Positions 1 through 64,000 of a stretch of 64,000 bases of DNA are shown here, one piece after another. This stretch comes from Bradyrhizobium sp. 186. Lineage in GTDB: Bacteria; Pseudomonadota; Alphaproteobacteria; Rhizobiales; Xanthobacteraceae. A program made the translations under genes and the position numbers. The notes beneath the pieces are model-generated. The model saw nothing but the letters and a program-made list of their open reading frames with translations, had not been told where the DNA came from and ran no database searches. The stretch lies in contig NZ_CP082165.1 in assembly GCF_023101685.1 (NCBI RefSeq), positions 1 through 64,000 on the forward strand, written 5' to 3'. Within the stretch, counting starts at the first letter, position 1. The number at the start of each line of letters is the position of its first letter.

Positions 1-1196
1 GTGCCGCGCTGGTGTTTCCGATCTTCATGCTGATGACCATGATGTCGAATGGCGGGCTCGGCAGCGGGGTTGCGTCCTCGGTGGCGCGTGCGGTTGGCGC
101 CGGCCGCCGCAATGATGCTGACGCGGCGCTGTTCCATGCCATTGTGCTCGCAATCATTGTCGGCGCATTGTTCACGTTAGGCGTTACCCTCGGCGGTCCG
201 CTGCTGTACCGAGCACTCGGTGGCCGCGATGCGGCGCTCACCGCAGCGACGACGTATTCCAACTATCTTTTCGCCGGCGCGATCCCGGTCTGGATCGTCA
301 ATCTCCAGGCGGCGGCGCTGCGCGGCTCGGGCAACGTCAAGGTACCCGCGCTGGTGACGTTAATCGGTGCGATCGTGACCATCCCAGCCTCGCCGGTGCT
401 GATCTTCGGGCTTGGCCCGTTTCCGCGGCTGGGCATCGGCGGCGCGGGCGTCGCCTTCGGCCTCTATTACGGCGCCGCGATGCTGTTCCTATTGCGCTAC
501 ATGGCCTCGGGCCGTTCCGGCCTCACCTTGCGCATCGTGCGGTTGCGCGGCGAGATTTTCGCCGACATGCTGAAGGTCGGCATCCCGACGGCGTTCAACG
601 CCCTGCTGACCAACCTGACCGTCATTCTCGTGACAGGCGCGGTCGGCCTGTTCGGCACCTCGGCGCTGGCGGGCTACGGCATTTCCTCGCGCCTCGACTA
701 TATCATGATCCCGCTGCTGTTCGGAATCAGCACAGCGACGCTCACCATGGTCGGCGTGAACATGGGCGCGGGGCATACGGCGCGTGCGCGGAAGATCGGC
801 TGGACCAGTGGAGTCGTCGGCATGCTCTTCACCGGGACGATCGGCGCGGTCGTCGCGATATTCCCGACCAGTTGGCTCCATCTCTTCAGCAGCGACACTG
901 AGGTGGTGCGCGAAGGCATGACGTATCTGCGCATCGTGGCTCCGGCGTATAGCGCGCTCGGCTTCGGCTTCGTGACGTCTTTTGCCGCGCAGGGCACCGG
1001 TCGCGCCATGGGACCGCTCGCGGCGGCGCTGGCGCGCATCGTGATCGCAGCCGGCGGCGGCTGGATCGCCGTCACTGCCTTTGACACGGAAATGACGGGG
1101 CTTGCCATCATGATCACGGCGTCGCTCGCCGCTTACGCCGCAATCTGCGCCGCGATCATGCTTTCGCCCGCAACTTGGCGTCCTGAATCCCGGTAG
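1..1196 (+). CDS. MATE-family multidrug/Na+ antiporter, 5' end outside window
   Basis: The reading frame is open from the first base, so the true start lies upstream; about 398 residues are visible of a family usually 440-460 long. It is a polytopic inner-membrane protein with many hydrophobic segments. It shows MATE-like features: small-residue-rich helices, a loop near TAFNALLTNLT at the start of the second half, and paired helix bundles with internal symmetry. MATE proteins export cationic drugs or metabolites in exchange for Na+ or H+. No substrate can be inferred. It is not obviously linked to the convergent tetR gene downstream. Confidence 0.85.
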   Translation, partial: AALVFPIFMLMTMMSNGGLGSGVASSVARAVGAGRRNDADAALFHAIVLAIIVGALFTLGVTLGGPLLYRALGGRDAALTAATTYSNYLFAGAIPVWIVNLQAAALRGSGNVKVPALVTLIGAIVTIPASPVLIFGLGPFPRLGIGGAGVAFGLYYGAAMLFLLRYMASGRSGLTLRIVRLRGEIFADMLKVGIPTAFNALLTNLTVILVTGAVGLFGTSALAGYGISSRLDYIMIPLLFGISTATLTMVGVNMGAGHTARARKIGWTSGVVGMLFTGTIGAVVAIFPTSWLHLFSSDTEVVREGMTYLRIVAPAYSALGFGFVTSFAAQGTGRAMGPLAAALARIVIAAGGGWIAVTAFDTEMTGLAIMITASLAAYAAICAAIMLSPATWRPESR

Positions 1197-1406
1197 GTGA
1201 TTGATAGGCCAGCTTATCTTGGTGGCAAAAACCATTGTCGTCGAGACTTCCGAACATATTTGGATGGACTTTCGGATGTGGCCATAAGTTACGATGAGGA
1301 GACGGAAATCTCCTACGCTGCTGTCGGGTAGGGGCGATTGGGAGCAAGCGGCAGCTCTTGGCGCGAAGCGGACGTTCGTCCCGAGCCGCCGTCGCCTGAA
1401 CGACCG

Positions 1407-2036
1407 CTATTTTTTTGTCGGGGCACTGCTGGCGGCGCCCCGCACCATTAGGGCGATCTGCCGGCCGACATCATCGACGCTCAAGCGGCCGCCCGCGGTG
1501 TACCAGAACACGGTCCAGTTCATGGCGCCAAGGATCGACAGCCGGAACGCATGCCGGTCGCAATCGGCGCGCAGAGGTAAATCCTCGATGAGGCTGGCGA
1601 AAATCTGCTCGTACTCGTCGCGCTGGCGGACGAGTTTTCGGACGCCCTTGAGTTTGTAGTAGCGCGGCGGCGTCAAGATCGCGCGAGTTACGGTGCCACC
1701 AAGCAATATCCGGCAGTGCGCAACGATGGCCTCGTCGAGCCGCCTCCAGGGCTCGTCGATTCCGGCAATGGCGGTCTCGACCTCCTGGCGCATCGCCGTG
1801 AGACTCTCCTGGTGCACTGTGAAGAGCAGATCTTCCTTGGACGGGAAGTGATAGTACAGCGAACCGGACAGAACGCCCGACGCTGCAGCGATATCGCGGA
1901 TCGACGTGCCTTCAAATCCATTCCGCGCAAACAGTTCGGATGCTGCAGCAAGGATCTGCCGGCGGCGGTCGGGGCCTTTTCGCAACGATTTCGGCTTTTT
2001 CGTACGAGCCTTCGCGCGCCCCAAGAGCTTCGTCAT
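1407..2036 (-). CDS. TetR/AcrR-family transcriptional repressor
   Basis: The protein has 209 residues. After a basic N-terminal tail (residues 1-25) comes a TetR DNA-binding domain at about 27-75, with RRRQILAAASELFARNGFEG followed by the recognition helix region SGSLYYHFPSKEDLL. The C-terminal two thirds is the ligand-binding helical domain. The gene is divergent from the acyl-CoA ligase, and the 470-bp gap holds two copies of a 16-bp motif that recurs before the phasin and MFS genes. Inference: it represses this catabolic cluster and senses an acyl-CoA or acid intermediate. The ligand is unknown. Confidence 0.9.
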   Translation of the reverse strand: MTKLLGRAKARTKKPKSLRKGPDRRRQILAAASELFARNGFEGTSIRDIAAASGVLSGSLYYHFPSKEDLLFTVHQESLTAMRQEVETAIAGIDEPWRRLDEAIVAHCRILLGGTVTRAILTPPRYYKLKGVRKLVRQRDEYEQIFASLIEDLPLRADCDRHAFRLSILGAMNWTVFWYTAGGRLSVDDVGRQIALMVRGAASSAPTKK

Positions 2037-2193
2037 TTTCTTCTCAGTCCGTCAAATGAAGAACCCTGCCGCAAACATAAGATCTGGCAAATTCTTGGCT
2101 TCCGTTCGCCTCGGCAGGTCCGCAGAAACGATTTTGATGGGTCTCAACGGATGGCCGATCTCTACACTTTTGGAGGGGTATTGTCGAGAATCG

Positions 2194-2209
2194 ATCAAGC
2201 GACCGATAG
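2194..2209 (-). promoter_or_regulatory. Candidate TetR operator, site 1
   Basis: On the plus strand it reads ATCAAGCGACCGATAG. A near-identical 16-mer (one mismatch) lies in reverse orientation before the MFS gene at 10542-10557, with looser copies at 2354-2370 and 4188-4203. It is an imperfect palindrome with CG-NN-CG at its centre. Its recurrence only upstream of cluster genes is the evidence; binding is inferred. Confidence 0.5.
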
Positions 2210-2353
2210 GCGCGCCAGCCTTTGCGATCACGCGCACGCCAATCCGGTTGAATTGGCAAGGCTACATTATGTGCTGGCGTGAGCCGGACTACGGTGCGCC
2301 TAAGGAGCAAAGTCTTTCTCTTTCGGTCCTAGATGCGGCTTGACTTTATATTC

Positions 2354-2370
2354 AACCAAGCGAACGATAG
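2354..2370 (-). promoter_or_regulatory. Candidate TetR operator, site 2
   Basis: It reads AACCAAGCGAACGATAG and matches 14 of the 16 bases of site 1. It lies nearer the ligase start (about 137 bp upstream), a more usual place for a repressor site. Inferred function only. Confidence 0.5.
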
Positions 2371-2506
2371 AATAAGAAACTGCCCCAGTCTAGCTCCCTC
2401 CGACAGGCTTTCGGACGTGGAGAAGACGGGCCAAGCAGGCAAAAACGGACGAAGTTATTCCGCCGACATGGGCTCGCCGACGTCTTCTAGACCCAAGGAG
2501 AAATCA

Positions 2507-4153
2507 ATGTCTGATTTCCTGATCGAGCATACGCCGTCGGCCTACAAGTACCCGCTGCTGATCAAGCACCTTCTTCACGCGCCGATGACACAGTCGGCCG
2601 ATCAGGAGATCGTCTACCGCGATCTCAGCCGCTACACCTATCGCGATCTGCGCGAACGAATCGGGCGGCTTGCGGGTGGTCTCACTTCGAAGGGCGTCCG
2701 TCGCGGCGATGTCGTCGGCGTACTGGATTGGGATAGCCACCGCTATCTGGAATGCTATTTTGCAATCCCGATGCTCGGCGCCACGCTTCAAACCGTCAAT
2801 ATCCGGTTGTCGCCCGAGCAGGTTTTGTTCACGCTCAATCACGCGCGTCCCAAGCTTCTGTTGGTGAACGTCGAGTTTCTTCCGTTGATTGAGCAGTTGC
2901 AGGGCCAGCTTGAATCCGTCGAAGGCATCATTCTGATGTCGGATGACGGCGTGTTTCCGAACAGCCCGATCAAGACCGTCGGCCATTATGAGGCGATGCT
3001 GGCAAAGAGTTCCCCTGATTTCACGTTCGAGGATTTCGACGAGAACACCCGCGCGACGATGTTTTACACCACGGGAACCACCGGCGCGCCCAAGGGCGTC
3101 TACTTCAGCCATCGCCAGCTTGTGCTTCACACGCTGATCGATCTGGTCGGGTTCGGCTCGCCGGGGCGGCAAGGGCGGTTTCACCGCGAAGACGTGTACA
3201 TGCCGATCACGCCGATGTTTCACGTCCACGGCTGGGGATTGCCCTATGCCGCGACCGCAGCGGGCGTAAAACAGGTCTATCCCGGCCGGTATCAACCCGA
3301 ACTCCTCTTGAACCTGATCAAGACCGAGGGCGTGACGTTTAGCCATTGCGTTCCGACGATCCTGCAAATGCTGCTGTCGGCGCCCAACAGCAAGGACGTC
3401 GATCTTTCCAAGCTGAAAATGGTGATCGGGGGGGCGGCGCTGACCAAGGCGCTGGCCAAGGCGGCGATGCAGCGTGGCATCGACATCTTCGCGGGCTATG
3501 GCATGTCGGAGTCCGGTCCCATCCTGACGATCGCTCAGCTCAAGGAGCATGAGCTGACCGGAAACCTCGACGAGGAGGTCGAGCTTCGCACCAAGACCGG
3601 AACGCCGGTACCGCTGGTCGACTTCCGCATCGTGGATGCCGAGATGAAGGACGTCGCTCACGACGGCCGCACCGCTGGAGAAATCGTCGTCCGTGCGCCG
3701 TGGCTGACGATGGGATACCTCAACAATCCGGCGTCTTCGGAAAAGCTCTGGGAGGGCGGCTACCTTCACACCGGCGACATCGGCACCATGACCGCGCACG
3801 GCGTCGTCCAGATCACGGACCGGATCAAGGATGTGATCAAGACCGGAGGCGAATGGATTTCGTCGATCGAGTTGGAGGACATCCTGCTTCAGATGCCAGG
3901 CCTGAGCGAGGCCGCGATCATCGGCGTGGCGGATGCCAAATGGGGCGAGCGCCCGCTCGCCATCCTTGTCGTCCATCCCGGTGGCAACGTGGACAATGTG
4001 GATGTGCAGAAGCACGTCAAAGCCTATGCCGACAAGGGCGTCATCTCGCGTTTCGCCATCCCGGACAGGATCATGTTTGTCGATGCGCTCGACAAGACCA
4101 GCGTCGGCAAGGTCGACAAGAAGGTGCTGCGCGCGAAATACGGGGACGGTTAG
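2507..4153 (+). CDS. AMP-forming acyl-CoA synthetase (fatty/organic acid-CoA ligase)
   Basis: A 548-residue ANL-superfamily enzyme that activates a carboxylic acid with ATP and CoA through an acyl-adenylate. Visible motifs are the phosphate-binding loop YTTGTTGAPKG (about residues 186-196), the YGMSESGP adenine/acyl motif, the YLHTGDIG motif, the hinge DRIKDVIKTGGEWIS and the C-terminal catalytic lysine in KTSVGKVDKK. The ATG at 2507 follows AAGGAG, so the longer frame from 2333 was rejected. It is the first gene of the catabolic run. Chain length cannot be read from sequence; medium- or long-chain and branched acids are all possible. Confidence 0.93.
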   Translation: MSDFLIEHTPSAYKYPLLIKHLLHAPMTQSADQEIVYRDLSRYTYRDLRERIGRLAGGLTSKGVRRGDVVGVLDWDSHRYLECYFAIPMLGATLQTVNIRLSPEQVLFTLNHARPKLLLVNVEFLPLIEQLQGQLESVEGIILMSDDGVFPNSPIKTVGHYEAMLAKSSPDFTFEDFDENTRATMFYTTGTTGAPKGVYFSHRQLVLHTLIDLVGFGSPGRQGRFHREDVYMPITPMFHVHGWGLPYAATAAGVKQVYPGRYQPELLLNLIKTEGVTFSHCVPTILQMLLSAPNSKDVDLSKLKMVIGGAALTKALAKAAMQRGIDIFAGYGMSESGPILTIAQLKEHELTGNLDEEVELRTKTGTPVPLVDFRIVDAEMKDVAHDGRTAGEIVVRAPWLTMGYLNNPASSEKLWEGGYLHTGDIGTMTAHGVVQITDRIKDVIKTGGEWISSIELEDILLQMPGLSEAAIIGVADAKWGERPLAILVVHPGGNVDNVDVQKHVKAYADKGVISRFAIPDRIMFVDALDKTSVGKVDKKVLRAKYGDG

Positions 4154-4187
4154 CCGCGAGGAAGATATCCGGATTCGTATCTTATTT

Positions 4188-4203
4188 GATCGATTGTTTG
4201 ATT
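4188..4203 (+). promoter_or_regulatory. Candidate TetR operator, site 3 (before phasin)
   Basis: GATCGATTGTTTGATT matches 12 of 16 positions of the other copies and lies 95 bp before the phasin ATG. A tandem 12-bp near-repeat (TTTGATCGATTG / TTTGATTAATCG) overlaps it. This suggests a second promoter inside the cluster under the same control. Confidence 0.4.
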
Positions 4204-4298
4204 AATCGAAGCTGGTCTGACTATGATGAGAGCCAAACAACGACGTGGGTAGCGCAAAACAGCTCCACGCATAAATCAACAGATACCGGGAGGGAAAA

Positions 4299-4720
4299 AT
4301 GACCGACAAGACAGTTATGGATATGTTCGCCGATATGGCGAAGCAGATTAATCTGCCGAAGATCGACTACGAGGCGTTTGTCGACATCCACCGCAAGAAC
4401 ATCGAGGCGATGCAGAAGTCCGCTGCCGTGGTGTCGGAGGGGGCCGTGTGGTTCTCGCGAAGCAACAGGAAATCCTGGCGGAGGTTGGGCGCGAGGCGCG
4501 GCAACTGATCGCTGATTTCAAGCCAGGCGGTTCTCCTCAGGAAGTTGCGGCCAAGCAGGCGGAACTGGCCAAACGTGTGTTCGAAGCGACAGTCAAGAAT
4601 ACCAGAGACGTCGCTGAGCTGGTCCAGAAATCGAACAGCGAAGCGCCCAAGATCATTCTTGATCGAATGCGCGAGAGCTTTGCCGAAGCTCGGGCAGCCA
4701 TCGAGTCCAAGAAGGCCTGA
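4299..4720 (+). pseudogene. Phasin-family protein, interrupted by a frameshift
   Basis: The N-terminal part (4299 to about 4447) gives a phasin-like start (DMFADMAKQINLPKID, then NIEAMQKSAAVVSEGA). The rest continues one frame over as VLAKQQEILAEVGREARQLI and on to residue 140 or so. Joined, the length (about 140 residues) and the helical, Ala/Lys/Glu-rich make-up fit phasins, which coat polyhydroxyalkanoate granules. The shift lies near 4440-4448, where either two extra bases or one missing base explains it. A strong GGGAGG box precedes the ATG. It may be a true mutation or a sequencing error. Confidence 0.8.
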
Positions 4721-4952
4721 TAGGCGACACCCGCCTCGTGAGGGAGGCAGGCATGAACAGGCTCTGCTGCAACGCGGAAGAATATTGGCGCGGCACGTCT
4801 CCGGAACAAGGCCCGTCATTTCGCAATGATCCGGCTTGCAGTGACGGGCCCAAAGGTCCGTACTGGCGGCCGGTGCGGAACGCCGCGAATATATTGCGTG
4901 GGCGTCGCCGATACCGAACGCTGAAACGTCCAACTCAAGGGTGAGCGTCAAG

Positions 4953-5717
4953 ATGAAAAAAGAGGACGTGCTCAAGCAGTACACGACGCCGACCGGAGCT
5001 CCGGCTTTTGTTCCAGGTCCGCATCGCTTCACATCGCGCGAATATCTGAACATCACATATCGGACGGATCGGGAAGCTCTCGTCAAGCAAGTGCCGGAAC
5101 CGCTCGAAGTCGACGAGCCGCTGGTGCGCTTCGAAGTGATGAACATGCCCGACACCACCGGCTATGGTTCATATGTTGAATGCGGGCAGGCCGCGGTCGT
5201 GCGGCACAAGGAGGAGGTCGGCGAATACATTATCGGGATGTATCTCGACAACCTGCCGGCAATTGCCGCGGGCCGCGAACTCAGTGCTTTTCCGAAGAAG
5301 CTCGGCTCGGCGAAGCTGTTCGTCGATTCCGATACGCTGGTAGGCACGCTAGACTACGGCACGCTCAGCGTCGCCCGCGCGACGATGGGCTACAAGCACA
5401 AGCCGATGGATCTGGAAACGGCGCGGCAGGAAATCTGCGTGCCCACGTTCATGCTGAAGATTCTCCCGAGCTACGAAAAGCGCCCGCGCATTTGCGAACT
5501 GGTCCGTACCGAGATCACCAATATCTCGGTGAAGGGTGCGTGGCGGGGGCCAGCCCGGCTGCAACTGTTCGAACACGTGCTGGCGCCGCTCGCGGATCTT
5601 CCCGTCCGCGAGATCATTTCGGCCACGCACATCCTGACGGATCTCACGCTTTCGCCGGCCGTTGTCATCTACGACTATCTCACTGACAGCGCGCCTTCGA
5701 CCAGTTCAAAGAAATAG
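4953..5717 (+). CDS. Acetoacetate decarboxylase family protein
   Basis: About 254 residues. It shows the acetoacetate decarboxylase signature: catalytic Schiff-base lysine in LSAFPKKLGSAKL (family motif ELSxYPKKLG), the conserved substrate-pocket segment FEVMNMPDTTGYGSY upstream, and the C-terminal beta-cone. The enzyme converts acetoacetate to acetone and CO2; relatives act on other beta-keto acids. An upstream GTG at 4941 in the same frame is possible, but AAGG would then sit only one base away, so ATG 4953 is preferred. It sits between phasin and 3-hydroxyacyl-CoA dehydrogenase, consistent with processing beta-keto acids made by the pathway. Confidence 0.9.
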   Translation: MKKEDVLKQYTTPTGAPAFVPGPHRFTSREYLNITYRTDREALVKQVPEPLEVDEPLVRFEVMNMPDTTGYGSYVECGQAAVVRHKEEVGEYIIGMYLDNLPAIAAGRELSAFPKKLGSAKLFVDSDTLVGTLDYGTLSVARATMGYKHKPMDLETARQEICVPTFMLKILPSYEKRPRICELVRTEITNISVKGAWRGPARLQLFEHVLAPLADLPVREIISATHILTDLTLSPAVVIYDYLTDSAPSTSSKK

Positions 5718-5726
5718 GCGAACGTC

Positions 5727-6689
5727 ATGGCTACAGCTCAGCAGGATATTCTGAATCGGTATTCGAAAGTCACCGTAATCGGCGCCGGCGTGATCGGCGC
5801 GTCGTGGACGGCGCTCTTTTTGGCGCACGGGCTGGCGGTAGTTGTCAACGACCCGCGCCCGGACGTCGAGACCATCGTCCGCGACTATATCCGTAACAAT
5901 CTGTCGACGCTCAAGGAGCTTGGGCTGCCGACAAGCAATCTGGAAAAGAAGCTGAGCTTCGAGGCTGATCTCGAACGCTCGGTGACGGGCGCCGATCTCG
6001 TTCAGGAAAATGGACCGGAGCGGATCGAGTTCAAACAGGATCTATGGGCGCGGATCGGCAAGGTCGTGGGAGAGCACGCACTGATGCTTTCGTCGAGCTC
6101 CGCCAAGACCGCGACGGAGCAGGCGCTCACGATGTCCCGGCCCGAACGGCTGCTGGTGGGGCATCCCTTCAACCCGCCGCATTTGATTCCATTGGTCGAA
6201 GTCGTTCCCGGCGAGAAGACGAGCCCGGAGGCGGTGGATGACGCGGTCGCGTTCTACGCGGCGCTCGGCAAGGTGCCGCGCGTGGTGCACAAGGAAATGC
6301 CCGGATTCGTCGCGAACCGCCTGCAACGGGCGATTTTCCGGGAATGCTGCTACCTCGTCATTCAAGGCGTCGTCAAAGTCGATGAGCTCGACGACATCGT
6401 GACGAGTTCGATCGGCCTGCGCTGGGCGGCGGACGGTCCGTTCCGTTCGTTCCATCTCGGTGGCGGCGCGGGTGGGTTCAAATCGTTCTTCAAGCAGTTC
6501 GGTCCGGGTCTCAACGAGGCTTGGAAGAACATGGCTTCGGTCAATCTGGATGAGGCCGCGCAGGACAAGATCATCGCGCAGGCTGAGGCATCCTTCGCCG
6601 CGCAACCTCCCGAGCAGCTCGAAAGTGAACGCGACGCCAAGCAACTGGCGATCATCCGCGCGCTCAAGGCAGTGAAGACAGGCAAATAA
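5727..6689 (+). CDS. 3-hydroxyacyl-CoA dehydrogenase family (carnitine dehydrogenase-like)
   Basis: A 320-residue NAD-dependent dehydrogenase. The Rossmann motif VIGAGVIGASW is at about residues 16-26, with an acidic residue (VVNDPRP) ending strand 2 as expected for NAD. The SSSSAKT and GHPFNPPHLIPLVEVV segments carry the catalytic Ser/His. A C-terminal helical domain holds the KEMPGFVANRLQ motif. Length and single-domain layout match the lambda-crystallin / L-carnitine 3-dehydrogenase branch rather than multifunctional FadB. It follows the decarboxylase by 9 bp, so they are probably cotranscribed. Likely role: oxidise a 3-hydroxy acid or its CoA ester to the keto form. Confidence 0.9.
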   Translation: MATAQQDILNRYSKVTVIGAGVIGASWTALFLAHGLAVVVNDPRPDVETIVRDYIRNNLSTLKELGLPTSNLEKKLSFEADLERSVTGADLVQENGPERIEFKQDLWARIGKVVGEHALMLSSSSAKTATEQALTMSRPERLLVGHPFNPPHLIPLVEVVPGEKTSPEAVDDAVAFYAALGKVPRVVHKEMPGFVANRLQRAIFRECCYLVIQGVVKVDELDDIVTSSIGLRWAADGPFRSFHLGGGAGGFKSFFKQFGPGLNEAWKNMASVNLDEAAQDKIIAQAEASFAAQPPEQLESERDAKQLAIIRALKAVKTGK

Positions 6690-6748
6690 TAGACATTGCA
6701 ATCGGATCATCCAGGCCGAAACGGAGCGCGATCAACGGGAGGAACGAG

Positions 6749-7951
6749 ATGGGACTTTTGTTCGAAGGCTTGAAGGTGATCGATTGCGGCAGCTTCATCG
6801 CAGCGCCGGCGGCCGCCACGATTCTGTCGGACTTCGGCGCCGATGTGATCAAGATCGAGCCGCCGGGGGCAGGAGATCCTTACCGGCATCTCACGAAGCT
6901 TCCCGGCCATCCCAGGAGCGATCAGAATTACGCGTGGATGCTCGGTTCGCGCAACAAGCGCAGCCTCGCGGTCGATATGGCGAAACCCGAGGGCAAGATC
7001 GCGATCCAGCGTCTTTCCTCGCAGGCAGATGTCTTCATCACCAACTATCCCGCCGCTGTCCGCAAAAAGCTCGGCATCGGCTATGAAGCACTGTCGGCGC
7101 TGAACGACAGGCTCATCTACGCGTCGTTCTCCGGTTATGGCGAAAACGGCGCCGAGGCGACCAAGCCGGGCTTCGATGTCACGGCGTGGTGGGCGCGGTC
7201 GGGCTTGATGGACACCGTTCGCGCGTCGTCGGAGTCGGTGCCTGTACGACCCGCGAACGGCATGGGCGATCACTCTGCCGGTTTCACGCTCTATTCCGGC
7301 ATCGTGATGGCGCTTTATCAGCGCCAGAACACGGGCAAGGGCACGGAGGTGTCGTCGTCGCTGGTGGCGAACGGACTTTGGGCCAACGGCTACAACGCGC
7401 AAGCAGCCTTGTGCGGCGCGACCTTCACCGACCGTCCGGCACGCGAGGTCGCATTCAATGCGCTGACGAACTACTACAAGTGTCGTGACGGTCGCTGGCT
7501 GATCCTGACCATTCTCAATGAAGAAAAGCAGTGGCCGGAATTCATGAAGTGTCTCGATCGTGAGGATCTGATCGATGACCCGCGATTTGCCAAGAAGGTG
7601 GATCGGTTGACGCGCTCGCGCGAGCTGATCGCGTTGCTCGACAAGGAGTTCGAGAAGAAGGATCGCGCTGAATTGCGCAAGCGCCTGACGGAAAGGGGAA
7701 TCGTGTTCGACGTTGTGGCCACGCCGGAAGATATTCCGTCGGATCAGCAGCTCCTCGATAATGACATTCTCATTCCCTTCGCCGGCAGCGAAACAATGAC
7801 GATCAATAGCCCGATTGCCTTGCGTGGCGCAGACAAGGTGCAACCAAGGATGCCACCTTCGGTGGGCCAGCACAGCGATGAGGTGCTGAAGGAAGCGGGT
7901 TTCGATGCGGCGACGATCGCCCAGATGCGCGCCGCCGGCGCCATTGGCTGA
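6749..7951 (+). CDS. Class III (CaiB/BaiF) CoA transferase
   Basis: 400 residues. The N-terminal family motif GLKVIDCGSFIAAPAAATIL and the DFGADVIKIEPPGAGDPYR segment are typical of CaiB/BaiF enzymes. These move CoA between acyl donors and acceptors through an aspartyl-CoA thioester on an interlocked dimer. The catalytic aspartate is probably in NGMGDHSAGF. GGAGG precedes the ATG by 6 bp. It lies in the same run as the ligase and dehydrogenase, implying a pathway that can load CoA either with ATP or by exchange. The specific substrate is unknown. Confidence 0.92.
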   Translation: MGLLFEGLKVIDCGSFIAAPAAATILSDFGADVIKIEPPGAGDPYRHLTKLPGHPRSDQNYAWMLGSRNKRSLAVDMAKPEGKIAIQRLSSQADVFITNYPAAVRKKLGIGYEALSALNDRLIYASFSGYGENGAEATKPGFDVTAWWARSGLMDTVRASSESVPVRPANGMGDHSAGFTLYSGIVMALYQRQNTGKGTEVSSSLVANGLWANGYNAQAALCGATFTDRPAREVAFNALTNYYKCRDGRWLILTILNEEKQWPEFMKCLDREDLIDDPRFAKKVDRLTRSRELIALLDKEFEKKDRAELRKRLTERGIVFDVVATPEDIPSDQQLLDNDILIPFAGSETMTINSPIALRGADKVQPRMPPSVGQHSDEVLKEAGFDAATIAQMRAAGAIG

Positions 7952-7995
7952 GTAACAACCACCACAACGTATTTCCAGTTCATCAGGAGCGACGC

Positions 7996-8772
7996 ATGAA
8001 AATCGAAGAGCTGTTCTCGGTTCGGGGGAAGGTCGCCCTGGTCACCGGCGGAAGTCGCGGTCTCGGCGAAATGATCGCCCGCGCCTACGTCGAAAACGGC
8101 GCCAAGGTCTATATAACCGCCCGGCGCGCCGACGCCTGCGAGGCACTTGCAAAAGAGCTGTCGCAGTTCGGAGAATGTATCGCTATCCCGGCGGATCTTT
8201 CAAGCATGGATGAAATCGCGCGCCTGTCCAGCGAGGTTCACAAGCGGGAGAAGAAGCTCGATATCCTGGTCAACAATGCAGGCGCAAGCTGGGGTGCGAC
8301 CTTCGCCGAGTTCCCTGAAAACGGTTGGGACAAGGTGATGGACCTCAACGTGAAGTCGGTGTTCTTCCTGACCCAGAGTCTGCTCGATCTGCTGGAAGCG
8401 GCGGGATCGGCGAATTCCTATTCGCGGGTGATCAACATCGGCTCGATCGAGGGCATCAGGACGTCGCATCTCGAAGCCTATTCCTATGCCGCATCGAAAG
8501 CAGGCGTGAACCACCTGACGCGCATCATGGCAAAATTTCTTGCGCCAAAGCACATTGCAGTCAATGCGATCGCGCCAGGCTACTTCCCGTCGAAAATGAC
8601 GGACGCGATCGATGAGCACGGCGCGAAGGAAGTCGTCGACGATGCACCCATGAAACGCATGGGACATGCGGACGATCTCGCGGGCATCGCCATCTACCTC
8701 GCCTCGAGGGCGAGTGGTTTTGTCTGCGGTGCGGTCATTCCGGTCGACGGTGGATTGGCCACGACGGCCTAA
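7996..8772 (+). CDS. Short-chain dehydrogenase/reductase (SDR)
   Basis: 258 residues with classical SDR hallmarks: cofactor motif TGGSRGLGE near residue 18, NNAGASWG near residue 91, active-site Ser about 13 residues before YSYAASK (catalytic Tyr and Lys), and the PG motif AIAPGYFPSKM. It probably oxidises or reduces a secondary alcohol/ketone with NAD(P). AGGAG lies 7 bp before the ATG. It is the last gene of the run, followed by a strong terminator. It resembles the SDRs annotated as 3-oxoacyl reductases, but the substrate is not readable. Confidence 0.92.
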   Translation: MKIEELFSVRGKVALVTGGSRGLGEMIARAYVENGAKVYITARRADACEALAKELSQFGECIAIPADLSSMDEIARLSSEVHKREKKLDILVNNAGASWGATFAEFPENGWDKVMDLNVKSVFFLTQSLLDLLEAAGSANSYSRVINIGSIEGIRTSHLEAYSYAASKAGVNHLTRIMAKFLAPKHIAVNAIAPGYFPSKMTDAIDEHGAKEVVDDAPMKRMGHADDLAGIAIYLASRASGFVCGAVIPVDGGLATTA

Positions 8773-8813
8773 GGCTAGGGCATGACTTCAGCGTATGGAC
8801 TTCAAGAACCTCC

Positions 8814-8846
8814 AAAAAAAGCGCCGCATGATGCGGCGCCCTTTTT
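8814..8846. terminator. Bidirectional rho-independent terminator
   Basis: A perfect 9-bp inverted repeat (GCGCCGCAT, one base, ATGCGGCGC) is flanked by seven A on the left and CTTTTT on the right. It can therefore end transcription from both the SDR side and the convergent MFS gene. Confidence 0.9.
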
Positions 8847-8879
8847 GGACGGAACCAGCAGGACCGCCGGACGGCTGCC

Positions 8880-10250
8880 TTAAGACGTCAATCCGGTCTC
8901 GACAGCTGGTTCGTTCAGGACCTCGTTTGGGTCCGCAGCCTTTACGATTATCAGCAACAGCAAGCCGGACAGCAGATAGGCTGCCACAATAAGATAGGTG
9001 CTGTAGAGCGAGTTACCAGTCGTCGCGGAAATATAACCCGTGAGGGAAGGTGCGACAGCCGGGCCGAGATTGCCGAGGCTGCTGATGAGCGCGATGCCGC
9101 CGGCGGCGCTCGCCTTGGACAGGTACTCGGTGATGGTGGTGAAGAACAACGGCGTCGCCGAAATGAACCCGAGGCCGGCGAGCGTCAGGCCTATGACCGA
9201 CGCCACCAAATTGCCGTGGGAAAATGTGATGGCCAACAGGCCGACTGCCGCGACGGCGACGCAGGTGGCGTAGTGCCATCGCCGCTCTCTGGTCTTGTCC
9301 GAGTGACGCCCCATCAGAATCGTGCCGATGATGCCTGCGATCTGCGGCAAGGTGGCAAGCAGACCTACGTGCAACAGATCGGCCACGCCCCAGCTTTTGA
9401 TCAGCGAGGGAATCCAGAACACCATGGTGTAGGTCGCGCCCAGCAGCAGAAAGTAGGTGAACGAGAGGCCGTAGACTTTCGGATCCTTCAGCATCTGGAA
9501 GAATCCGGCGTGGTGCGCGGACTCGACATCCTTGTGATCGTGATCGAGTTGGAAGCGCAGCGCCGTTTTTTCCTCGGTGCTCAGCCACTTGGCGTCTTCA
9601 GGTTTATCCTTAAGATAGAAGTAGGCGGCAAGACCGAGGATCGACGCCGGCAAGCCCTGGGAAATGAAGAGCCACTGCCAGCCATGCCAGCCTTCGATGT
9701 CGTTGAAATACTTCATCGTTGCGCCGGAAAGCGGACCGGCGATCACTGACGCGATGGCCGTCGCGGTCATGAACATCGCGATGATCTGGCCGCGCCGCGC
9801 CGAAGGGTACCAGTAAGTCAGATAGAGAATGATGCCAGGGAAAAAGCCCGCTTCGAGCGCGCCGAGCAGAAACCGGGCCACGTAGAATTGCAGCGGCGTC
9901 TGCACGAACGCCATGGCGCATGCGACAAGGCCCCACGTGAACATGATGCGTAGCAGGGTCTTGCGAACACCGATGCGCTCAAGCAGCAGGTTGCTGGGTA
10001 CTTCGAACAGGAAGTAGCCGACGAAGAATATGCCCGCGCCGAAGCCGTATGTCGCATCGCTGAAAGTCAGCGTCTGCTTCATTTGAAGCTGGGCATATCC
10101 GATATTGATGCGATCCAGAAACGCGATCATGTAACAAAGAATCAGGAAGGGTAGAATCCGCCAACCGATCTTGGAGAACAGCTTTGTGACGGCGATTGGC
10201 TCCTTTTCAGCGGAAGGAATTGTACCGACGCTGGTTGCATGGATAGCCAT
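8880..10250 (-). CDS. MFS transporter, anion:cation symporter-like
   Basis: 456 residues and about 12 membrane helices. The N-terminal block (FLDRINIGYAQLQMKQTL, then GYFLFEVPSNLLLERIGVRK) is characteristic of the ACS branch of MFS, which takes up organic acids such as tartrate, phthalate, galactonate or hydroxyphenylacetate. GAGGGGAG precedes the ATG by 7 bp. A copy of the putative TetR operator lies about 290 bp upstream, and it converges with the catabolic run at a shared terminator. Inference: importer of the acid that the CoA ligase activates. Confidence 0.9.
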   Translation of the reverse strand: MAIHATSVGTIPSAEKEPIAVTKLFSKIGWRILPFLILCYMIAFLDRINIGYAQLQMKQTLTFSDATYGFGAGIFFVGYFLFEVPSNLLLERIGVRKTLLRIMFTWGLVACAMAFVQTPLQFYVARFLLGALEAGFFPGIILYLTYWYPSARRGQIIAMFMTATAIASVIAGPLSGATMKYFNDIEGWHGWQWLFISQGLPASILGLAAYFYLKDKPEDAKWLSTEEKTALRFQLDHDHKDVESAHHAGFFQMLKDPKVYGLSFTYFLLLGATYTMVFWIPSLIKSWGVADLLHVGLLATLPQIAGIIGTILMGRHSDKTRERRWHYATCVAVAAVGLLAITFSHGNLVASVIGLTLAGLGFISATPLFFTTITEYLSKASAAGGIALISSLGNLGPAVAPSLTGYISATTGNSLYSTYLIVAAYLLSGLLLLIIVKAADPNEVLNEPAVETGLTS

Positions 10251-11306
10251 TTGTTTACTCCCCTCATTTGTATTCCCACGGAGTCTTTTGCTCCGAGTTG
10301 GAACGTATTTGCTGTCTTACTCCTTGACGCCGGGTGCGCCGCGATAACCACGGCGGCTGACGTTCCGCATAATAAAATCTGAAATGTTGGACAAGGGTCG
10401 TTCGGGATCGTGGCCGGTAGCGCCGTGCGCACAGCTCCGGATCCTTTGAGCGCCCTCGGGTACGCAGTCGGCATCGTGATCGACTTTCGGGCAAGAACCA
10501 AGGCCAAACGGCCATGCCAGCTTCAAAAGATTATCACTAATCTATCAGTCGCTTGATTGTTTAGCAACACGCGCGTCGGGCTGTCCCGGATATACTGTGA
10601 ACGGGGGGCGCGCTGCTGCTACCAGTATCTGGTGGGGTCGGCCGGGGCGTGTATCCAGATCACTGGCGACGCCGTCTCCTAACGGCTGCAGGTCTCTTCG
10701 ATTTGAACGTGCCCCCGCGGGCACGGGAGCTGTCGCCGCTGAAGTTCCAGCCTATCTAGCTTCTAAAACTGCGAACACATGAGCAAAAGGTATTGAGAGG
10801 ACGGAAATGCGGCTCGCCCTTGCTAAGCCGTGTACCTACCAGCCATCGCTGCCGGTCTCGACGATGTCGCAGTCGCTGAAGCCTATGCCCTGCTACGTAC
10901 AGGTATGGCCGATGTCGCTCGAACTTTGACAAGTGTGAGTGCGGACGCGCGAAACAGCCTTGGCTCGGCTGGAGCACTTCCTGAAGTTCGTAACCGCGTA
11001 CAGTCTTCACGCCGCATATCATTGGCTTCAAGATTTGCCGGAGCAGATCGAATGCAAGGTAATGAGCGGCGCTACAGTACGAACTGCGGGCGCATGTACC
11101 GCATGTGCTGAAAGGTGGCATGCGGTTCGCTCGTCTTGATGCGGGCAGGTGAGCGGCCGCCGAACGGTGTGCGGTCAAGGCGACTGATCACGGCAATTTT
11201 CCTGGTGTACCAGGGAGCAATCTTCAGGTGCGCTTTCCCGATAATACGGATAGAGTGTGAAATCAATTTGGCGCTATGCAATTCACCTTACTCGCATGAG
11301 GTTTCT
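10251..11306. other. 1.06-kb stretch with no convincing gene
   Basis: Apart from the MFS promoter and the operator copy at 10542-10557, I see no ORF with a plausible protein. Frames at 10756-11178 (minus) and 10830-11139 (plus) overlap each other and lack recognisable features. It marks the transition from core genes to the accessory island. Confidence 0.5.
10542..10557 (+). promoter_or_regulatory. Candidate TetR operator, site 4 (before MFS)
   Basis: CTATCAGTCGCTTGAT differs by one base from the reverse complement of site 1. It lies upstream of the MFS gene, linking transporter and catabolic genes to one regulator by inference. Confidence 0.5.
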
Positions 11307-11942
11307 GTGAGCGCTCTACGCAATATTTTTAAGCTCGTTTGGGCCACCGCCATGCTCGCTTCAGCGAGCGCTGCCCTCGCTGTATTCATTAATTCGGTTG
11401 CTAGCCCTCAGGGTCGGCTTGGCCTTCGTGCGTGCCTAGAATACGTGGTCGGCCAAAGAACAGCGTGCTCGATAGAACCTTTTTATCCCTGGGTCGGTAT
11501 TTTAGTTCTGTTGTCGTCAGCGACTCTTTGGCTAGCGTTGACGATGTACTCAGGCTTTCAATTCAGTGAACGTAAGTTCGGACCGGCCCTAGTAGCTGGC
11601 GTAGCAGCAACGGCCATTTTCTTGGTTGCAATATTTCCCCTTGAACAGCAAAAGGACTCCACTGGGACGACTTCGTCCGAAGACACGCCACTCATATTCC
11701 ATACTCCGAAAGAAATGGAGGAGGGCGAAACGGCTACCGTCTTTGCGGTATTACAGTCACCTCCCCAATTCCTTCCCCGCAAGCGTAATCAGGCTCAAAC
11801 CCTGAATTTGAAGGCATATCCACGTATGTACGCAACCTTGAGCGGTATCGGATTTGCAATCGACCCCCCTGGAGCCCAACTGTACGCATACGACGAAGAC
11901 CGCCTGATTGACGCATGCGCGCGGGCACGGCGAGCTCTATGA
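11307..11942 (+). CDS. Hypothetical membrane protein, 3' end probably cut by IS66
   Basis: About 211 residues from a GTG preceded by ATGAGG. It has three hydrophobic segments (near residues 8-30, 62-85 and 95-112 of this start) and then a soluble tail rich in Pro, Glu and Thr (DTPLIFHTPKEMEEGE). The tail includes a GIGFAIDPPGAQLYAYDEDR segment. The last dozen codons look like the end of the neighbouring IS66 element, so the original C-terminus may be lost. No family recognised. The longer frame from 11115 has no supporting ribosome site. Confidence 0.5.
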   Translation: MSALRNIFKLVWATAMLASASAALAVFINSVASPQGRLGLRACLEYVVGQRTACSIEPFYPWVGILVLLSSATLWLALTMYSGFQFSERKFGPALVAGVAATAIFLVAIFPLEQQKDSTGTTSSEDTPLIFHTPKEMEEGETATVFAVLQSPPQFLPRKRNQAQTLNLKAYPRMYATLSGIGFAIDPPGAQLYAYDEDRLIDACARARRAL

Positions 11943-11958
11943 TGGCGTTGCGTGAAGA

Positions 11959-13695
11959 TCAGGCGGCCTGCTGATCGGCGGGCTTGTCGCCTTGGCGCAG
12001 GAGCTTCCATCCCCAGGGCAGCAGTTCGTGCAGACGCGATGCGGGAAGATCGGCGATACGGGCGAGGACGTCGGCGAGCCAGGCCTTGGGATCGACGTCG
12101 TTGAGGCGACAGGTCGTGATCATCGTCAGCATGATGGCGGCACGGTCGGCGCCACGCTGGCTGCCAGCGAAGGTCCAGTTGCGCCTTCCCAAGGCGATGC
12201 CTCTCAATGCGCGCTCAGCGCAATTGTTGGTCAAGCAGATCCTGCCATCGTCGAGGAAGCGGGCGAAGTCGTCCCAGCGCCTGAGCATGTAGTTCATAGG
12301 CTTCAGGACCTCGGAGGAGCGCGAGAGGTTTTCGCGCTCACGCAGCAACCAGGCGTGCATGTCCTCGAGAAGCGGCTTGCTCTTTTCCTGGCGCACGGCG
12401 CGCCGCTCGTCGGCGCCGCGGCCGTTGATGGCACGCTCGATCTCGAACAACGCATCGAGGCGTCTGACCGCCTCCAGCGCGATCGGAGAGACCGGTTTGC
12501 CCTTCTTACCTTCCCGAGCATTTTTCTCGATGTCAGCCAACTCGAAGAAGCCCCGCCGCGCATGGGCCAGGCAAAACGCCGGTGTGATCGGCATCGCTTT
12601 CTTTTGCGGGTCGAACAGCGGCTCGAAGCCGTTGTAGCAATCGGCTTGCAGGATACCGGCGAAGGCGGCCAGATGCTTCTGGGGGTGCTCGCCTCGTCGG
12701 TCGCTCGAGGCGTAATAGACCGCCGCCGGCGGCGCAGGCCCGGCGAAGGGCCGGTCATCCCGCACATAAGTCCAGATCCGCCCGGTCGTGCACTTGCCCT
12801 TCGCCAGGATACGGATGGTGGTGTCGTCGCCATGCAGGCGCTCGGCCGCGAGTACATGGCGTTCGATCAAGTGGAAGAGCGGCATGACGGCAAAGGTCCC
12901 GTGGCCGACCTGGTCGGCCAGGGTCGACAACGGCAGGTCGATCCCCTCGGCCTTAAAGCGCGCGCTCTGGCGGTTGAGCGGGATATGCATGCCGAACTTG
13001 TCGAACAGGATCGTCGCCAGCAATTGTGGGCCGATGAAGCCGCGCGGCGTGGCATGGAACGGCGCGGGCGGCTGGCTGATCTTCTCGCAATCGCGGCAGG
13101 TGAACTTCTCGCGTACCGTCTCGATGACCTTGAAGCAGCGCGGGATCTCCTCCAGCGTCTTGGTCACATCCTCACCGATCTTCGCCAGCCGCGATCCACC
13201 GCAGCAGGCGCAGCTCGTTGGAGCCTCAATGACGACGCGCTCGCGTTCGATGTCATCCGGCCATGGCTTGCGCACCGGCCGCTTGCGCGTGAAGGCGCGT
13301 ACGCTCTGCGCCCTTGCCGCCGCGGCCTGCGCGGCGAGCTCATCCTCGCTCGCCGTGGTGACGAGTTCTTCAAGTTCCAATTCCAACTGCTCGATCAGCC
13401 GCGCCGTGCGCTCGGAACGCGGCCCGTACAGTTCGCGTTTGAGCTTCTCGATCCGCAGCTCGAGATGCGCGATCAGCGCCTCATTGTCCGACAGCTTCGC
13501 CCGCGCGTTCGCCGCTTCGGCTTGCCAATTGATGGCTTCGGCCTGTATCCGGCTGACCTTCGCCGCGGCCGCATCGCGTTCGACCTCGACCCTCAGCCGC
13601 GCTTCGCGTTCAGCCCGCAACGCCTCACGTTCGATCAACAGCGCCGCCTGGGCGCTGGCGAGATCCGAAGGAAGGTCATCCGGCTTCAAACTCAT
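11959..13695 (-). CDS. tnpC: IS66 transposase (TnpC)
   Basis: 578 residues, full length for IS66 transposases. It has an N-terminal coiled coil rich in Ala/Glu/Arg, a zinc-binding segment (CACCGG at about 170, paired with CRDC), and the DDE catalytic core. DDE candidates are the Asp in HGDDTTI, the Asp in QADCYNGFEPL and the Glu in NNCAERALRG. The C-terminal IS66 extension (LLPWGWK) is present. It looks intact, but with tnpA and tnpB damaged the element may no longer move on its own. Confidence 0.93.
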   Translation of the reverse strand: MSLKPDDLPSDLASAQAALLIEREALRAEREARLRVEVERDAAAAKVSRIQAEAINWQAEAANARAKLSDNEALIAHLELRIEKLKRELYGPRSERTARLIEQLELELEELVTTASEDELAAQAAAARAQSVRAFTRKRPVRKPWPDDIERERVVIEAPTSCACCGGSRLAKIGEDVTKTLEEIPRCFKVIETVREKFTCRDCEKISQPPAPFHATPRGFIGPQLLATILFDKFGMHIPLNRQSARFKAEGIDLPLSTLADQVGHGTFAVMPLFHLIERHVLAAERLHGDDTTIRILAKGKCTTGRIWTYVRDDRPFAGPAPPAAVYYASSDRRGEHPQKHLAAFAGILQADCYNGFEPLFDPQKKAMPITPAFCLAHARRGFFELADIEKNAREGKKGKPVSPIALEAVRRLDALFEIERAINGRGADERRAVRQEKSKPLLEDMHAWLLRERENLSRSSEVLKPMNYMLRRWDDFARFLDDGRICLTNNCAERALRGIALGRRNWTFAGSQRGADRAAIMLTMITTCRLNDVDPKAWLADVLARIADLPASRLHELLPWGWKLLRQGDKPADQQAA

Positions 13696-13739
13696 GAAGC
13701 CAGTGAATCAGATTTCCCGGTAGGTTCAATCGCAGAATG

Positions 13740-14066
13740 CTATCCAACTCGCGTTGGACGCAAAGTTTCTTGAGGATTCCGCCAGTCGATCCCAGATAGC
13801 AGGTAAGAAAGCTGCGCCGGAGAGATCGTCACGGCTTCACCGGCAGCCGAAGGCCAGATGAATCTTCCTCTTTCGAGTCTTTTTGTAAACAGGCACGCCC
13901 CCTGAGAATCGTGCCAGATGATTTTTATCAGATCTGAACGGCGCCCCCTGAAGCAAAACAAATGACCCCCCAGTGGGTCATGCTTCAAGACCTCCTGCAC
14001 CTGCAAAGCCAGGCTCGGAAAGCCGCGCCGCATATCGGTATGGCCCGTCGCCAGCCATAACCTAAC
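13740..14066 (-). pseudogene. tnpB: IS66 accessory protein TnpB, N-terminally broken
   Basis: The frame gives the conserved TnpB sequence VRLWLATGHTDMRRGF, a core with LFCFRGRRSDLIKI, and a C-terminus WRNPQETLRPTRVG. Upstream of VRLW an in-frame TGA replaces the usual start region. A deletion of two bases around GGTTAGG would explain it. TnpB is needed for IS66 transposition in many members. Confidence 0.8.
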
Positions 14067-14166
14067 CGCTCAAGGTTACTTTGCACAACCGATTGCATAA
14101 GTCTAGGAACCGGCAATTGTGCTTCATCGTATCCCACATGATAGCCGTCGCCGGATCGTCTAAACA

Positions 14167-14328
14167 GTGAAAAGAATAAAGTCGGACGTGGTTGAAGAAA
14201 GGTGCCCGGCCTGCAACGGCACCGGCTTCCTACCAGTCATCACGCAGCCTGCCCCAGGTCGAAGGATTTATCCTCCGCGCTGTACGAAGTGCGATGGTAA
14301 AGGTCAAATTGAAAAGGCCACCAATTGA
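14167..14328 (+). CDS. Small zinc-finger protein with two CxxCxGxG motifs
   Basis: A 53-residue protein from a GTG start. It contains CPACNGTG and CTKCDGKG, separated by a Pro/Arg-rich linker (QPAPGRRIYPPR). These are the DnaJ-type zinc-binding repeats, each giving half of a zinc site, so one zinc ion is expected. Similar stand-alone mini-proteins are common in bradyrhizobia and are of unknown function. Its last 89 bases overlap the 3' end of the convergent DUF6894-like gene. No strong ribosome site is visible. Confidence 0.65.
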   Translation: MKRIKSDVVEERCPACNGTGFLPVITQPAPGRRIYPPRCTKCDGKGQIEKATN

Positions 14329-14584
14329 GTCGGCCTAGCGCCGGTCTATAGTAAACTGTGCCTCTGACCACACACAGAGTGCGCTCGCCATCAGATACTT
14401 CGGTGGTGAGGTAGGCGTTAGCGGCGACGGAGTCCGCAGTGTTTCCGAGCGCCGTGGGCGTCAGATGGACAGCGTGGGCGCACGCATCATCCAGTTTCTC
14501 AAATAGACGGCCTAGCCGATCCACCTCCAACCGGCCTTTCACATGCTGACGAAAATAGATTGTTTTGCATAGGCGCTTCTCCAT
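14240..14584 (-). CDS. DUF6894-like small protein
   Basis: 114 residues. The pattern of an aromatic start (IYFRQH), VDRLGRLFEKLDDACAHAV and a later strand pair (LTTEVSDGERTLCVVRGTV) resembles the DUF6894 fold frequent in Bradyrhizobium and Methylobacterium. The C-terminal 30 residues are antisense to the zinc-finger gene and may be dispensable. Function unknown. Confidence 0.55.
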   Translation of the reverse strand: MEKRLCKTIYFRQHVKGRLEVDRLGRLFEKLDDACAHAVHLTPTALGNTADSVAANAYLTTEVSDGERTLCVVRGTVYYRPALGRLNWWPFQFDLYHRTSYSAEDKSFDLGQAA

Positions 14585-15098
14585 AAAGGCGGGAGCGCAA
14601 CACTCTCAGTCACCGATGGATGCCGAGGGCGGGGCGGTGATATCCGGGTTGCTATCGACCGACAGTTCCCCCCGCCGTCCGTTAGGCCACAAAGCGGTTC
14701 TGAAAAATTCCTGGAAGCGTCGGTATCGACCGTGCGCGGTTCAGATCGCCGAGATTGATACGATTGAGCCATGGGATCACTCATTTCGTTACCTTGCCCC
14801 TTCGATGCGATACGTTTTGGAAGCTAGCTTGCGGGAGGGTATGTTGAAGATCGTGTGCAAGTGGAGAGTGGGAAAAGACTGCGACGAGACTGGTGAAGTG
14901 GTGTCAGGACGCCATCACTGCCCCCGGGCACCCCACTTTGGCGTTGGCGACGATCTCAATGGTTGCTGCCGCGACCATAGTTTTTCTTGTGCACGCGATA
15001 TTCGGTTAAGCAGGCCGATGTACTGACCTGCCATCATCGCAGTAAGGCGCGTCATCTGGGTCAGCGCGATTTGGCGGGGTTGCCGCTGGCAAGTTTCA
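14585..15098. other. 514-bp stretch without a recognised gene
   Basis: Frames exist on both strands but overlap each other and carry no recognisable motif. Probably promoter sequence plus decayed island DNA. Confidence 0.4.
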
Positions 15099-15769
15099 AT
15101 GCGGCTTTTTGTCTCTCCGGGGTTTCTGTTCTCTTTGGCTGAAAGCATGGTTGTTACAAAGAGATTAATCCACCAGCCAGCCTGGCGTAATACGTCGGAG
15201 CATATCTCCAGCAAACGTTCGAACCCGCAACTTGTTCAGCACGTGGTTCTCTGGAGATTCTACCTGGACCGAATTTTGAAACCCGTAATATGCACGCTCG
15301 CGGCCATCTACTTCTTGGTAGACGCAATCTTTATGACTGTCGCTAGACCTTTGGCCAACTGGATTGCCGAGTACTGGATATTCCGAAGCCTTCGCGTCTG
15401 GATAGGTTCGCTGCGCCCTTATCCCGCTCTAGCCTTGCTTGCTGTGCCTGTGATCGTTCTTGAACCGGTTAAGCCAGCTGCCGCGCGGGCCACGTCACGA
15501 CGGGCATGATTGTCTTGGTCGTAGGCGAAATTCTTAAGCTTGTGCTTGTTGAACGCCTCTTTTGCGTGAGCCGCGACAAGCTCATGTCGATACCCGCATT
15601 TGCTTGGACATATGGGAAATACTGGCAGGCCAAGGACTGGCTGGAATCTCTTGAGGCGTGGCAGACCACGCAGCGCTGGATGCGTCTCGCCCAATATGTC
15701 GTCCGCCGTTACGTTCAGAGAATGAAAGCGAGCCACAAGCTAGAACGCCTCCCCGTACAATTCCGCTGA
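15099..15769 (+). pseudogene. Membrane protein of accessory-island type, frameshifted
   Basis: The first frame carries hydrophobic helices and SLRVWIGSLRPYPALALLAVPVIVLEPVKPAA, then leaves frame near 15480. The second frame continues as GHVTTGMIVLVVGEILKLVL, then ERLFCVSRDKLMSIPAFAW and a charged tail. The two halves make sense only as one protein of about 200 residues with an amphipathic C-terminus. I recognise the style as a conserved bradyrhizobial membrane protein of unknown function. The exact start is uncertain; ATGs at 15099 and 15147 are candidates. Confidence 0.65.
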
Positions 15770-15776
15770 CGCTTCC

Positions 15777-15980
15777 ATGCGATACTTTTTTCACATCTTG
15801 GACGGCCCGAAAGTCTTTCCAGACGAAGTTGGAAAACGCCTTTCGAGTCCAGAAGAAGCTATACGTCAGGCCATATTCCTTGCTGCCGAATTGAGTAAGG
15901 CAGGCGAGTTCTGCCGGTCGAATCTCATATTAGTGGTAGACGAGAATGGACAACGTATCTTTGAGTGCCAGGCTTCATAG
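15777..15980 (+). CDS. DUF6894 family protein
   Basis: 67 residues beginning MRYFFHILDGPKVFPDEVGK, the typical DUF6894 N-terminus, then SSPEEAIRQAIFLAAEL and a closing strand LILVVDENGQRIFE. The family is small, widespread in Rhizobiales and without assigned function. It starts 7 bp after the membrane pseudogene, so it may have been in its operon. Confidence 0.8.
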   Translation: MRYFFHILDGPKVFPDEVGKRLSSPEEAIRQAIFLAAELSKAGEFCRSNLILVVDENGQRIFECQAS

Positions 15981-16058
15981 AGACGCTGGGCGCGCCATCG
16001 GTGATTGCTAATTTAGTTTGATGTGTTAGAAGCGCCTTCCCCAAAAATTGGAGCAACG

Positions 16059-16151
16059 ATGGCTAAGGCTAAAAAGATTGTGCGACGTGAATGGACGGAT
16101 CCCCGAAGCAAGAGAAGTCCACCTTTCGCGGAAAGATCGCAAGGTGCTTGA
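16059..16151 (+). pseudogene. Small HTH-type protein truncated by an IS630 scrap
   Basis: After a good GGAG box the frame begins MAKAKKIVRREWT, the N-terminus of a family of about 60-residue bradyrhizobial proteins with a Myb/SANT-like helix-turn-helix. At residue 14 it switches into sequence identical to the 5' end of the IS630 transposase gene and stops at residue 30. Only the basic leader remains. Confidence 0.65.
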
Positions 16152-16193
16152 GGCGTGTTGTCGCTCGCCGGTGACGTTGCAGCGCGATCTGAC
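16097..16193 (+). mobile_element. IS630 transposase 5' fragment
   Basis: About 97 bases match the reverse complement of 29000-29096, the first ~32 codons of the IS630 transposase. They include the segments coding VHLSRKDRKVLEACCRSP, and the match ends abruptly after the QRD codons. No IS end or target duplication is visible, so it is a leftover or a recombination scar. Confidence 0.8.
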
Positions 16194-16621
16194 GGAGTGA
16201 AACGACCTGTGGAAGATTGTCAGAAGAAAATCGAGCAGATCCTTACGCGATCACCTGCGAGCAGAGACTGGGGCTTCTGCGCCTAGGGAGACGCTTCTCC
16301 CGCGATTGGAGGAGGAATATTCCTCTTTCCGATTTTTTCAGGAGATGCCACAGAAGCCAAAATCTCGAGCGGCCCATATCTCCTGACGAGGCGCATGTGA
16401 GTGCGTCGCGCGGCCCCCGGCCCAGTGTGTGTAGCTAAAAACCTGACTGCCTGGCGAAAACTCTCAGAAACAGAGGGGCGATCTATTCCAAATTTAGTCG
16501 CGAAATCTCGCCCGCTACACTCGCACATAATCGCCGTCGACAGGTCGGCAGTGTTTGTTTAAACGACTCGGCAGGTGTACGACAATCATACGGCTTTGCC
16601 AGATGGAAGGCAGCCTCGGTC
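16152..16621. other. 470-bp stretch without a supported gene
   Basis: Beyond the IS630 scrap, two overlapping opposite-strand frames (16217-16438 plus, 16283-16528 minus) are present. Neither has recognisable features or a good ribosome site. Confidence 0.4.
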
Positions 16622-16813
16622 ATGACTCCCGATCAATCCAAGAAATTAAAGATTGGGCAACGCGTCGCCTGGCACGACAGCGCGACTGATCAAGGCACAG
16701 TCACAGCTAGCGATTGGTCTGGCGTGCGGATTGCCTGGGATAATGGGAAAGACCAATTCTTTCACCACAACAACATGACCGAAGTCGAAGTGGCTAGAGC
16801 TAATTTGCAATAA
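16622..16813 (+). CDS. Small conserved-type hypothetical protein
   Basis: 63 residues. It reads as a compact beta-rich domain: KIGQRVAWHDSATDQGTVT, then SGVRIAWDNGKDQFFHHNNM. This resembles small SH3-like barrels seen in phage and island genes. No catalytic motif. Codon use looks coding. Function unknown. Confidence 0.6.
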   Translation: MTPDQSKKLKIGQRVAWHDSATDQGTVTASDWSGVRIAWDNGKDQFFHHNNMTEVEVARANLQ

Positions 16814-16825
16814 CCGTCGGTATCG

Positions 16826-17074
16826 TTAGGCTTGCAGCACCCACGGATCAGTTGTCTGGTATCTGACTATGTACTGATCGACGTGAGCGCACCACTCGCA
16901 TTCATAGGTCCGCATATCGTGACCGGGTTTTGCTGGCTCAATCCGGCGCAAGATCAGGCGGTGACCGCAACTCGTACATGGCGGAGGTTGCGGTTCGGCG
17001 GGAGGCAAGCGCGGAGAATGGCTCTTCCAATTCTCTCTTTGCTTGTGAAGCGGAAGCCTGTCACTGTCAGTCAC
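16826..17074 (-). CDS. Small zinc-ribbon protein
   Basis: 82 residues from a GTG start. A disordered Pro-rich N-terminus is followed by CTSCGHRLILRRIEPAK and TYECEWCAHVDQYIVRY. The four cysteines (CxxC...CxxC) form a likely zinc ribbon of a kind frequent in Bradyrhizobium accessory regions. Role unknown; nucleic-acid binding is possible. It converges with the preceding gene, leaving a 12-bp gap. Confidence 0.65.
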   Translation of the reverse strand: MTDSDRLPLHKQRENWKSHSPRLPPAEPQPPPCTSCGHRLILRRIEPAKPGHDMRTYECEWCAHVDQYIVRYQTTDPWVLQA

Positions 17075-17193
17075 ATGGCACCATAAGAGCAGTGAACGAG
17101 TCAGCGTGACCGCGATTCAAGTGCGATGGGTATGGATTCGTTCCGCCGCTTTTTGGGATTGCAGGACGGCATCTACGAACAAGAGACGTAAAC

Positions 17194-17308
17194 ATGAAGG
17201 GGCTCCTTCTTTTAGCCTGCATTCTTCTCGGCCTGCTATTGCTCGTGCTCTGCGGCGTACCGCCATGGGGTATCGCCCTAATCGTCTTCGGCCTGTTCTT
17301 CCTCTTAG
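17194..17308 (+). pseudogene. Small membrane protein cut by the IS701/IS5 composite
   Basis: The frame begins MKGLLLLACILLGLLLLVL and has a second hydrophobic helix, WGIALIVFGLFFLL. At residue 38 it enters the IS701 end at 17309 and acquires an artificial tail. The original gene was a two-helix membrane peptide or the start of something longer. Confidence 0.5.
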
Positions 17309-18743
17309 CATTACAGTTGCTTTGTTTGCGGGCTTCTGAATCCATGGGCAACCATGATTCGAATGTCGTGGACGCGGGCCGCGTCGGTTGAGGAGACGCT
17401 TGCGTTGTGGGCGGCGTCGCTTCGAGAGGTCAAGCAGCGGATACGTCCGTTGTTCACGCAAGAGCGTGTGGCGACGAATGCAGGCCTGTTCCTGGAAGGT
17501 CTGCTCGGAGATGAGCAGCGCAAGACCGGCTGGATGCGCGCGGAGGCGGCTGGCGATCCCGGCCCATGGCGTCAGCAGGCAATTCTGGGTCGCGGGGATT
17601 GGGACGCTGATGCCCTGCGCGATATCGTCCGCGACTATGTCATCGAGCACTTGGCGGATGACGATGCGGTGCTGGTGATCGACGAGACCGGCTTTCTCAA
17701 GCAGGGTAAGGCCTCATGCGGAGTGGCACGGCAATACACTGGTTCGGCAGGGAAGATCACGAACTGCCAGATCGGCGTCTTCGCTACCTACGTTTCGCGT
17801 CATGGTCATGCGTTCATCGATCGCGCGTTGTATCTTCCGAAGGAATGGACCGACGATCCAGATCGTCTGGAAGCCGCATATGTGCCTGCCGATGTCGGCT
17901 TTGCGACCAAACCAAAGCTTGCGACGAGAATGATCGCACGTGCGATAGCCGCGTCTGTACCATTCAAGTGGGTTGCCGGTGACACGGTCTACGGTGTTGG
18001 CGATATCGAACAGCAGCTACGGCGGGCAGGCAAAGGCTATGTGCTCGGGGTCAGCAGCTCTCATGTCTTCCGATCCTGGGGCAAGCGACAGCCGGTCGCC
18101 GGCAAGGCCGAAGACATCGCCCGGACGCGGCGCCCGTCCGACTGGAAGCGCTTGTCGGCGGGAGCCGGAACCAAAGGACCGAGGCTGCATGACTGGTGTT
18201 ATCTCGAACTGGCCGATCTCGAGGTCGAGCAGTTCAACAGCGCAAATGATGGTTTATGGACGCGCGGTCTGCTGATCCGTCGCCATATCGCCGATGGCGA
18301 TCTCGCCTTCTTCACCACCTGGTGCCCAGCGGGAACATCAATTGAAACGCTGGTCGCGGTCGAAGGCCATCGATGGGCGATCGAGGACAGCTTTGAAACC
18401 GCGAAAAACGAGTTCGGGCTCGATCACAACGAGAGCAGGTCCTGGCATGGCTGGCATCGCCACGTGTCCCTGGTGATGCTCGCCTTCGCCATGATGGCGG
18501 CGATCCGCCATCGCGCCAATCCGCCACCGCCCAAAAAAACCAAACGCCGCCCCCCGGCAAAAGCCAAAGCACACCCACGCCGCCGCTGATCCGTTGGTCA
18601 ATCCAGGAAATCCGCCGCATCGCCATCAGGCTTGCTCGAAAGCGGATCCAACCCGCGCATGTCATCGCATGGTCATTCTGGCGCAGAGCTCACCAGGCTG
18701 CCGCTCAGCGCGCGCATCTCAAAGCAAAACGGCAACTGTAATG
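17309..18743 (+). mobile_element. IS701-family insertion sequence, copy 1
   Basis: 1435 bp with terminal inverted repeats starting CATTACAGTTGC at both ends and flanked by the 4-bp duplication TTAG (17305-17308 and 18744-18747). TTAG fits the YTAR-type target known for IS701. Confidence 0.88.
17354..18589 (+). CDS. IS701 transposase, copy 1
   Basis: 411 residues of the DDE transposase superfamily. Candidate catalytic residues are the Asp in VLVIDETGFLKQGK, the Asp in KWVAGDTVYG and the Glu in HRWAIEDSFETAK, the last matching the family's conserved C-terminal motif. A basic Pro/Lys/Arg tail closes the protein. It looks intact. It differs from copy 2 by Val/Ile at LREVKQRIRP and a few silent changes clustered near 17430-17640. 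Confidence 0.93.
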   Translation: MIRMSWTRAASVEETLALWAASLREVKQRIRPLFTQERVATNAGLFLEGLLGDEQRKTGWMRAEAAGDPGPWRQQAILGRGDWDADALRDIVRDYVIEHLADDDAVLVIDETGFLKQGKASCGVARQYTGSAGKITNCQIGVFATYVSRHGHAFIDRALYLPKEWTDDPDRLEAAYVPADVGFATKPKLATRMIARAIAASVPFKWVAGDTVYGVGDIEQQLRRAGKGYVLGVSSSHVFRSWGKRQPVAGKAEDIARTRRPSDWKRLSAGAGTKGPRLHDWCYLELADLEVEQFNSANDGLWTRGLLIRRHIADGDLAFFTTWCPAGTSIETLVAVEGHRWAIEDSFETAKNEFGLDHNESRSWHGWHRHVSLVMLAFAMMAAIRHRANPPPPKKTKRRPPAKAKAHPRRR

Positions 18744-18746
18744 TTA

Positions 18747-19679
18747 GAGTCTGTCCGGGATCATGCTGTTTTTTGGCAGAGCTTTCGCAGCATGAGGCGG
18801 ATTGAGGCGAGGCGCAAGAACGCCAATGCCTTTCGGTTGAGGCACTCCCAATCCTTGGCCAAACGGCGGCAGCGGTTGAGCCAGGCGATGGTGCGTTCGA
18901 CGATCCATCGCTTGGGCAAGATCGCAAAACTCTTTGCTGTATCGGAGCGCTTGACGATCTCGACGTCGATTTGCCGGAGGATTTTGCGAACGGCGGACTG
19001 AAAGATCGGCCCCTGATAGCCGCCGTCAGCATAGAGCTTCAGCAGGAATGGATGCAGGCCAAACAGCGTGGCCATCACCAGCACCCCACCGTCACGATCC
19101 TGGATGTCCGCCGAATGCACGAGGGCGTGGAGCAGCAAGCCTTGAGTATCGACTAGGATGTGGCGCTTCTTGCCCTTGATCTTCTTGCCCGCATCGTAGC
19201 CATGCGGGTCGATCCACGCCCCCCTTTTTCCGCGCTCTTGACGCTTTGACTGTCGATGATGGCGGCGCTCGGGCTGGGTTCTCGGTTAGCCAATTCTCGA
19301 CATTGTACATAGAGCGCGTGATGGATGCGATCGAGCGTGCCGTTCCAAGCCCACAAGTCAAAATAGTCGTGCACCGTGCTGCGTGGCGGCAGGTCCTTCG
19401 GGATCGCTCGCCATTGGCAACCGGTGCTCAGCACATACATCAGGCCATTGATCACCTCGCGCACATCGACCGTGCGCTTGTTGCCGCCTCGCTTGGCTGG
19501 CGCAATCAGCGGCTCCACCAACGCCCATTCCTCATCAGTCAAATCGCTTGGATAGCGTAGCCGGCTTTGGTCGTAACGACCGCGGTTCTCCTTCGTCCAC
19601 ATGGGCGCCCCTTCGAATCGGACCGCCACCCTTGAATCATAAATGATTCCGATGATTCAAGATGTTCCCGGACAGACAC
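18747..19679 (-). mobile_element. IS5-family insertion sequence, copy 1
   Basis: 933 bp with ends GAGTCTGTCCGGGA and GTGTCTGTCCGGGA (reading inward) and a TTA target duplication, the left half of which is now outside the IS701 insertion. Coding lies on the minus strand. Confidence 0.88.
18761..19629 (-). CDS. IS5 transposase, copy 1, two frames joined by -1 frameshift
   Basis: Frame A (19153-19629) carries the N-terminal domain (LTDEEWALVEPLIAPAKRGG) and the first catalytic Asp in AIIDSQSVKSAEKGG. Frame B then reads IDPHGYDAGKKIKGKKRH, the second Asp in YADGGYQGP, and the Glu in WIVERTIAWLNRCRRL. The switch falls at a run of A5G6 (19219-19229 on the plus strand as C6T5), a typical programmed -1 site in IS5/IS427 elements. 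The probable start is the Met of MWTKENRGRY. One residue (Gln for Arg after RGRYD) differs from copy 2. Confidence 0.88.
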
Positions 19680-19846
19680 TTATGGCCAAAGCCATGTGAG
19701 ATGTTGATTAAGGCCTGCCAATCAGCGATCGAGGAATTTATCACGTGCAGTCCCATTGGCGGAACGGGAAGCATGAAATCTTTGCGTGCCTTCATCTGGC
19801 TTTCCGTCCATAGCGCTGTTCCCCAGCCGTCCTCGCCGAGCGCGTC

Positions 19847-20125
19847 GTGCTGCTGCACATTCATGCGCTCAAGGAGTGTATCCTCATCGAAATCGGCCGC
19901 ATCGCTGTGAGATTGGCTGCCGCCGAAGCTGTTGTTGTGCAAGTCACTGCACCACTTTTGGAAGCTGTTGAGCCTGGACTAGCCCGCGAACTGATCCAAA
20001 CGATCAGAGCTGGCTTGAGCATCCCGACGCACGGTGAATTCCAAAGCCTTGCCGCTGACGAATATTTTCAACGTTTGGGCGACGGCATCGAAGCGCGGGT
20101 GCGCACGAAGATCGCCGGACGCTGA
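19847..20125 (+). CDS. Hypothetical protein, possibly a C-terminal remnant
   Basis: 92 residues from GTG. An alternating hydrophobic N-terminal half (LLHIHALKECILIEIGRI) precedes a helical, natural-looking C-terminal part (ARELIQTIRAGLSIPTHGEF, then EYFQRLGDGIEARVRTKIAG). It may be a remnant, because no ribosome site is seen and the upstream side abuts the IS5 element. An opposite-strand frame over the same DNA looks less protein-like in its C-terminal part. Confidence 0.4.
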   Translation: MLLHIHALKECILIEIGRIAVRLAAAEAVVVQVTAPLLEAVEPGLARELIQTIRAGLSIPTHGEFQSLAADEYFQRLGDGIEARVRTKIAGR

Positions 20126-20199
20126 ACCGGGAAAGACCCCGCCTGCAAGCGGGAAAACTCCCTCTGGTGTCCCGCCAACCTTCTCTGCTAGTCGGGAGC

Positions 20200-20231
20200 G
20201 GACCGTCAGCAGTTCGCGCTGCCGACGGTCC
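20200..20231. other. Strong hairpin before a 50-residue ORF
   Basis: GGACCGTCAGCAG pairs with CTGCCGACGGTCC (13 bp, one mismatch) around the loop TTCGCG. No T run follows, so it is not a simple terminator. It ends 14 bases before the ATG at 20246 and could affect translation. Confidence 0.5.
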
Positions 20232-20245
20232 TAACCTGCAACATA

Positions 20246-20398
20246 ATGGATTGGATCGACGTCCGGTTCGACGGCAAGAGCGTCTTGCACGTCGAATGGA
20301 CAATCGACATGGTCCTAAGGACATCGTATCGGGCAGGCGATTGGGAAGCGCTGCTTCGTCGGTACGACCGGACGCCGGCGCTGAGTAGGCATATATGA
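20246..20398 (+). CDS. Small hypothetical protein, 50 residues
   Basis: Reads MDWIDVRFDGKSVLHVEW, then TIDMVLRTSYRAGDWEALL and a basic tail. The well-formed amphipathic composition and coding-like codon use support a real gene. It is followed at once by a start-proximal GGGGG/ATG of the exported pseudogene at 20410. No family recognised. Confidence 0.5.
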   Translation: MDWIDVRFDGKSVLHVEWTIDMVLRTSYRAGDWEALLRRYDRTPALSRHI

Positions 20399-20409
20399 GG
20401 GGGAACTCG

Positions 20410-20962
20410 ATGATCCGAACTACCGCAGCGGTGGCTCTGGCAATCGCAACTATGTTCGCGTTGCCGGCAGCTGCTCAGACGACGGCGCATCCCGGCGATC
20501 CGAAGCCGGCAACCAACGAATGCGGCTGCTGTCGACAGCAGGATCACCCCGTCGGGTAGCTCATCGGCAAGCCAGCCGGCCGATATCGATTACAAGATTG
20601 TCGATGCCAGCGATCTATTCATCGGGACGCGAAAGTACCTGGGCAAGCCTATCCTGCTGCCAAAAATGCGCTGCTATTATGCCGACGTTGAGGATTATCG
20701 TTGCATCGCAAGCGGTCCCGTTTTCCTCGCTATCTTCACGGCCAAAGTTGAGCCGGCGCCCGCCCGGGAGTGGATAGAAAAAAACTGCGATCAGCTTAAG
20801 GTCGCGGTGGTGTCAGACAAATGCCTATTTAATCCTCGCTTCACCTACAGCGCCGATGACGTGACCGACGACATTGTCTCTGGATATCAGCAACGGAAGA
20901 TCATCCGGCCCGCTGCCGGCATCACAATGATCCCGCCCAAAAAGGTCAAGGCGGAGCAATAG
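20410..20962 (+). pseudogene. Exported protein with a frameshift after the signal peptide
   Basis: Frame 1 gives a clear Sec signal peptide (MIRTTAAVALAIATMFALPAAA) and ends at a stop near 20558. A second frame continues SASQPADIDYKIVDASDLF, RKYLGKPILLPKMRCYYADV and a C-terminus with conserved-looking Cys residues. The protein would be about 180 residues. The shift lies around 20525-20545. It resembles small periplasmic DUF proteins, but the family is not identified. Confidence 0.6.
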
Positions 20963-20992
20963 CGGAGCGCACGCAGCATGGCCGCGAGCCCG

Positions 20993-21290
20993 TCCGGCGC
21001 CCTTGTCCAAGGACGTCCCGTCGACGCGATCAAGATCGGGGCTTAGCGCCCTTGCGCGGATCGCGTCGCGGGCGACAGCTGTTCGGGAGCGGCCGCTTTT
21101 TGTGGCCGTGTCGACGACGAAGGCATCACGCTTCAAAGTCCCAATTTGGGATTAGATCGTCTGTCGCCACCTTCCGCGTCTCCGGGGGCACGGCTTCATA
21201 AGCCGCCTTCCGCTTCGCGATCAGCTTCGCCCGCTGGGCTGCCGTCAGGTCGCGACGGATCAGGTTCTCGTCGACTTCTCGCCAGACAGA
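20993..21290 (-). pseudogene. ParB-like partition protein remnant, frameshifted
   Basis: The upstream frame has WREVDENLIRRDLTAAQRA, matching the conserved ENL-R-LTA-QRA segment of ParB/Spo0J-like proteins in plasmids and phages, followed by KLIAKRKAAYEAVPPET. After a shift near 21130 the next frame continues VVDTATKSGRSRTAVARDA and DLDRVDGTSLDKG, the usual helix-turn-helix region. Both the N-terminal nuclease-like part and the C-terminus are missing. It points to a plasmid or phage origin for this stretch. Confidence 0.65.
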
Positions 21291-21401
21291 GGGGTGACTG
21301 ACAAGAAGGCACACACAGAAATTTATCGATAACAGGAACACTATTCGGCGCCGCGAGGTTTTCTTCCTCATCAGAGGCTAGGCATTGCGGAGTTCTCTTC
21401 C

Positions 21402-21622
21402 ATGGCTACCCAGATCGTGATGGACCACACAGGCGACAGTAGACATTTCTTTGATCAAGACGACCCAAAGCGGCTGGCCGAGGCTCGCGGCGCTTCAAGA
21501 AGCTGACCGGCCAAGGATTTACCGCTGCCACTCGGACGGCGGCCGGCGATCTTAAGGTCGTACGGACATTTGACCCGACGGCTGAGGAAACGCTGTTCTA
21601 TCCGCGCCTCGTCGGCGGCTAG
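21402..21622 (+). pseudogene. Small island protein with a frameshift
   Basis: Begins MATQIVMDHTGDSRHFF and DPKRLAEA in one frame, then continues RFKKLTGQGFTAATRT and VVRTFDPTAEETLFYPRLVGG in the next. The joined 73-residue protein matches a style I recognise from bradyrhizobial accessory regions. One base is missing near 21487. The function is unknown, but the family is often near phage-like genes. Confidence 0.65.
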
Positions 21623-21642
21623 AACCCTTCTTCGGCGCAGCA

Positions 21643-22068
21643 ATGTTTTTGTTCAGACGCAGCGGCGTCGGCGGCGGTGCGAGTTTGCGCGCTCTGCGTG
21701 CGCTCTACCGCAGCTTCATCGAGCAAAACGGGTCGGAAGCGCGCGCGCGTGGTCTTCTCCGCGAGTGGTTGTCTCCGAATCAGCGTGCCCAGTTTGATGC
21801 CTATGGTTATTTCGAAGTCACCGGCTCTCACACCGGCCGAAGATATCGAATTTATCAGGGCTGCATGAGCAATGTTTTGGAGCTTGATGGAAAAATGGAG
21901 CCTAAGATCGGGTGGTGTTTCGTTCCCGAACGGGCCCTGGCGGCTGGCGACGTGATGCTCGCCCAGAAGATCGCGCTCGAAACCGACGAAGCCGCCGTGC
22001 TCGCGGTTGCCAAGCAGTTTTCTCCGAGACTGCCCTCTCTGCCCCGAGTGGTGCGGCGCGCCTATTAG
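21643..22068 (+). CDS. Hypothetical island protein, 141 residues
   Basis: A basic N-terminus is followed by ALYRSFIEQNGSEARARGLL, then REWLSPNQRAQFDAYGYFEV and a beta-rich stretch ending GWCFVPERALAAGDVMLAQK. A well-formed globular protein with no known catalytic motif. It lies 20 bp after the frameshifted MATQIV gene and probably shared its operon. Function unknown. Confidence 0.7.
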   Translation: MFLFRRSGVGGGASLRALRALYRSFIEQNGSEARARGLLREWLSPNQRAQFDAYGYFEVTGSHTGRRYRIYQGCMSNVLELDGKMEPKIGWCFVPERALAAGDVMLAQKIALETDEAAVLAVAKQFSPRLPSLPRVVRRAY

Positions 22069-22209
22069 AGCTGTTCATGGGCGGGGCCGCCGCTTGTGGC
22101 GGCGACCCCTGGCCGCAAAGCCGCCGGTACGCGAGACGAGGACGACTTCGCGACTGCATCTAGCATTGGCGCTGCCGCCGCCGGGCGCAAGAACGTCTGT
22201 GCGTTAGTG

Positions 22210-22479
22210 TTACTTGGGCTGCTTGACGGCGCCTGATGGCTTCGCGGATGGGGTCCGCGCGGCGATCGCCTCAACCCTTTGCAGCGTCCGGGCGAACTCA
22301 GACCGCAGATGTTGCGCGTGCTCGACATCGTTCGGCTCTGATAGAAACGCGATCTTCACGAAGAAGCGGTTCAACAGCGATGTGACCAGAAGATTGTCTG
22401 AGTTTTGCGAGCGCAAGGCCCTGATCTGTCGCCGTATCTCGACTAGATCGAACGGGTAATCGTCCGGTTCATTCGTCAA
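22210..22479 (-). CDS. Hypothetical small helical protein
   Basis: 89 residues, predicted mostly helical: DLVEIRRQIRALRSQNSDNL, then LLNRFFVKIAFLSEPNDVEH and SEFARTLQRVEAIAA. The tail is Pro/Lys-rich. No family recognised; coding character is good. Confidence 0.55.
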   Translation of the reverse strand: MTNEPDDYPFDLVEIRRQIRALRSQNSDNLLVTSLLNRFFVKIAFLSEPNDVEHAQHLRSEFARTLQRVEAIAARTPSAKPSGAVKQPK

Positions 22480-22746
22480 AACGAGGCGCGCGCTATCGAC
22501 AGCAAAAACGAAGCCGACGCGCCGAATATGATGGCGCGCCGACGTCGCCCTGAACCCGGACGGGGCAATGTCCGGTGCGCTAAACGTATCGGCGATTGGG
22601 GCGGGCGCAATCGAACTCGCTAATTAAGCTTGATGTCGGCGCGCGGAGTTAATTCCGGAACCTGAACGCCGCGCCCTCCTTGGCACTCCGTTTGCTCAGT
22701 CAAGACCAAAGGTCGGTCCCAGTGAAGGGGCAGGTTGAGGCAAACG

Positions 22747-22973
22747 ATGCAAGAAGTGTCCCGTTCCGGTATCACCGGAGAACTACAGCTTAGCGCACTC
22801 ATCGCCGATCTATGGTGGCGCGTCGATCTTTTGAATTCCGATATCCTCGAAGAGGAAGCCAAGTCGGGGTTGTTCGACGTGCGGCAGCCAAATCTTCGCG
22901 CGCACGCGACAACCTCGTATCGACGATCCGCATTCTTGACGGACGTGCGAGGTCGGCGCAAGCGGCAGCGTGA
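22747..22973 (+). pseudogene. Small island protein, frameshifted near its end
   Basis: Frame 1 reads GELQLSALIADLWWRVDLLN and SDILEEEAKSGLFDVRQPN, then degenerates. In the next frame the natural ending RDNLVSTIRILDGRARSAQ appears and stops at 22971-22973. The joined protein is a short helical bundle of about 70 residues. A short deletion near 22890-22905 explains the shift. Confidence 0.5.
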
Positions 22974-22998
22974 TAGACGTCGACGACGGCGGACCGTC

Positions 22999-23220
22999 CT
23001 ACTGTTGAGGATTGCCGATGTCGAAAGCGCCTAGACAGTAATCTTCGCCCACCGATTGCTCAGTCGTCGGCCCCGCAATCAAAGTGAACGTCGCCTCGGG
23101 ATAGCGCGTCCACACTTCGATGTCGTCTGACGTAACGGTTAGATAGCCGAAGAAGCATTTGTAACGGCCGGGCTCCGTCATGCGGTCGATCTTGTCCCAA
23201 TTGATCTTGTTAACGCGCAC
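22999..23220 (-). CDS. Hypothetical small protein, 73 residues
   Basis: A GTG start gives RVNKINWDKIDRMTEPGRYK, then a beta-rich part (FFGYLTVTSDDIEVWTRYPE). It follows the 77-residue gene by 3 bp, so they are co-transcribed. Function unknown. Confidence 0.6.
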   Translation of the reverse strand: MRVNKINWDKIDRMTEPGRYKCFFGYLTVTSDDIEVWTRYPEATFTLIAGPTTEQSVGEDYCLGAFDIGNPQQ

Positions 23221-23223
23221 GCG

Positions 23224-23457
23224 CTAGCTCCACTCGTTTTCGGGCAGCGAGCCGGGCGGCGGTTTGATTTCTTCGAGACCGGCTTCGATAAGCGCAAGTT
23301 CCTCTTGGATCGCTTTGACCGCGTTCTGAGGATTGATGCCCGACACGGCTTGCAGTTGGGCGAGCACCTTGCGGCGATGCGCTAGCAAATCTGCCAATGC
23401 ACGTCGGTCCCGCACCTTCACGTAGCTGGCGACGATCATTTCCATGGCTGTTGACAC
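23224..23457 (-). CDS. Hypothetical small helical protein, 77 residues
   Basis: A GTG start is supported by AGGAGG about 7 bases upstream. The sequence is one helical hairpin: VRDRRALADLLAHRRKVLAQ and AVKAIQEELALIEAGLEEI, with a Pro-rich end. It leads a two-gene unit with the next gene. It could be a coiled-coil accessory protein. Function unknown. Confidence 0.65.
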   Translation of the reverse strand: MSTAMEMIVASYVKVRDRRALADLLAHRRKVLAQLQAVSGINPQNAVKAIQEELALIEAGLEEIKPPPGSLPENEWS

Positions 23458-23483
23458 TGCGTTGCCTCCTCTCCGCGCTTGAG

Positions 23484-23768
23484 TTATCGCGGCCGGCTAA
23501 GCTCCAACAGACCGGCTTCTGTCATACGATATTCGACACCTTCGCCCGTTGAGCGTCGCTCCATCCATCCGTTTCGTAAAAGAGCGAGCGCTGTTCCGGG
23601 GCTGTCGGGAAGCTTTGAGGAAGACACCCAATCGCGGTCACGAAGACGATCGAGAAATTGCCGGTGATACTGATTAAAAAGCGACCTGCGCTTTTCTTGC
23701 CGAGGGATGTCTTGAAGTATCGTTTCAGGCGGGCGTTCGGTTTCCATAGCCGTTTGTTGCCATCGCAT
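23484..23768 (-). CDS. Small winged-helix-like hypothetical protein
   Basis: 94 residues. The segment FLDRLRDRDWVSSSKLPDSP, then LALLRNGWMERRSTGEGVEY and MTEAGLLELSRP has the helix-helix-strand pattern of a small winged helix, the wing being GEGVEYRMTEAG. It lies just upstream of, and on the same strand as, the 77-residue gene. A later Met at residue 8 is an alternative start. DNA binding is inferred only from the pattern. Confidence 0.55.
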   Translation of the reverse strand: MRWQQTAMETERPPETILQDIPRQEKRRSLFNQYHRQFLDRLRDRDWVSSSKLPDSPGTALALLRNGWMERRSTGEGVEYRMTEAGLLELSRPR

Positions 23769-24046
23769 GGTTTACGATCAGTTACGGATCGGGAAACACC
23801 CGGCAACCTTTTCTAAATGGTTCATGGTTATTGTTTTGCGGCATGGGTCACGAGGACGCATCTGCTTGGTTCGTGCCGGCCCTTAGGCGAAGCTATGCTC
23901 GCCTAGCGGCGTGGATGGTGCGCGATAATCGCGAGCCTGAGCCAGCCGTTTGTCGGCGTCGCCACGGGTAGAGCGGCCAGCTCGCGTTCCAGACCCGCCG
24001 CGGCGGCCATCGCCGCCGCGCGTTTGAGGACTTGGAGGCCCGACGA

Positions 24047-24259
24047 ATGGCGAATAGTCGCACCTCGACGCGTCCGTGGTTGCCGGACGAAGAGGCGGAA
24101 TTGCTCTCGCTCTTTGGCGCAGGTGCCACAGCTGAGGAGGCCGGCGAACGGCTACGCCGCACCCGCCAAGCGGTTTACGCTCGCTTGCAGCGCTTTCAAA
24201 AACAGCGGGGGCGAGCGAGTAGGATGAGCGGGAAGTTCTTTGCTCAGTTACCAGAGTGA
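24047..24259 (+). CDS. Small Myb/SANT-like HTH protein
   Basis: 70 residues from an ATG 8 bp after GGAGG. The core RPWLPDEEAELLSLFGAGAT, then AEEAGERLRRTRQAVYARLQ matches small SANT/Myb-like helix-turn-helix proteins in which a tryptophan and acidic start (W-DEE) precede three helices. It ends 25 bp before the second composite IS unit. Likely a small DNA-binding protein; target unknown. Confidence 0.7.
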   Translation: MANSRTSTRPWLPDEEAELLSLFGAGATAEEAGERLRRTRQAVYARLQRFQKQRGRASRMSGKFFAQLPE

Positions 24260-24284
24260 TCGAGCGACTGCGATCGATCTCTAA

Positions 24285-25217
24285 GTGTCTGTCCGGGAAC
24301 ATCTTGAATCATCGGAATCATTTGTGATTCAAGGGTGGCGGTCCGATTCGAAGGGGCGCCCATGTGGACGAAGGAGAACCGCGGTCGTTACGACCGAAGC
24401 CGGCTACGCTATCCAAGCGATTTGACTGATGAGGAATGGGCGTTGGTGGAGCCGCTGATTGCGCCAGCCAAGCGAGGCGGCAACAAGCGCACGGTCGATG
24501 TGCGCGAGGTGATCAATGGCCTGATGTATGTGCTGAGCACCGGTTGCCAATGGCGAGCGATCCCGAAGGACCTGCCGCCACGCAGCACGGTGCACGACTA
24601 TTTTGACTTGTGGGCTTGGAACGGCACGCTCGATCGCATCCATCACGCGCTCTATGTACAATGTCGAGAATTGGCTAACCGAGAACCCAGCCCGAGCGCC
24701 GCCATCATCGACAGTCAAAGCGTCAAGAGCGCGGAAAAAGGGGGGCGTGGATCGACCCGCATGGCTACGATGCGGGCAAGAAGATCAAGGGCAAGAAGCG
24801 CCACATCCTAGTCGATACTCAAGGCTTGCTGCTCCACGCCCTCGTGCATTCGGCGGACATCCAGGATCGTGACGGTGGGGTGCTGGTGATGGCCACGCTG
24901 TTTGGCCTGCATCCATTCCTGCTGAAGCTCTATGCTGACGGCGGCTATCAGGGGCCGATCTTTCAGTCCGCCGTTCGCAAAATCCTCCGGCAAATCGACG
25001 TCGAGATCGTCAAGCGCTCCGATACAGCAAAGAGTTTTGCGATCTTGCCCAAGCGATGGATCGTCGAACGCACCATCGCCTGGCTCAACCGCTGCCGCCG
25101 TTTGGCCAAGGATTGGGAGTGCCTCAACCGAAAGGCATTGGCGTTCTTGCGCCTCGCCTCAATCCGCCTCATGCTGCGAAAGCTCTGCCAAAAAACAGCA
25201 TGATCCCGGACAGACTC
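24285..25217 (+). mobile_element. IS5-family insertion sequence, copy 2
   Basis: 933 bp, ends GTGTCTGTCCGGGA and TCCCGGACAGACTC, with target TAA at 24282-24284 and 26657-26659 (the right copy displaced by the IS701 insertion). Confidence 0.88.
24335..25203 (+). CDS. IS5 transposase, copy 2, two frames joined by -1 frameshift
   Basis: Same two-frame design as copy 1: frame A 24335-24811, then frame B to 25203. The shift is at A5G6 (24735-24745) right after the codons for KSAEK. Conservation of this run in both copies argues for programmed frameshifting, not mutation. The catalytic Asp, Asp and Glu are all present. Confidence 0.88.
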
Positions 25218-25220
25218 TAA

Positions 25221-26655
25221 CATTACAGTTGCCGTTTTGCTTTGAGATGCGCGCGCTGAGCGGCAGCCTGGTGAGCTCTGCGCCAGAATGACCATGCGAT
25301 GACATGCGCGGGTTGGATCCGCTTTCGAGCAAGCCTGATGGCGATGCGGCGGATTTCCTGGATTGACCAACGGATCAGCGGCGGCGTGGGTGTGCTTTGG
25401 CTTTTGCCGGGGGGCGGCGTTTGGTTTTTTTGGGCGGTGGCGGATTGGCGCGATGGCGGATCGCCGCCATCATGGCGAAGGCGAGCATCACCAGGGACAC
25501 GTGGCGATGCCAGCCATGCCAGGACCTGCTCTCGTTGTGATCGAGCCCGAACTCGTTTTTCGCGGTTTCAAAGCTGTCCTCGATCGCCCATCGATGGCCT
25601 TCGACCGCGACCAGCGTTTCAATTGATGTTCCCGCTGGGCACCAGGTGGTGAAGAAGGCGAGATCGCCATCGGCGATATGGCGACGGATCAGCAGACCGC
25701 GCGTCCATAAACCATCATTTGCGCTGTTGAACTGCTCGACCTCGAGATCGGCCAGTTCGAGATAACACCAGTCATGCAGCCTCGGTCCTTTGGTTCCGGC
25801 TCCCGCCGACAAGCGCTTCCAGTCGGACGGGCGCCGCGTCCGGGCGATGTCTTCGGCCTTGCCGGCGACCGGCTGTCGCTTGCCCCAGGATCGGAAGACA
25901 TGAGAGCTGCTGACCCCGAGCACATAGCCTTTGCCTGCCCGCCGTAGCTGCTGTTCGATATCGCCAACACCGTAGACCGTGTCACCGGCAACCCACTTGA
26001 ATGGTACAGACGCGGCTATCGCACGTGCGATCATTCTCGTCGCAAGCTTTGGTTTGGTCGCAAAGCCGACATCGGCAGGCACATATGCGGCTTCCAGACG
26101 ATCTGGATCGTCAGTCCATTCCTTCGGAAGATACAACGCGCGATCGATGAACGCATGACCATGACGCGAAACGTAGGTAGCGAAGACGCCGATCTGGCAG
26201 TTCGTAATCTTCCCTGCCGAACCAGTGTATTGCCGTGCCACTCCGCATGAGGCCTTACCCTGCTTGAGAAAGCCGGTCTCGTCGATCACCAGCACCGCAT
26301 CGTCATCCGCCAAGTGCTCGATGACATAGTCCCGGACGATGTCGCGCAGGGCATCAGCGTCCCAATCTCCACGACCCAGGATCGCCTGCTGACGCCATGG
26401 GCCAGGATCGCCAGCCGCCTCCGCGCGCATCCAGCCGGTCTTGCGCTGCTCATCTCCGAGCAGACCTTCCAGGAACAAGCCTGCATTCGTCGCCACACGC
26501 TCTTGCGTGAACAACGGACGTATCCGTTGCTTGATCTCTCGAAGCGACGCCGCCCACAACGCAAGCGTCTCCTCAACCGACGCGGCCCGCGTCCACGACA
26601 TTCGAATCATGGTTGCCCATGGATTCAGAAGCCCGCAAACAAAGCAACTGTAATG
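25221..26655 (-). mobile_element. IS701-family insertion sequence, copy 2
   Basis: 1435 bp with CATTACAGTTGC at both termini and the 4-bp target CTAA duplicated at 25217-25220 and 26656-26659. The first base of the left duplication is the last base of the IS5 element. Confidence 0.88.
25375..26610 (-). CDS. IS701 transposase, copy 2
   Basis: 411 residues, full length with the same DDE residues as copy 1. It has Ile in place of Val at LREIKQRIRP plus a few nucleotide differences near its 5' end. The clustering of differences there hints at gene conversion or different ages of the 5' part. Confidence 0.93.
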   Translation of the reverse strand: MIRMSWTRAASVEETLALWAASLREIKQRIRPLFTQERVATNAGLFLEGLLGDEQRKTGWMRAEAAGDPGPWRQQAILGRGDWDADALRDIVRDYVIEHLADDDAVLVIDETGFLKQGKASCGVARQYTGSAGKITNCQIGVFATYVSRHGHAFIDRALYLPKEWTDDPDRLEAAYVPADVGFATKPKLATRMIARAIAASVPFKWVAGDTVYGVGDIEQQLRRAGKGYVLGVSSSHVFRSWGKRQPVAGKAEDIARTRRPSDWKRLSAGAGTKGPRLHDWCYLELADLEVEQFNSANDGLWTRGLLIRRHIADGDLAFFTTWCPAGTSIETLVAVEGHRWAIEDSFETAKNEFGLDHNESRSWHGWHRHVSLVMLAFAMMAAIRHRANPPPPKKTKRRPPAKAKAHPRRR

Positions 26656-26813
26656 CTAAGGTCGCAAGATCACATCCGCAGCGGATATAGGGTAGGAAGC
26701 CGATCTAATCGCATCGTCCGTTCGCCCGCGCTGAAGCAACTCCTGAACCGAAGGTTTAATTGCATCCGCTTCAAAAGGCGCCAAGCTGTAAGCGATCGCA
26801 TTGAGGTCGACCG

Positions 26814-26993
26814 ATGACCAGCCCGACTGATGACGAAGTGCGCGCCGCTGTCTCCGCCGCCATTGAGCAGTGGAAGAGTTCGCGCCAGCTTCCTCACCTG
26901 TCGCCGAACGATTGTGAGACGTTGAACAAGTTGATCATCACCGGGCTTCAAACCGTGCTGTTCCAGCGTGCGAAGACCTTCGACAAGCGCTAA
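26814..26993 (+). CDS. Small hypothetical protein, 59 residues
   Basis: An ATG 7 bp after GAGG. Sequence TDDEVRAAVSAAIEQWKSSR, then PNDCETLNKLIITGLQTVLF and a Lys-rich end: a helical, acidic-to-basic protein typical of island genes. It converges with the DUF7662-like gene. Function unknown. Confidence 0.6.
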   Translation: MTSPTDDEVRAAVSAAIEQWKSSRQLPHLSPNDCETLNKLIITGLQTVLFQRAKTFDKR

Positions 26994-27007
26994 ACGGTAC
27001 AGCTCGA

Positions 27008-27268
27008 TCAAACCCTGCGGAATTCGACGACGCGGTCTTTTATCGAAGCATGCGCACGAAAGCCCGCAACCATCCAAGCCCTCGCTTGAGTGTGCCCGGC
27101 CTTCATGGAGCTTTCGTTGCTCCACCACGCTGTGAACTTGTGAGCCGATGCTGGGAGCTTACGTCCCAAAATGTCTTCGATCTCGACGAACGTGAGCCGA
27201 ACGCTATGCGCGGCCTCGGTCAATAATCGTTGATGCAGCGGAGTGTAGATCGATTTTCGGGCGGTCAT
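27008..27268 (-). CDS. DUF7662-like small protein
   Basis: About 86 residues from the internal Met (a longer frame runs to 27328). It carries the family pattern YTPLHQRLLTEAAHSVRLTF, EIEDILGRKLPASAHK and WWSNESS, ending with AWMVAGFRAH. The family is small and widespread in actinobacteria and alphaproteobacteria. It is often found in mobile DNA and has no known function. The start was chosen by family length; no clear ribosome site is seen. Confidence 0.65.
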   Translation of the reverse strand: MTARKSIYTPLHQRLLTEAAHSVRLTFVEIEDILGRKLPASAHKFTAWWSNESSMKAGHTQARAWMVAGFRAHASIKDRVVEFRRV

Positions 27269-27485
27269 CGTCTGGCTGGGGCGGGCGATATTTCGCACCA
27301 TCGTAGAGCGGTAAGCGCCGCGCTGCACCAGTTTATTAGCCGGTCGCCATCATCCGCGGCGGCGAGCCGGCAGCGATTAACTGACCGGTCTTATGCGGGT
27401 TCCTGCGAGAAGCCTGTGTTGAATGACCTTTCGGTCATGCGGCCGTGTAAAGACCGATAGCTCCCGCTCATAGTAGCTACCGGCG

Positions 27486-27848
27486 TCATGCCGCTCTGCG
27501 AAGCGGAAGCGTGAGCTGTAGGTCGAACCGTCTAGTCGCGTTCGCCTCGAGGAAAGCGTGCAGCGCAGAAGAGATATCAACATCGCTGTCGGCGGCGCGC
27601 TGGGCGACCGCATCGGCGACGTCCGACGTGGCGTCCCGCGACCACCCTTCGATCGCGTTGAACACAACGATCCGCACCGGATAGGCATATTCGCCGGAGA
27701 GGAGATGGCGCAGGATCGTTTCAAGATCGGTGTCTTGTTCGTCAGTCTCGCGCCACGCGCAGCCCGCCCGGGCACCGAAATCTTCGAGCACAAGAAAGAT
27801 TTCGCGGTCTAGCCGATCCAGCGGCACAATCGAAGGTGTTTGACGCAT
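27486..27848 (-). CDS. Hypothetical protein, 120 residues
   Basis: An ATG 7 bp after GGAG. The protein begins MRQTPSIVPLDRLDREIFLV and reads as a globular alpha/beta domain with DLETILRHLLSGEYAYPVRI and VVFNAIEGWSRDATSDVAD. This style (a short protein with VFN and EGWSRD motifs) is known to me from bradyrhizobial genomes without assigned function. Confidence 0.65.
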   Translation of the reverse strand: MRQTPSIVPLDRLDREIFLVLEDFGARAGCAWRETDEQDTDLETILRHLLSGEYAYPVRIVVFNAIEGWSRDATSDVADAVAQRAADSDVDISSALHAFLEANATRRFDLQLTLPLRRAA

Positions 27849-28022
27849 ACGCAACTCCACGAGCACTGGGACGAAAACTGCGATGGGGGCTTAGTCGTTC
27901 CGCCAGCCTTGCTAGTGGAACGCTCATCCGTCCTTGCGAGTTGCAGGTCGGTAGGAGATGCCGTGCGCCGACCGGTTCAAGAGCAAGGCTGAGGAATGTC
28001 GCCGTCAAGCAGCCCTTTCCTA

Positions 28023-29139
28023 GTACTCGGAATCAGAGCTGAGTGATACGGCGGCCTTTGAAACGGCGTTGACGGACCTTTTTCTTGGTCCAGACGAAGG
28101 GCTCGGCTTTGTCGTTGTAGGCGTTGACGTAGGCATCGATGTGTTCCTGAAGCTGGCTGAGGCTTGTGAAGGAGGTGCCGCTAAGTGACTGCCCCTGCAA
28201 GATCGAGAACCAGACCTCGACCTGATTGAGCCAGGACGCGCTTGTCGGCGTGAAGTGAAATTGCACGTTGGGGTGGGCCTTGAGCCAGGGCTCGTTCTTC
28301 TTGTGGGTGTTGAGGTTGTCGAGGATGACGTGAAGCTTTCGGCCCGGAAAGGCCGCGGCGACACTGTTCATGAAGTCGAGAAACTCGACGCGGCGACGGC
28401 GTTTTGAATGCGTCGCGATGATCTTTCCGGTGGCGACTTCAAGCGCCGCAAACAGCGTTGTCGTGCCATGCCGCTTGTAATCGTGGCTCTGCCGGTCAAG
28501 GCGCGGCCATTGGGCAACTTCAGGTAACCCTGCGCTCGCTCCAAGGCCTGGATCGAGGGCTTCTCGTCCACGCATAGCACAATGGCCTTCGCGGGCGGGG
28601 CGACGTAGAGGCCGACAACATCGGCGGCTTTGGCCGTAAAGTTCGGGTCGTTGCTCTCGCACCAAGACTTGCGAGCCGCGAGGTCAATCTTGTGGCTGCG
28701 CAGGAACCGCCAAACATATTGGACGTCAACATCGCCGAGCGCCTCGGCCAGCAGAGGGCCGGTCCAGCGCGCAAACCCTTGCGGGGCCGGCTTATCCAGC
28801 AGCTTCAGAATCCGCTTGTCGGTGACCTTCGTATAGATCGGCTGCTTGCCGGGCCGCGGCTTGTCTTGCAGCCCTTCAAGGCCATGATCGGCATAGCGGT
28901 GCCGCCAAAGGCTGACAATCCGCGGCTGGACTCCGACTTCTTTGGCGATCGAGCGGGTGCTGCGCCCATCCGCCGCCAACAGAACGATCCGCGCTCGCTT
29001 CAAATCGCGCTGCAACGTCACCGGCGAACGACAACACGCCTCAAGCACCTTGCGATCTTTCCGCGAAAGGTGGACTTCTCTTGCTTCGGGGATCATCCAT
29101 ATCTTGAATCACGACTCACGATCCAAGAAAAGTGGGTAC
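28023..29139 (-). mobile_element. IS630-family insertion sequence
   Basis: About 1.1 kb between TA dinucleotides (28021-28022 and 29140-29141), with ends that begin GTAC at both sides. TA is the known IS630 target. The inner inverted repeat is only partly matched, so the exact ends are provisional. Confidence 0.7.
28033..29096 (-). pseudogene. IS630 transposase, frameshifted
   Basis: The N-terminal part (frame ending at 28368) has the helix-turn-helix domain, the linker GLEGLQDKPRPGKQPIYTK and the first catalytic Asp in VLCVDEKPS. The rest, in the next frame, has the second Asp in VILDNLNTHKK and the Glu in NQVEVWFS. The joint is after NGRALTG, where GGCCAGAGC appears to have lost one C. The total length of about 350 residues is normal. 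Unlike some IS630 members the site is not a slippery run, so loss of function is likelier than programmed frameshifting. Confidence 0.85.
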
Positions 29140-29315
29140 TAGGTCGAGAGATAAGGGCGACGATCTCCCCTCTGACCGGGCATGTCTCCGTGAAAATCGG
29201 ATTGCTTATCGATCTGCTGATCGAGTGCTCGGCTCGGAGGAAGAGCGTTTGCAGTTGACCGGCAGACTGTGGCGGGCGGGACTGTTACACCTGAACTTGA
29301 GTGGAGCGAACGAGG

Positions 29316-30941
29316 ATGGCGACGGATCAGCAACCAATGCAGCCAGCGAACCCGCCGAGCACGTTGCCCTGGAACGCATTTCGCCACACGTCGTTCACAG
29401 TAGTTTGGCTGGCCACCGTAGTCTCGAATGTCGGTACATGGATGTACAATGCGGCGTCCGGTTGGCTGATGACGAGCCTGGATGCCGATCCGTTGAGCGT
29501 ATCTCTTGTCCAAGTGGCAACAAGCCTTCCCATGTTTCTCTTTGCGCTTCCGGCGGGCGCGCTAGCGGACATCGTCGACAAGCGTCGCTTTCTGATCGTC
29601 ACGGAAATCGTGGTCACGTTGGTTGCAGCGGCGAGCGCTGTGCTCGTCTTGCTCGGCCTCATCAATCCGCCAGTCTTGCTCTTGTTTACCTTCCTCCTCG
29701 GCGCGGGCGCAGCTTTTACCGCGCCAGCGTGGCAATCGGTGGTGCCCAGCCTTGTGCCGAGGCAGGATTTGGCTGCGGCGGTGGCGAGCAACGGCGTTGG
29801 CGTCAACATCAGCCGGGCGATCGGACCTGCGCTGGGCGGTGTGATCATCGGAGGATTAGGAATTGCCGCGCCGTTCTGGTTGAACGCGCTGAGCAATTTC
29901 GGCGTTATCGGAGCCCTGTGGTGGTGGCGGCCGTCAACTTCCGGCGGGCATGCACTTCCTGCGGAACGTCTGACAAGCGCCTTGGTCGTCGGACTTCGCC
30001 ATGCCCGGTACAATCCGCATCTGCGGGCAACGCTGATAAGAGCTGCTAGCTTCTTCTTCTTTGCGAGCGCCTATTGGGCGCTGCTTCCGCTTGTCGCGCG
30101 CAACCAGATCGCCGGGGGGCCGGCGCTTTACGGCATATTGCTTGGCGCGATCGGAGCGGGCGCGGTCGGTGGAGCGTTCGGCCTGCCCTGGATGAAAGCG
30201 ACCTTCGGGCCCGACCGGCTCGTTGCACTCGGCACCGTTGGCACAGCCATCAGCCTGATCCTGTTCGGCTTCGCTCGTGACTCCGTGGTTGCGCTGGTTG
30301 CGTGCATCATCGCGGGTGTTTCCTGGATCGCAGTTCTGGCGACCCTCAACGTCTCGGCGCAGATTTCGCTGCCGGATTGGGTACGTGGCCGCGGACTTGG
30401 CATGTTCGTAACGGTCTTTTTTGGCGCCATGACCGCGGGCAGCGGGATTTGGGGACAAGTTGCCTCGATGCTCGGCCTGCCGGCCGCTCACTTCATCGCG
30501 GCCGCCGGTGCCTTGATTGGAATTGTGTTGAGCTGGTCGTGGAAGCTGCAAAGCGGCGCTGAAATTGACCTCACGCCCTCCATGCATTGGCCTGTCCCGG
30601 TTCTGATGATCAACGCCGAGCCAGATCGCGGACCCGTGCTGATAACCGTTGAATATCACATCAATCCTGAACGACGCGGGGCTTTTTTGACGGCGGTCCA
30701 GGAGCTTGGCCAGCAGCGGCGACGGGATGGCGCGTACGCCTGGGATATCTTTGAAGACGCCGCCCAGAAGGGACGCTTCCTGGAAACATTCTTTGTCGCA
30801 TCTTGGCTTGAGCATTTGCGGCAGCACCAGCGTGTTACGAATGCGGATCGCGTCGTCCAAGACGTCGTTCGCCAATACGATGCCAAGGCCGAGCCGAAGG
30901 TATCCCATTTCGTTGCTGCGGCTTCCGGTTCTGGGGCCTGA
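29316..30941 (+). CDS. MFS_3 (EntS-like) exporter with C-terminal ABM-like domain
   Basis: 541 residues. Residues 1-410 form about 12 membrane helices of the MFS_3/EntS branch, with SNVGTWMYNAASGWLMTSL and the loop GALADIVDKRR. Residues about 430-535 are soluble (VEYHINPERRGAFLTAVQEL, then YAWDIFEDAAQKGRFLETFF). They resemble an antibiotic-biosynthesis-monooxygenase-type ferredoxin-like fold, which is found fused to this subfamily. The substrate may be a small molecule or siderophore. GGAG lies 9 bp before the ATG; a GTG at 29301 is possible. It sits intact between IS630 and IS21 remains. Confidence 0.87.
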   Translation: MATDQQPMQPANPPSTLPWNAFRHTSFTVVWLATVVSNVGTWMYNAASGWLMTSLDADPLSVSLVQVATSLPMFLFALPAGALADIVDKRRFLIVTEIVVTLVAAASAVLVLLGLINPPVLLLFTFLLGAGAAFTAPAWQSVVPSLVPRQDLAAAVASNGVGVNISRAIGPALGGVIIGGLGIAAPFWLNALSNFGVIGALWWWRPSTSGGHALPAERLTSALVVGLRHARYNPHLRATLIRAASFFFFASAYWALLPLVARNQIAGGPALYGILLGAIGAGAVGGAFGLPWMKATFGPDRLVALGTVGTAISLILFGFARDSVVALVACIIAGVSWIAVLATLNVSAQISLPDWVRGRGLGMFVTVFFGAMTAGSGIWGQVASMLGLPAAHFIAAAGALIGIVLSWSWKLQSGAEIDLTPSMHWPVPVLMINAEPDRGPVLITVEYHINPERRGAFLTAVQELGQQRRRDGAYAWDIFEDAAQKGRFLETFFVASWLEHLRQHQRVTNADRVVQDVVRQYDAKAEPKVSHFVAAASGSGA

Positions 30942-30984
30942 TGGATGAGGTAGCCTAGCCAGCCACAACAAAAGCGGTCGTGGG

Positions 30985-31585
30985 TCTTCATGTTGTCGTA
31001 GATGCCGCGGGTGCAGGTGCCTTTGAACAGGGCGAACGCCCGGTCGTGGGCGTCGAACACCATCTCCTGCGTCTCTCGCGGATACGCCCGGGCAAACAGC
31101 ATACGGCTGTGGCAGAGCCGAACGTGAGCGACCTTCACGACCACTGTGGTGCCGCTCAACAGCACCACCTCGTGGCTCCAGTCGAACTGGTAGGCTTCGC
31201 CTGGGGCAAAACTCAGCGGGACATAGGCGGCCGCGGTCGATTGCCCGCGTTCCTTGCTCCAGCGCCTGGCGTAACGCCGCACCGCATCGTAACCGCCCTC
31301 GTAGCCCCGCCCGCGCAGCTCCTCGAAGATCCTGATCAGCGTCAGCTGTTTCCGAGCGGATTTAGCCACGTTCGCCGCAAGCAGCCCGTCAAGTTCTACT
31401 GCCCATCGTCCGAGCTTTGGCTGCGGCTGCACTTGCCGCTCATACTCGAAGGACGTCTCTCCCGACCTCAGAACCTTCCGGACCGTGTTCCGTGACACCT
31501 TCAGGTCACGTGCGATCTCCTTGATCGTCTTGCCCTTGATGAAGTGCTCGCGCCGAATCCGCGCAATCGTCTCCACGACCAGCAT
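30985..31585 (-). pseudogene. istA: IS21 transposase IstA, 3' truncated
   Basis: The N-terminal helix-turn-helix (KTIKEIARDLKVSRNTVR) and first catalytic Asp (YQFDWSH) are present. The second Asp motif GIYDNMKT is the last recognisable piece. Beyond it the frame runs into unrelated sequence antisense to the MFS gene, so the catalytic Glu, the C-terminus and istB are missing. Confidence 0.85.
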
Positions 31586-31699
31586 CCTCCACCACCTGCT
31601 TTGTTACGAAGCAGGCAGCGCAACAGACCAACCTGTAGGGGGTCAATTGTGGACGCCGATCCCCCGGCTTAGGGGGTCAATATTGCAGGCCGAATGACA
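30985..31699 (-). mobile_element. IS21-family element, one end plus truncated istA
   Basis: The right side (about 31600-31699) holds repeats of the form TAGGGGGTCAAT and ends GCAGGCCGAATGACA, the typical multi-repeat IS21 terminus. The other end and istB were deleted. A second copy of the terminus, without coding sequence, is at 40730-40758. Confidence 0.8.
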
Positions 31700-32171
31700 C
31701 CCTCTCAAGCTGAAGGCGCAACTTGAGCTCCTTTATTCGCGCGCGCGAGGCGTTCAATCGTGCGCTGAGCTGTAGTGCCTCTTTGATGTCGACGAATTCG
31801 CCTGTCTTGCTCTGCCGGAATGCGTGCCGCCCCCTCGACGCCGCTCTCGTTGCGCATAATCAGACGGTCTGTTTGGCGCTGCCCGGTGAACAACGCGAGA
31901 TAGAAGCTGTCGCCGATGGAGGGCCGCGAACCGTAATTTTCTTTGGCAATTTGCCAGCGCGGCGCGCCGCCTCGATTTCCGACTTTCGTTTGTCGGAGAA
32001 GTCCGACGCCTCCTGAAGATTGAACCATCGACCGACCGGGCGGCCATTTTCATCGTTTGGCGGATGGCGCAAGTCGCCATCGACAAAGCCGAGAGCCCGG
32101 GCGTAAGCGCCATGCGATGAGCGTGGACGGCCGTCACGCCACTTCACGTAGGGAAACTTCGGATCGGCCAT
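31690..32171 (-). pseudogene. Phage-type tyrosine integrase remnant, several frameshifts
   Basis: The N-terminal frame reads MADPKFPYVKWRDGRPRSSH, the usual start of alphaproteobacterial phage-like integrases. The next frame holds SFYLALFTGQRQTDRLIM, the catalytic Arg region of tyrosine recombinases (T-G-x-R-x-D). A third frame gives RQSKTGEFVDIKEALQLSAR before the IS21 end cuts it. The catalytic His-Arg-Tyr part is lost, so it is inactive. Confidence 0.65.
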
Positions 32172-32229
32172 AAACAGCCTCGGTGCCAAGTGCGATGTGG
32201 CACCCATTGGAATCTAGCCCGACAGAATG

Positions 32230-32571
32230 TCAAGCGCCGTGATGCCCATATGCCGTTCGCAGCCGCTCGCGATGTTCTTCATCGCTTGCTGCCGGCGGTG
32301 GCGTGAATGTGTCATTAGTGATCGTCTTCGGGCGCATTGGATGATGCCGAGTCAGCCAGGCATCGAAGCCGGTACGTTCCCATTTGAGCGGCCCGCGTTC
32401 GCTGATTGGCGCTGGCAAGCCGTCGCGCTCGTGTCGGATTTGGCGCGTGCGATAGAACGTATCTAGCGAGACGCCTATCGCCGTCGCAACCTCGGTCGAG
32501 AAGTAGGGCGGCACCATGATCTGTGGACTATTCGGCGGGCGCAAATGCTTAAGTCCGCGATGCCTCGTCAC
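32230..32571 (-). CDS. Excisionase / AlpA-like DNA-binding protein
   Basis: 113 residues from the longest start; the Met of MVPPYFSTEVATAIG (start near 32517) is an alternative. The segment EVATAIGVSLDTFYRTRQIR is a MerR/AlpA-type winged helix-turn-helix, followed by the basic ERGPLKWERTGFDAWLTRHH. Such proteins direct excision or regulate integrase genes. It lies immediately upstream of the integrase remnant on the same strand, the normal xis-int order. Confidence 0.6.
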   Translation of the reverse strand: MTRHRGLKHLRPPNSPQIMVPPYFSTEVATAIGVSLDTFYRTRQIRHERDGLPAPISERGPLKWERTGFDAWLTRHHPMRPKTITNDTFTPPPAASDEEHRERLRTAYGHHGA

Positions 32572-33258
32572 TCTTCACTTCTTTGACCGAAGTCGATGAA
32601 ACATGAGAGCAGAGAAAAACGAACGCGAAAAACGCCTCTCATCCGGCGTAGGGAATTTGGCTTCTTTAGAGTGCAAATGGGATGCAAGCGGTGCTATTAC
32701 TTCGCGTATTCATTCGCCGCGTTAGGGGATTCACGGGATCGAGTCGTAACTGGTGCGGTGATCCCAACTTGCGCTTGATGGGGCTGGGGATTTCACTAGG
32801 CGGCCAGCGAGCCGATCCTGGAACCAGACCGTTATGAGCGGCAGAATATTGGTCAGCTCCGTTGATCGTCCTACGTTTTTGTTCGAGTCCAATTGCTTTC
32901 GTTCCGTTTCGTTCACGCCGTTTCTGGTGCGAAACTGGTGCGGTGCTCCGAAACTGGCCTGAGGGCCATAAGCCGGTGATCTGCAGCTTTTGGTGGCGCA
33001 AAACGGACCTTCGGACGGACACGCAAGTTGCAGAAGGGTCAAGAGCGGACCAAATCGGCCATGATTGCTTTCACGATTGGTCTTTTGCGGTGATCTCTGC
33101 ACGGGTCCGGAGCCCGATCTGATCCGCCGATCCAGGCATGGGCGGGACAACTGCGCGCGCTTAATGAGCGTTTAACGATTTTGCGCAACAGATAGATCAC
33201 CAGCGCGGAATTAGTCCTAGTTACGAGTGCGAGCCGAGCTCCCGAGGAGGGGAATCGG
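32572..33258. other. 687-bp stretch without a gene
   Basis: I see only overlapping short frames. Two copies of a 13-mer, AACTGGTGCGGTG, occur near 32748 and 32932, with an extended near match around them. They could be an old attachment or duplication scar, but there is no tRNA or other support. Confidence 0.35.
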
Positions 33259-33843
33259 ATGGGACTGCTTTTTGTTGGAGTGCTGGCAGGAGTCCTGATC
33301 GGCTTTGGCTGGTTCGCGCCTTCCCGAGGGTATTTCCTTGGGTGTGCGTCACGACCCTGTTTCGACAGGGTTGCAGTCGCCCGACCCGCGCAGCCAATGC
33401 CGCCGGCATTGGCGCCAGATCCTGCGGTCGTCAAATCGAATTCTGCAACGCCGGCAAGGCCTGGCAGGAAATCATCTCCGAAGAAACGCGGATCGGCCGA
33501 CCTCGCCAAAGCGGCGTCCCCGCGGACGAGGATCAGCGTCCCGGCATCCGAACGGCCCGCGGAAATATCAGATCCTTCCCTGGACAAGGCGAAGGTCGCG
33601 ATCGAGACGAAGATGGAGGATTCAGAATCGGCCGAATTCAGCGACATGAAGCGCGCAATGCGAAAGAACATGCTTGGACGCCGCGTGGATACGATTTGCG
33701 GGCGTGTGAAAGGAAGAAGCGCGTCAGGCGGCGAGACTGGAGAGAGGCCGTTTCTGTATCTCGTGAAGGAGGATGAAGCATATGTCGTCGATGGCAAGTC
33801 GGGGTCGGCGGCGTCAACCGCGTATCGAAATATCTGCAATTAA
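33259..33843 (+). CDS. Hypothetical membrane-anchored protein
   Basis: 194 residues with GAGGAGGGG 6 bp before the ATG. The N-terminal hydrophobic helix MGLLFVGVLAGVLIGFGWF anchors a disordered, basic Pro/Ser/Lys-rich middle. The folded C-terminal part has VDTICGRVKGRSASGGETGE and PFLYLVKEDEAYVVDGK, with two cysteines that could bond in the periplasm. It precedes the LuxR gene on the same strand but with a 214-bp gap. Function unknown. Confidence 0.6.
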   Translation: MGLLFVGVLAGVLIGFGWFAPSRGYFLGCASRPCFDRVAVARPAQPMPPALAPDPAVVKSNSATPARPGRKSSPKKRGSADLAKAASPRTRISVPASERPAEISDPSLDKAKVAIETKMEDSESAEFSDMKRAMRKNMLGRRVDTICGRVKGRSASGGETGERPFLYLVKEDEAYVVDGKSGSAASTAYRNICN

Positions 33844-34057
33844 CGGAATGCGTCGACTGCGCCACGGCGTAGCACGTGCCCAAATGATTTGAGCGGAAAG
33901 AATTTCCACCCAGGCGCCAGGCGATCCCGCAGTGGATGCCATCTAACGCCGGCGCTGCGCCGCTCTCGTGATGATGCATTCAGGATGAATGCAGCAGCGG
34001 GGGAGACGCAATACGGAATGGGAATATCGTGGAAATTCTTTTCATCTCGAGGAAATC

Positions 34058-34840
34058 ATGCACGACATAACCAACACCTCAAAACGGCTCAATGAATCGC
34101 TTCACTTGCCGGTTCTGGTGATCATCGAGCCGCTCCTGTTGCCTCGCACATGCATTCTGAACGTCCTCAGGCGGGAATTGGACGAATTTGAGATCCTTGA
34201 CATGGCAACGGCCCAAAGCCTGGACTGCACGTCAGCCCGCGATGTTCGTCTGGTGGTGCTGAGTATCGCGGACCAGCCGATCGGCGATCCCTCGGTTGAG
34301 AACGATCTCGCCTTCGTTGCGGAGTGTTGTCCCAACGCCGCCGTTGCAGTCCTGTCAAACCATGACGACGAGCCGACCGTGCAGGCCGCGATGCAGCGGG
34401 GTGTGCGCGGCTTTCTTTCCACCTCGCTACCGATCGAGATCGCCATAGCTGGCCTGCGCCTTGTTCTTGTCGGCGGCGTCTACAGGCCGTTGCCCGTGGC
34501 CGGGATGAACAGGATACCAGATTTCGAGCCGCCGGATGCGCGCGGGCTTGCGCCCGCATATCTGATGAACGAGGGAGCCAGAGTGGCTATCGACAGGAGC
34601 GTGACCGATCTCACGCCTCGTGAGCAACAGGTTCTGGCGGAATTGGAGCTCGGCCTGCCCAACAAGCTGATCGCCGCCAAATTGATCCTCTCGGAAAGCA
34701 CAGTCAAAATGCACATCCAGCATATCATGAGGAAATGTGCTGCGCACAATCGCACAGAAGCCGTCCTCCGCTGGCGCGGCCGGTTGCCCGCGCGGACTCG
34801 CGATCACGACCCCGGCGCAGCTCTAATGCCGGAGACCTAA
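34058..34840 (+). CDS. LuxR-family response regulator
   Basis: 260 residues with GAGGAAATC before the ATG at 34058. The N-terminal receiver-like domain (VLVIIEPLLLPRTCILNVLR, then VRLVVLSIADQP) lacks the clear acidic pocket and phosphorylation Asp of a normal receiver, so it may be phosphorylation-independent. The C-terminal LuxR helix-turn-helix (DLTPREQQVLAELELGLPNK, KLILSESTVKMHIQHIMRK) is complete. It converges with the T1SS operon across a palindromic repeat. Inference: regulator of the secretion locus. Confidence 0.8.
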   Translation: MHDITNTSKRLNESLHLPVLVIIEPLLLPRTCILNVLRRELDEFEILDMATAQSLDCTSARDVRLVVLSIADQPIGDPSVENDLAFVAECCPNAAVAVLSNHDDEPTVQAAMQRGVRGFLSTSLPIEIAIAGLRLVLVGGVYRPLPVAGMNRIPDFEPPDARGLAPAYLMNEGARVAIDRSVTDLTPREQQVLAELELGLPNKLIAAKLILSESTVKMHIQHIMRKCAAHNRTEAVLRWRGRLPARTRDHDPGAALMPET

Positions 34841-34841
34841 A

Positions 34842-34886
34842 GCATGATCCGGAAAAGTGCGCAGCGGTTTTCCGAAAAGATCATGC
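34842..34886. repeat. Bradyrhizobial palindromic repeat, unit 1
   Basis: GCATGATC pairs with GATCATGC, enclosing CGGAAAA / TTTTCCG: a nested hairpin of a kind scattered through Bradyrhizobium genomes. It lies between two convergent genes and may serve as a terminator. Confidence 0.7.
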
Positions 34887-34900
34887 TCAAACAACAACCT

Positions 34901-34939
34901 AAAGCGCGATGACGATTCATCCCAATCTCGTCGCGCTTT
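34901..34939. repeat. Bradyrhizobial palindromic repeat, unit 2
   Basis: AAAGCGCGA pairs with TCGCGCTTT. The stop codon of the adaptor gene lies partly within this hairpin, so it ends the operon's last message. Confidence 0.65.
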
Positions 34940-36410
34940 AGTCCTCTCTGAATGCACCGCGGAAGCTGTCGAGCAGGGGCCTGAGCGCGTAGAGAGCCAC
35001 GGTACCGCGCCCTGTCGTGATGAACACTTGAACCGGCATCCCGGGGACGATCTGGATGTCGTTTGCGACGATCTGCGCGTCGTCGATCCGGATTTTGGTC
35101 GCGTAGTATGGCTGGTCGGTACGCTTGTCGAAGAGCCGGTCTGCGGATACGTGCACGACGGTTCCCTTCAGGCGAGGCACGCGACGCTGATTGTACGGTA
35201 CGAGGTGAACCTCGGCATTGAGGCCGGGATGAACCACATCGATGTCCTCGGGCCTCAGGCGCGCGGTCACGATGAGGCGGTCTTGCCGGGGCACCAGGTC
35301 CATGAGCGGAGCACCCGCTCCGATGACGCCACCGGCTGTATGAATCCGCAGATCGGTTATCACGCCGTCCTCGGGCGCCTTGACCTCCGTTCGCGATAGC
35401 TGATCCCTGGCCGCAAGCAACCGCTCGCGGAGCTGGAATATCTGGTTCTGTGCTACACGAAGCGATTGTGCGATCTCGTTCTGCCTCTCGCTCTCGAGCT
35501 TGAATAATGTGGCCTGCTGTTCGCTGATGACCTGCCCGGCGCGGGAAATCTGCGCGGCGATCTCGCCGCGGCGGCCCTCAACGTCGGCCAGCTCCCGCTG
35601 CAGGTTCAGAAGCCGCGGCCGCCGTTCGAGTCCCTTGTTGACGAGGGTCGCGACCATATCCAGTTCTTCTCGGACGATGTCGATCCGCTGCCCGGTGGCG
35701 TTTTCCTGAGCCTTGAGACCTTCGATCTCCTTCTCGACTTGACGCCTTCGTTCGCGAATGACCGCAAGCTGCGACTCGTGAACCTGCAGGCGTGCCTGAA
35801 AAATGAACTGCTGCGCCGACACCGCAGCGGCGGCCACCCCGTTCTGCTTGCTGTCCTGTTCCAGCGCGTCCGGGATTGCGATCCTCTCAAATCTCTGCTG
35901 CTCGGCCTGAAGCCGTGTGGCACGAGCAACTGCATCCCACAATTGGCCTTGAAGGCTTTGCATCTCCGAGCCGGCCCGGGTGTCGTCCAGCGCGATCAGC
36001 GTTTGGCCGCTTCGCACGATATCGCCATCCGAAACCAGGATCTTCCTGACGATACCGCCTTCCAGATGCTGAATCGTCTTGCGGCTCGATTCCGATTCCA
36101 CGACGCCGGACGCGATCGCGGCGCTCTCGAGAGGCGCGAGGCTCGCCCATGTACCAAGCCCCAGCATGAAGCAGAGCACCAGCAGATTGCCTGCGACGGT
36201 GATACCGCGAAGCCTTCCGCGCGGAGAGGTCGGCGTGGGCGTCGAGCACCATGGAAATTCCAGAGGCTCGAAATCGTCGATTGCGGTCACCACGACGCCA
36301 GATCGCGGGGCGGGCGGGGGGCTCGCCGGCGCTCGCATGAGCTGGTCCCAGATCATGGGAAGTCTCGAGACGGCGGGAAGTTTCCAGATGGTGAGAGAAT
36401 TCCAGATCAT
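34938..36410 (-). CDS. Type I secretion periplasmic adaptor (HlyD/PrtE family)
   Basis: 490 residues. A cytoplasmic tail rich in Pro is followed by one membrane helix (GNLLVLCFMLGLGTW), a biotinyl-lipoyl half (VRKILVSDGDIVRSGQTLI), long coiled coils at about 160-370 and the closing half-lipoyl/beta-barrel (VKAPEDGVITDLRIH, then MDLVPRQDRLIVTARL). The adaptor links the inner-membrane ABC exporter to an outer-membrane TolC protein. Its start overlaps the exporter stop by 4 bp (ATGA), showing translational coupling. No TolC gene is adjacent. Confidence 0.93.
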   Translation of the reverse strand: MIWNSLTIWKLPAVSRLPMIWDQLMRAPASPPPAPRSGVVVTAIDDFEPLEFPWCSTPTPTSPRGRLRGITVAGNLLVLCFMLGLGTWASLAPLESAAIASGVVESESSRKTIQHLEGGIVRKILVSDGDIVRSGQTLIALDDTRAGSEMQSLQGQLWDAVARATRLQAEQQRFERIAIPDALEQDSKQNGVAAAAVSAQQFIFQARLQVHESQLAVIRERRRQVEKEIEGLKAQENATGQRIDIVREELDMVATLVNKGLERRPRLLNLQRELADVEGRRGEIAAQISRAGQVISEQQATLFKLESERQNEIAQSLRVAQNQIFQLRERLLAARDQLSRTEVKAPEDGVITDLRIHTAGGVIGAGAPLMDLVPRQDRLIVTARLRPEDIDVVHPGLNAEVHLVPYNQRRVPRLKGTVVHVSADRLFDKRTDQPYYATKIRIDDAQIVANDIQIVPGMPVQVFITTGRGTVALYALRPLLDSFRGAFRED

Positions 36411-38152
36411 GGCGCAATCTGCGAAGTAACCTGGGGTCGGCTCAGGTGCCGTTCAAAGATGTCCTCGCTGTCGCCGAACGCGGCGACCGCACCGTCTTCC
36501 ATGATGGCAATCTTGTCCGTGGCGGCGAGGAGACCCATCCGGTGAGTGACGACGACAAGGATGACGCCTGCGAGCTTCATGCGCTCGATGGCATCCAGGA
36601 GCATTCGCTCGCCCCGGTAGTCGAGGCTGGCGTTGGGTTCGTCGAGAACGATGAGGCGCGGACTGCCGAAAAAGGCGCGGGCAAGACCGAGGCGCTGCCG
36701 ATACCCGCGTGAGAAGGTTGTTTCACTGTGAACCACCGTGTCGTAACCCCGCGGCAGGCGCATGATCGCCCCATGGATTCCGACGAGCTTGGCCGCTTCG
36801 ACGACCTTCTGCCGGTCGGCATCTTCAAGGCGTGCGATGATGTCGTTGATTGTGTCGCCGAGCAGGTTGATGTCCTGGGGGAGATATCCGAGGCGGTCGC
36901 CGTTTCGGCCCTCGCGAAGCAGCGAGACGTCGGTATTGTCGAGGAGGACACGGCCATGCGTTGGCATCGACAGCCCGGCGATCACCTGGCCGAGCATGGA
37001 CTTGCCTGACCCGGACGGACCGATAATGCCAAGGCATTCTCCGGGCATGAGGCTGAACGAGACGTCGTTCAGCAGAAGATGGCTGGTCCCCGCAAGCCTC
37101 ACGCCAACATTGTCGACGACGAGGCCACTTGGCGCCTGCAGCGGAGAAACCTCCGCGCTCTGCTGCCGGGCGACGGGGAATGCGGCGAGAAGTGCGCCGA
37201 GCCGCTGACAGGCGCTCACGGCCGTCACGAGTGATTTCCAGCCTGCGACCGCACTTTCGACCGGCGCGAGCGCCCGGCTGAACATCAGCGTAGAAGCAAA
37301 GATGATTGCCGGACTCTTCCCGTGATCGAGGACGAGCCATGCGGCAGCCCCCATGATCAAGACCTGCGACAGCGCGCGAACCGGCTTGGTGGCCAGTGAG
37401 ACGATCTCGCCTCGCCGGAGTGCCACATCGTGCTCTCTGCGCGCGTGCTGCGCGTCACGGTGGATCATGCGCGCAGCGCTATCGAACATTCCCATGGCGC
37501 GGATCATGTGGATGTTGCCCGCGGCAGTCTGGAGGCGGCCGCAGCTTCTGGACAGCGCGGCGCCGGATCTGAGCAGAACGTCTTCCGTGACCAGCTCTCC
37601 GGCAACCGTGAGCGCGAAAAGGAAGGCGACGCAGCAGGCGCCCACCACGCCAAGCAGGGGATGGATCAGAAAGAGGACAAGGAGGAATAAGGGCGCCCAG
37701 AGCGCGTCGAACAGCATCGGACATGCGCCGGACTCGACGAACTGGCGCAGCACGGTGAGATCCCGATATGCGCCCGACGCTTGCGTCCAATCGCTGCGAA
37801 GCGCCGATTCGAGGCTGGCCGAAAGCACGCAAGGGCGAAGGCGATCGTCGAGCCAGGCGCCAAGGCGTCCAAGGACGGCGCGCCGCAATGCATCGAACAC
37901 GCCGCCGACGACCACCGTGATCGCGACAATGAGCGTGAGCAGGAGCAACGTGTCGCCGCTCCGGCTCGACAACACCCGGTCATAGATCTGAAGAAGATAG
38001 ATGGAGGGCGCAAACAGAAGCAGGTTGTAGCTGCAGCTATACGCGAATACGAGACCGAGCGGTCCCGTGCAGGACCGGAGGGCTGCGTGCAGTGGCGTCC
38101 GGATCTGCGGCAGGATAGGCAACCGAATGGGCGGCATCAGCATGATCGTCAC
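36407..38152 (-). CDS. Type I secretion ABC transporter, permease plus ATPase
   Basis: 581 residues. The N-terminal part has about six membrane helices (PrtD/LipB type); the C-terminal nucleotide-binding domain is at about 345-570. Walker A is GIIGPSGSGKSMLG, Walker B is RLIVLDEPNASLD, and the H-loop is VVTHRMG. The ABC signature is unusual, FSRGYRQRLGLARA instead of the common SGGQRQRIGLARA. There is no N-terminal peptidase domain, so substrates use a C-terminal signal. It lies downstream of two repeat-protein genes in the same orientation, so these are its likely cargo. GTG is the first possible start; an ATG 9 bp later is as likely. Confidence 0.9.
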   Translation of the reverse strand: MTIMLMPPIRLPILPQIRTPLHAALRSCTGPLGLVFAYSCSYNLLLFAPSIYLLQIYDRVLSSRSGDTLLLLTLIVAITVVVGGVFDALRRAVLGRLGAWLDDRLRPCVLSASLESALRSDWTQASGAYRDLTVLRQFVESGACPMLFDALWAPLFLLVLFLIHPLLGVVGACCVAFLFALTVAGELVTEDVLLRSGAALSRSCGRLQTAAGNIHMIRAMGMFDSAARMIHRDAQHARREHDVALRRGEIVSLATKPVRALSQVLIMGAAAWLVLDHGKSPAIIFASTLMFSRALAPVESAVAGWKSLVTAVSACQRLGALLAAFPVARQQSAEVSPLQAPSGLVVDNVGVRLAGTSHLLLNDVSFSLMPGECLGIIGPSGSGKSMLGQVIAGLSMPTHGRVLLDNTDVSLLREGRNGDRLGYLPQDINLLGDTINDIIARLEDADRQKVVEAAKLVGIHGAIMRLPRGYDTVVHSETTFSRGYRQRLGLARAFFGSPRLIVLDEPNASLDYRGERMLLDAIERMKLAGVILVVVTHRMGLLAATDKIAIMEDGAVAAFGDSEDIFERHLSRPQVTSQIAP

Positions 38153-38284
38153 CGCCTGAAATCGAGGTCCGGCGCACTTGACCGATGGCCAACGTCATCT
38201 GCCAACGGTATCGGCGGGATATTGGCTCGAACTTCCGGACCGGTGGCAGTGGCCACCGGTCCTGCCAGTCGGACGAGCCGGTGG

Positions 38285-38743
38285 TCAGAACGTATCGAGA
38301 TGGAAGCTCACTTCTCCGCCCAGCGCGGCGTTGCCGTCTCCGCCATTGCCGCCGATGCCGGCCACGACCTCCTGGTGCTGGTCCACCGAGACCTTGTTGA
38401 TCTGGGTCGCATCCGTATTGGCGTATACCTTGGAGGTATCGTGACCGCTGTAGGATTTCTGGCTTCCGTTCGACTCGGCGTCTCCGCCATGGGCCTTCGA
38501 GAACAACGAGGCCTTCGCGTTGGCGCCGCCGGCATCCCAATCCGCCGTCTGCTTGACGTGATCGCCGGTGTTCACGTGCACGTCGGCACCTTCCGCCTTG
38601 TTGGTTGGATCGAAGTTGAGCGTCGGCTTGCTGATGATGGCGCCCTTGAAGGTGCCGTCGCCGCCATTTCCGACGTTTTGACCACCGGTGTTGATCGATT
38701 TGAACTCGATCGAGTCCGAGATGTTGATCGCTTTGGGCAACAT
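38285..38743 (-). CDS. Small glycine-rich repeat protein, probable T1SS cargo
   Basis: 152 residues. A strong AGGGAGG lies 6 bp before the ATG. It begins MLPKAINISDSIEFKS and then shows the module seen four times in the neighbouring protein: VGNGGDGTFKGAIIS, later KVSVDQHQEVVAGIGGNGGD and GNAALGG. It ends EVSFHLDTF. There is no Sec signal peptide and no cysteine, and acidic and Gly/Asn-rich sequence is typical of type I cargo. It does not carry canonical RTX nonapeptides (GGxGxDxUx). Function unknown. Confidence 0.7.
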   Translation of the reverse strand: MLPKAINISDSIEFKSINTGGQNVGNGGDGTFKGAIISKPTLNFDPTNKAEGADVHVNTGDHVKQTADWDAGGANAKASLFSKAHGGDAESNGSQKSYSGHDTSKVYANTDATQINKVSVDQHQEVVAGIGGNGGDGNAALGGEVSFHLDTF

Positions 38744-39008
38744 TTGAGCCTCCCTGTTTCTGTTGGCTTTCGTGCATCATCCATCCCGATCAGGCGGACG
38801 CGCGCGACAAGTCTGATCCGCCCACGCGCGATGGCGATAGATGTCAATTCGGACACCATCCGGTTTGGTCGACCTACGTACGAAAGTATGACATTCGTCG
38901 CGCAACATCGGAGCTCGAAACATCCGGGAGGGCCCGCAGGGCGAGCTTGCATGCGCAGAGTGTCGACGCAGCTCGCGATCGGGCTTGTGCGAGCGGCGCG
39001 ATGTTTCG

Positions 39009-40433
39009 CTAACCCATCAGGTGAAGATCCGACAGAAGATGGGAAAGATCGCCACCCAGCGCGAGATTGCCGTTGCCGCCGTCCCCGCCAACACCGGCGA
39101 TCTGGACCGCACTCTGGTCGATGTGCACGTTGTTGACCTGATCGGCTACGGCCGTCGAATGGGGACCTGCGATTGCGATATTGATGGGTGCATATATCGC
39201 GACGCTGACATCGATCAGGCTGCCGGCAAAATATCCGTTGCCACCATTGCCTGCGCCGTTCGAACCGGTCGCGATCGCGTCGGAGCCGCCCCACAAGCCA
39301 TGGGAAAGAAGGCTTGCATGGCCGCCCGCCGCGGCGTTGCCGTTGCCGCCGTGCCCGCCAATCCCGGCGATCTGAATGATGGATTGATCCACGTAGGCGT
39401 CATTTGTCTGGACCGAATGAGCGTTGGAGCCATAGCCCGCGACTGCGATGTTGATCGGGTCGTAAAGTACAAAGGAGGTATGGACGAGTCCCCCGTAGAA
39501 CGCGCCGTCACCGCCATTGCCGGCCTGGCTTCCGCCCGTTTGAACGTCCCAGACGCTCCCTCCATTGCTTGATCCCCAGTTGGGGTCCAGCGTGATGATG
39601 CTGCCGCCGGCGGCCACGTTGCCATTTCCGCCGCTTCCGCCGACGCCGGCGATCTGAGTGGCCGATTGATCGATGTCGACCGTGTTCGATTGACTTGCAT
39701 GCGCAGTGCCGCCTAAGCCCGCCACCGCAATATTGATCGGATGATAGATCACCACGGGAGCGTCCACTATCGCACCCGAGAAATAGCCGCTGCCGCCGTT
39801 TCCGGCGCCGTTGTCGCCGCTCGCGATCACGCCGGAGCCCGAGGACGTACTGACGCTCCCTCCCGATGCAATGTTGGCATTGCCGCCATGGCCGCCGACG
39901 CCGGCCATCTGAAAGGCGGATTGATCGACATTCAAATTGTTGGACTGGTTGGCCAGGGCGACCGAGCCGTATCCCAAGCTCACCGAGATGTTGATCGGTT
40001 CATAGATCAACACGGACGCGTGGATGATCCCTCCATAAAAGTAGCCATCCCCACCGTTCCCGGCCGTGTTCACCCCACTCTCGACCGAAGCAATGCCCAT
40101 CCCGGGATGTGATGCACCGGAAGCGGGCGTGGTGGACGAAACATCCAGGCCCGCCGCAGCGTGGCTGCCCGTGTCGACCCCCGATGTGGGATGTTCGGAT
40201 TGAACCGGGTCGGAGTCATTATGCTGGGTACTCGCGCTCGCGGGGTGCGCTTCAAGATCTGCAAATTGACCTGCAAACAGGCCGGGACGATGGACCAGGG
40301 CGCCACCGCCGACCGCGTCAGCCACGAACGGGGCACTCGGCGCAGGGCCCGGTTCGCCCTCGCCATCGTACCCATCGTGGTGATGAGAGGCGTGATGCAG
40401 CCGGATTCCATCCGACATCCGCGAAAAATCCAT
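39009..40433 (-). CDS. Large glycine-rich four-module protein, probable T1SS cargo
   Basis: 474 residues from the ATG preceded by AGGGAGG (a Met five codons earlier has no site). A His/Gly/Pro-rich N-terminus (1-115) contains no Sec signal. Four modules of about 69 residues follow, at about 124-192, 210-277, 304-371 and 394-461, each starting GNGG-G-F-G and ending AG-GG-GGN-N-A-GG with a central PINI and a VDQS/IDQS motif. Variable Ser/Gly linkers separate them. The last module ends GNLALGGDLSHLLSDLHLMG, similar in shape to the end of the small neighbour. It probably forms a beta-rich surface or matrix protein. Confidence 0.7.
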   Translation of the reverse strand: MDFSRMSDGIRLHHASHHHDGYDGEGEPGPAPSAPFVADAVGGGALVHRPGLFAGQFADLEAHPASASTQHNDSDPVQSEHPTSGVDTGSHAAAGLDVSSTTPASGASHPGMGIASVESGVNTAGNGGDGYFYGGIIHASVLIYEPINISVSLGYGSVALANQSNNLNVDQSAFQMAGVGGHGGNANIASGGSVSTSSGSGVIASGDNGAGNGGSGYFSGAIVDAPVVIYHPINIAVAGLGGTAHASQSNTVDIDQSATQIAGVGGSGGNGNVAAGGSIITLDPNWGSSNGGSVWDVQTGGSQAGNGGDGAFYGGLVHTSFVLYDPINIAVAGYGSNAHSVQTNDAYVDQSIIQIAGIGGHGGNGNAAAGGHASLLSHGLWGGSDAIATGSNGAGNGGNGYFAGSLIDVSVAIYAPINIAIAGPHSTAVADQVNNVHIDQSAVQIAGVGGDGGNGNLALGGDLSHLLSDLHLMG

Positions 40434-40729
40434 CGTAGCCTCCCTCATCGCAATCGCTCCGCGCGATCGGACGGGTTCTGCACTCCGGACAGAATGTCAT
40501 CCTGGGAAGGTCGAAAGCCCAGTCGTCAGTTCGGATATAGCGCTTCGTCTGGCGGCCGTAACATCGGCTACATCCGTTCGGCTACAGTTACAGCCTTTGC
40601 AACTCTGCGTGGGCCGATGCTTGAAAGTGCGACCTTGAGGGGATGGCGAAAATGGACAATCGAGCTGATGGCCAGGCCTGCGGTCAAAATGAATCCACCG
40701 CGTTGCCGGATTTAAGTCGCATTGCGACC

Positions 40730-40758
40730 TAGGGGGCAATATTGCAGGCCGAATGTCA
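40730..40758 (-). mobile_element. Solitary IS21 terminal scrap
   Basis: TAGGGGGCAATATTGCAGGC followed by CGAATGTCA matches the IS21 end at 31670-31699 with one missing base and one substitution, in the same orientation. There is no transposase beside it. It cuts off the small MFDVYR gene. Confidence 0.7.
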
Positions 40759-40763
40759 CACTT

Positions 40764-40847
40764 ATGCCTAGGGCCAAGCACGGGTATCGCTGAGCCTGTG
40801 CTCAGGACGAGCAAGTCGCGCTTGTCGTTGCGATAGACATCAAACAT
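40764..40847 (-). pseudogene. MFDVYR small protein truncated by IS21 scrap
   Basis: Begins MFDVYRNDKRDLLVLSTGSA, the N-terminus of a short bradyrhizobial protein family of about 60 residues. The expected middle and C-terminus are missing, as the frame runs into the IS21 terminal scrap. Confidence 0.55.
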
Positions 40848-41369
40848 CTTTCGCCCCCGCTTGATCACACTGAAATAAAATATCGGCCTCGCGGTCAATC
40901 CGTGCGTTCAGTATGCTGCTACCCTTGGGCAACCGCATTTGCGTGCTGTTCGTCCACCAGTTCCTAGCGCCACCCAAGGCCCGCGGTCCTCGACCGGGGG
41001 CCTTTTGCATTTGGAAAAAGCGCGGCCAGGCCGACCGAAGCGGAGGATTACAATTCAAGTACTGGACGCGCGAACTTCGTCACTCGGGATCGCCTGCACT
41101 TGGTGGATAAAGTCAGCAACGCCGCCGCCGCCCGGGGTGGGCACCGGTGCGGTGCAGAATCCAGCTTCGTCGGATCGACACCGTTGCGGCGTCTCCAGCT
41201 GTTCGCGGCGAGCACGAAACATTCACTTGGCGCAAAGCCGCTCGCGTCCCAGTTCAGCGAAACATAGGTCACCAACCTGGGGTCAGACGATTCAGGACCA
41301 CATCGAGATTCCTAAGAAAGACGCTGCCTCGAACAGTGAGAAGTGATCAAATGCGTATTCGTTTGCTCA
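40848..41369. other. 522-bp stretch without a supported gene
   Basis: Frames on both strands are short and lack signals. The minus frame 41048-41275 (MVTYVSLNWDASGFAPSE) reads somewhat natural for its first 40 residues and may be a gene fragment, but this is not enough to call. Confidence 0.35.
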
Positions 41370-41948
41370 CTATCTGTTCTTCGGGTGTAGCTCTGGCACC
41401 GGGCGCCCAGGTACCCATCTCAATGCAAACTGCTGGCCGGCAGCGATCTCGTTGCTGGAGAGCTTTGATGCGACCGCATCCCGGAACCTGAGATAGACGT
41501 CCCGTTGTCGCCCGCCTGTGCGGGCCGCTGCCAGGTTGAGCCATTTGTACGCAAGCACGAGATTGTTGGGCACGCCGTGGCCCTTGTCATACATTAGGCC
41601 GAGCATGGCTTGTGCGAACGGGTCTCCCTGCAAGGCCCCGCGACCGTAGAGATCAGCGGCGGCGTCATAGGCCTGCGGAACGCCGAAGCCATGCTCATAC
41701 ATGAAGCCAAGCAGGCCGAGCGCTTTCGCGTTGCCGCGTTCGGCTGGCGGCGAGAGCTCCCGAAGTGCGCGGGCATAGTCGCCGCGATGGAAGGCGGCGG
41801 ATCCACGCGAGACACTATCGGCACGCGCGACGCACGTCGTCGGCGTCAAAAGTGCAATAGCAAGCAACGCCCAGAGGAGCGTCCGCGGCGCAAGCGCGCG
41901 AATCGCTGCCCGGCCCGGCTCAGTGGAAACTGGTGGTGATCGGCGCAT
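41370..41948 (-). CDS. Exported Sel1-repeat (TPR-like) protein
   Basis: About 192 residues. The start chosen at 41948 leaves a Sec signal peptide (LLWALLAIALLTPTTCVARA) and overlaps the end of gspD by 29 bp, indicating coupling. Three Sel1-like repeats follow (AKALGLLGFMYEHGFGVPQA, AQAMLGLMYDKGHGVPNNLV and a final partial one with YKWLNLAAA). Sel1 repeats mediate protein contacts. Position suggests an accessory factor of the type II system, but its role is not known. Confidence 0.75.
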   Translation of the reverse strand: MRRSPPVSTEPGRAAIRALAPRTLLWALLAIALLTPTTCVARADSVSRGSAAFHRGDYARALRELSPPAERGNAKALGLLGFMYEHGFGVPQAYDAAADLYGRGALQGDPFAQAMLGLMYDKGHGVPNNLVLAYKWLNLAAARTGGRQRDVYLRFRDAVASKLSSNEIAAGQQFALRWVPGRPVPELHPKNR

Positions 41949-44289
41949 TGGTCGATGTGGTGGCGATGCTGCCGCGCAATCTCGATCGAAGTTCCTCGGC
42001 AACAACTTGGGCATCGGAACCGTTGCGGATGATCTGGGGTCGAATGAAGATGATCAGCTCGGTGCGCTGGGTCGCGTTGCTCTGATGTCCGAAGGCGTCA
42101 CCAAGGCCGGGAATCTGGTCGAGCACGGGCAGCGCGTTGCGGTTGCCGCTCTGCTGCTCGCTGATGAGGCCCGCCAGCAGCACGGTCTGGCCATTGGCCA
42201 CCGCGATTTGGCTCTTCACCCGGCGTTCCGATACCGTCGGCGTCAGGCTGTTCGCGCTGGTTTGAGGCACGTTGCTGATCTCCTGCTCGACGTCGAGCCG
42301 CACGGTGCCGTTCACGCTGACGCGTGGCGAGACCCGCAGGATGATGCCTGTGTTGCGATAGTCGATGGTGTTGACCACCGTGTTACTCGTTGTCAGCACC
42401 GTCGCACTGCCAGTCGACACCGGCACGACGTCGCCGACCTGCAGCGTCGCCACCTGGTTGTTGATCACCACCAGCGAGGGATTGGAGAGCACCTTGACGC
42501 TAGTGACGGCATGCAGCGCATCCAGGATCAGGCTCGGCTGCGTCTCGGACCCGATCAGGAAATTGAAGCCCGGGAAGGCCCGGTTGATGAAGGCATTGGT
42601 GACCGAGCCCGCCAGCGAGACGGCGCCGGTGGTCGCGTCCGTGACAGTCGAGGGCGCCGTGGTGGCCTGGGTGCCAAGGATCGAGCCGGTGTTCGGCTTC
42701 AGGCCAAGGTTTTGGCTGGTGAGATAGGTCTGCACACCATAGGACAGGGAGTTGTTGAGCGTGACCTCCGCGATCGTCGCGTCGATGGCAACCTGGAGCT
42801 GCGGCTCGTCGATCTGCAGCAGCGTCGACTCGATGATGCGGTAGTTGGCCTGGTCGGCATAGATCAGGAGATTGTTGTTCACGACATCGGGCGTGATCCG
42901 CACGTCCTGCATGACGGGCTGGCCATTGCCGCCGCCTGAGCTGGAGCCGCGTCCGCTATCGAGCGCGGCATTGTTGCCCTGGCCTGGATTGGGACTATTC
43001 GCTTGCCCTCCAGCGCCAATGCCCTGGCCCGTCGCGCCTGTCCCTGACGTGCCGCGGGATGCGAAGCCGCCCATGCTCGAATTCGAGTTGCCGTTGTTGA
43101 GCGACAGTCGGTCGGCGACGCTTGAGGTCGATGAGGTGCCGGAGCCGGGCGCGAGCTGGCTGTCGACGCTGTCGAGCAAATTGCCGGACGAACCGCCGAG
43201 GAACATGTCGGTCAGAACCCGCGCCATCTGGCGCGCATCGCCGTATTTGACGCGGTAGACATGGACCGTGGTTCGCGCGGTGTCATTGCGGTCTAGGCGC
43301 TTGATCCAGGTCGCGGCCGTGTGCAGCATGTCCGGCTTCTTGGTCACCACCAGCACCGCGTTCAGGCGTGCGATCGGCATGAATTTGATGACGTTCTGGC
43401 TGAGGCCGTTCTCGCCGGAATCGACGATCTTCTCCAGCTCGGCAATGACGGGTGCCGGCGAGCCGCTCGAGATCGGGAAGATGCCGACGGATTGACCGCG
43501 CATCCAGTCGACGTCGAAGCTGAGCACGGTGTCGACAGCGGTGCGGCGCTCGGCCCCGGTGCCCTGGATCAGAAGCAGATTTCGCGTCGTGTCGGCGCGG
43601 ATCGCGCCCGCCCGGGTGGCGAAGCTGTCGGTCAGCTTCAGCAGGGTCTGTGCCGACACATATTGCAGGGGGACCACCGAGATGCCGAATCCGGGCTCGG
43701 GATTGGCTGCCGCGGCATCGACGCGGCCACCGCCGACGGCGTCGCCGAGCGGCGTCAGGCGATAGCCCGCCGTGTCATGCAACAGCACGACGCCGCTCAG
43801 GCGGAGTGCGTTTTCAAGCACGAAGACCATGTCGGATTTCGGCACCGGGCGGACCGACACCAGGCTGACCGTGCCCTGCACCCGTGGGTCGATGGTGTAT
43901 CCGAAATGCAGGATGTCGCCGAGCACGACCTTGGCGACGGTCGCCACTGGCGTGCTCTCGAAATTCAGATCGAAGCCATTGCCGTTCGGCGTCAGCTGCA
44001 GCCGCGCGTCCGCGACCGCGGCCGCTTCGCTTCCGTCATACATCGCCGGGCGGACGCTGCCGCCCTGGCTGCCGGTCGTCGGCGCCAGCGCGCTCACCGA
44101 TTGGGGCTGGCGCGGCAGCAGATCCAGCGAGCGCACTTTGTCGGTGACGTCGAGCTGAGACCCGTCCACGCTCTCGCTGACCGTCGCGGAATTGCAGGAC
44201 GCCAGCAACCCCAGCGACGTCAAGACGAAAACGGCTGCCAGGCCGCCACGGATCGTCGGGCAGCGGCCCACTGTGCCTACGCGTTGCAT
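41920..44289 (-). CDS. gspD: Type II secretion secretin GspD
   Basis: 789 residues. The N-terminus has a lipoprotein-like signal ending LLASCN, so the protein may be lipidated and pilotin-independent. N0 to N3 ring domains are followed by a Gly/Ser/Asn-rich insertion (about 370-450) and the secretin domain with VLSNPSLVVINNQVATLQVG and the final LIIFIRPQII. GspD forms the outer-membrane pore. It is transcribed away from gspE-N. Confidence 0.92.
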   Translation of the reverse strand: MQRVGTVGRCPTIRGGLAAVFVLTSLGLLASCNSATVSESVDGSQLDVTDKVRSLDLLPRQPQSVSALAPTTGSQGGSVRPAMYDGSEAAAVADARLQLTPNGNGFDLNFESTPVATVAKVVLGDILHFGYTIDPRVQGTVSLVSVRPVPKSDMVFVLENALRLSGVVLLHDTAGYRLTPLGDAVGGGRVDAAAANPEPGFGISVVPLQYVSAQTLLKLTDSFATRAGAIRADTTRNLLLIQGTGAERRTAVDTVLSFDVDWMRGQSVGIFPISSGSPAPVIAELEKIVDSGENGLSQNVIKFMPIARLNAVLVVTKKPDMLHTAATWIKRLDRNDTARTTVHVYRVKYGDARQMARVLTDMFLGGSSGNLLDSVDSQLAPGSGTSSTSSVADRLSLNNGNSNSSMGGFASRGTSGTGATGQGIGAGGQANSPNPGQGNNAALDSGRGSSSGGGNGQPVMQDVRITPDVVNNNLLIYADQANYRIIESTLLQIDEPQLQVAIDATIAEVTLNNSLSYGVQTYLTSQNLGLKPNTGSILGTQATTAPSTVTDATTGAVSLAGSVTNAFINRAFPGFNFLIGSETQPSLILDALHAVTSVKVLSNPSLVVINNQVATLQVGDVVPVSTGSATVLTTSNTVVNTIDYRNTGIILRVSPRVSVNGTVRLDVEQEISNVPQTSANSLTPTVSERRVKSQIAVANGQTVLLAGLISEQQSGNRNALPVLDQIPGLGDAFGHQSNATQRTELIIFIRPQIIRNGSDAQVVAEELRSRLRGSIATTSTNAPITTSFH

Positions 44290-44607
44290 GAAGGCCCTTC
44301 GCTCTGACTGATATTTCGATTGCTGCGACGATCTGTCCTGCCCCGGGGGGTTCTTAGCGAGCGTTCATGACAGAAATAAATTGCTTACATGATTGTCGTT
44401 CGCGACCTGCCTATCGCGTCGCACCCAAATTTGTGCAGCCGGTGCGTTGCGCGTCCGCGATGCCACCTCAAAATTTCTTGAGCGAGGCGAACGATGTGAC
44501 TTCGCACAGCTGTCACACTTCGGGTCGATAACTGGCGACTTGACGGGAGCCGAACGGCGCCAGCGCCTCGGCGCGAGCTGATCCAGGATAGCGTGGCGGG
44601 ATAAAGA
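44290..44607. promoter_or_regulatory. Divergent promoter region between gspD and gspE
   Basis: A 318-bp gap with no gene that must carry promoters for both halves of the type II system. I did not identify a known operator or sigma-54 motif. Confidence 0.5.
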
Positions 44608-46284
44608 ATGGCGAACGATCTGTCCGTTCGGTTCGTGGATTATCTCCGTCAGAACAATCACCTTGCGCCGATCGATGGGCCAGCCGACCGCACCAGGCAG
44701 GGCGCCGACAACAGGCAGTTGAAGCTGTGGGAGGTCACCAGTCTCTCGCCCGCCGAATTCGCCGACGAAGCCGCGCGCTTCTTCGGGCTAGGGCGCCTGG
44801 CGCTCCAGGAGATGATGGCGGCCGAACCGCTGGTCGGGTCGTTCTCGCAGCGTTTTTTGCGCGAGACCATGGTCTATCCGTGCAGAGCCTCCGATGGAAG
44901 CGCGACGCTCGCGGTGGTTGATCCGACCGATCGGGCGACGCAGCGGGCGGCGCAGATCGTGCTCGGCGCCGGCATAACGGTCAAAGTAGCGTCGTCGGAA
45001 GACGTCGCCATCGCGCTGAACAACAGCTCCAGTGCCGAGGAGACCGAGGCCACTGAACTGGCGGCGGCCCTGCCTCGCGAAGACGACATCGAGAGCCTGC
45101 GCGACCTCGCCAGCGGCGCGCCGGTGGTGCGCGCGGTCAACGATCTGATCGAGAAGGCCGTCGAGCTTCGCGCCAGCGACATCCACATCGAGCCGTTTGC
45201 CGCCGGTCTCATGGTCCGGCTGCGGATCGATGGCCTGTTGCGACCGGTTGCGGCGCTGTCGGGCGTGCTGCCGCAGGCGGTAGTCTCCCGCATCAAGATC
45301 ATCGCCAACCTCAACATCGCCGAGCGCCGCCTGCCGCAGGACGGCGCGGCGCGGCTGCGGGCCGGCCGTACCGACATCGATATCCGCGTCGCGATCATGC
45401 CGACGCAACATGGCGAAGCCGCCGTCATCCGTATCCTGCCCAAGGATCGCGGCCTGCTGATGGTGGAAAAACTCGGATTTTCGCAGCCTGACGAAGCCAA
45501 GCTGCGGCGGCTCCTGAAGCTACCGCATGGTATGGTCGTTATCACGGGACCGACCGGCAGCGGCAAGACCACGACGCTGGCGACGATCCTGTCGATCCTC
45601 AACGAGCCGAGCCGCAAGATTCTCACGATCGAGGACCCGGTCGAATACGAGCTCCCCGGCGTCAACCAGTCCCAGATTAAGCCGGCGATCGGCCTGACCT
45701 TCGCCACCGCCCTGCGGTCCTTCGTCCGGCAGGACCCTGACGTCATCATGGTCGGCGAAGTCAGAGATTCCGAGACCGCGCACGTCGCGGTGCATGCAGC
45801 GCTGACCGGACATCTGGTGCTGACGACGCTGCACACCGAGACGGCGGCTGCCGCGGTGCCACGCCTGCTCGACCTCGGGGTCGAGGGCTATTTGCTCCGC
45901 TCGGTGTTGCGCGGCGTGATCGCGCAGCGTCTGGTCCGGCAATTGTGCGAGCGCTGCAAGACGGCACGGCCGCTTGCAACGGCTGATTTCACCGAGGATC
46001 CTCGGCTCGCCGCACTCGGGTTTCGGGCTGGCGAAATCATTCAGGAGCCATGCGGCTGCGAGCGCTGCGCCGGAACCGGCTATCGCGGTCGCCTCGGCGT
46101 GTTCGAGCTGCTCGAGCTGTCGAATGAACTGCGTGAACTGATCGGGGAGCGAACCGACGGACTGAAGATCGATACGATGGCGATCCGGGCGGGCATGACC
46201 ACGATGCTCGACGACGGGGTCGCGAAATGCCGTGCCGGATTGACCTCGCCCGCCGAGATCCTCCGCGTTGCGACGGTGCGGTGA
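44608..46284 (+). CDS. gspE: Type II secretion ATPase GspE
   Basis: 558 residues. The N-terminal GspE/PilB domain is followed by the ATPase core: Walker A VITGPTGSGKTTTLATIL, Asp box ILTIEDPVEYEL, Walker B VIMVGEVRDSETA and His box LTTLHTETAA. Two CxxC pairs (CERCKTARP, CGCERCAGTGYRGR) form the usual zinc site. It powers pseudopilus assembly from the cytoplasmic face. Confidence 0.95.
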   Translation: MANDLSVRFVDYLRQNNHLAPIDGPADRTRQGADNRQLKLWEVTSLSPAEFADEAARFFGLGRLALQEMMAAEPLVGSFSQRFLRETMVYPCRASDGSATLAVVDPTDRATQRAAQIVLGAGITVKVASSEDVAIALNNSSSAEETEATELAAALPREDDIESLRDLASGAPVVRAVNDLIEKAVELRASDIHIEPFAAGLMVRLRIDGLLRPVAALSGVLPQAVVSRIKIIANLNIAERRLPQDGAARLRAGRTDIDIRVAIMPTQHGEAAVIRILPKDRGLLMVEKLGFSQPDEAKLRRLLKLPHGMVVITGPTGSGKTTTLATILSILNEPSRKILTIEDPVEYELPGVNQSQIKPAIGLTFATALRSFVRQDPDVIMVGEVRDSETAHVAVHAALTGHLVLTTLHTETAAAAVPRLLDLGVEGYLLRSVLRGVIAQRLVRQLCERCKTARPLATADFTEDPRLAALGFRAGEIIQEPCGCERCAGTGYRGRLGVFELLELSNELRELIGERTDGLKIDTMAIRAGMTTMLDDGVAKCRAGLTSPAEILRVATVR

Positions 46285-46288
46285 CGCC

Positions 46289-47500
46289 GTGCCGAATTAT
46301 CGCTATCGAGCCCTGACCCAGGCTGGCGAGATCGTGAACGGCACGATCTCCGCCCCGACTGCGGCCGAGGTGGCGCGGCGGATCGAATATCTCAAGCTTC
46401 TGCCGATCGAAACCGCCGAGGACAAGCGCGCAACCGGCGCAGCGGGGGGCCGCAGCCTGTTCGGCGGGCCGAGTGCGGCCGAGGTCACCACCTTCACGCG
46501 CGATCTCGCGCTTCTGCTCAAGGCCGGTGCGCGTCTCGACGATGCGCTGGAGCTTCTGTCTGGCGATGCCGATGTCGGCCGGATGCGTCCGGTGGTGGCC
46601 AAAATTCGCGCAGCCCTGCTCACCGGCGAGAGCTTTGCCGATGCCGTATCGGATCATCCCACTTTGTTCCCGCCGATGTATATCGCCCTGGTTCGGGTCG
46701 GTGAAATCTCGGGTACGCTCGATTCCGTGCTGGAGATGCTGGGGACCGAGCGGGCACGTTCCGAGCAGATGCGGCGGAAGCTGACCGACGCGATGCAGTA
46801 TCCGGCCTTCGTGCTGGTCGCGGCATCCGGCGTGATGCTGTTCTTCCTGCTGTTCGTGCTGCCGCAATTCTCGACCGTGCTCGGCGATTTCGGCGGCAAA
46901 TCGGATACGGCGCTCGCCAGCTTCATTGCGGTTTCGGATTTCCTCCGCGCCAATGCGACGGCGGCAAGCCTGATCGCTGCCGCCGCGATCGCGCTCTCAT
47001 GGTGGCTGTTGCGGCAGGCGCGCGTGCGCGCCGCGCTGGTCAACGCGATCTCGCGGGTTCCGGGCATCAGCAGCGCCTTCCAGTTCTATCGCGCCAGCCT
47101 GTTCTGCCGCAATCTGGGCGTCCTGCTTGGCAGCGGCGTCAATCTCACCGCCGCGCTGCGCATTCTCGTCGACATCATGGCGGTGACCGGAAGCGAGGCG
47201 AACTGGACCGCCGCCGCCGACCGCGTCCGCCATGGCGGAAAATTATCGGAAGCACTCGCCGTGGCGGACAGCCTGCCGCCGATGGCGGTCCGCATGCTGC
47301 GGCTTGGTGAAGAGACCGGGCAGCTGCCGGTGCTCGCCGAGCGGGTCGCGGAATTCTACGAAGCAAAATTGCAGCGCAGCCTGGACCGTGTCGTTGGGAT
47401 CGTCGGTCCGCTGGCGATCGTTACCATCAGCACCGTCGTCGGCGGACTAATCGTGTCGGTCATGACGGCGCTGCTCTCGGTCACGCAGCTAGTCGGTTAG
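46289..47500 (+). CDS. gspF: Type II secretion inner-membrane protein GspF
   Basis: 403 residues from the GTG at 46289, 4 bp after gspE (a start inside gspE at 46268 is less likely). The N-terminus PNYRYRALTQAGEIVNGTI is typical. Two T2SSF domains are present, with helix pairs near 165-215 and 365-400 and the conserved LLKAGARLDDALELL and MRLGEETGQLP motifs. It anchors the ATPase to the pseudopilus platform. Confidence 0.94.
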   Translation: MPNYRYRALTQAGEIVNGTISAPTAAEVARRIEYLKLLPIETAEDKRATGAAGGRSLFGGPSAAEVTTFTRDLALLLKAGARLDDALELLSGDADVGRMRPVVAKIRAALLTGESFADAVSDHPTLFPPMYIALVRVGEISGTLDSVLEMLGTERARSEQMRRKLTDAMQYPAFVLVAASGVMLFFLLFVLPQFSTVLGDFGGKSDTALASFIAVSDFLRANATAASLIAAAAIALSWWLLRQARVRAALVNAISRVPGISSAFQFYRASLFCRNLGVLLGSGVNLTAALRILVDIMAVTGSEANWTAAADRVRHGGKLSEALAVADSLPPMAVRMLRLGEETGQLPVLAERVAEFYEAKLQRSLDRVVGIVGPLAIVTISTVVGGLIVSVMTALLSVTQLVG

Positions 47501-47517
47501 AGCAGGGGTCATCGATC

Positions 47518-48030
47518 ATGATATCGCGCAACACCATCATTGGAGCATTTTCCACGCACGTAGCGCGCGATAGAGCGCGATCGCAAAGGTCAGGGCGTTC
47601 GGGGCAGGAAGGTTTCACGCTGGTCGAGATGCTGGTGGTGATCGCGATCATCGGCCTCATCATGGGCCTGATCGGGCCGCGCGTTCTCAACTATCTCAGC
47701 GAATCCAAGGTCAAGACCGCGCGAATTCAGTTGCAGAGCTTTTCCAGCGCGCTCGACCTGTTCTATCTCGACGCGGGACGCTTCCCGTCCACGGCGGAGG
47801 GTCTTGCTGCGCTGGTCCGGCGCACGCCCGGGGTCGCCGCCTGGAACGGGCCGTACCTGAAAGGCGGCAACGTCCCGAACGATCCCTGGAATCACGCCTA
47901 TCTCTATCGGTCGCCCGGCGAGCACGGGCCTTATGACATCGTCTCCTATGGATCTGACAGTCAGGAGGGCGGCAGCGGCACCTCCGCCGACATTTCGCTC
48001 GAAAAGACCACGGCTGCCAAGGACGAATGA
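47518..48030 (+). CDS. gspG: Major pseudopilin GspG
   Basis: 170 residues. A long basic leader of about 32 residues ends at the prepilin cleavage site G^FTLVEM (Glu5 present), followed by the hydrophobic helix LVVIAIIGLIMGLIGPRVL and the GspG C-terminal motif (AWNGPYLKG, DPWNHAYLYRSPGEHGPYDI). The acidic Ca-binding end is truncated relative to enterobacterial GspG. It forms the bulk of the pseudopilus. Confidence 0.93.
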   Translation: MISRNTIIGAFSTHVARDRARSQRSGRSGQEGFTLVEMLVVIAIIGLIMGLIGPRVLNYLSESKVKTARIQLQSFSSALDLFYLDAGRFPSTAEGLAALVRRTPGVAAWNGPYLKGGNVPNDPWNHAYLYRSPGEHGPYDIVSYGSDSQEGGSGTSADISLEKTTAAKDE

Positions 48031-48036
48031 CCAGCG

Positions 48037-48501
48037 ATGAATGACGCCACGCAGCGCGGCTTCACCCTGCTCGAGATGGTGTGCGTGCTCGCCATCATCG
48101 CGCTGCTGGCGGCCGTGCTGCTCCCGTTCATTCCGCACCAGACTTCGCGGTCGCGCTTGCAGGCCTATGCGTTGCAGACTGCGACGCTCCTGAAGGCCGA
48201 TCGAAATGCCGCCATCGAGCGCAGCAGCAGCGTTGCGACGCTGGTCGATGCGGCGAGCCGCGTGATCCACTCGGGTGCGTCTCGCATGACGGTGCGAATT
48301 CCCGATGACGTGCGGTTTGATGCGGTGCTGCCGCAGAGCTGTCAGCGGCAGGCCGCACTGTCGACCATCCGTTTCTTCGCCGATGGCGGTTCCTGCGGCG
48401 GCTCCATCGCGCTGACGCGGCTCGATGCGGGATACGAGGTTCGCGTCAACTGGCTTACCGGAAGGGTTGAAATCGTTGCTCGCGACATCTCCGCCAACTG
48501 A
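48037..48501 (+). CDS. gspH: Minor pseudopilin GspH
   Basis: 154 residues. Short leader MNDATQRG followed by FTLLEMVCVLAIIALLAAVL with Glu5, then a beta-rich C-terminal domain (ALTRLDAGYEVRVNWLTGRV). It is part of the pseudopilus tip or shaft, and its start lies 6 bp after gspG. Confidence 0.88.
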   Translation: MNDATQRGFTLLEMVCVLAIIALLAAVLLPFIPHQTSRSRLQAYALQTATLLKADRNAAIERSSSVATLVDAASRVIHSGASRMTVRIPDDVRFDAVLPQSCQRQAALSTIRFFADGGSCGGSIALTRLDAGYEVRVNWLTGRVEIVARDISAN

Positions 48502-48886
48502 CCGCACTGATGCGGGGTTCACCATCATCGAGGTGCTGGTGGCGCTGGCGCTGGTGGCTGTCTCGATCGTCGCGATCGGCGCCGTCATGGGGGTCAAGAC
48601 GCGCGGCGTGAGGGCGCTGGAGCAGCACGTGGCGCTGATGCAGGCGGTGCGCACATTGATGACGGTCGGCATTTCGCCGCGCGCGGAATTGCAGTCGGGT
48701 ACATCGACGGGGCAGGCGGAGGGCTACCGCTGGACCATCGACGTCAGCCCGCTCGGTGGCGACTGGACGGTCCCCGAGGGCAATGCGCCCTGGGCCCCGG
48801 AGCTGGTGAGAATTCGCGTCAAGTCTCCAGACGGCGCATTGTCCGATATCCGCACCGTGCGCCTGATGCCGAGGTCTTCGGAATGA
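48425..48886 (+). CDS. gspI: Minor pseudopilin GspI
   Basis: Up to 153 residues. The cleavage site G^FTIIEVLVALALVAVSI and a small beta domain with WTIDVSPLG identify it. The ATG at 48425 gives a long leader; a TTG at 48476 with GGAAGGG upstream is a likelier start (about 136 residues). It overlaps gspH either way, implying coupling. It starts the GspI-J-K tip complex. Confidence 0.88.
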   Translation: MRDTRFASTGLPEGLKSLLATSPPTDRTDAGFTIIEVLVALALVAVSIVAIGAVMGVKTRGVRALEQHVALMQAVRTLMTVGISPRAELQSGTSTGQAEGYRWTIDVSPLGGDWTVPEGNAPWAPELVRIRVKSPDGALSDIRTVRLMPRSSE

Positions 48887-49590
48887 GCCCGGCAAGGACA
48901 GACCAGCGAACGCACGAGCGCGGATTCACGCTGATCGAGACCATCGTCGCGCTGGCGCTGATGGGGCTGTTGCTGTCGGCGCTCGCCAGCATCACGGCGC
49001 AATGGCTGCCGAGCTGGAACAGGGGGCTCGACCGGATCCAGCGCAGCGAACTGATCGGGATCGCACTGGAGCGGATCGGCGCCGATCTTGCCGCTGCGGA
49101 GTTCGTTGCCGCCAACCGCGACAGCCACAGGCCGCTGTTCGATGGATCGGAATTGTCCGTGATGTTCGTGCGAATCTCGGTAGGGCCGAATGCGGGGCCG
49201 GGGCTCGACGTGGTGCGCCTCGGCGAGACCAGGGATCGCGGCGAGTTCGTCACGGTTCGCTCGCAGACGCGATTCACCCCGCTGGCCGACGGGGTGTCGT
49301 TATCGGAACAGGTGCATCTGGGTAGCCCGGTCGTGCTGCTGCGCGCGCCCTATCGCCTGTCTTTCGCCTATGCCGGCGCCGACCGGGCATGGAAGAGCGC
49401 CTGGAGGGATGCCGACAGGCTGCCGGCGATGATCCGCCTGACGGTGCGTGACGCAGCCAGCGAGCGCGTCCTGTCCGTGTCGACCATCGCGCCGGTTCAT
49501 GTCCAAATTCCGAGCGACTGCACCACGCCGGACGGCAAATGCAGCGACAAGCGCAATGCCGAAAGTGCCACGGATCAGGGGAAGACGTGA
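48883..49590 (+). CDS. gspJ: Minor pseudopilin GspJ
   Basis: 235 residues, overlapping gspI by 4 bp (ATGA). The leader MSPARTDQRTHERG ends before FTLIETIVALALMGLLLSAL with Glu5. A larger C-terminal beta domain follows, with DRIQRSELIGIALERIGADL. It pairs with GspI and GspK at the pseudopilus tip. Confidence 0.9.
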   Translation: MSPARTDQRTHERGFTLIETIVALALMGLLLSALASITAQWLPSWNRGLDRIQRSELIGIALERIGADLAAAEFVAANRDSHRPLFDGSELSVMFVRISVGPNAGPGLDVVRLGETRDRGEFVTVRSQTRFTPLADGVSLSEQVHLGSPVVLLRAPYRLSFAYAGADRAWKSAWRDADRLPAMIRLTVRDAASERVLSVSTIAPVHVQIPSDCTTPDGKCSDKRNAESATDQGKT

Positions 49591-50504
49591 TGGGCGCGAC
49601 CGGCAATATCGGCCGACCGCCGGCCAATCGGGGCTTCGTCATCGTAGCTGTCCTCTGGATTCTACTGGCGCTGTCGTCGCTGGCGATCATCTTTTCGGCC
49701 TATCTCGCCGCGTCGGCGCGGGCGTTGGCGGCCAATGACATGTCGTTGCAGACCGAGGCGCTGGTGTCGGCCGGGATTGAGCTCGCCGCCTATCAGTTGA
49801 CGCTGGCGGACGAGAAGGCGAGGCCGCAGCGCGGGGCGTTTCATTTCCTCCTCAACGAGGCCAGCGTCGGCGTGACGTTCACGTCAGAGGCTGGCCGTCT
49901 TGACCTGAACTACGCGTCGAAGGAGATGCTGGTCGGCCTCTTCGTCGTGCTCGGCGCCGGGAAGGATGCAGCCGCCGAATACGCCGACCGGATCGTCGGC
50001 TGGCGAACCCGTCCGGCGCCGGGCAGCGAGAATGTGGAGGCCGCACGCTACAACGCGCTCGGCTATTCGCCGCGCCAAGGGCTGTTCACTCATGTCAATG
50101 AGCTGGCGCTGGTCGCCGGCCTTCCCGAATCCCTGGTCGATCGCGCGCTGCCGTTCGTCACGGTGTTCAACGGCGGCCCGGATGTCGATCCGAAAATCGC
50201 CGCGCCCGAAATCGTCGCGGCCAGGGACAAGGCATCGGGGAACGAACGGGACGGATTCGGGTCGCGTGCGGCTTCGCCAAACGGCATCGCCGCCAGCACA
50301 CAGGGCCCAAATCCGCAAGATGCGGCATCGGCGGCGCAGAGCGCCTGCTACCGGATCGCCATTTCGATCCGATTCCGGAATGGCCACCGCACCACGTCCG
50401 AGGCGGTGATCGCACTCGGTGACAAGGTCGAGCCCTATCGTGTGTTGTCCTGGCAGAACGATATCGAACCGCGAAATCCGGTTCTGCTTCGCGGGAGAGG
50501 ATGA
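49590..50504 (+). CDS. gspK: Minor pseudopilin GspK
   Basis: 304 residues from ATG 49590, sharing a base with the gspJ stop (TGATG) and preceded by AGGGGAAG. The leader ends NRG^FVIVAVLWILLAL; residue 5 is not Glu, which is normal for GspK, the tip-capping subunit. The large C-terminal domain has the typical helix-hairpin segments (GRLDLNYASKEMLVGLF). Confidence 0.9.
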   Translation: MGATGNIGRPPANRGFVIVAVLWILLALSSLAIIFSAYLAASARALAANDMSLQTEALVSAGIELAAYQLTLADEKARPQRGAFHFLLNEASVGVTFTSEAGRLDLNYASKEMLVGLFVVLGAGKDAAAEYADRIVGWRTRPAPGSENVEAARYNALGYSPRQGLFTHVNELALVAGLPESLVDRALPFVTVFNGGPDVDPKIAAPEIVAARDKASGNERDGFGSRAASPNGIAASTQGPNPQDAASAAQSACYRIAISIRFRNGHRTTSEAVIALGDKVEPYRVLSWQNDIEPRNPVLLRGRG

Positions 50505-51577
50505 TGGCAATACTTGCCGAGGCACGACAATGGTTTGAGCAATGGATCGGCGCTGTTGCGAGCACGGTTGACGTCGTCGCGGGCAGGTTCATGCGCCGGC
50601 GCCGCGTCGAGCTCGACGAAAATATCGACGGCACATTCACAGCCCGCCTCGCCGTGCCGAAGGATGGCTCGCCTTCAACTCCGGTTTCGTTCCGGCTCGA
50701 TCACGATGCGCCACAGCCGCCGTTGTCAGCGGACTGGAGGGCGGCCTTCGACGGCAGCCGCATCGAGGTACGCCTGCGATCGGATCACGTCGTCAGCCGC
50801 GTGCTCGATTTCCCGAGCCAGGCAGGCGATTTCCTCGACGGCATGATCCGCGCTCAGGTCGACCGGTTGACCCCATGGACCGCCGCCGATGCGGTCTTTG
50901 GCTGGGGCGCGCCGCAGCCCACCTCGAATGACCGCATCGAGATCGCGTTCAGTGCGACCTCGGCGGCCAAGGTCGATCCGCTGATACGGTTGGCCAGGAG
51001 GCTCGGCGCCGCCTCGGTTGCGGTGTCGGCGCCGGGGGTTGGCTGCGACGGCGCCACGCAGCAGGTGACGCTGCTCGACCGGTCGCTGCGCGGCCTTGCC
51101 GGGCCAGCGGTTCCGCGCCTCCTGCGCATCGGCCTGGTCTCGACGGCCGCCGCGGCCGCGGTATCCCTGCTGCTGAACATCTATCTCGGCGGCTGGCTGC
51201 AATCGGAGCAGCAAGACCTGCTACACCGAATCTCGCAGCGGCGCGCCACGCTGCGCCTCGATGCCAATGGCGACTCGTCCGGCCTCGGCCTGCTGGCCAA
51301 GCGCAAGCAGACGACGCCGTCGAGCGTCATGGTTCTGGAAGCCATCTCGCGCGTGCTGCCCGATACGACGTATGTGACGGAGCTCCGCATCGAGGGCAAC
51401 AAGGTGCAGGCAGTGGGAATGACCCAGGATGCGCCATCCCTGATTCGGCTGCTGGAGCAGTCGCCGCAATTCACCCGCGCCACGTTCTTTGCGCCGACGA
51501 CCCGCGCGGCGAATGAATCGGCCGAGCGGTTCCACGTCGAGGCCAATATCACCGCCTACTTCGGGTCAGGGTCATGA
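50501..51577 (+). CDS. gspL: Type II secretion assembly protein GspL
   Basis: 358 residues, overlapping gspK by 4 bp. The first two thirds is a cytoplasmic actin-like fold, then a membrane helix (LLRIGLVSTAAAAAVSLLLN) and a periplasmic ferredoxin-like part with LPDTTYVTELRIEGNKVQAV. It binds GspE and GspM. Confidence 0.85.
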   Translation: MMAILAEARQWFEQWIGAVASTVDVVAGRFMRRRRVELDENIDGTFTARLAVPKDGSPSTPVSFRLDHDAPQPPLSADWRAAFDGSRIEVRLRSDHVVSRVLDFPSQAGDFLDGMIRAQVDRLTPWTAADAVFGWGAPQPTSNDRIEIAFSATSAAKVDPLIRLARRLGAASVAVSAPGVGCDGATQQVTLLDRSLRGLAGPAVPRLLRIGLVSTAAAAAVSLLLNIYLGGWLQSEQQDLLHRISQRRATLRLDANGDSSGLGLLAKRKQTTPSSVMVLEAISRVLPDTTYVTELRIEGNKVQAVGMTQDAPSLIRLLEQSPQFTRATFFAPTTRAANESAERFHVEANITAYFGSGS

Positions 51578-52137
51578 GCGCAGCATCCCGATGGCTGACG
51601 GCGGTCAGCACCTCTCCACTGGTCGCTACGGCGAGCTATCTCGGCCTTTTCGTGCTGCTGCTCTTTGTCGTCATATCGTCGCTCTCGGATATCGTCGGCC
51701 TGCGCAGCGATGTTGCTGCATCGGCCGGAATGCTGGAACAACTGGAGGGGCGATCCCGGGCGAATACCGCGCCCGGTCAGCCCGCGATGCCGACCGGCTC
51801 CGCCTATCTCGAGGGGACGACCGTCACGGTTGCCGGCGCCACCTTGCTGCAACGCGTGTCGGGCGCGGTGATCAAGTCCGGCGGCAACGTGTTGTCGACC
51901 CAGCTCGACGTTCCCAACGCACCGGCCAAGGCGGGCTTTCTCAGCATGGTCGCGAGCTGCGAGATCGAGCAGGCGCAATTGCAGCAGGTGCTTTACGATC
52001 TCGAAGCCAGCATGCCGTTCCTGTTCATCGACCAACTGGTCGTGCAGCCGGTTGCCGACGACGCCGCCAAGGGCGCCGATCCCGGCAAGCTGCGCGTGCT
52101 GCTCGGCGTATCCGGACAATGGCGAGGAGCGAAATGA
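51574..52137 (+). CDS. gspM: Type II secretion protein GspM
   Basis: 187 residues, overlapping gspL by 4 bp. An N-terminal helix LGLFVLLLFVVISSLSDIV, a coiled-coil stretch and a GspMb-like C-terminal domain (DLEASMPFLFIDQLVVQP) fit GspM, which stabilises GspL. Confidence 0.82.
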   Translation: MSAASRWLTAVSTSPLVATASYLGLFVLLLFVVISSLSDIVGLRSDVAASAGMLEQLEGRSRANTAPGQPAMPTGSAYLEGTTVTVAGATLLQRVSGAVIKSGGNVLSTQLDVPNAPAKAGFLSMVASCEIEQAQLQQVLYDLEASMPFLFIDQLVVQPVADDAAKGADPGKLRVLLGVSGQWRGAK

Positions 52138-52769
52138 TACGATGCTTCGCGGCGATCATCGTGCTGTGGGTGGTGTCGGTTCATGCCGCGCCGGCTGCCG
52201 TGCCTGACCGGTCCGGCGACGCGCTCGATGCCGGGCTGCTCGACGATGCCCGCCTCGGTGGACCGGTCCTGACATCGCCGCCGCCTTCCCTGACATCGGT
52301 CCGGGTGGCTCCTTCGCCGGCGCCGACGCCGCGGCCGCTCAGCGCGAATCCGTTGTGGGGCATCCCGCTCAAGACGCTGTCCAACGCGCGCGACCGGCCG
52401 GTGTTCTCGCCGTCGCGGCGACCTCCGCCCGCGGTCGTCGCGGAGCCGGAAGTCAGCAAGCCATCGCCGCCGCTGCCGCGCAAGACTGCGATCGAGCCGC
52501 CGCCGCTGTCGCTGGTCGGCACGATCGCGGGAGATGATGAAAGCTTTGGCATCTTTCTCGATCAATCGACCAAGGCCGCGCTTCGGCTCAAGGTCGGTGA
52601 CGATTTTCAGGGATGGAAGCTGCGAACCATCAACGGGCGCGAAGTCACGATGGAGAAAGACGACCAGGGCGCGCTGCTCACATTGCCTCGTCCCGGCAGT
52701 GAAGACAGCGGCGATGTTCGCCTCGTTCCGGTCAGCACGGAGAACAAGCCTTTGGCCGCGCGGCATTAG
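52134..52769 (+). CDS. Type II secretion GspC/GspN-like protein
   Basis: 211 residues from the ATG that overlaps the gspM stop. An N-terminal signal or anchor (FAAIIVLWVVSVHAAPAA) and a Pro-rich linker precede a small beta domain: PPPLSLVGTIAGDDESFGIF, then RLKVGDDFQGWKLRTINGRE. That domain resembles the HR region of GspC, which contacts GspD. No PDZ domain follows. In related alphaproteobacterial clusters this last gene is often named GspN. It is probably the link to the secretin. Confidence 0.75.
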   Translation: MIRCFAAIIVLWVVSVHAAPAAVPDRSGDALDAGLLDDARLGGPVLTSPPPSLTSVRVAPSPAPTPRPLSANPLWGIPLKTLSNARDRPVFSPSRRPPPAVVAEPEVSKPSPPLPRKTAIEPPPLSLVGTIAGDDESFGIFLDQSTKAALRLKVGDDFQGWKLRTINGREVTMEKDDQGALLTLPRPGSEDSGDVRLVPVSTENKPLAARH

Positions 52770-52807
52770 ACGAGATTTTGCTTCCGAACCCTAATGCCGC
52801 GGCTGGT

Positions 52808-53293
52808 TCAGCCCAGCCAGCTCTGAAGGGCCGGCGTCAGGAGAAGTCCGACGGCAAGGAAGGGGCCGAACGGCATCGAGGTCTGGCGCTTCATCTCGTG
52901 TCCTGCGAGTTGCAGGCCGCCGGCAACACCAAGCGCCGCGAGCGCCGCGATCAGCAGCAGGGTTGGAATTCCTGAAGCGCCGACCCAGATCGTCGCGGCG
53001 GCAAGAAACTTGACGTCGCCAAGTCCCAAGCCGTCGAAATGCCGTAAGGCGAAGTAAACACGCTGCAACAGCCAGAACAGGACGCCGACGAGGGCCGCGA
53101 TCGCCATTGCACTGAAGGCGGCTGTCGCGCCTTCAATGACGGCGACGTTTGCGAGACCGAGCGCCGCGATCGCAAGATTCAGCCAATTGGGAATGATGCC
53201 GTGGCGAAGATCGATCAGCGCGACGGCGCAGCAGAGCATGCAAAGCACGCCGTAAGATCCAATAAAATAAAGAGCTTCGCGATCGATCTGCAT
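52808..53293 (-). CDS. A24-family prepilin peptidase, short form
   Basis: About 161 residues (a longer frame reaches 53338). The two catalytic Asp motifs are present, in IDLRHGIIPNWLN and GLGDVKFLAAA, among six hydrophobic helices. The N-terminal methyltransferase half of classical PilD/GspO is absent, so it cleaves but may not methylate pseudopilins. It is convergent with the gsp operon and only 38 bp away. Confidence 0.88.
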   Translation of the reverse strand: MQIDREALYFIGSYGVLCMLCCAVALIDLRHGIIPNWLNLAIAALGLANVAVIEGATAAFSAMAIAALVGVLFWLLQRVYFALRHFDGLGLGDVKFLAAATIWVGASGIPTLLLIAALAALGVAGGLQLAGHEMKRQTSMPFGPFLAVGLLLTPALQSWLG

Positions 53294-53536
53294 GGTGGCG
53301 GGACAAGTGTGACGCGTGCCGACATTGTGTTGCAACAACTCGCGCGCGTTGAACAGTCAATTTTAATCGGCTAGGTGCCGCGTGATGCGTTTGCGAGATT
53401 GTGATCGCCAACGACCATAGCGAAGCAGAAAAGATGCGACAAAAAGTCCGCGCTGTCACAAATCCGCATAGGATGCCGACAATAGTTCGCTCCACTACGC
53501 GCCGCGAGCCCTTCGTGGCGGATGGGTGGGTTGACT

Positions 53537-54322
53537 ATGCACAAGATGCGAGTGGCGGCGCGCCTTGCTTTGCTGGCAGCGTCGGTGGGCGTGCGTGCCG
53601 CAAACGCCGGCGCTCTCGAGGAAGGCGCCGAGCGCTATCAGCCGTACCTGATCGAGGGTGTTGCCAGTGCACTGGCCGGTGCGCGTGCGCTGCGCGAGCG
53701 CGCTGCTGCGGCGGATTTGCCCGGTGCAAAGAAGGCCTGGCTTTCCGGCCGTGCGGGCTGGGAACGCTCGGAAGTGTTCACCGCCGGCTTCGTCCCCGAA
53801 CTCGATGCGCAGATCGACGCCTGGCCGAACGCGGATAGCGGCTTTCACGCGATCGAGGCGAAATTGTTCGGAGCAGCCAGCACTGATGTTGCCGCCGATG
53901 CAGCAAGTCTCGTCGAGCATCTGAATGATCTGCACGGCAGGCTCAAGGACATCAAGCTCACGCCCCAGGGCCTGCTGGATGGCGCGGTGCGGCTCGCCTA
54001 CGAAGTCGGGGAGAGCAAGGCCGATGGTGGCGAGTCGCGCATCAGCGGCACATCGCTTGACGATATGCGCAACAACATCGCCGGCATCGATTTCGCCTAT
54101 CACACAATTTTCTCTGCCGCGCTCAACACGGTGGACGGCAAGCTCGACGAGATGGTGACGAACCGGATCGAGCAACTCCAGGCAATCGTCGCCACGCCCG
54201 ACCTGCCGCACGTCAACATCGCCGATCTGCGCCAGACCAGCGAGGAACTGGTCGTTGCGCTGCAGAGCGCGTCGGCAAAGCTCGGACTGCAGCGGCCGAC
54301 CCTGGAGGCCCAGGCGCGATGA
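53537..54322 (+). CDS. Imelysin-like (M75/EfeO-type) periplasmic protein
   Basis: About 261 residues; a Met five codons earlier is also possible. A signal peptide (ARLALLAASVGVRAANA) precedes an all-helical imelysin fold. GWERSEVFTAGF and the HxxE-type motif GFHAIEAKLFG are diagnostic of imelysin-like iron-handling proteins. It overlaps the next gene by 4 bp. It may bind iron or another metal in the periplasm and feed the diheme enzyme. Confidence 0.83.
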   Translation: MHKMRVAARLALLAASVGVRAANAGALEEGAERYQPYLIEGVASALAGARALRERAAAADLPGAKKAWLSGRAGWERSEVFTAGFVPELDAQIDAWPNADSGFHAIEAKLFGAASTDVAADAASLVEHLNDLHGRLKDIKLTPQGLLDGAVRLAYEVGESKADGGESRISGTSLDDMRNNIAGIDFAYHTIFSAALNTVDGKLDEMVTNRIEQLQAIVATPDLPHVNIADLRQTSEELVVALQSASAKLGLQRPTLEAQAR

Positions 54323-55695
54323 CGTTGCTTCACCTGCGTCTGGCCGCGCTGCTCTCAGGGGTCATCGCACTGGCACTGCTCGGGCGTGCGGTGGCGTTTC
54401 CGGTTGACGGCGACACGACCGTGTTGCCTGTTGCAACCGAACTGAACGAGGATGCGCTCGACAAGCCGCGCGAGGTGTTCCAGTCCGAGCGGACCGGCAG
54501 CAAGTCCTACCTGGTGAACCTCGGCGATCTCGCCTTCAATTCGCCGGGGCTGCTCGGCGAAGTGGCGCGCCAGGCCGGCGTGAGCTGCGGCACCTGCCAC
54601 GTCAATGGTGCGAACAACGCCAAGTTCTTCATGCCGAAGATGTCGAGCCGGCCCGGCACGTTCGACACCACCGGCCCATTGTTCAATCCGAAGGCGAACA
54701 ATCTGACGTTCGATCCGGTGAGGATTCCGAGCCTGCGCGGCGCCCGCTATCTTGCGCCCTATGGCGCCGACGGCCGATTCGCCTCGCTGCGCGATTTCGT
54801 GCACAACGTCATCACCAACGAGTTCGGCGGAGCCGAGCCGTCGTCGGCGATGCTCGATGCGATCGTGGCCTATATTCACGACATCGACTTCTTGCCCAAT
54901 CCAAGCCTGGGTCCCGCCGGACGGCTGGCCGGCAAGATCAGTGAGTCGGAACGCCGCGGCGAGATGCTGTTTTCCAGGCCGTTCCCGCACGATCCCGCGC
55001 TGAGCTGCGCAGGGTGCCATGTTCCATCATCGGGTTTTGTCGATCACCAGCAGCACGACGTCGGTTCAGGGGGTCTGTTCAAGACGCCAACCCTGCGTAA
55101 CGCCGACTTCAACGCGCCGTACTTTCACGACGGCCGCTTTGGCGATTTCAACCAGGTTGTCGATTATTTCGATCGGATCTTCGAACTCGGCTTCTCGGCG
55201 CAGGACAAGGTTGATCTCGTGGCCTTTCTCGCGGCAGTGGGCGACGGCGTGCAGCCCTATGAGCGCGACGGTGCCGGCGCGACTCTAAAAGAGATCAACG
55301 ACTTCTCCACGGTGCTCGCGACCGCGATTCCCGCAGGTGACAAGAACATTGTTGCGCTCGCGGTCGATACGATCGGCCGTGAACTGCGCGAGTTGACCGA
55401 GCAATACCCCGATCGCAAGAACACCAGCGTATCAGGCGGCGAGCAGCAGCGCGTTCTTGCGCGCAATGGTCTCAAGGAGCTTGTGCTCACGTTACGGCGA
55501 ATCGAGATGGCTGTTGCCGCAGGACGCAACACGGATGCTGCAACCGAGTTCAGGAATTATCGCAATCTGATGGCTGCCGCAGTTCCTGCGTTGCTGGCCA
55601 GCGCCGAGCCGTGGTCACTGTTCAATCAAGAGGTGCATGACCAGCATTATGCTGCGCTTCGCCAAGTGATGCGCTCCAAGCACATTTCGCATTGA
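54319..55695 (+). CDS. Diheme cytochrome c peroxidase / MauG-like protein
   Basis: 458 residues with a signal peptide (LRLAALLSGVIALALLGRAV). There are two heme c sites, CGTCH (about residue 91) and CAGCH (about 232), as in MauG/BCCP-type proteins, with TPTLRNADFNAPYFHDGRFG after the second. A C-terminal helical extension of about 110 residues is unusual and is itself imelysin-like in make-up; its end (AEPWSLFNQEVHDQHYAALR) recurs as a broken fragment at 58.8 kb. Translational coupling to the imelysin gene suggests a joint redox/metal role. Confidence 0.87.
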   Translation: MTLLHLRLAALLSGVIALALLGRAVAFPVDGDTTVLPVATELNEDALDKPREVFQSERTGSKSYLVNLGDLAFNSPGLLGEVARQAGVSCGTCHVNGANNAKFFMPKMSSRPGTFDTTGPLFNPKANNLTFDPVRIPSLRGARYLAPYGADGRFASLRDFVHNVITNEFGGAEPSSAMLDAIVAYIHDIDFLPNPSLGPAGRLAGKISESERRGEMLFSRPFPHDPALSCAGCHVPSSGFVDHQQHDVGSGGLFKTPTLRNADFNAPYFHDGRFGDFNQVVDYFDRIFELGFSAQDKVDLVAFLAAVGDGVQPYERDGAGATLKEINDFSTVLATAIPAGDKNIVALAVDTIGRELRELTEQYPDRKNTSVSGGEQQRVLARNGLKELVLTLRRIEMAVAAGRNTDAATEFRNYRNLMAAAVPALLASAEPWSLFNQEVHDQHYAALRQVMRSKHISH

Positions 55696-55929
55696 ACGAG
55701 CCGCATTGAAGTGCATTTGCGATCTTCGCCGCCGCGGATCGCTGAATCAATTTGCTATTGTTAGGTGAATATTTGAATCGCGGAGTTGCAGCTCGCCGTT
55801 GCAGAGGTCTCCACAGAAATCTTTGGACGTTTCGAAATTTCTTTCGTGCTTTCACGGTGGCGAAAAACATGCGTCATATTGCCGCATTAAGCAGGGTGCG
55901 TTGCTAACCGCAAACACCTGAGGTCGACA

Positions 55930-57993
55930 ATGAGTTTGAATTACAAAAAGCACTGGCGAACCAGCACCGCGCTCTGCATCGCGTCAACAGTGCTCGTCGC
56001 AACAGCCGCATATGCCGCTCACTATCCGGGCGGCCGCAGTGATTGGGACAAGCGTCCGCATCACAATCACCAGGCGCACGAAGATGGCGATCGTGCGAAG
56101 CATGAGAACCCTGGAAATCATGGTGATGGCGATCACGGCGACAAGGGGAAGACCGCTTCGCCGATCAAGCACGTCATCATCCTGATCGGCGAGAACCGCG
56201 GCCTCGATCACACCTTCGGTGTGTACAAGCCGAAGGGCAAGAGCCAGACCATCTCCAACCTGTTGTCGAAGGGCATCGTCAACGAGGACGGAACGCCGGG
56301 ACCGAACTTTGCGCAAGCGCAGCAGTACTCGGTCGCCGGCCAGACGTCCTTCTATATCGGCGCGCCGACGATCTCGAAATCGCCCTACAACGCGACCAAC
56401 CAGATGCCGCAGCCGAACACCAACGGTACGCCGACCGCGCAGAGCGACACTTTGCCCCCGTTCAAGACGATCGCCGAAGCCAGCGTTGAGAAGGACACGG
56501 ATCCGAGCGAACTCGACATCCTCACGACCGGCTTCAGCGGCCTGCCGACCGGTGTGCTGGATACCCGCGTTCCTGGTGCCGGCGGTCTGAACGGACCGTT
56601 TCCGCTGCAGGGCGAGCAGATCAGCGACGACGACTACACTGGCGATTCGACCCATCGCTTCTATCAGGACTGGCAGCAGGAAGACTGCAGCGCCGCCAGC
56701 GCCACCAAGAAGAACAATTCGGGCTGCCTGAACGACCTGTTCCCGTTCGTGATGGCGACCTATTCGGCGTCCAACAAGAGCATGGCCAATTCGATGGGCT
56801 TCTACAACGCCCAGCAGGGTCAGGCCCCGATTCTGAAGATGCTCGCCGACCGCTTCACCCTGAGCGACAACTTCCACCAGTCGTTCCACGGCGGCACCGG
56901 TGCGAACCACTTCATGCTCGGTACCGGCGACGCGGCGTTCTGGAGCGACGGCAAGGGCAACCCGGTGACGCCGCCGGCCAACCTGATCGCCAACCCGAAC
57001 CCGGCCGCGGGTTCGGTCAACCGCTACACCGTCGATGGCAATTGGAGCAACTGCTCGGACGTGTTCCAGCCCGGCGTGAAGCCGATCGTGACCTACCTCA
57101 ACAATCTGCCGTACGCGGCGGAGCCGAACTGCAAGCCCAACCACTACTACATGCTCAACAACGTCAATCCGGGCTATCTGCCGAACGGCGCGCTGTCGGG
57201 TGGCAACAACGTCCCGCCGTCGTCGGTTCGCACGATCGGCGATGCGCTCATGGAGAAGAACATCTCCTGGGCGTTCTATGGCGGTGCGTTCAACGACGCC
57301 GTGGCGCTTTCCAACGCTGCGGTTGCAGCCAATCCGTCGAACCCGAACCTCAGCGCCGCCGCGGTCGCCGATCCGGCGCACGCGCTCGGTGTTGCCTACT
57401 GCCAGATCTGCAATCCGTTCCAGTATGCGACCTCGATCATGGCCAATCCGGCCGTGCGTCAGGCTCACATGAAGGACACTGCCGACCTGATCACGGCGAT
57501 CCAGAACAACACGCTGCCTGCGGTGTCGTTCGGCAAGCCGGACGGTCTGCTCGACGGTCACCCGCAGAGCTCGAAAGTTGATCTGTTCGAGGCCTATACC
57601 CTGAATGTGCTCAACGCGCTGGACAACAATCCTGAGCTGAAGGCTGAAACCGCTGTCTTCATCACTTGGGACGAGGCCGGCGGCTACTGGGACTCCGGCT
57701 ACCAGCAGTCCATCGACTTCTTTGGCGACGGACCGCGCATTCCGACCCTGATCCTTTCGCCTTATTCGACGGGCGGCAAGATCAACCACAACTACGCCGA
57801 CCACGTTTCGCTGCTGAAGTTCATCGAGCGCAACTGGGCTCTTCAGCCGCTCACGAACCGCAGCCGCGACAACCTGCCGAACCCGACCTACTCGAAGAAC
57901 AACGAGTACGCCCCAACCAACAGCCCGGCACTTTCTGACCTGTTCGACGCGTTCGACTTCAGCAAGCCGGTCACGTTGTCCTACACCGAGTGA
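55930..57993 (+). CDS. Exported phosphoesterase (acid phosphatase/phospholipase C family)
   Basis: 687 residues. The signal peptide ends VATAAYAAHYPGG and a His/Asp/Lys-rich spacer follows. The phosphoesterase domain starts at IKHVIILIGENRGLDHTFG, carrying the metal/nucleophile region; later motifs are LSDNFHQSFHGGTGANHFML and VFITWDEAGGYWD, followed by ILSPYSTGG. Family members split phosphate esters or phospholipids outside the cell and in several species leave by the type II pathway. It is a plausible substrate of the T2SS next door, although this is inference. Confidence 0.9.
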   Translation: MSLNYKKHWRTSTALCIASTVLVATAAYAAHYPGGRSDWDKRPHHNHQAHEDGDRAKHENPGNHGDGDHGDKGKTASPIKHVIILIGENRGLDHTFGVYKPKGKSQTISNLLSKGIVNEDGTPGPNFAQAQQYSVAGQTSFYIGAPTISKSPYNATNQMPQPNTNGTPTAQSDTLPPFKTIAEASVEKDTDPSELDILTTGFSGLPTGVLDTRVPGAGGLNGPFPLQGEQISDDDYTGDSTHRFYQDWQQEDCSAASATKKNNSGCLNDLFPFVMATYSASNKSMANSMGFYNAQQGQAPILKMLADRFTLSDNFHQSFHGGTGANHFMLGTGDAAFWSDGKGNPVTPPANLIANPNPAAGSVNRYTVDGNWSNCSDVFQPGVKPIVTYLNNLPYAAEPNCKPNHYYMLNNVNPGYLPNGALSGGNNVPPSSVRTIGDALMEKNISWAFYGGAFNDAVALSNAAVAANPSNPNLSAAAVADPAHALGVAYCQICNPFQYATSIMANPAVRQAHMKDTADLITAIQNNTLPAVSFGKPDGLLDGHPQSSKVDLFEAYTLNVLNALDNNPELKAETAVFITWDEAGGYWDSGYQQSIDFFGDGPRIPTLILSPYSTGGKINHNYADHVSLLKFIERNWALQPLTNRSRDNLPNPTYSKNNEYAPTNSPALSDLFDAFDFSKPVTLSYTE

Positions 57994-58114
57994 TCGAGCT
58001 CTCGTCCAGGACGAGGTCTTGAGTCCATCCAAAGCCGGCGCCGATGAAACCAATGGTTCGGTCGGCGCCGTCAATGTTTTGCCTGCCCACTATCTGATCG
58101 AACAGGGAAATGCG

Positions 58115-58801
58115 ATGAAGCGCAACGAGAAGACGGGTTCGGGAAGCAGGAGCGCCGCAGCCTTCCTGCTTGCCGTTGCCGTTCTGGCTCATGCTCCGAT
58201 GTCGGCCATGGCGCAGCAGTTTTCCGCCGACCTGGTTGCGAGGAAAGACGACACGGCAAACGCCATCGGAACCTTGCGGGTCTCGGACGGAAAAGCACGG
58301 ATCGAGACGACCGCGTTGCCTGATGGCTTCTTCCTGATCGATACGGCCAAGCCCTCCGCCTATTTCGTCCGCCCGCGCGCACGCGTCTTCATGGACGCGA
58401 GACAATCAAGCCCGCTAACCCGGATGTTCGTCCCGGTCGATCCAGACGATCCCTGCCGGCAATGGCAGGCGATCGCGCAGTTGGCCGCGCAGGTCGATCT
58501 CGCGACGTGGCGCTGTCAGCGATATGGAGAGGAAACAATCGCAGGGCGCAACACCGATGTGTATCGAATCACGGCGTCGTCCGGTTTCGGCTTTGCCGGG
58601 TGGATCGACCGAGAGCGGAAATTCCCGGTACAAATCAAGACCTCGGATGGGACGGTGATCGCTGTCGATCACATCCGCGACGAGGCCCAGCCGGCGCAAG
58701 CCTTCGAAGTTCCCGCGAACCTGCGCAAATTTGACCCGCAAGCACTGATCCGCAGGATTCAGCAGAGCGACGTGTGGGTTGCGCCGCCGGCCTCGGAGTA
58801 G
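58115..58801 (+). CDS. Exported beta-rich protein of unknown function
   Basis: 228 residues from the ATG with AGGGA upstream. The signal peptide (AFLLAVAVLAHAPMSAMA) is cleaved before QQFSADLVARKD. The mature part reads like a LolA/LppX-type half-barrel (FSADLVARKDDTANAIGTLR, GKARIETTALPDGFFLID and later VYRITASSGFGFAGWIDRER). It follows the phosphoesterase by 121 bp and may be co-expressed. No catalytic motif. Confidence 0.75.
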   Translation: MKRNEKTGSGSRSAAAFLLAVAVLAHAPMSAMAQQFSADLVARKDDTANAIGTLRVSDGKARIETTALPDGFFLIDTAKPSAYFVRPRARVFMDARQSSPLTRMFVPVDPDDPCRQWQAIAQLAAQVDLATWRCQRYGEETIAGRNTDVYRITASSGFGFAGWIDRERKFPVQIKTSDGTVIAVDHIRDEAQPAQAFEVPANLRKFDPQALIRRIQQSDVWVAPPASE

Positions 58802-58828
58802 GCCGGTGGGAGTTCGCGCCTTTGCGTT

Positions 58829-59077
58829 ACTGCGGTTGCCGGCTTGTGATCGGCAAGATCCGACCGAGCGCAGCACAGTGCGATTGGTGCACGTTGCTGT
58901 TGAACAGCGACCAGGGTTCGGCCTTTTTCGCGGGGACGGGAACGTCGAAGTGCACCAGCAGGCAAAGCTGCGATATTCCGCCATCGCCTCGTCGATCCGT
59001 CCCGCTGAGACATCGAGATCGGTGCGGCGCAGGGTGAAGACGAGGCCCCGCAACACCACTTCGATTCTAATGTTCAT
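58829..59077 (-). pseudogene. Broken antisense copy of the diheme cytochrome C-terminus
   Basis: Frame 1 reads EVVLRGLVFTLRRTDLDVSA, matching LKELVLTLRRIEMAVAAGRN of the cytochrome. After a shift near 58965, frame 2 gives VPAKKAEPWSLFNSNVHQSH, matching SAEPWSLFNQEVHDQHYAAL. About 75 residues survive. It is a diverged paralogue, not a fresh duplication. Confidence 0.65.
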
Positions 59078-59125
59078 TGCGGTTCCGGCTTGCGTCGCTG
59101 CCCAGGCTGGTTTTTGTTTCCCGAT

Positions 59126-59260
59126 CAGAAGACCGAGAAAGATGCTGGGATGGAAAACGCCGGCGGAGGCGCTTGACGAGTGGTTACCATGAGTGAACAC
59201 AATCGATGTTGCGACAACCGTTGAATCCGCCCAGTACGCCGGCGAATGGAGTGGGGTGGA
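59126..59260 (+). mobile_element. IS30-family transposase 3' scrap and end
   Basis: The codons for RRPRKMLGWKTPAEALDEWL stop at 59192; this is the conserved C-terminus of IS30 transposases (R-PRK-LG--TPAE-L). The following bases up to about 59260 look like the usual IS30 end. The rest of the element is absent. Confidence 0.7.
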
Positions 59261-59930
59261 CGAGGAATTTGCGCTGAGCGTCGGTCGGCGATCGGCATCA
59301 GTGCATTTTGTCGCGAGCGTTGGGTCGGTTCTCCTGATCCTCGGTGCGACTTCGGGCTTCTCGGGACGATGTCGCTGCCGGGACAGCTTCCGGTAATCGC
59401 GACGGGCGCCGTTATTTAACCGATCATGCGGGACGGCCGACATGGCGCCATGTCTCGATTAGGTTGGAGGCTGACCACCGATTGACCACCGAAACACCAT
59501 GAACAAGCGGCGATAAAGGTCATCAATCACCAGCGAAGTTGACTGTTTTTATTGAGCTTTTCGGCTGCTACTTACGTTCGAGACGCAAGGGTCGCAGGTT
59601 GGCAGCCTGATCCGATGCGGCTCTCAACGGCCGAGAGGCTGTTGCGCCGCCCCGCTTTTTGAAACGTACTAAATGGTGTCAAACCGCACCTTTAACTCGT
59701 GGTTTGCCGGTAAGTCGTTGAAATCGCCGCGAATAGGACGCCCTCCGAGCGCACCAAAGGCAATAAGTGGTTGACGCGAAAAATATTTTCGCGATTCCTT
59801 TACCCTCCACATTCTTACCCACAGCGGACCTTAGTGCTTTGTTCCGCAGAGTGCTCGTTGCTCGAGTTCGTGCGATTTCGCAGAAATCGGCGGGCGCGCG
59901 TGTTCTTTGGACGTGCTGATGGACGCAATC

Positions 59931-62900
59931 TCAGGTCGCAGTATCTGCGTTCGCCGGCAGGCTGAACTGAAACGTGGCACCGTGGGGTAGGTTTGCCGTG
60001 GCCAACAGCCGGCCATCGTGGGCGGCCATGATCGAACGGCATATCGAGAGTCCCATACCCAGGCCGCCGGATTTGGTGGTGAAGAAGGCGTTGAACAGCC
60101 GGTCCACATTCTCGGCGGAAATCCCGACGCCGCAATCCGTCACACTTACGAGCACTTGGCGTGTCACGTCCAGGCCTGATCGGATCACCAGTTCGCGCGG
60201 CCGATCCGTGATCGATTCCATGGCTTCAATGCCATTCATCATCAAGTTAATAACCACCTGCTGCAGTTGGACCCGATCAGCCACGATCATTGGTAGAGAA
60301 GGTGCCAACTCCAGTCGCAACGACACCTGGTGGCTGATTAGCTCATGCTGCACCAGTGTGATCACCTCCCTAACGATGTCATTAACGTTGAGCGCAACCT
60401 TCTCGATGTCGGTCTTCTTCGCCAGCGCCCGGACGCGCCGGATCACCTCACTCGCGCGATTGGCGTCGTCTATGATCCATTCCACCGAGCGGCGCGCTGC
60501 GTCCAGATCGGGAGTTCCGCGATCGAGCCAGCGCAGGCAGGCCTCGGCGTTGGCGACGACGGCGGCGAGCGGCTGGTTCACTTCATGGGCGATCGAGGCG
60601 GTTAGCTCGCCCAGCATCGTCACGCGCATGACATGTGCCAGGCTCGTTAGCGTGTCACGCAACGACTCCTCGGCGTGCTTGAGCTCCGTCAGATCGAGCA
60701 CGAATGCGACGCCCTGGTCCTGTCGGTCGCCGAACGTCGTCGAGCCGACCAGGACCGGTACGCGGCTGCGGTCTTTGCGAAAGTACTCTTTCTCACGCGG
60801 TTGGGCGGTTCCAACCAGCTTCAGCTCTGCCAAGGCCCGGCCGTCGGCGCCGCGCCATTCGGCCGGCGTCAGCTCCGTCCATCGGAGCCGACCCGAGACG
60901 AGATCTTCCCGGGCATATCCGACCATGTCGAGAAAGGCGTCGTTGGCATCGATGATCTGGCCCTGAAAATCCCAGATCAAGACCCCGATGATGTTCGAGT
61001 CGACCAGGCGGCGGATCCTGGCCTCCCGTTCCTGGAGATCGTTGTACAGACGGGCGTTCTCCAGCGAGATCGCCGCTTGCGACGCCAGCAGTTCCAGTAC
61101 CGATATCCGGGTAGGCGTGAACACATGCGAAGCCAGGTTGTTCTCGAAATAGAGTACCCCGATCAGCTTGGACTGTTTCACGAGGGGCAGGCAAAGGACC
61201 GACCGAGCACGCTTTTGACAGAGGTACTCATCTGCCGAGAACGGATTCTGCGCCAAGGCGTCGTCAAGGATCACGCTTTCCCGCGTCCGGATCACGGTGT
61301 GGAGCACGGATTCGGGAAGCTCGGCCGGTGACTCGGCCGTCTGGCACAGCGTGACCTCAATTTGGCCGCGGCCGGTCGTCGCTTCCGCCGCGACCCGCGG
61401 CTGATCGCCCGGGAACAGGATGAGCAGGCCACGCCCGGCGCCGGCATGTTCGACCGCGATCCGCAGTAGGGTCTTAATGAGCTCGCCGAGGACGATCTCG
61501 CCGGACACCGCCTGCGAAGCCTTGACCACTGTCCCGACGTCCAACCGCCCGACCGGTGCTCCAATCGTAGTGGTCGGAGATGCAGAGACCGGTGCGTCGC
61601 GCAGATGCGGATGAAGCCGTTCGAGTTGCCACACCTTGCCATCGGCTCCCCAACGCAGATAGCCGTAGCGGGCGTCCCGCAAATACAAGCGGGAAATTTT
61701 CTCGAAGCCACGCGCCGCATAGAAGCGGGAAGCCAGTTCATTGGCGAGCGCCTCATTGTGAATAAAGCCGTTTGCGCGGGCCGAGCGTATGGCTTGTTCG
61801 TAGAGGCGCTCAGCATCGAGCTCCCGGCCTTCGATCCGAGCAATCTCGGCGCCGACCAGCGCGGCGCGGGTTTCGAAATTCTCCGGGCAATTCTCCGCCC
61901 ATATTTCGAGCTGCCTGTGGTGGGCGGCCAGAGCCTCGACATCCTGTCGGTGCCGACCAGGGGACGCGGAATCGTGGGACGCCGCTTGGCAAAGCGCACC
62001 ATAGAAGTGGTACTCCGCCGTTTCAAAATGTGATGGTGAAGTCCAAAGCAGCCGCTGCGCCTTTAACGAGGCATCGAGGGCGGAAGCATAGTCCTCGGCA
62101 AAGAAGCGAGCTTGCAGCTTACGGATCCAGTACCAGCACTCAGGTGCCGCCAAACTTGTGTCGCCCGCCAAGCGTCGTTCGAACTGGAGCTCATCGAATT
62201 CCTCGTCGTTGAAGGAGCCGAATTCCGGCGTCAAGCCACGAAGGGTCCGGATAAGGCCGAGCTGCGAGGTGATGACATCGATCACGAGACCGAACCGAGC
62301 CTTCCGCGCAAAGTCGAGCCCATTCTCGGCTTCACGTTGCACCTCAACGAGCGGATCTCCCGCTGCGAGAAGGTTTCTGTTCAGGCCCTGGCAGCTGTAG
62401 GCCGCAAACGTGAGGTCGCCGGTCTTGTTCGCGGCCTCGAAAGCGCGGCGCAGCAAATCACGGCCAGCCCGGACATGTTTCGTCCATGGCACGACAAGAT
62501 TTCCGAAGACCATACCGGTCCTGGCCTGAAAGCGCTTCAATCCGCGTTTTTCGATCAGTTCGTAGCCGAGCCGACCGAATCTGAATCCGGCCTTGTAGTT
62601 GCCGAAGTGCGGTCCTGCTATGACGCCAAGCCATACATAGGCGAAACATGAGCCATCGCTGTTGCCGCGTTCGAGGCTGAGATTAACCATCCGACAAATG
62701 GCCAACGAGAGAAAGTTCGCATCCGTAAACAATGCCGGTGGCACGACCCTCGTGAGAAGATCCAGAGTTGCAAGGGATTCCGGGTCGCTCATCAAGGGCA
62801 GATCGATGAGCTCCTCGATTTCGCGGGTCCCAAGCTGTGACCAAATCCGCTCGTATTCTCGTCGCACTTCCTCGTCTGTCGGATGCGGCGACCATTCGAC

Positions 62901-64000
62901 GCCCAGATGCCGAAGGTAAGCAAGACAAACGGCGATTGCGCGGTCGCTCTGATCGAGGGTCGTGTACAGATCCACGCGCAAGCATGCTAAGGTCGATTGG
63001 TCGACTGTCTTTGCGGGGCGGGATGAAAGCATGGTCAAGCGCCCTTCGGCGGCAGCAAGTTCTCCAGTTAGGAACTCGCACTCGGCTCGGTGCAGCTCCA
63101 GCCGGGAGATGAGCTCCGGCCGGCGTTCCCAGCCATCTTCCGCTAACACTGCCGCCGCAGCGGTGAGATACATGAGTGCTGAGGCGTAGGCCGTAGAAGC
63201 CTTGGCACGCTGGCCCGCGATCAGATTGAACTCAGCAAGTTGCTCGCGTTCCTCTCGTGAAGTTATCAAGGCCGCGCCGCGGTTGATCTGATTGACGATC
63301 TCGAAGATCGCCTCGTCCCGTCTCTCTGGGTGAGTGTGCGATATGAGGAGCCTCCCTATTCGGAGATGGGCCTCAGCGCGTATTCCTTCCGGAACCAGGG
63401 AATAGGCTGCTTCCTGGATGCGGTCGTGCACAAATCTATAGGACCCGTCCAAACGCGCGATGAATTCGAGGCGGACAGCCTCCCACAGATCCGACCGGAC
63501 CTCCTCCTCCGATCGCCCATGAACGATGGAAAGCGTCTTGATCTCGGCGCTGTTTCCAAGGCAGGCAAGCATCTTCAGTGTTTCCTGGGTGGCGGCCGGC
63601 AACCGCTCCAGCTTGCTGACCATGAGGTCGACGACGTTGTCCGTGAAGCCCCTGGCCTTGATGCGGTCCAGATCCCAGGTCCAGATCGCCTCGTGCGCGT
63701 CGAGTACGAGGAGGTCCTCCTCGTAGAGCGCCGTCAGAAACTGGATCGCGAAAAGCGGGTTGCCCAGCGTTTTTTGGTGTGCCAGGCGCGCGAGCGGCTC
63801 GGCGGCCGAGTGTCCGCAGCGCAGTGTGTCCGCCACGAAATTGGTTAGGTCGTCGAGCGAGAGCGGGGCGAGCTGGATGTCGCGCACAGTTGCGGTCGTC
63901 TTGCGAATGGCATCGAGTGTCCGCATGAGGGGGTGAGCTGCGCCGACCTCGTTGTCCCGAAATGCCCCGATCAGGAGAAGATAGCGGACTTCACCGTGGG
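59931..64000 (-). CDS. Large ATPase-GAF-PAS-histidine kinase, N-terminus outside window
   Basis: The frame is open to the window end, so at least 1355 residues, of a family usually 1600-1900 long. In order it shows the end of an AAA/STAND ATPase domain (RYLLLIGAFRDNEV), a TPR-like helical region (to about residue 800), a GAF domain near 830-965 (ARSVLCLPLVKQSKLIGVLY), a PAS domain near 970-1090, and a histidine kinase. The kinase has the H box SIAHEVNQPLAAVVANAEA (His at about 1115), N box NLMMNGIEAM and G boxes DCGVGISAENVDRLF and GLGMGLSICR. Related proteins combine a Ser/Thr kinase N-terminus with this tail. It senses unknown signals; no response regulator is adjacent. Confidence 0.9.
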   Translation of the reverse strand, partial: HGEVRYLLLIGAFRDNEVGAAHPLMRTLDAIRKTTATVRDIQLAPLSLDDLTNFVADTLRCGHSAAEPLARLAHQKTLGNPLFAIQFLTALYEEDLLVLDAHEAIWTWDLDRIKARGFTDNVVDLMVSKLERLPAATQETLKMLACLGNSAEIKTLSIVHGRSEEEVRSDLWEAVRLEFIARLDGSYRFVHDRIQEAAYSLVPEGIRAEAHLRIGRLLISHTHPERRDEAIFEIVNQINRGAALITSREEREQLAEFNLIAGQRAKASTAYASALMYLTAAAAVLAEDGWERRPELISRLELHRAECEFLTGELAAAEGRLTMLSSRPAKTVDQSTLACLRVDLYTTLDQSDRAIAVCLAYLRHLGVEWSPHPTDEEVRREYERIWSQLGTREIEELIDLPLMSDPESLATLDLLTRVVPPALFTDANFLSLAICRMVNLSLERGNSDGSCFAYVWLGVIAGPHFGNYKAGFRFGRLGYELIEKRGLKRFQARTGMVFGNLVVPWTKHVRAGRDLLRRAFEAANKTGDLTFAAYSCQGLNRNLLAAGDPLVEVQREAENGLDFARKARFGLVIDVITSQLGLIRTLRGLTPEFGSFNDEEFDELQFERRLAGDTSLAAPECWYWIRKLQARFFAEDYASALDASLKAQRLLWTSPSHFETAEYHFYGALCQAASHDSASPGRHRQDVEALAAHHRQLEIWAENCPENFETRAALVGAEIARIEGRELDAERLYEQAIRSARANGFIHNEALANELASRFYAARGFEKISRLYLRDARYGYLRWGADGKVWQLERLHPHLRDAPVSASPTTTIGAPVGRLDVGTVVKASQAVSGEIVLGELIKTLLRIAVEHAGAGRGLLILFPGDQPRVAAEATTGRGQIEVTLCQTAESPAELPESVLHTVIRTRESVILDDALAQNPFSADEYLCQKRARSVLCLPLVKQSKLIGVLYFENNLASHVFTPTRISVLELLASQAAISLENARLYNDLQEREARIRRLVDSNIIGVLIWDFQGQIIDANDAFLDMVGYAREDLVSGRLRWTELTPAEWRGADGRALAELKLVGTAQPREKEYFRKDRSRVPVLVGSTTFGDRQDQGVAFVLDLTELKHAEESLRDTLTSLAHVMRVTMLGELTASIAHEVNQPLAAVVANAEACLRWLDRGTPDLDAARRSVEWIIDDANRASEVIRRVRALAKKTDIEKVALNVNDIVREVITLVQHELISHQVSLRLELAPSLPMIVADRVQLQQVVINLMMNGIEAMESITDRPRELVIRSGLDVTRQVLVSVTDCGVGISAENVDRLFNAFFTTKSGGLGMGLSICRSIMAAHDGRLLATANLPHGATFQFSLPANADTAT

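Follow-up and report, generated by a model that had tools for sequence, protein, structure and literature searches.

The five-gene unit analysed here, on contig NZ_CP082165.1 of Bradyrhizobium sp. 186, raises the question of which proteins its type I exporter carries. Within the window, the whole stretch of 64,000 nucleotides that was analysed, the genes are ordered P4-P1-ABC-HlyD-LuxR. Encoded on the reverse strand are the glycine-rich putative cargo protein P4 (39009..40433; 474 aa, four modules), a second putative cargo protein, P1 (38285..38743; 152 aa, one split module), a PrtD-like type I secretion ABC permease/ATPase (36407..38152) and an HlyD-family periplasmic adaptor (34938..36410), the gene of which overlaps that of the ABC protein by 4 bp, whilst a convergent gene on the forward strand (34058..34840) encodes a LuxR/NarL-type regulator with a degenerate receiver. 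The two same-strand cargo reading frames upstream of a type I ABC and HlyD pair, as given in a preliminary description of this DNA, are real and were confirmed by family profiles. We read the locus, at a probability of roughly 0.6, as a dedicated type I unit for two proteins that share one glycine-rich module; export of P4 and P1 by the adjoining ABC-HlyD system is, judged from sequence, very probable.

The starts previously proposed for P4 (40433) and LuxR (34058) are the likely ones, the latter agreeing with relatives, and earlier ATGs are present at 40448 (P4, giving 479 aa) and 33989 (LuxR). An AGGGAGG sequence does precede both cargo genes (40439-40445 and 38749-38755), but it looks like a strong ribosome-binding site and not a special box. 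A promoter scan of the region returned one match against 1.4 expected, and seven terminator-like sites (3.8 expected), all within the gene span, were left unused. A neighbouring forward-strand gene (33259..33843) encodes a 194-aa protein of unassigned family, without a match in Pfam, that is syntenic in Bradyrhizobium (33 of 35 loci); it was not found in the three Rhizobiaceae loci compared (L092, L107 and L109), and probably lies outside the core unit.

The exporter resembles PrtD/PrtE systems (AprD/AprE, PrsDE) in combining a PrtD-type ABC protein with an HlyD adaptor, in having no outer-membrane gene in the locus and in the lack of a recognisable Sec signal in the cargo. It departs from them in that P4 and P1 have neither RTX nonapeptides nor a Pfam family, and in that the ABC protein scored 503.7 bits (E 5.8e-151) against TIGR01842, slightly below the cut-off of 510.15. 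The next-best family for this protein was TIGR03375 (247.6 bits), and its Pfam matches include no peptidase domain; the adaptor scored 377.6 bits against TIGR01843 (cut-off 208.65). A search of the genome with PF02321 for outer-membrane factors gave 16 matches, all on contig C1, with the secretion locus on C2. As no OEP/TolC-type channel gene is present within it, the locus is not self-contained, contrary to what had been suggested.

The four module copies claimed for P4 were found by profile A3 at 39852..40064 (E 1.3e-29), 39597..39806 (E 7.4e-31), 39318..39524 (E 1.7e-30) and 39048..39254 (E 1.2e-32), all on the reverse strand, and start at residues 129, 215, 309 and 399 when counted from the ATG at 40448. 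Each holds five conserved Asn/Gln residues, with variable Gly-rich linkers between modules, and module 4 is followed by a conserved tail, ALGGDLSHLLSDLHLMG, a candidate C-terminal export signal in which Asp474 and His476 are invariant across 49 alignment rows. The single module ascribed to P1 is present as both halves of one module in the right order, N-terminal (38546-38674, E 1.3e-5) and C-terminal (38309-38431, E 4.8e-9), but not as a plain copy, a conserved insert, about 65 aa long, parting the halves. A module profile built from 13 modules, four from P4 and none from P1, scored 110.6 bits for P4 and 39.3 bits for P1; since the best of 500 shuffles of each reached 6.8 and 7.5 bits, the likeness is not one of chance composition. 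In a module tree, clustering followed position inside each family and there was no pairing between families, hence we draw no conclusion as to how old the array of four modules is.

Among 8000 candidates scored, relatives of P4 numbered 851 at E<=0.001, with the best 120 listed; in most relatives P4 is a modular protein, about 350-500 aa long, with much Gly, Ala, Ser and Asn. A signature of the type Q-x-N-x5-Q-x3-Q-x-A/G-G occurred in all 236 long relatives and in none after one shuffle of each. The 479-aa form of P4 contains no Cys, no Lys and four Arg, and Cys is absent from 113 of 120 P4-type proteins and from 119 of 120 of the P1 type. The reported absences of a Sec signal and of canonical RTX repeats both held, as neither protein has a strongly hydrophobic N-terminal stretch or a GGxGxDxUx nonapeptide; among 360 relatives, this nonapeptide matched once in six and twice or more in none. 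Searches of Pfam and NCBIfam gave no family above cut-off for P4 or P1. Weak matches to Abhydro_lipase (E 0.0064) and yjeF (E 0.073), and one to DUF4774 in a Rhizobiaceae P4 (E 0.00032, under the cut-off), were taken for composition; DUF4774 is also the precomputed domain in one relative among those listed. Some relatives are named ‘PE-PGRS family protein’ in databases and share GGxGG runs with the PE_PGRS proteins of mycobacteria, but P4 lacks a PE domain and any match in Pfam at cut-off, and the naming appears to be an artefact of composition.

Full-length P1 and a close relative of the exporter (E<=1e-150) have an identical distribution, 91 Bradyrhizobium genomes out of 265, on the strength of which a chance neighbourhood of cargo and exporter was rejected. 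In 90 of these the two lie on one strand with a gap of 86-360 bp (median 139), the remaining pair being split by a contig break. Of the 92 Bradyrhizobium genomes matching the P1 profile, 91 have the exporter, as do 33 of the 35 contigs found by P4 patterns (a contig end cuts one of the other two); among 15 plasmid records, 13 place it no more than 1.4 kb from P4. The gene order P4-P1-ABC-HlyD-LuxR was conserved in 33 of 35 named contigs, and three Rhizobiaceae genomes carry the same five genes, with an exporter 50-52% identical. When open reading frames of at least 60 aa were compared all against all, only these five were common to the four Rhizobiaceae and the 33 Bradyrhizobium loci. An ABC-ATPase-like reading frame of locus L092 has a match elsewhere in 21 of the 33 Bradyrhizobium loci and none in the other Rhizobiaceae loci. 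Copies of P4 without an exporter, the surroundings of which were examined in approximately four lineages, were broken or truncated. The module is thus not mainly found without an adjoining type I system, and the co-occurrence and these damaged copies lend good support, at the level of sequence, to the suggestion that it represents a novel type I cargo class.

A comparable exporter is TobDE of R. leguminosarum 3841 (RL0623/RL0622), called enigmatic in 2008 (PMC2275737). According to the passages of that study that concern TobDE, its cargo was not revealed by single, double or triple mutants, the methods comprised colloidal Coomassie G gels and tryptic fingerprints, and TobD shares 52% identity with a B. 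japonicum protein that lies in similar, syntenic surroundings. The adaptor gene adjoins the ABC gene in both systems; cargo went unrecognised for TobDE, whereas here we propose two adjoining genes for cargo, and a LuxR gene. In an R. leguminosarum-type genome, the P4 of which matches proteins named R. leguminosarum at 94%, the exporter is 53% identical to that of Bradyrhizobium sp. 186, and the other five exporter relatives are at 36-39%. The Rhizobium form of the exporter, judged indirectly through this R. leguminosarum-type genome, is most probably TobDE, and P4 and P1 would therefore be its missing cargo. Since Rhizobium P4 has two Lys/Arg among its 362 residues, it would be nearly invisible to Coomassie staining and tryptic fingerprints.

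Control of the cargo genes by the LuxR-type regulator, as previously suggested, is consistent with linkage in two families and with a motif common to both Bradyrhizobium cargo upstream regions, which is best regarded as a candidate site. This element reads TCCGAACTGACGACT before P4 (40521..40535, reverse strand) and TCCGAATTGACATCT before P1 (38839..38853, reverse strand); across 789 kb, a script counted 48 matches to it, of which 28 stand upstream of P4 and 17 close to P1. A second candidate site, CGKAYGTAGNYCGA, showed no excess over chance. In the family alignment of the receiver, the phospho-acceptor position holds Ser/Asn in nine Bradyrhizobium rows and Asp in three Rhizobiaceae rows, and the usual Lys is replaced by Thr or Pro in 12 of 12 rows. 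A HMMER pairwise alignment to 2qsj pairs a different receiver Asp, three residues on, which is His in one row. CsgD is a LuxR-type regulator; set beside CsgD/VpsT-like regulators, the receiver here is without the Lys, and the call of an acceptor Asp depends on the alignment used.

Structure prediction for P4 gave beta strands in each module, with pLDDT of about 90 in the core, but the model is weak and fold searches found no significant match in PDB or viral libraries; a PDB profile search gave no matches, and prediction for P1 was uninformative. We lean slightly towards P4 and P1 being extracellular structural proteins, forming a beta-rich matrix or an adhesin, and the role of adhesin or matrix protein put forward in the preliminary description is plausible. 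They resemble FapC/FapB and CsgA/CsgB in their imperfect repeats, in which Asn/Gln are conserved, in their variable linkers and in the presence of a smaller partner, the usual repeat number being four in P4 and three in FapC, with longer forms occurring. They differ from both in their export route and in lacking a Sec signal, any sequence match and any significant fold match: the curli repeat Ser-x5-Gln-x4-Asn-x-Ala-x3-Gln and a FapB-like motif (our own pattern, adapted from PMC12392863) each occurred in none of the 236 long relatives, and a Pfam search with P4 at E<=1 gave no curlin family. An amyloid-like form is possible but less likely than not. A further step, and a more speculative one, would be a third functional-amyloid architecture of bacteria, namely a two-subunit fibre of P4 as major subunit with P1 as nucleator or cap, made of a conserved module of Asn/Gln and glycine and served by its own type I export, in place of Sec and an outer-membrane porin, and by a LuxR-type regulator as in curli; just as speculatively, it may have spread over root-associated Hyphomicrobiales and been long hidden by near-zero Lys/Arg.

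The best surviving alternative, itself unlikely, is that the modules form a monomeric, non-polymerising beta-solenoid adhesin or a protein that binds exopolysaccharide or the plant wall. The strands predicted in each module would suit such a protein, as would the rhizobial PrsDE cargo, which in the part of PMC2275737 devoted to it includes adhesins and glycanases, Rap and Ply among them; the conservation of Asn/Gln in every module and the single-module partner are, by analogy, more polymer-like.

It is less probable again that P4 and P1 constitute a two-protein, surface-held, contact-dependent bacteriocin such as CdzC/CdzD of Caulobacter, which, as an excerpt of PMC5380434 relates, is type I-secreted and aggregates on the producer. 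Both systems pair two glycine-rich proteins with a type I exporter in alphaproteobacteria, the cargo genes here adjoin that exporter and are patchily distributed (the 91 of 265 genomes above), and the syntenic 194-aa protein of Bradyrhizobium, with its hydrophobic N-terminal stretch, is a conceivable immunity protein. However, its absence from the three Rhizobiaceae loci argues otherwise, as does the finding of no sixth common reading frame in the comparison above, a search that short, fast-evolving or unlinked genes escape. P4 is also larger than the Cdz proteins, modular at the length typical of its relatives, and no small hydrophobic glycine-zipper peptide.

It is equally improbable that P4 and P1 are a NodO-like soluble signal or effector that is secreted to act on the plant. 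Many of the host bacteria are root, nodule or soil isolates, and Table 4 of PMC8457355, drawn from eight strains, associates 17 genes with nodulation of pea cv. Afghanistan; one of these encodes a ‘PE-PGRS family protein’ and another is the hypothetical gene that follows it in number, the identity of the pair with P1 and P4 being putative. That possible row aside, the literature searched, which leaves out most subscription journals and bioRxiv, gave no description of P4 or P1. Against an effector, nodulation of pea by a tobD mutant was normal, as stated in the TobDE passages of PMC2275737, and P4 and P1 have no enzymatic or known effector domain in Pfam or NCBIfam. Whilst secretion of P4 and P1 is a prediction, that they are unrelated neighbours of the exporter acting in the cytoplasm is very improbable, given the occurrence of P1 and exporter in the same 91 genomes, retention across two families, damage to the cargo where the exporter was lost, and the near absence of Cys.

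For the dedicated type I unit, we propose that the LuxR-type regulator would turn on two cargo promoters through the common upstream element, as linkage and motif suggest, and that P4 and P1 would be synthesised without a Sec signal and nearly free of Cys, with P4 also nearly free of Lys/Arg. The ABC-HlyD pair may recognise the cargo by its C-terminal tail, with an outer-membrane channel encoded elsewhere presumably completing the exporter. Outside the cell, the modules of P4 may stack into beta layers to give a surface or matrix polymer, of which P1 would be a minor subunit, cap or nucleator. The analysis defines a modular and seemingly undescribed family of putatively extracellular proteins of rhizobia, and offers a concrete cargo candidate for the exporter described as enigmatic in the TobDE passages of PMC2275737. 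If P4 and P1 polymerise, they would represent a matrix polymer secreted by the type I route.

In the window, which forms the beginning of the second contig in its genome, P4, the four-module glycine-rich predicted cargo, was assigned to a minus-strand open reading frame running from 40433, its most likely start, to a stop at 39009, followed on the same strand by P1, its 152-aa relative (38743-38285). The next minus-strand genes encode an ABC protein of the PrtD type (38152-36407), which scored 503.7 bits against TIGR01842 (cut-off 510.15), and an HlyD-family adaptor (36410-34938; 377.6 bits against TIGR01843, cut-off 208.65), the two overlapping by 4 bp. A LuxR/NarL-type gene on the plus strand, ending at 34840, converges on these cargo and exporter genes. 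Another plus-strand gene (33259-33843) encodes a protein of 194 aa whose N-terminal part includes a hydrophobic stretch, as judged by eye; 33 of 35 Bradyrhizobium contigs keep this gene in synteny with the locus, and it was not recovered from the three Rhizobiaceae loci compared. Neither P4 nor P1 matched Pfam or NCBIfam above cut-off, and the AGGGAGG preceding both cargo genes, previously noted as a shared box, reads simply as a strong ribosome-binding site.

A type II secretion-like cluster adjoins the locus (41370-47500), comprising a Sel1-repeat protein (41370-42014, minus), the secretin GspD (41920-44289, minus), a GspE-type ATPase (44608-46284, plus) and a GspF-type protein (46268-47500, plus); neither GspD nor the Sel1 gene was matched at E<=1e-8 in any of the 35 Bradyrhizobium contigs. 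The window also holds an IS66 transposase (11959-13695, minus) and a pair of 411-aa DDE transposases (17354-18589, plus; 25375-26610, minus), identical at 410 of 411 residues, mutually inverted and about 7 kb apart.

P4 consists of four modules of about 70 residues each with linkers between them, and an alignment of 13 divergent modules revealed 17 invariant columns, including Q40, N42, Q48, Q52, N64 and ten Gly. The four copies reported in the preliminary description were retained, but the single plain copy ascribed to P1 was not, as the module profile matched both halves in the correct order, separated by a conserved insertion of some 65 residues. With a profile of the 13 modules, which includes P4's own modules and excludes P1, the scores of P4 (110.6 bits) and P1 (39.3 bits) were far above composition (shuffle maxima of 6.8 and 7.5, 500 shuffles each). 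All 236 relatives of more than 300 aa carried the pattern [QN]-x-N-x5-Q-x3-Q-x-[AG]-G, with 767 matches in total, and a single shuffle of each sequence gave none. Counted as profile hits above 20 bits, without one-by-one inspection, modules numbered four in 95 and five to eight in 25 of the 120 matches listed for a first set of relatives, and four in 104 of 116 scored among the matches listed for a second.

We consider that P4 and P1 are predicted cargo exported by the adjoining type I exporter, with a probability of about 0.9 on the basis of sequence comparisons. Of 265 Bradyrhizobium genomes, 91 encoded a close exporter relative (E<=1e-150), and these are the very genomes that have a full-length P1, which bears out the proposed occurrence of the module beside a type I system. 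In 90 of the 91, P1 and the exporter shared a strand and were separated by 86-360 bp (median 139); in the other they lay on different contigs. A 92nd genome with a P1-profile match, G599, has just three P4 modules, and none of its exporter relatives exceeds 38% identity; P4 alone is visible only weakly in this search because the search profile was that of P1. The order P4-P1-ABC-HlyD-LuxR-194-aa gene was kept in 33 of 35 named contigs found by P4 patterns, including some with short ORFs (longest HlyD 317 aa in L019 and 239 aa in L033; ABC 511 aa in L027); of the exceptions, L007 stops at the contig edge and L022 has P4 only. All five genes were found in three Rhizobiaceae genomes (identities of 50-52% for the exporter, 56-58% for the adaptor and 41-45% for LuxR), one with P4 inverted and LuxR on its other side. 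The exporter was within 1.4 kb of P4 in 13 of 15 plasmid records, two of these apparently being the same plasmid. All-against-all comparison of ORFs of at least 60 aa from four Rhizobiaceae loci against 33 Bradyrhizobium loci recovered LuxR, P4, ABC and HlyD from each of the four, and no further gene common to them; P1 is absent from this filtered search because it is too low in complexity, and its recurrence there rests instead on module-profile matches and locus comparison.

A small ORF directly follows HlyD in three Rhizobiaceae loci (L092 15474-15812, L107 15518-15787, L109 14542-14844). These are alike by eye, and the two scanned, L092 and L109, matched PF01527 (HTH_Tnp_1), making them candidates for a transposase-derived regulator or IS remnant. 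About 7 kb from the locus, L109 also encodes a Gln-, Asn- and Gly-rich 578-aa protein of another family (157-1893, minus) with no meaningful Pfam match, possibly another unusual extracellular protein.

Where surroundings were examined, a minority of all P4/P1 relatives listed, the cargo was damaged in every case without an adjacent exporter. In L022 (Bradyrhizobium SSUT77), probably the same case as G599, the N-terminal part is in another frame, the sequence stops after module 3 and P1 is absent. In Aminobacter (G1212/L108) P4 is broken across frames, and on one side the G1212 contig runs out within about 0.5 kb; in L116 (Phyllobacterium) P4 lies in pieces in different frames, P1 is cut and no exporter occurs within 13 kb; and in L117 (Rhizobium CC1099) P4 residues 2-187 run straight into the second half of HlyD. 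Assembly errors could account for the frame breaks in L108 or L116. Exporter relatives of 44-45% identity in G1212, on a different contig from P4, and in G1244, which has no P4 match, were taken for a putative paralogue.

P1-profile matches were obtained in 92 of 265 Bradyrhizobium genomes. Of the 198 genomes sampled from the family 3 matched, all of them Bradyrhizobium (1 of 47 genera), and of the 385 sampled from the class the source genome alone did. The module profile matched 4 of the 347 genomes sampled from the order (2 of 134 genera) and, in a second family, 4 of 121 (4 of 109 genera), by organism names the Rhizobiaceae in a wide sense. Relatives were found in Rhizobium leguminosarum, R. 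ruizarguesonis, R. pisi, R. tropici and R. gallicum, in Ensifer/Sinorhizobium, Phyllobacterium, Neorhizobium and Aminobacter, and in Brucella anthropi. The unit occurs on both plasmids and chromosome-size contigs; it is carried by plasmid NZ_CP082162.1 of Bradyrhizobium sp. 195, which was typed as conjugative, so the unit may move between strains. In G546, a second P1-like match in two pieces (C1:5571926-5572507) lies 0.7 Mb from the main locus.

The element TCCGA[AT][CT]TG[AG]C occurred 48 times in 789 kb (39 loci), a descriptive count because the pattern was derived from these same alignments; a script assigned 28 of these to the upstream region of P4 (at 86-109 nt) and 17 to the vicinity of P1, with 3 unplaced. 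The P1-side distance was mostly 110 nt, other distances reflecting miscalled starts. A longer form has just two perfect copies within the window, which are the two cargo sites, and a third match with two mismatches; this total of 3 compares with 0.74 expected and was reached by 3 of 100 shuffles. The element was not detected in the four Rhizobiaceae loci tested. In the LuxR receiver the usual Lys is missing in 12 of 12 aligned rows, and the phospho-acceptor position of the family alignment is Ser or Asn in nine Bradyrhizobium rows and Asp in three Rhizobiaceae rows; the HMMER pairwise alignment pairs a different Asp, three residues further on, with that position. Control of the cargo genes by LuxR, as first suggested, is putative.

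The Rhizobium exporter of the L092 type is likely to be TobDE, reportedly studied by Krehenbrink and Downie, since the L092 P4 is about 94% identical to R. leguminosarum proteins and its exporter is 53% identical to that of the window, against 36-39% for the five other exporter relatives of its source genome; the comparison was made via L092. Three Rhizobium P4 proteins contain two Lys/Arg in 362-364 residues, both within the first 13, and P4 relatives have a median of one Lys/Arg and of zero tryptic peptides of 6-30 residues (109 of 120 listed, 11 being left out for length). P1 is not so poor in Bradyrhizobium (median 11), and two Rhizobiaceae P1 have none. Coomassie staining depends on basic residues. 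According to PMC2275737, no known substrate of type I secretion lies within 10 kb of TobDE (RL0623/RL0622 of R. leguminosarum 3841), which is termed enigmatic, mutants being unchanged in supernatant proteins, biofilm and nodulation; TobD shares 52% identity with a B. japonicum protein that has similar surroundings. Supernatant proteins were detected there by colloidal Coomassie G and fingerprinting of tryptic digests (PMC2275737), by which P4 would therefore be hardly visible.

Type I secretion is known as a kind of system, and no description of this cargo family or its two-gene arrangement was found in the literature searched. A structural extracellular role for P4 and P1 is slightly favoured, and an amyloid-like form is possible, though less likely than not. 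One Rhizobium P1 bears the database annotation 'PE-PGRS family protein'. The 17 genes that PMC8457355 associates with the nodulation of pea cv. Afghanistan include a 'PE-PGRS family protein' gene and the next-numbered hypothetical gene; in that eight-strain comparison both lie on the chromosome in 3841, Vaf10 and TOM and are missing from three further strains. Through this annotation the pair may correspond to P1 and P4, a candidate link that offers a lead on their function.
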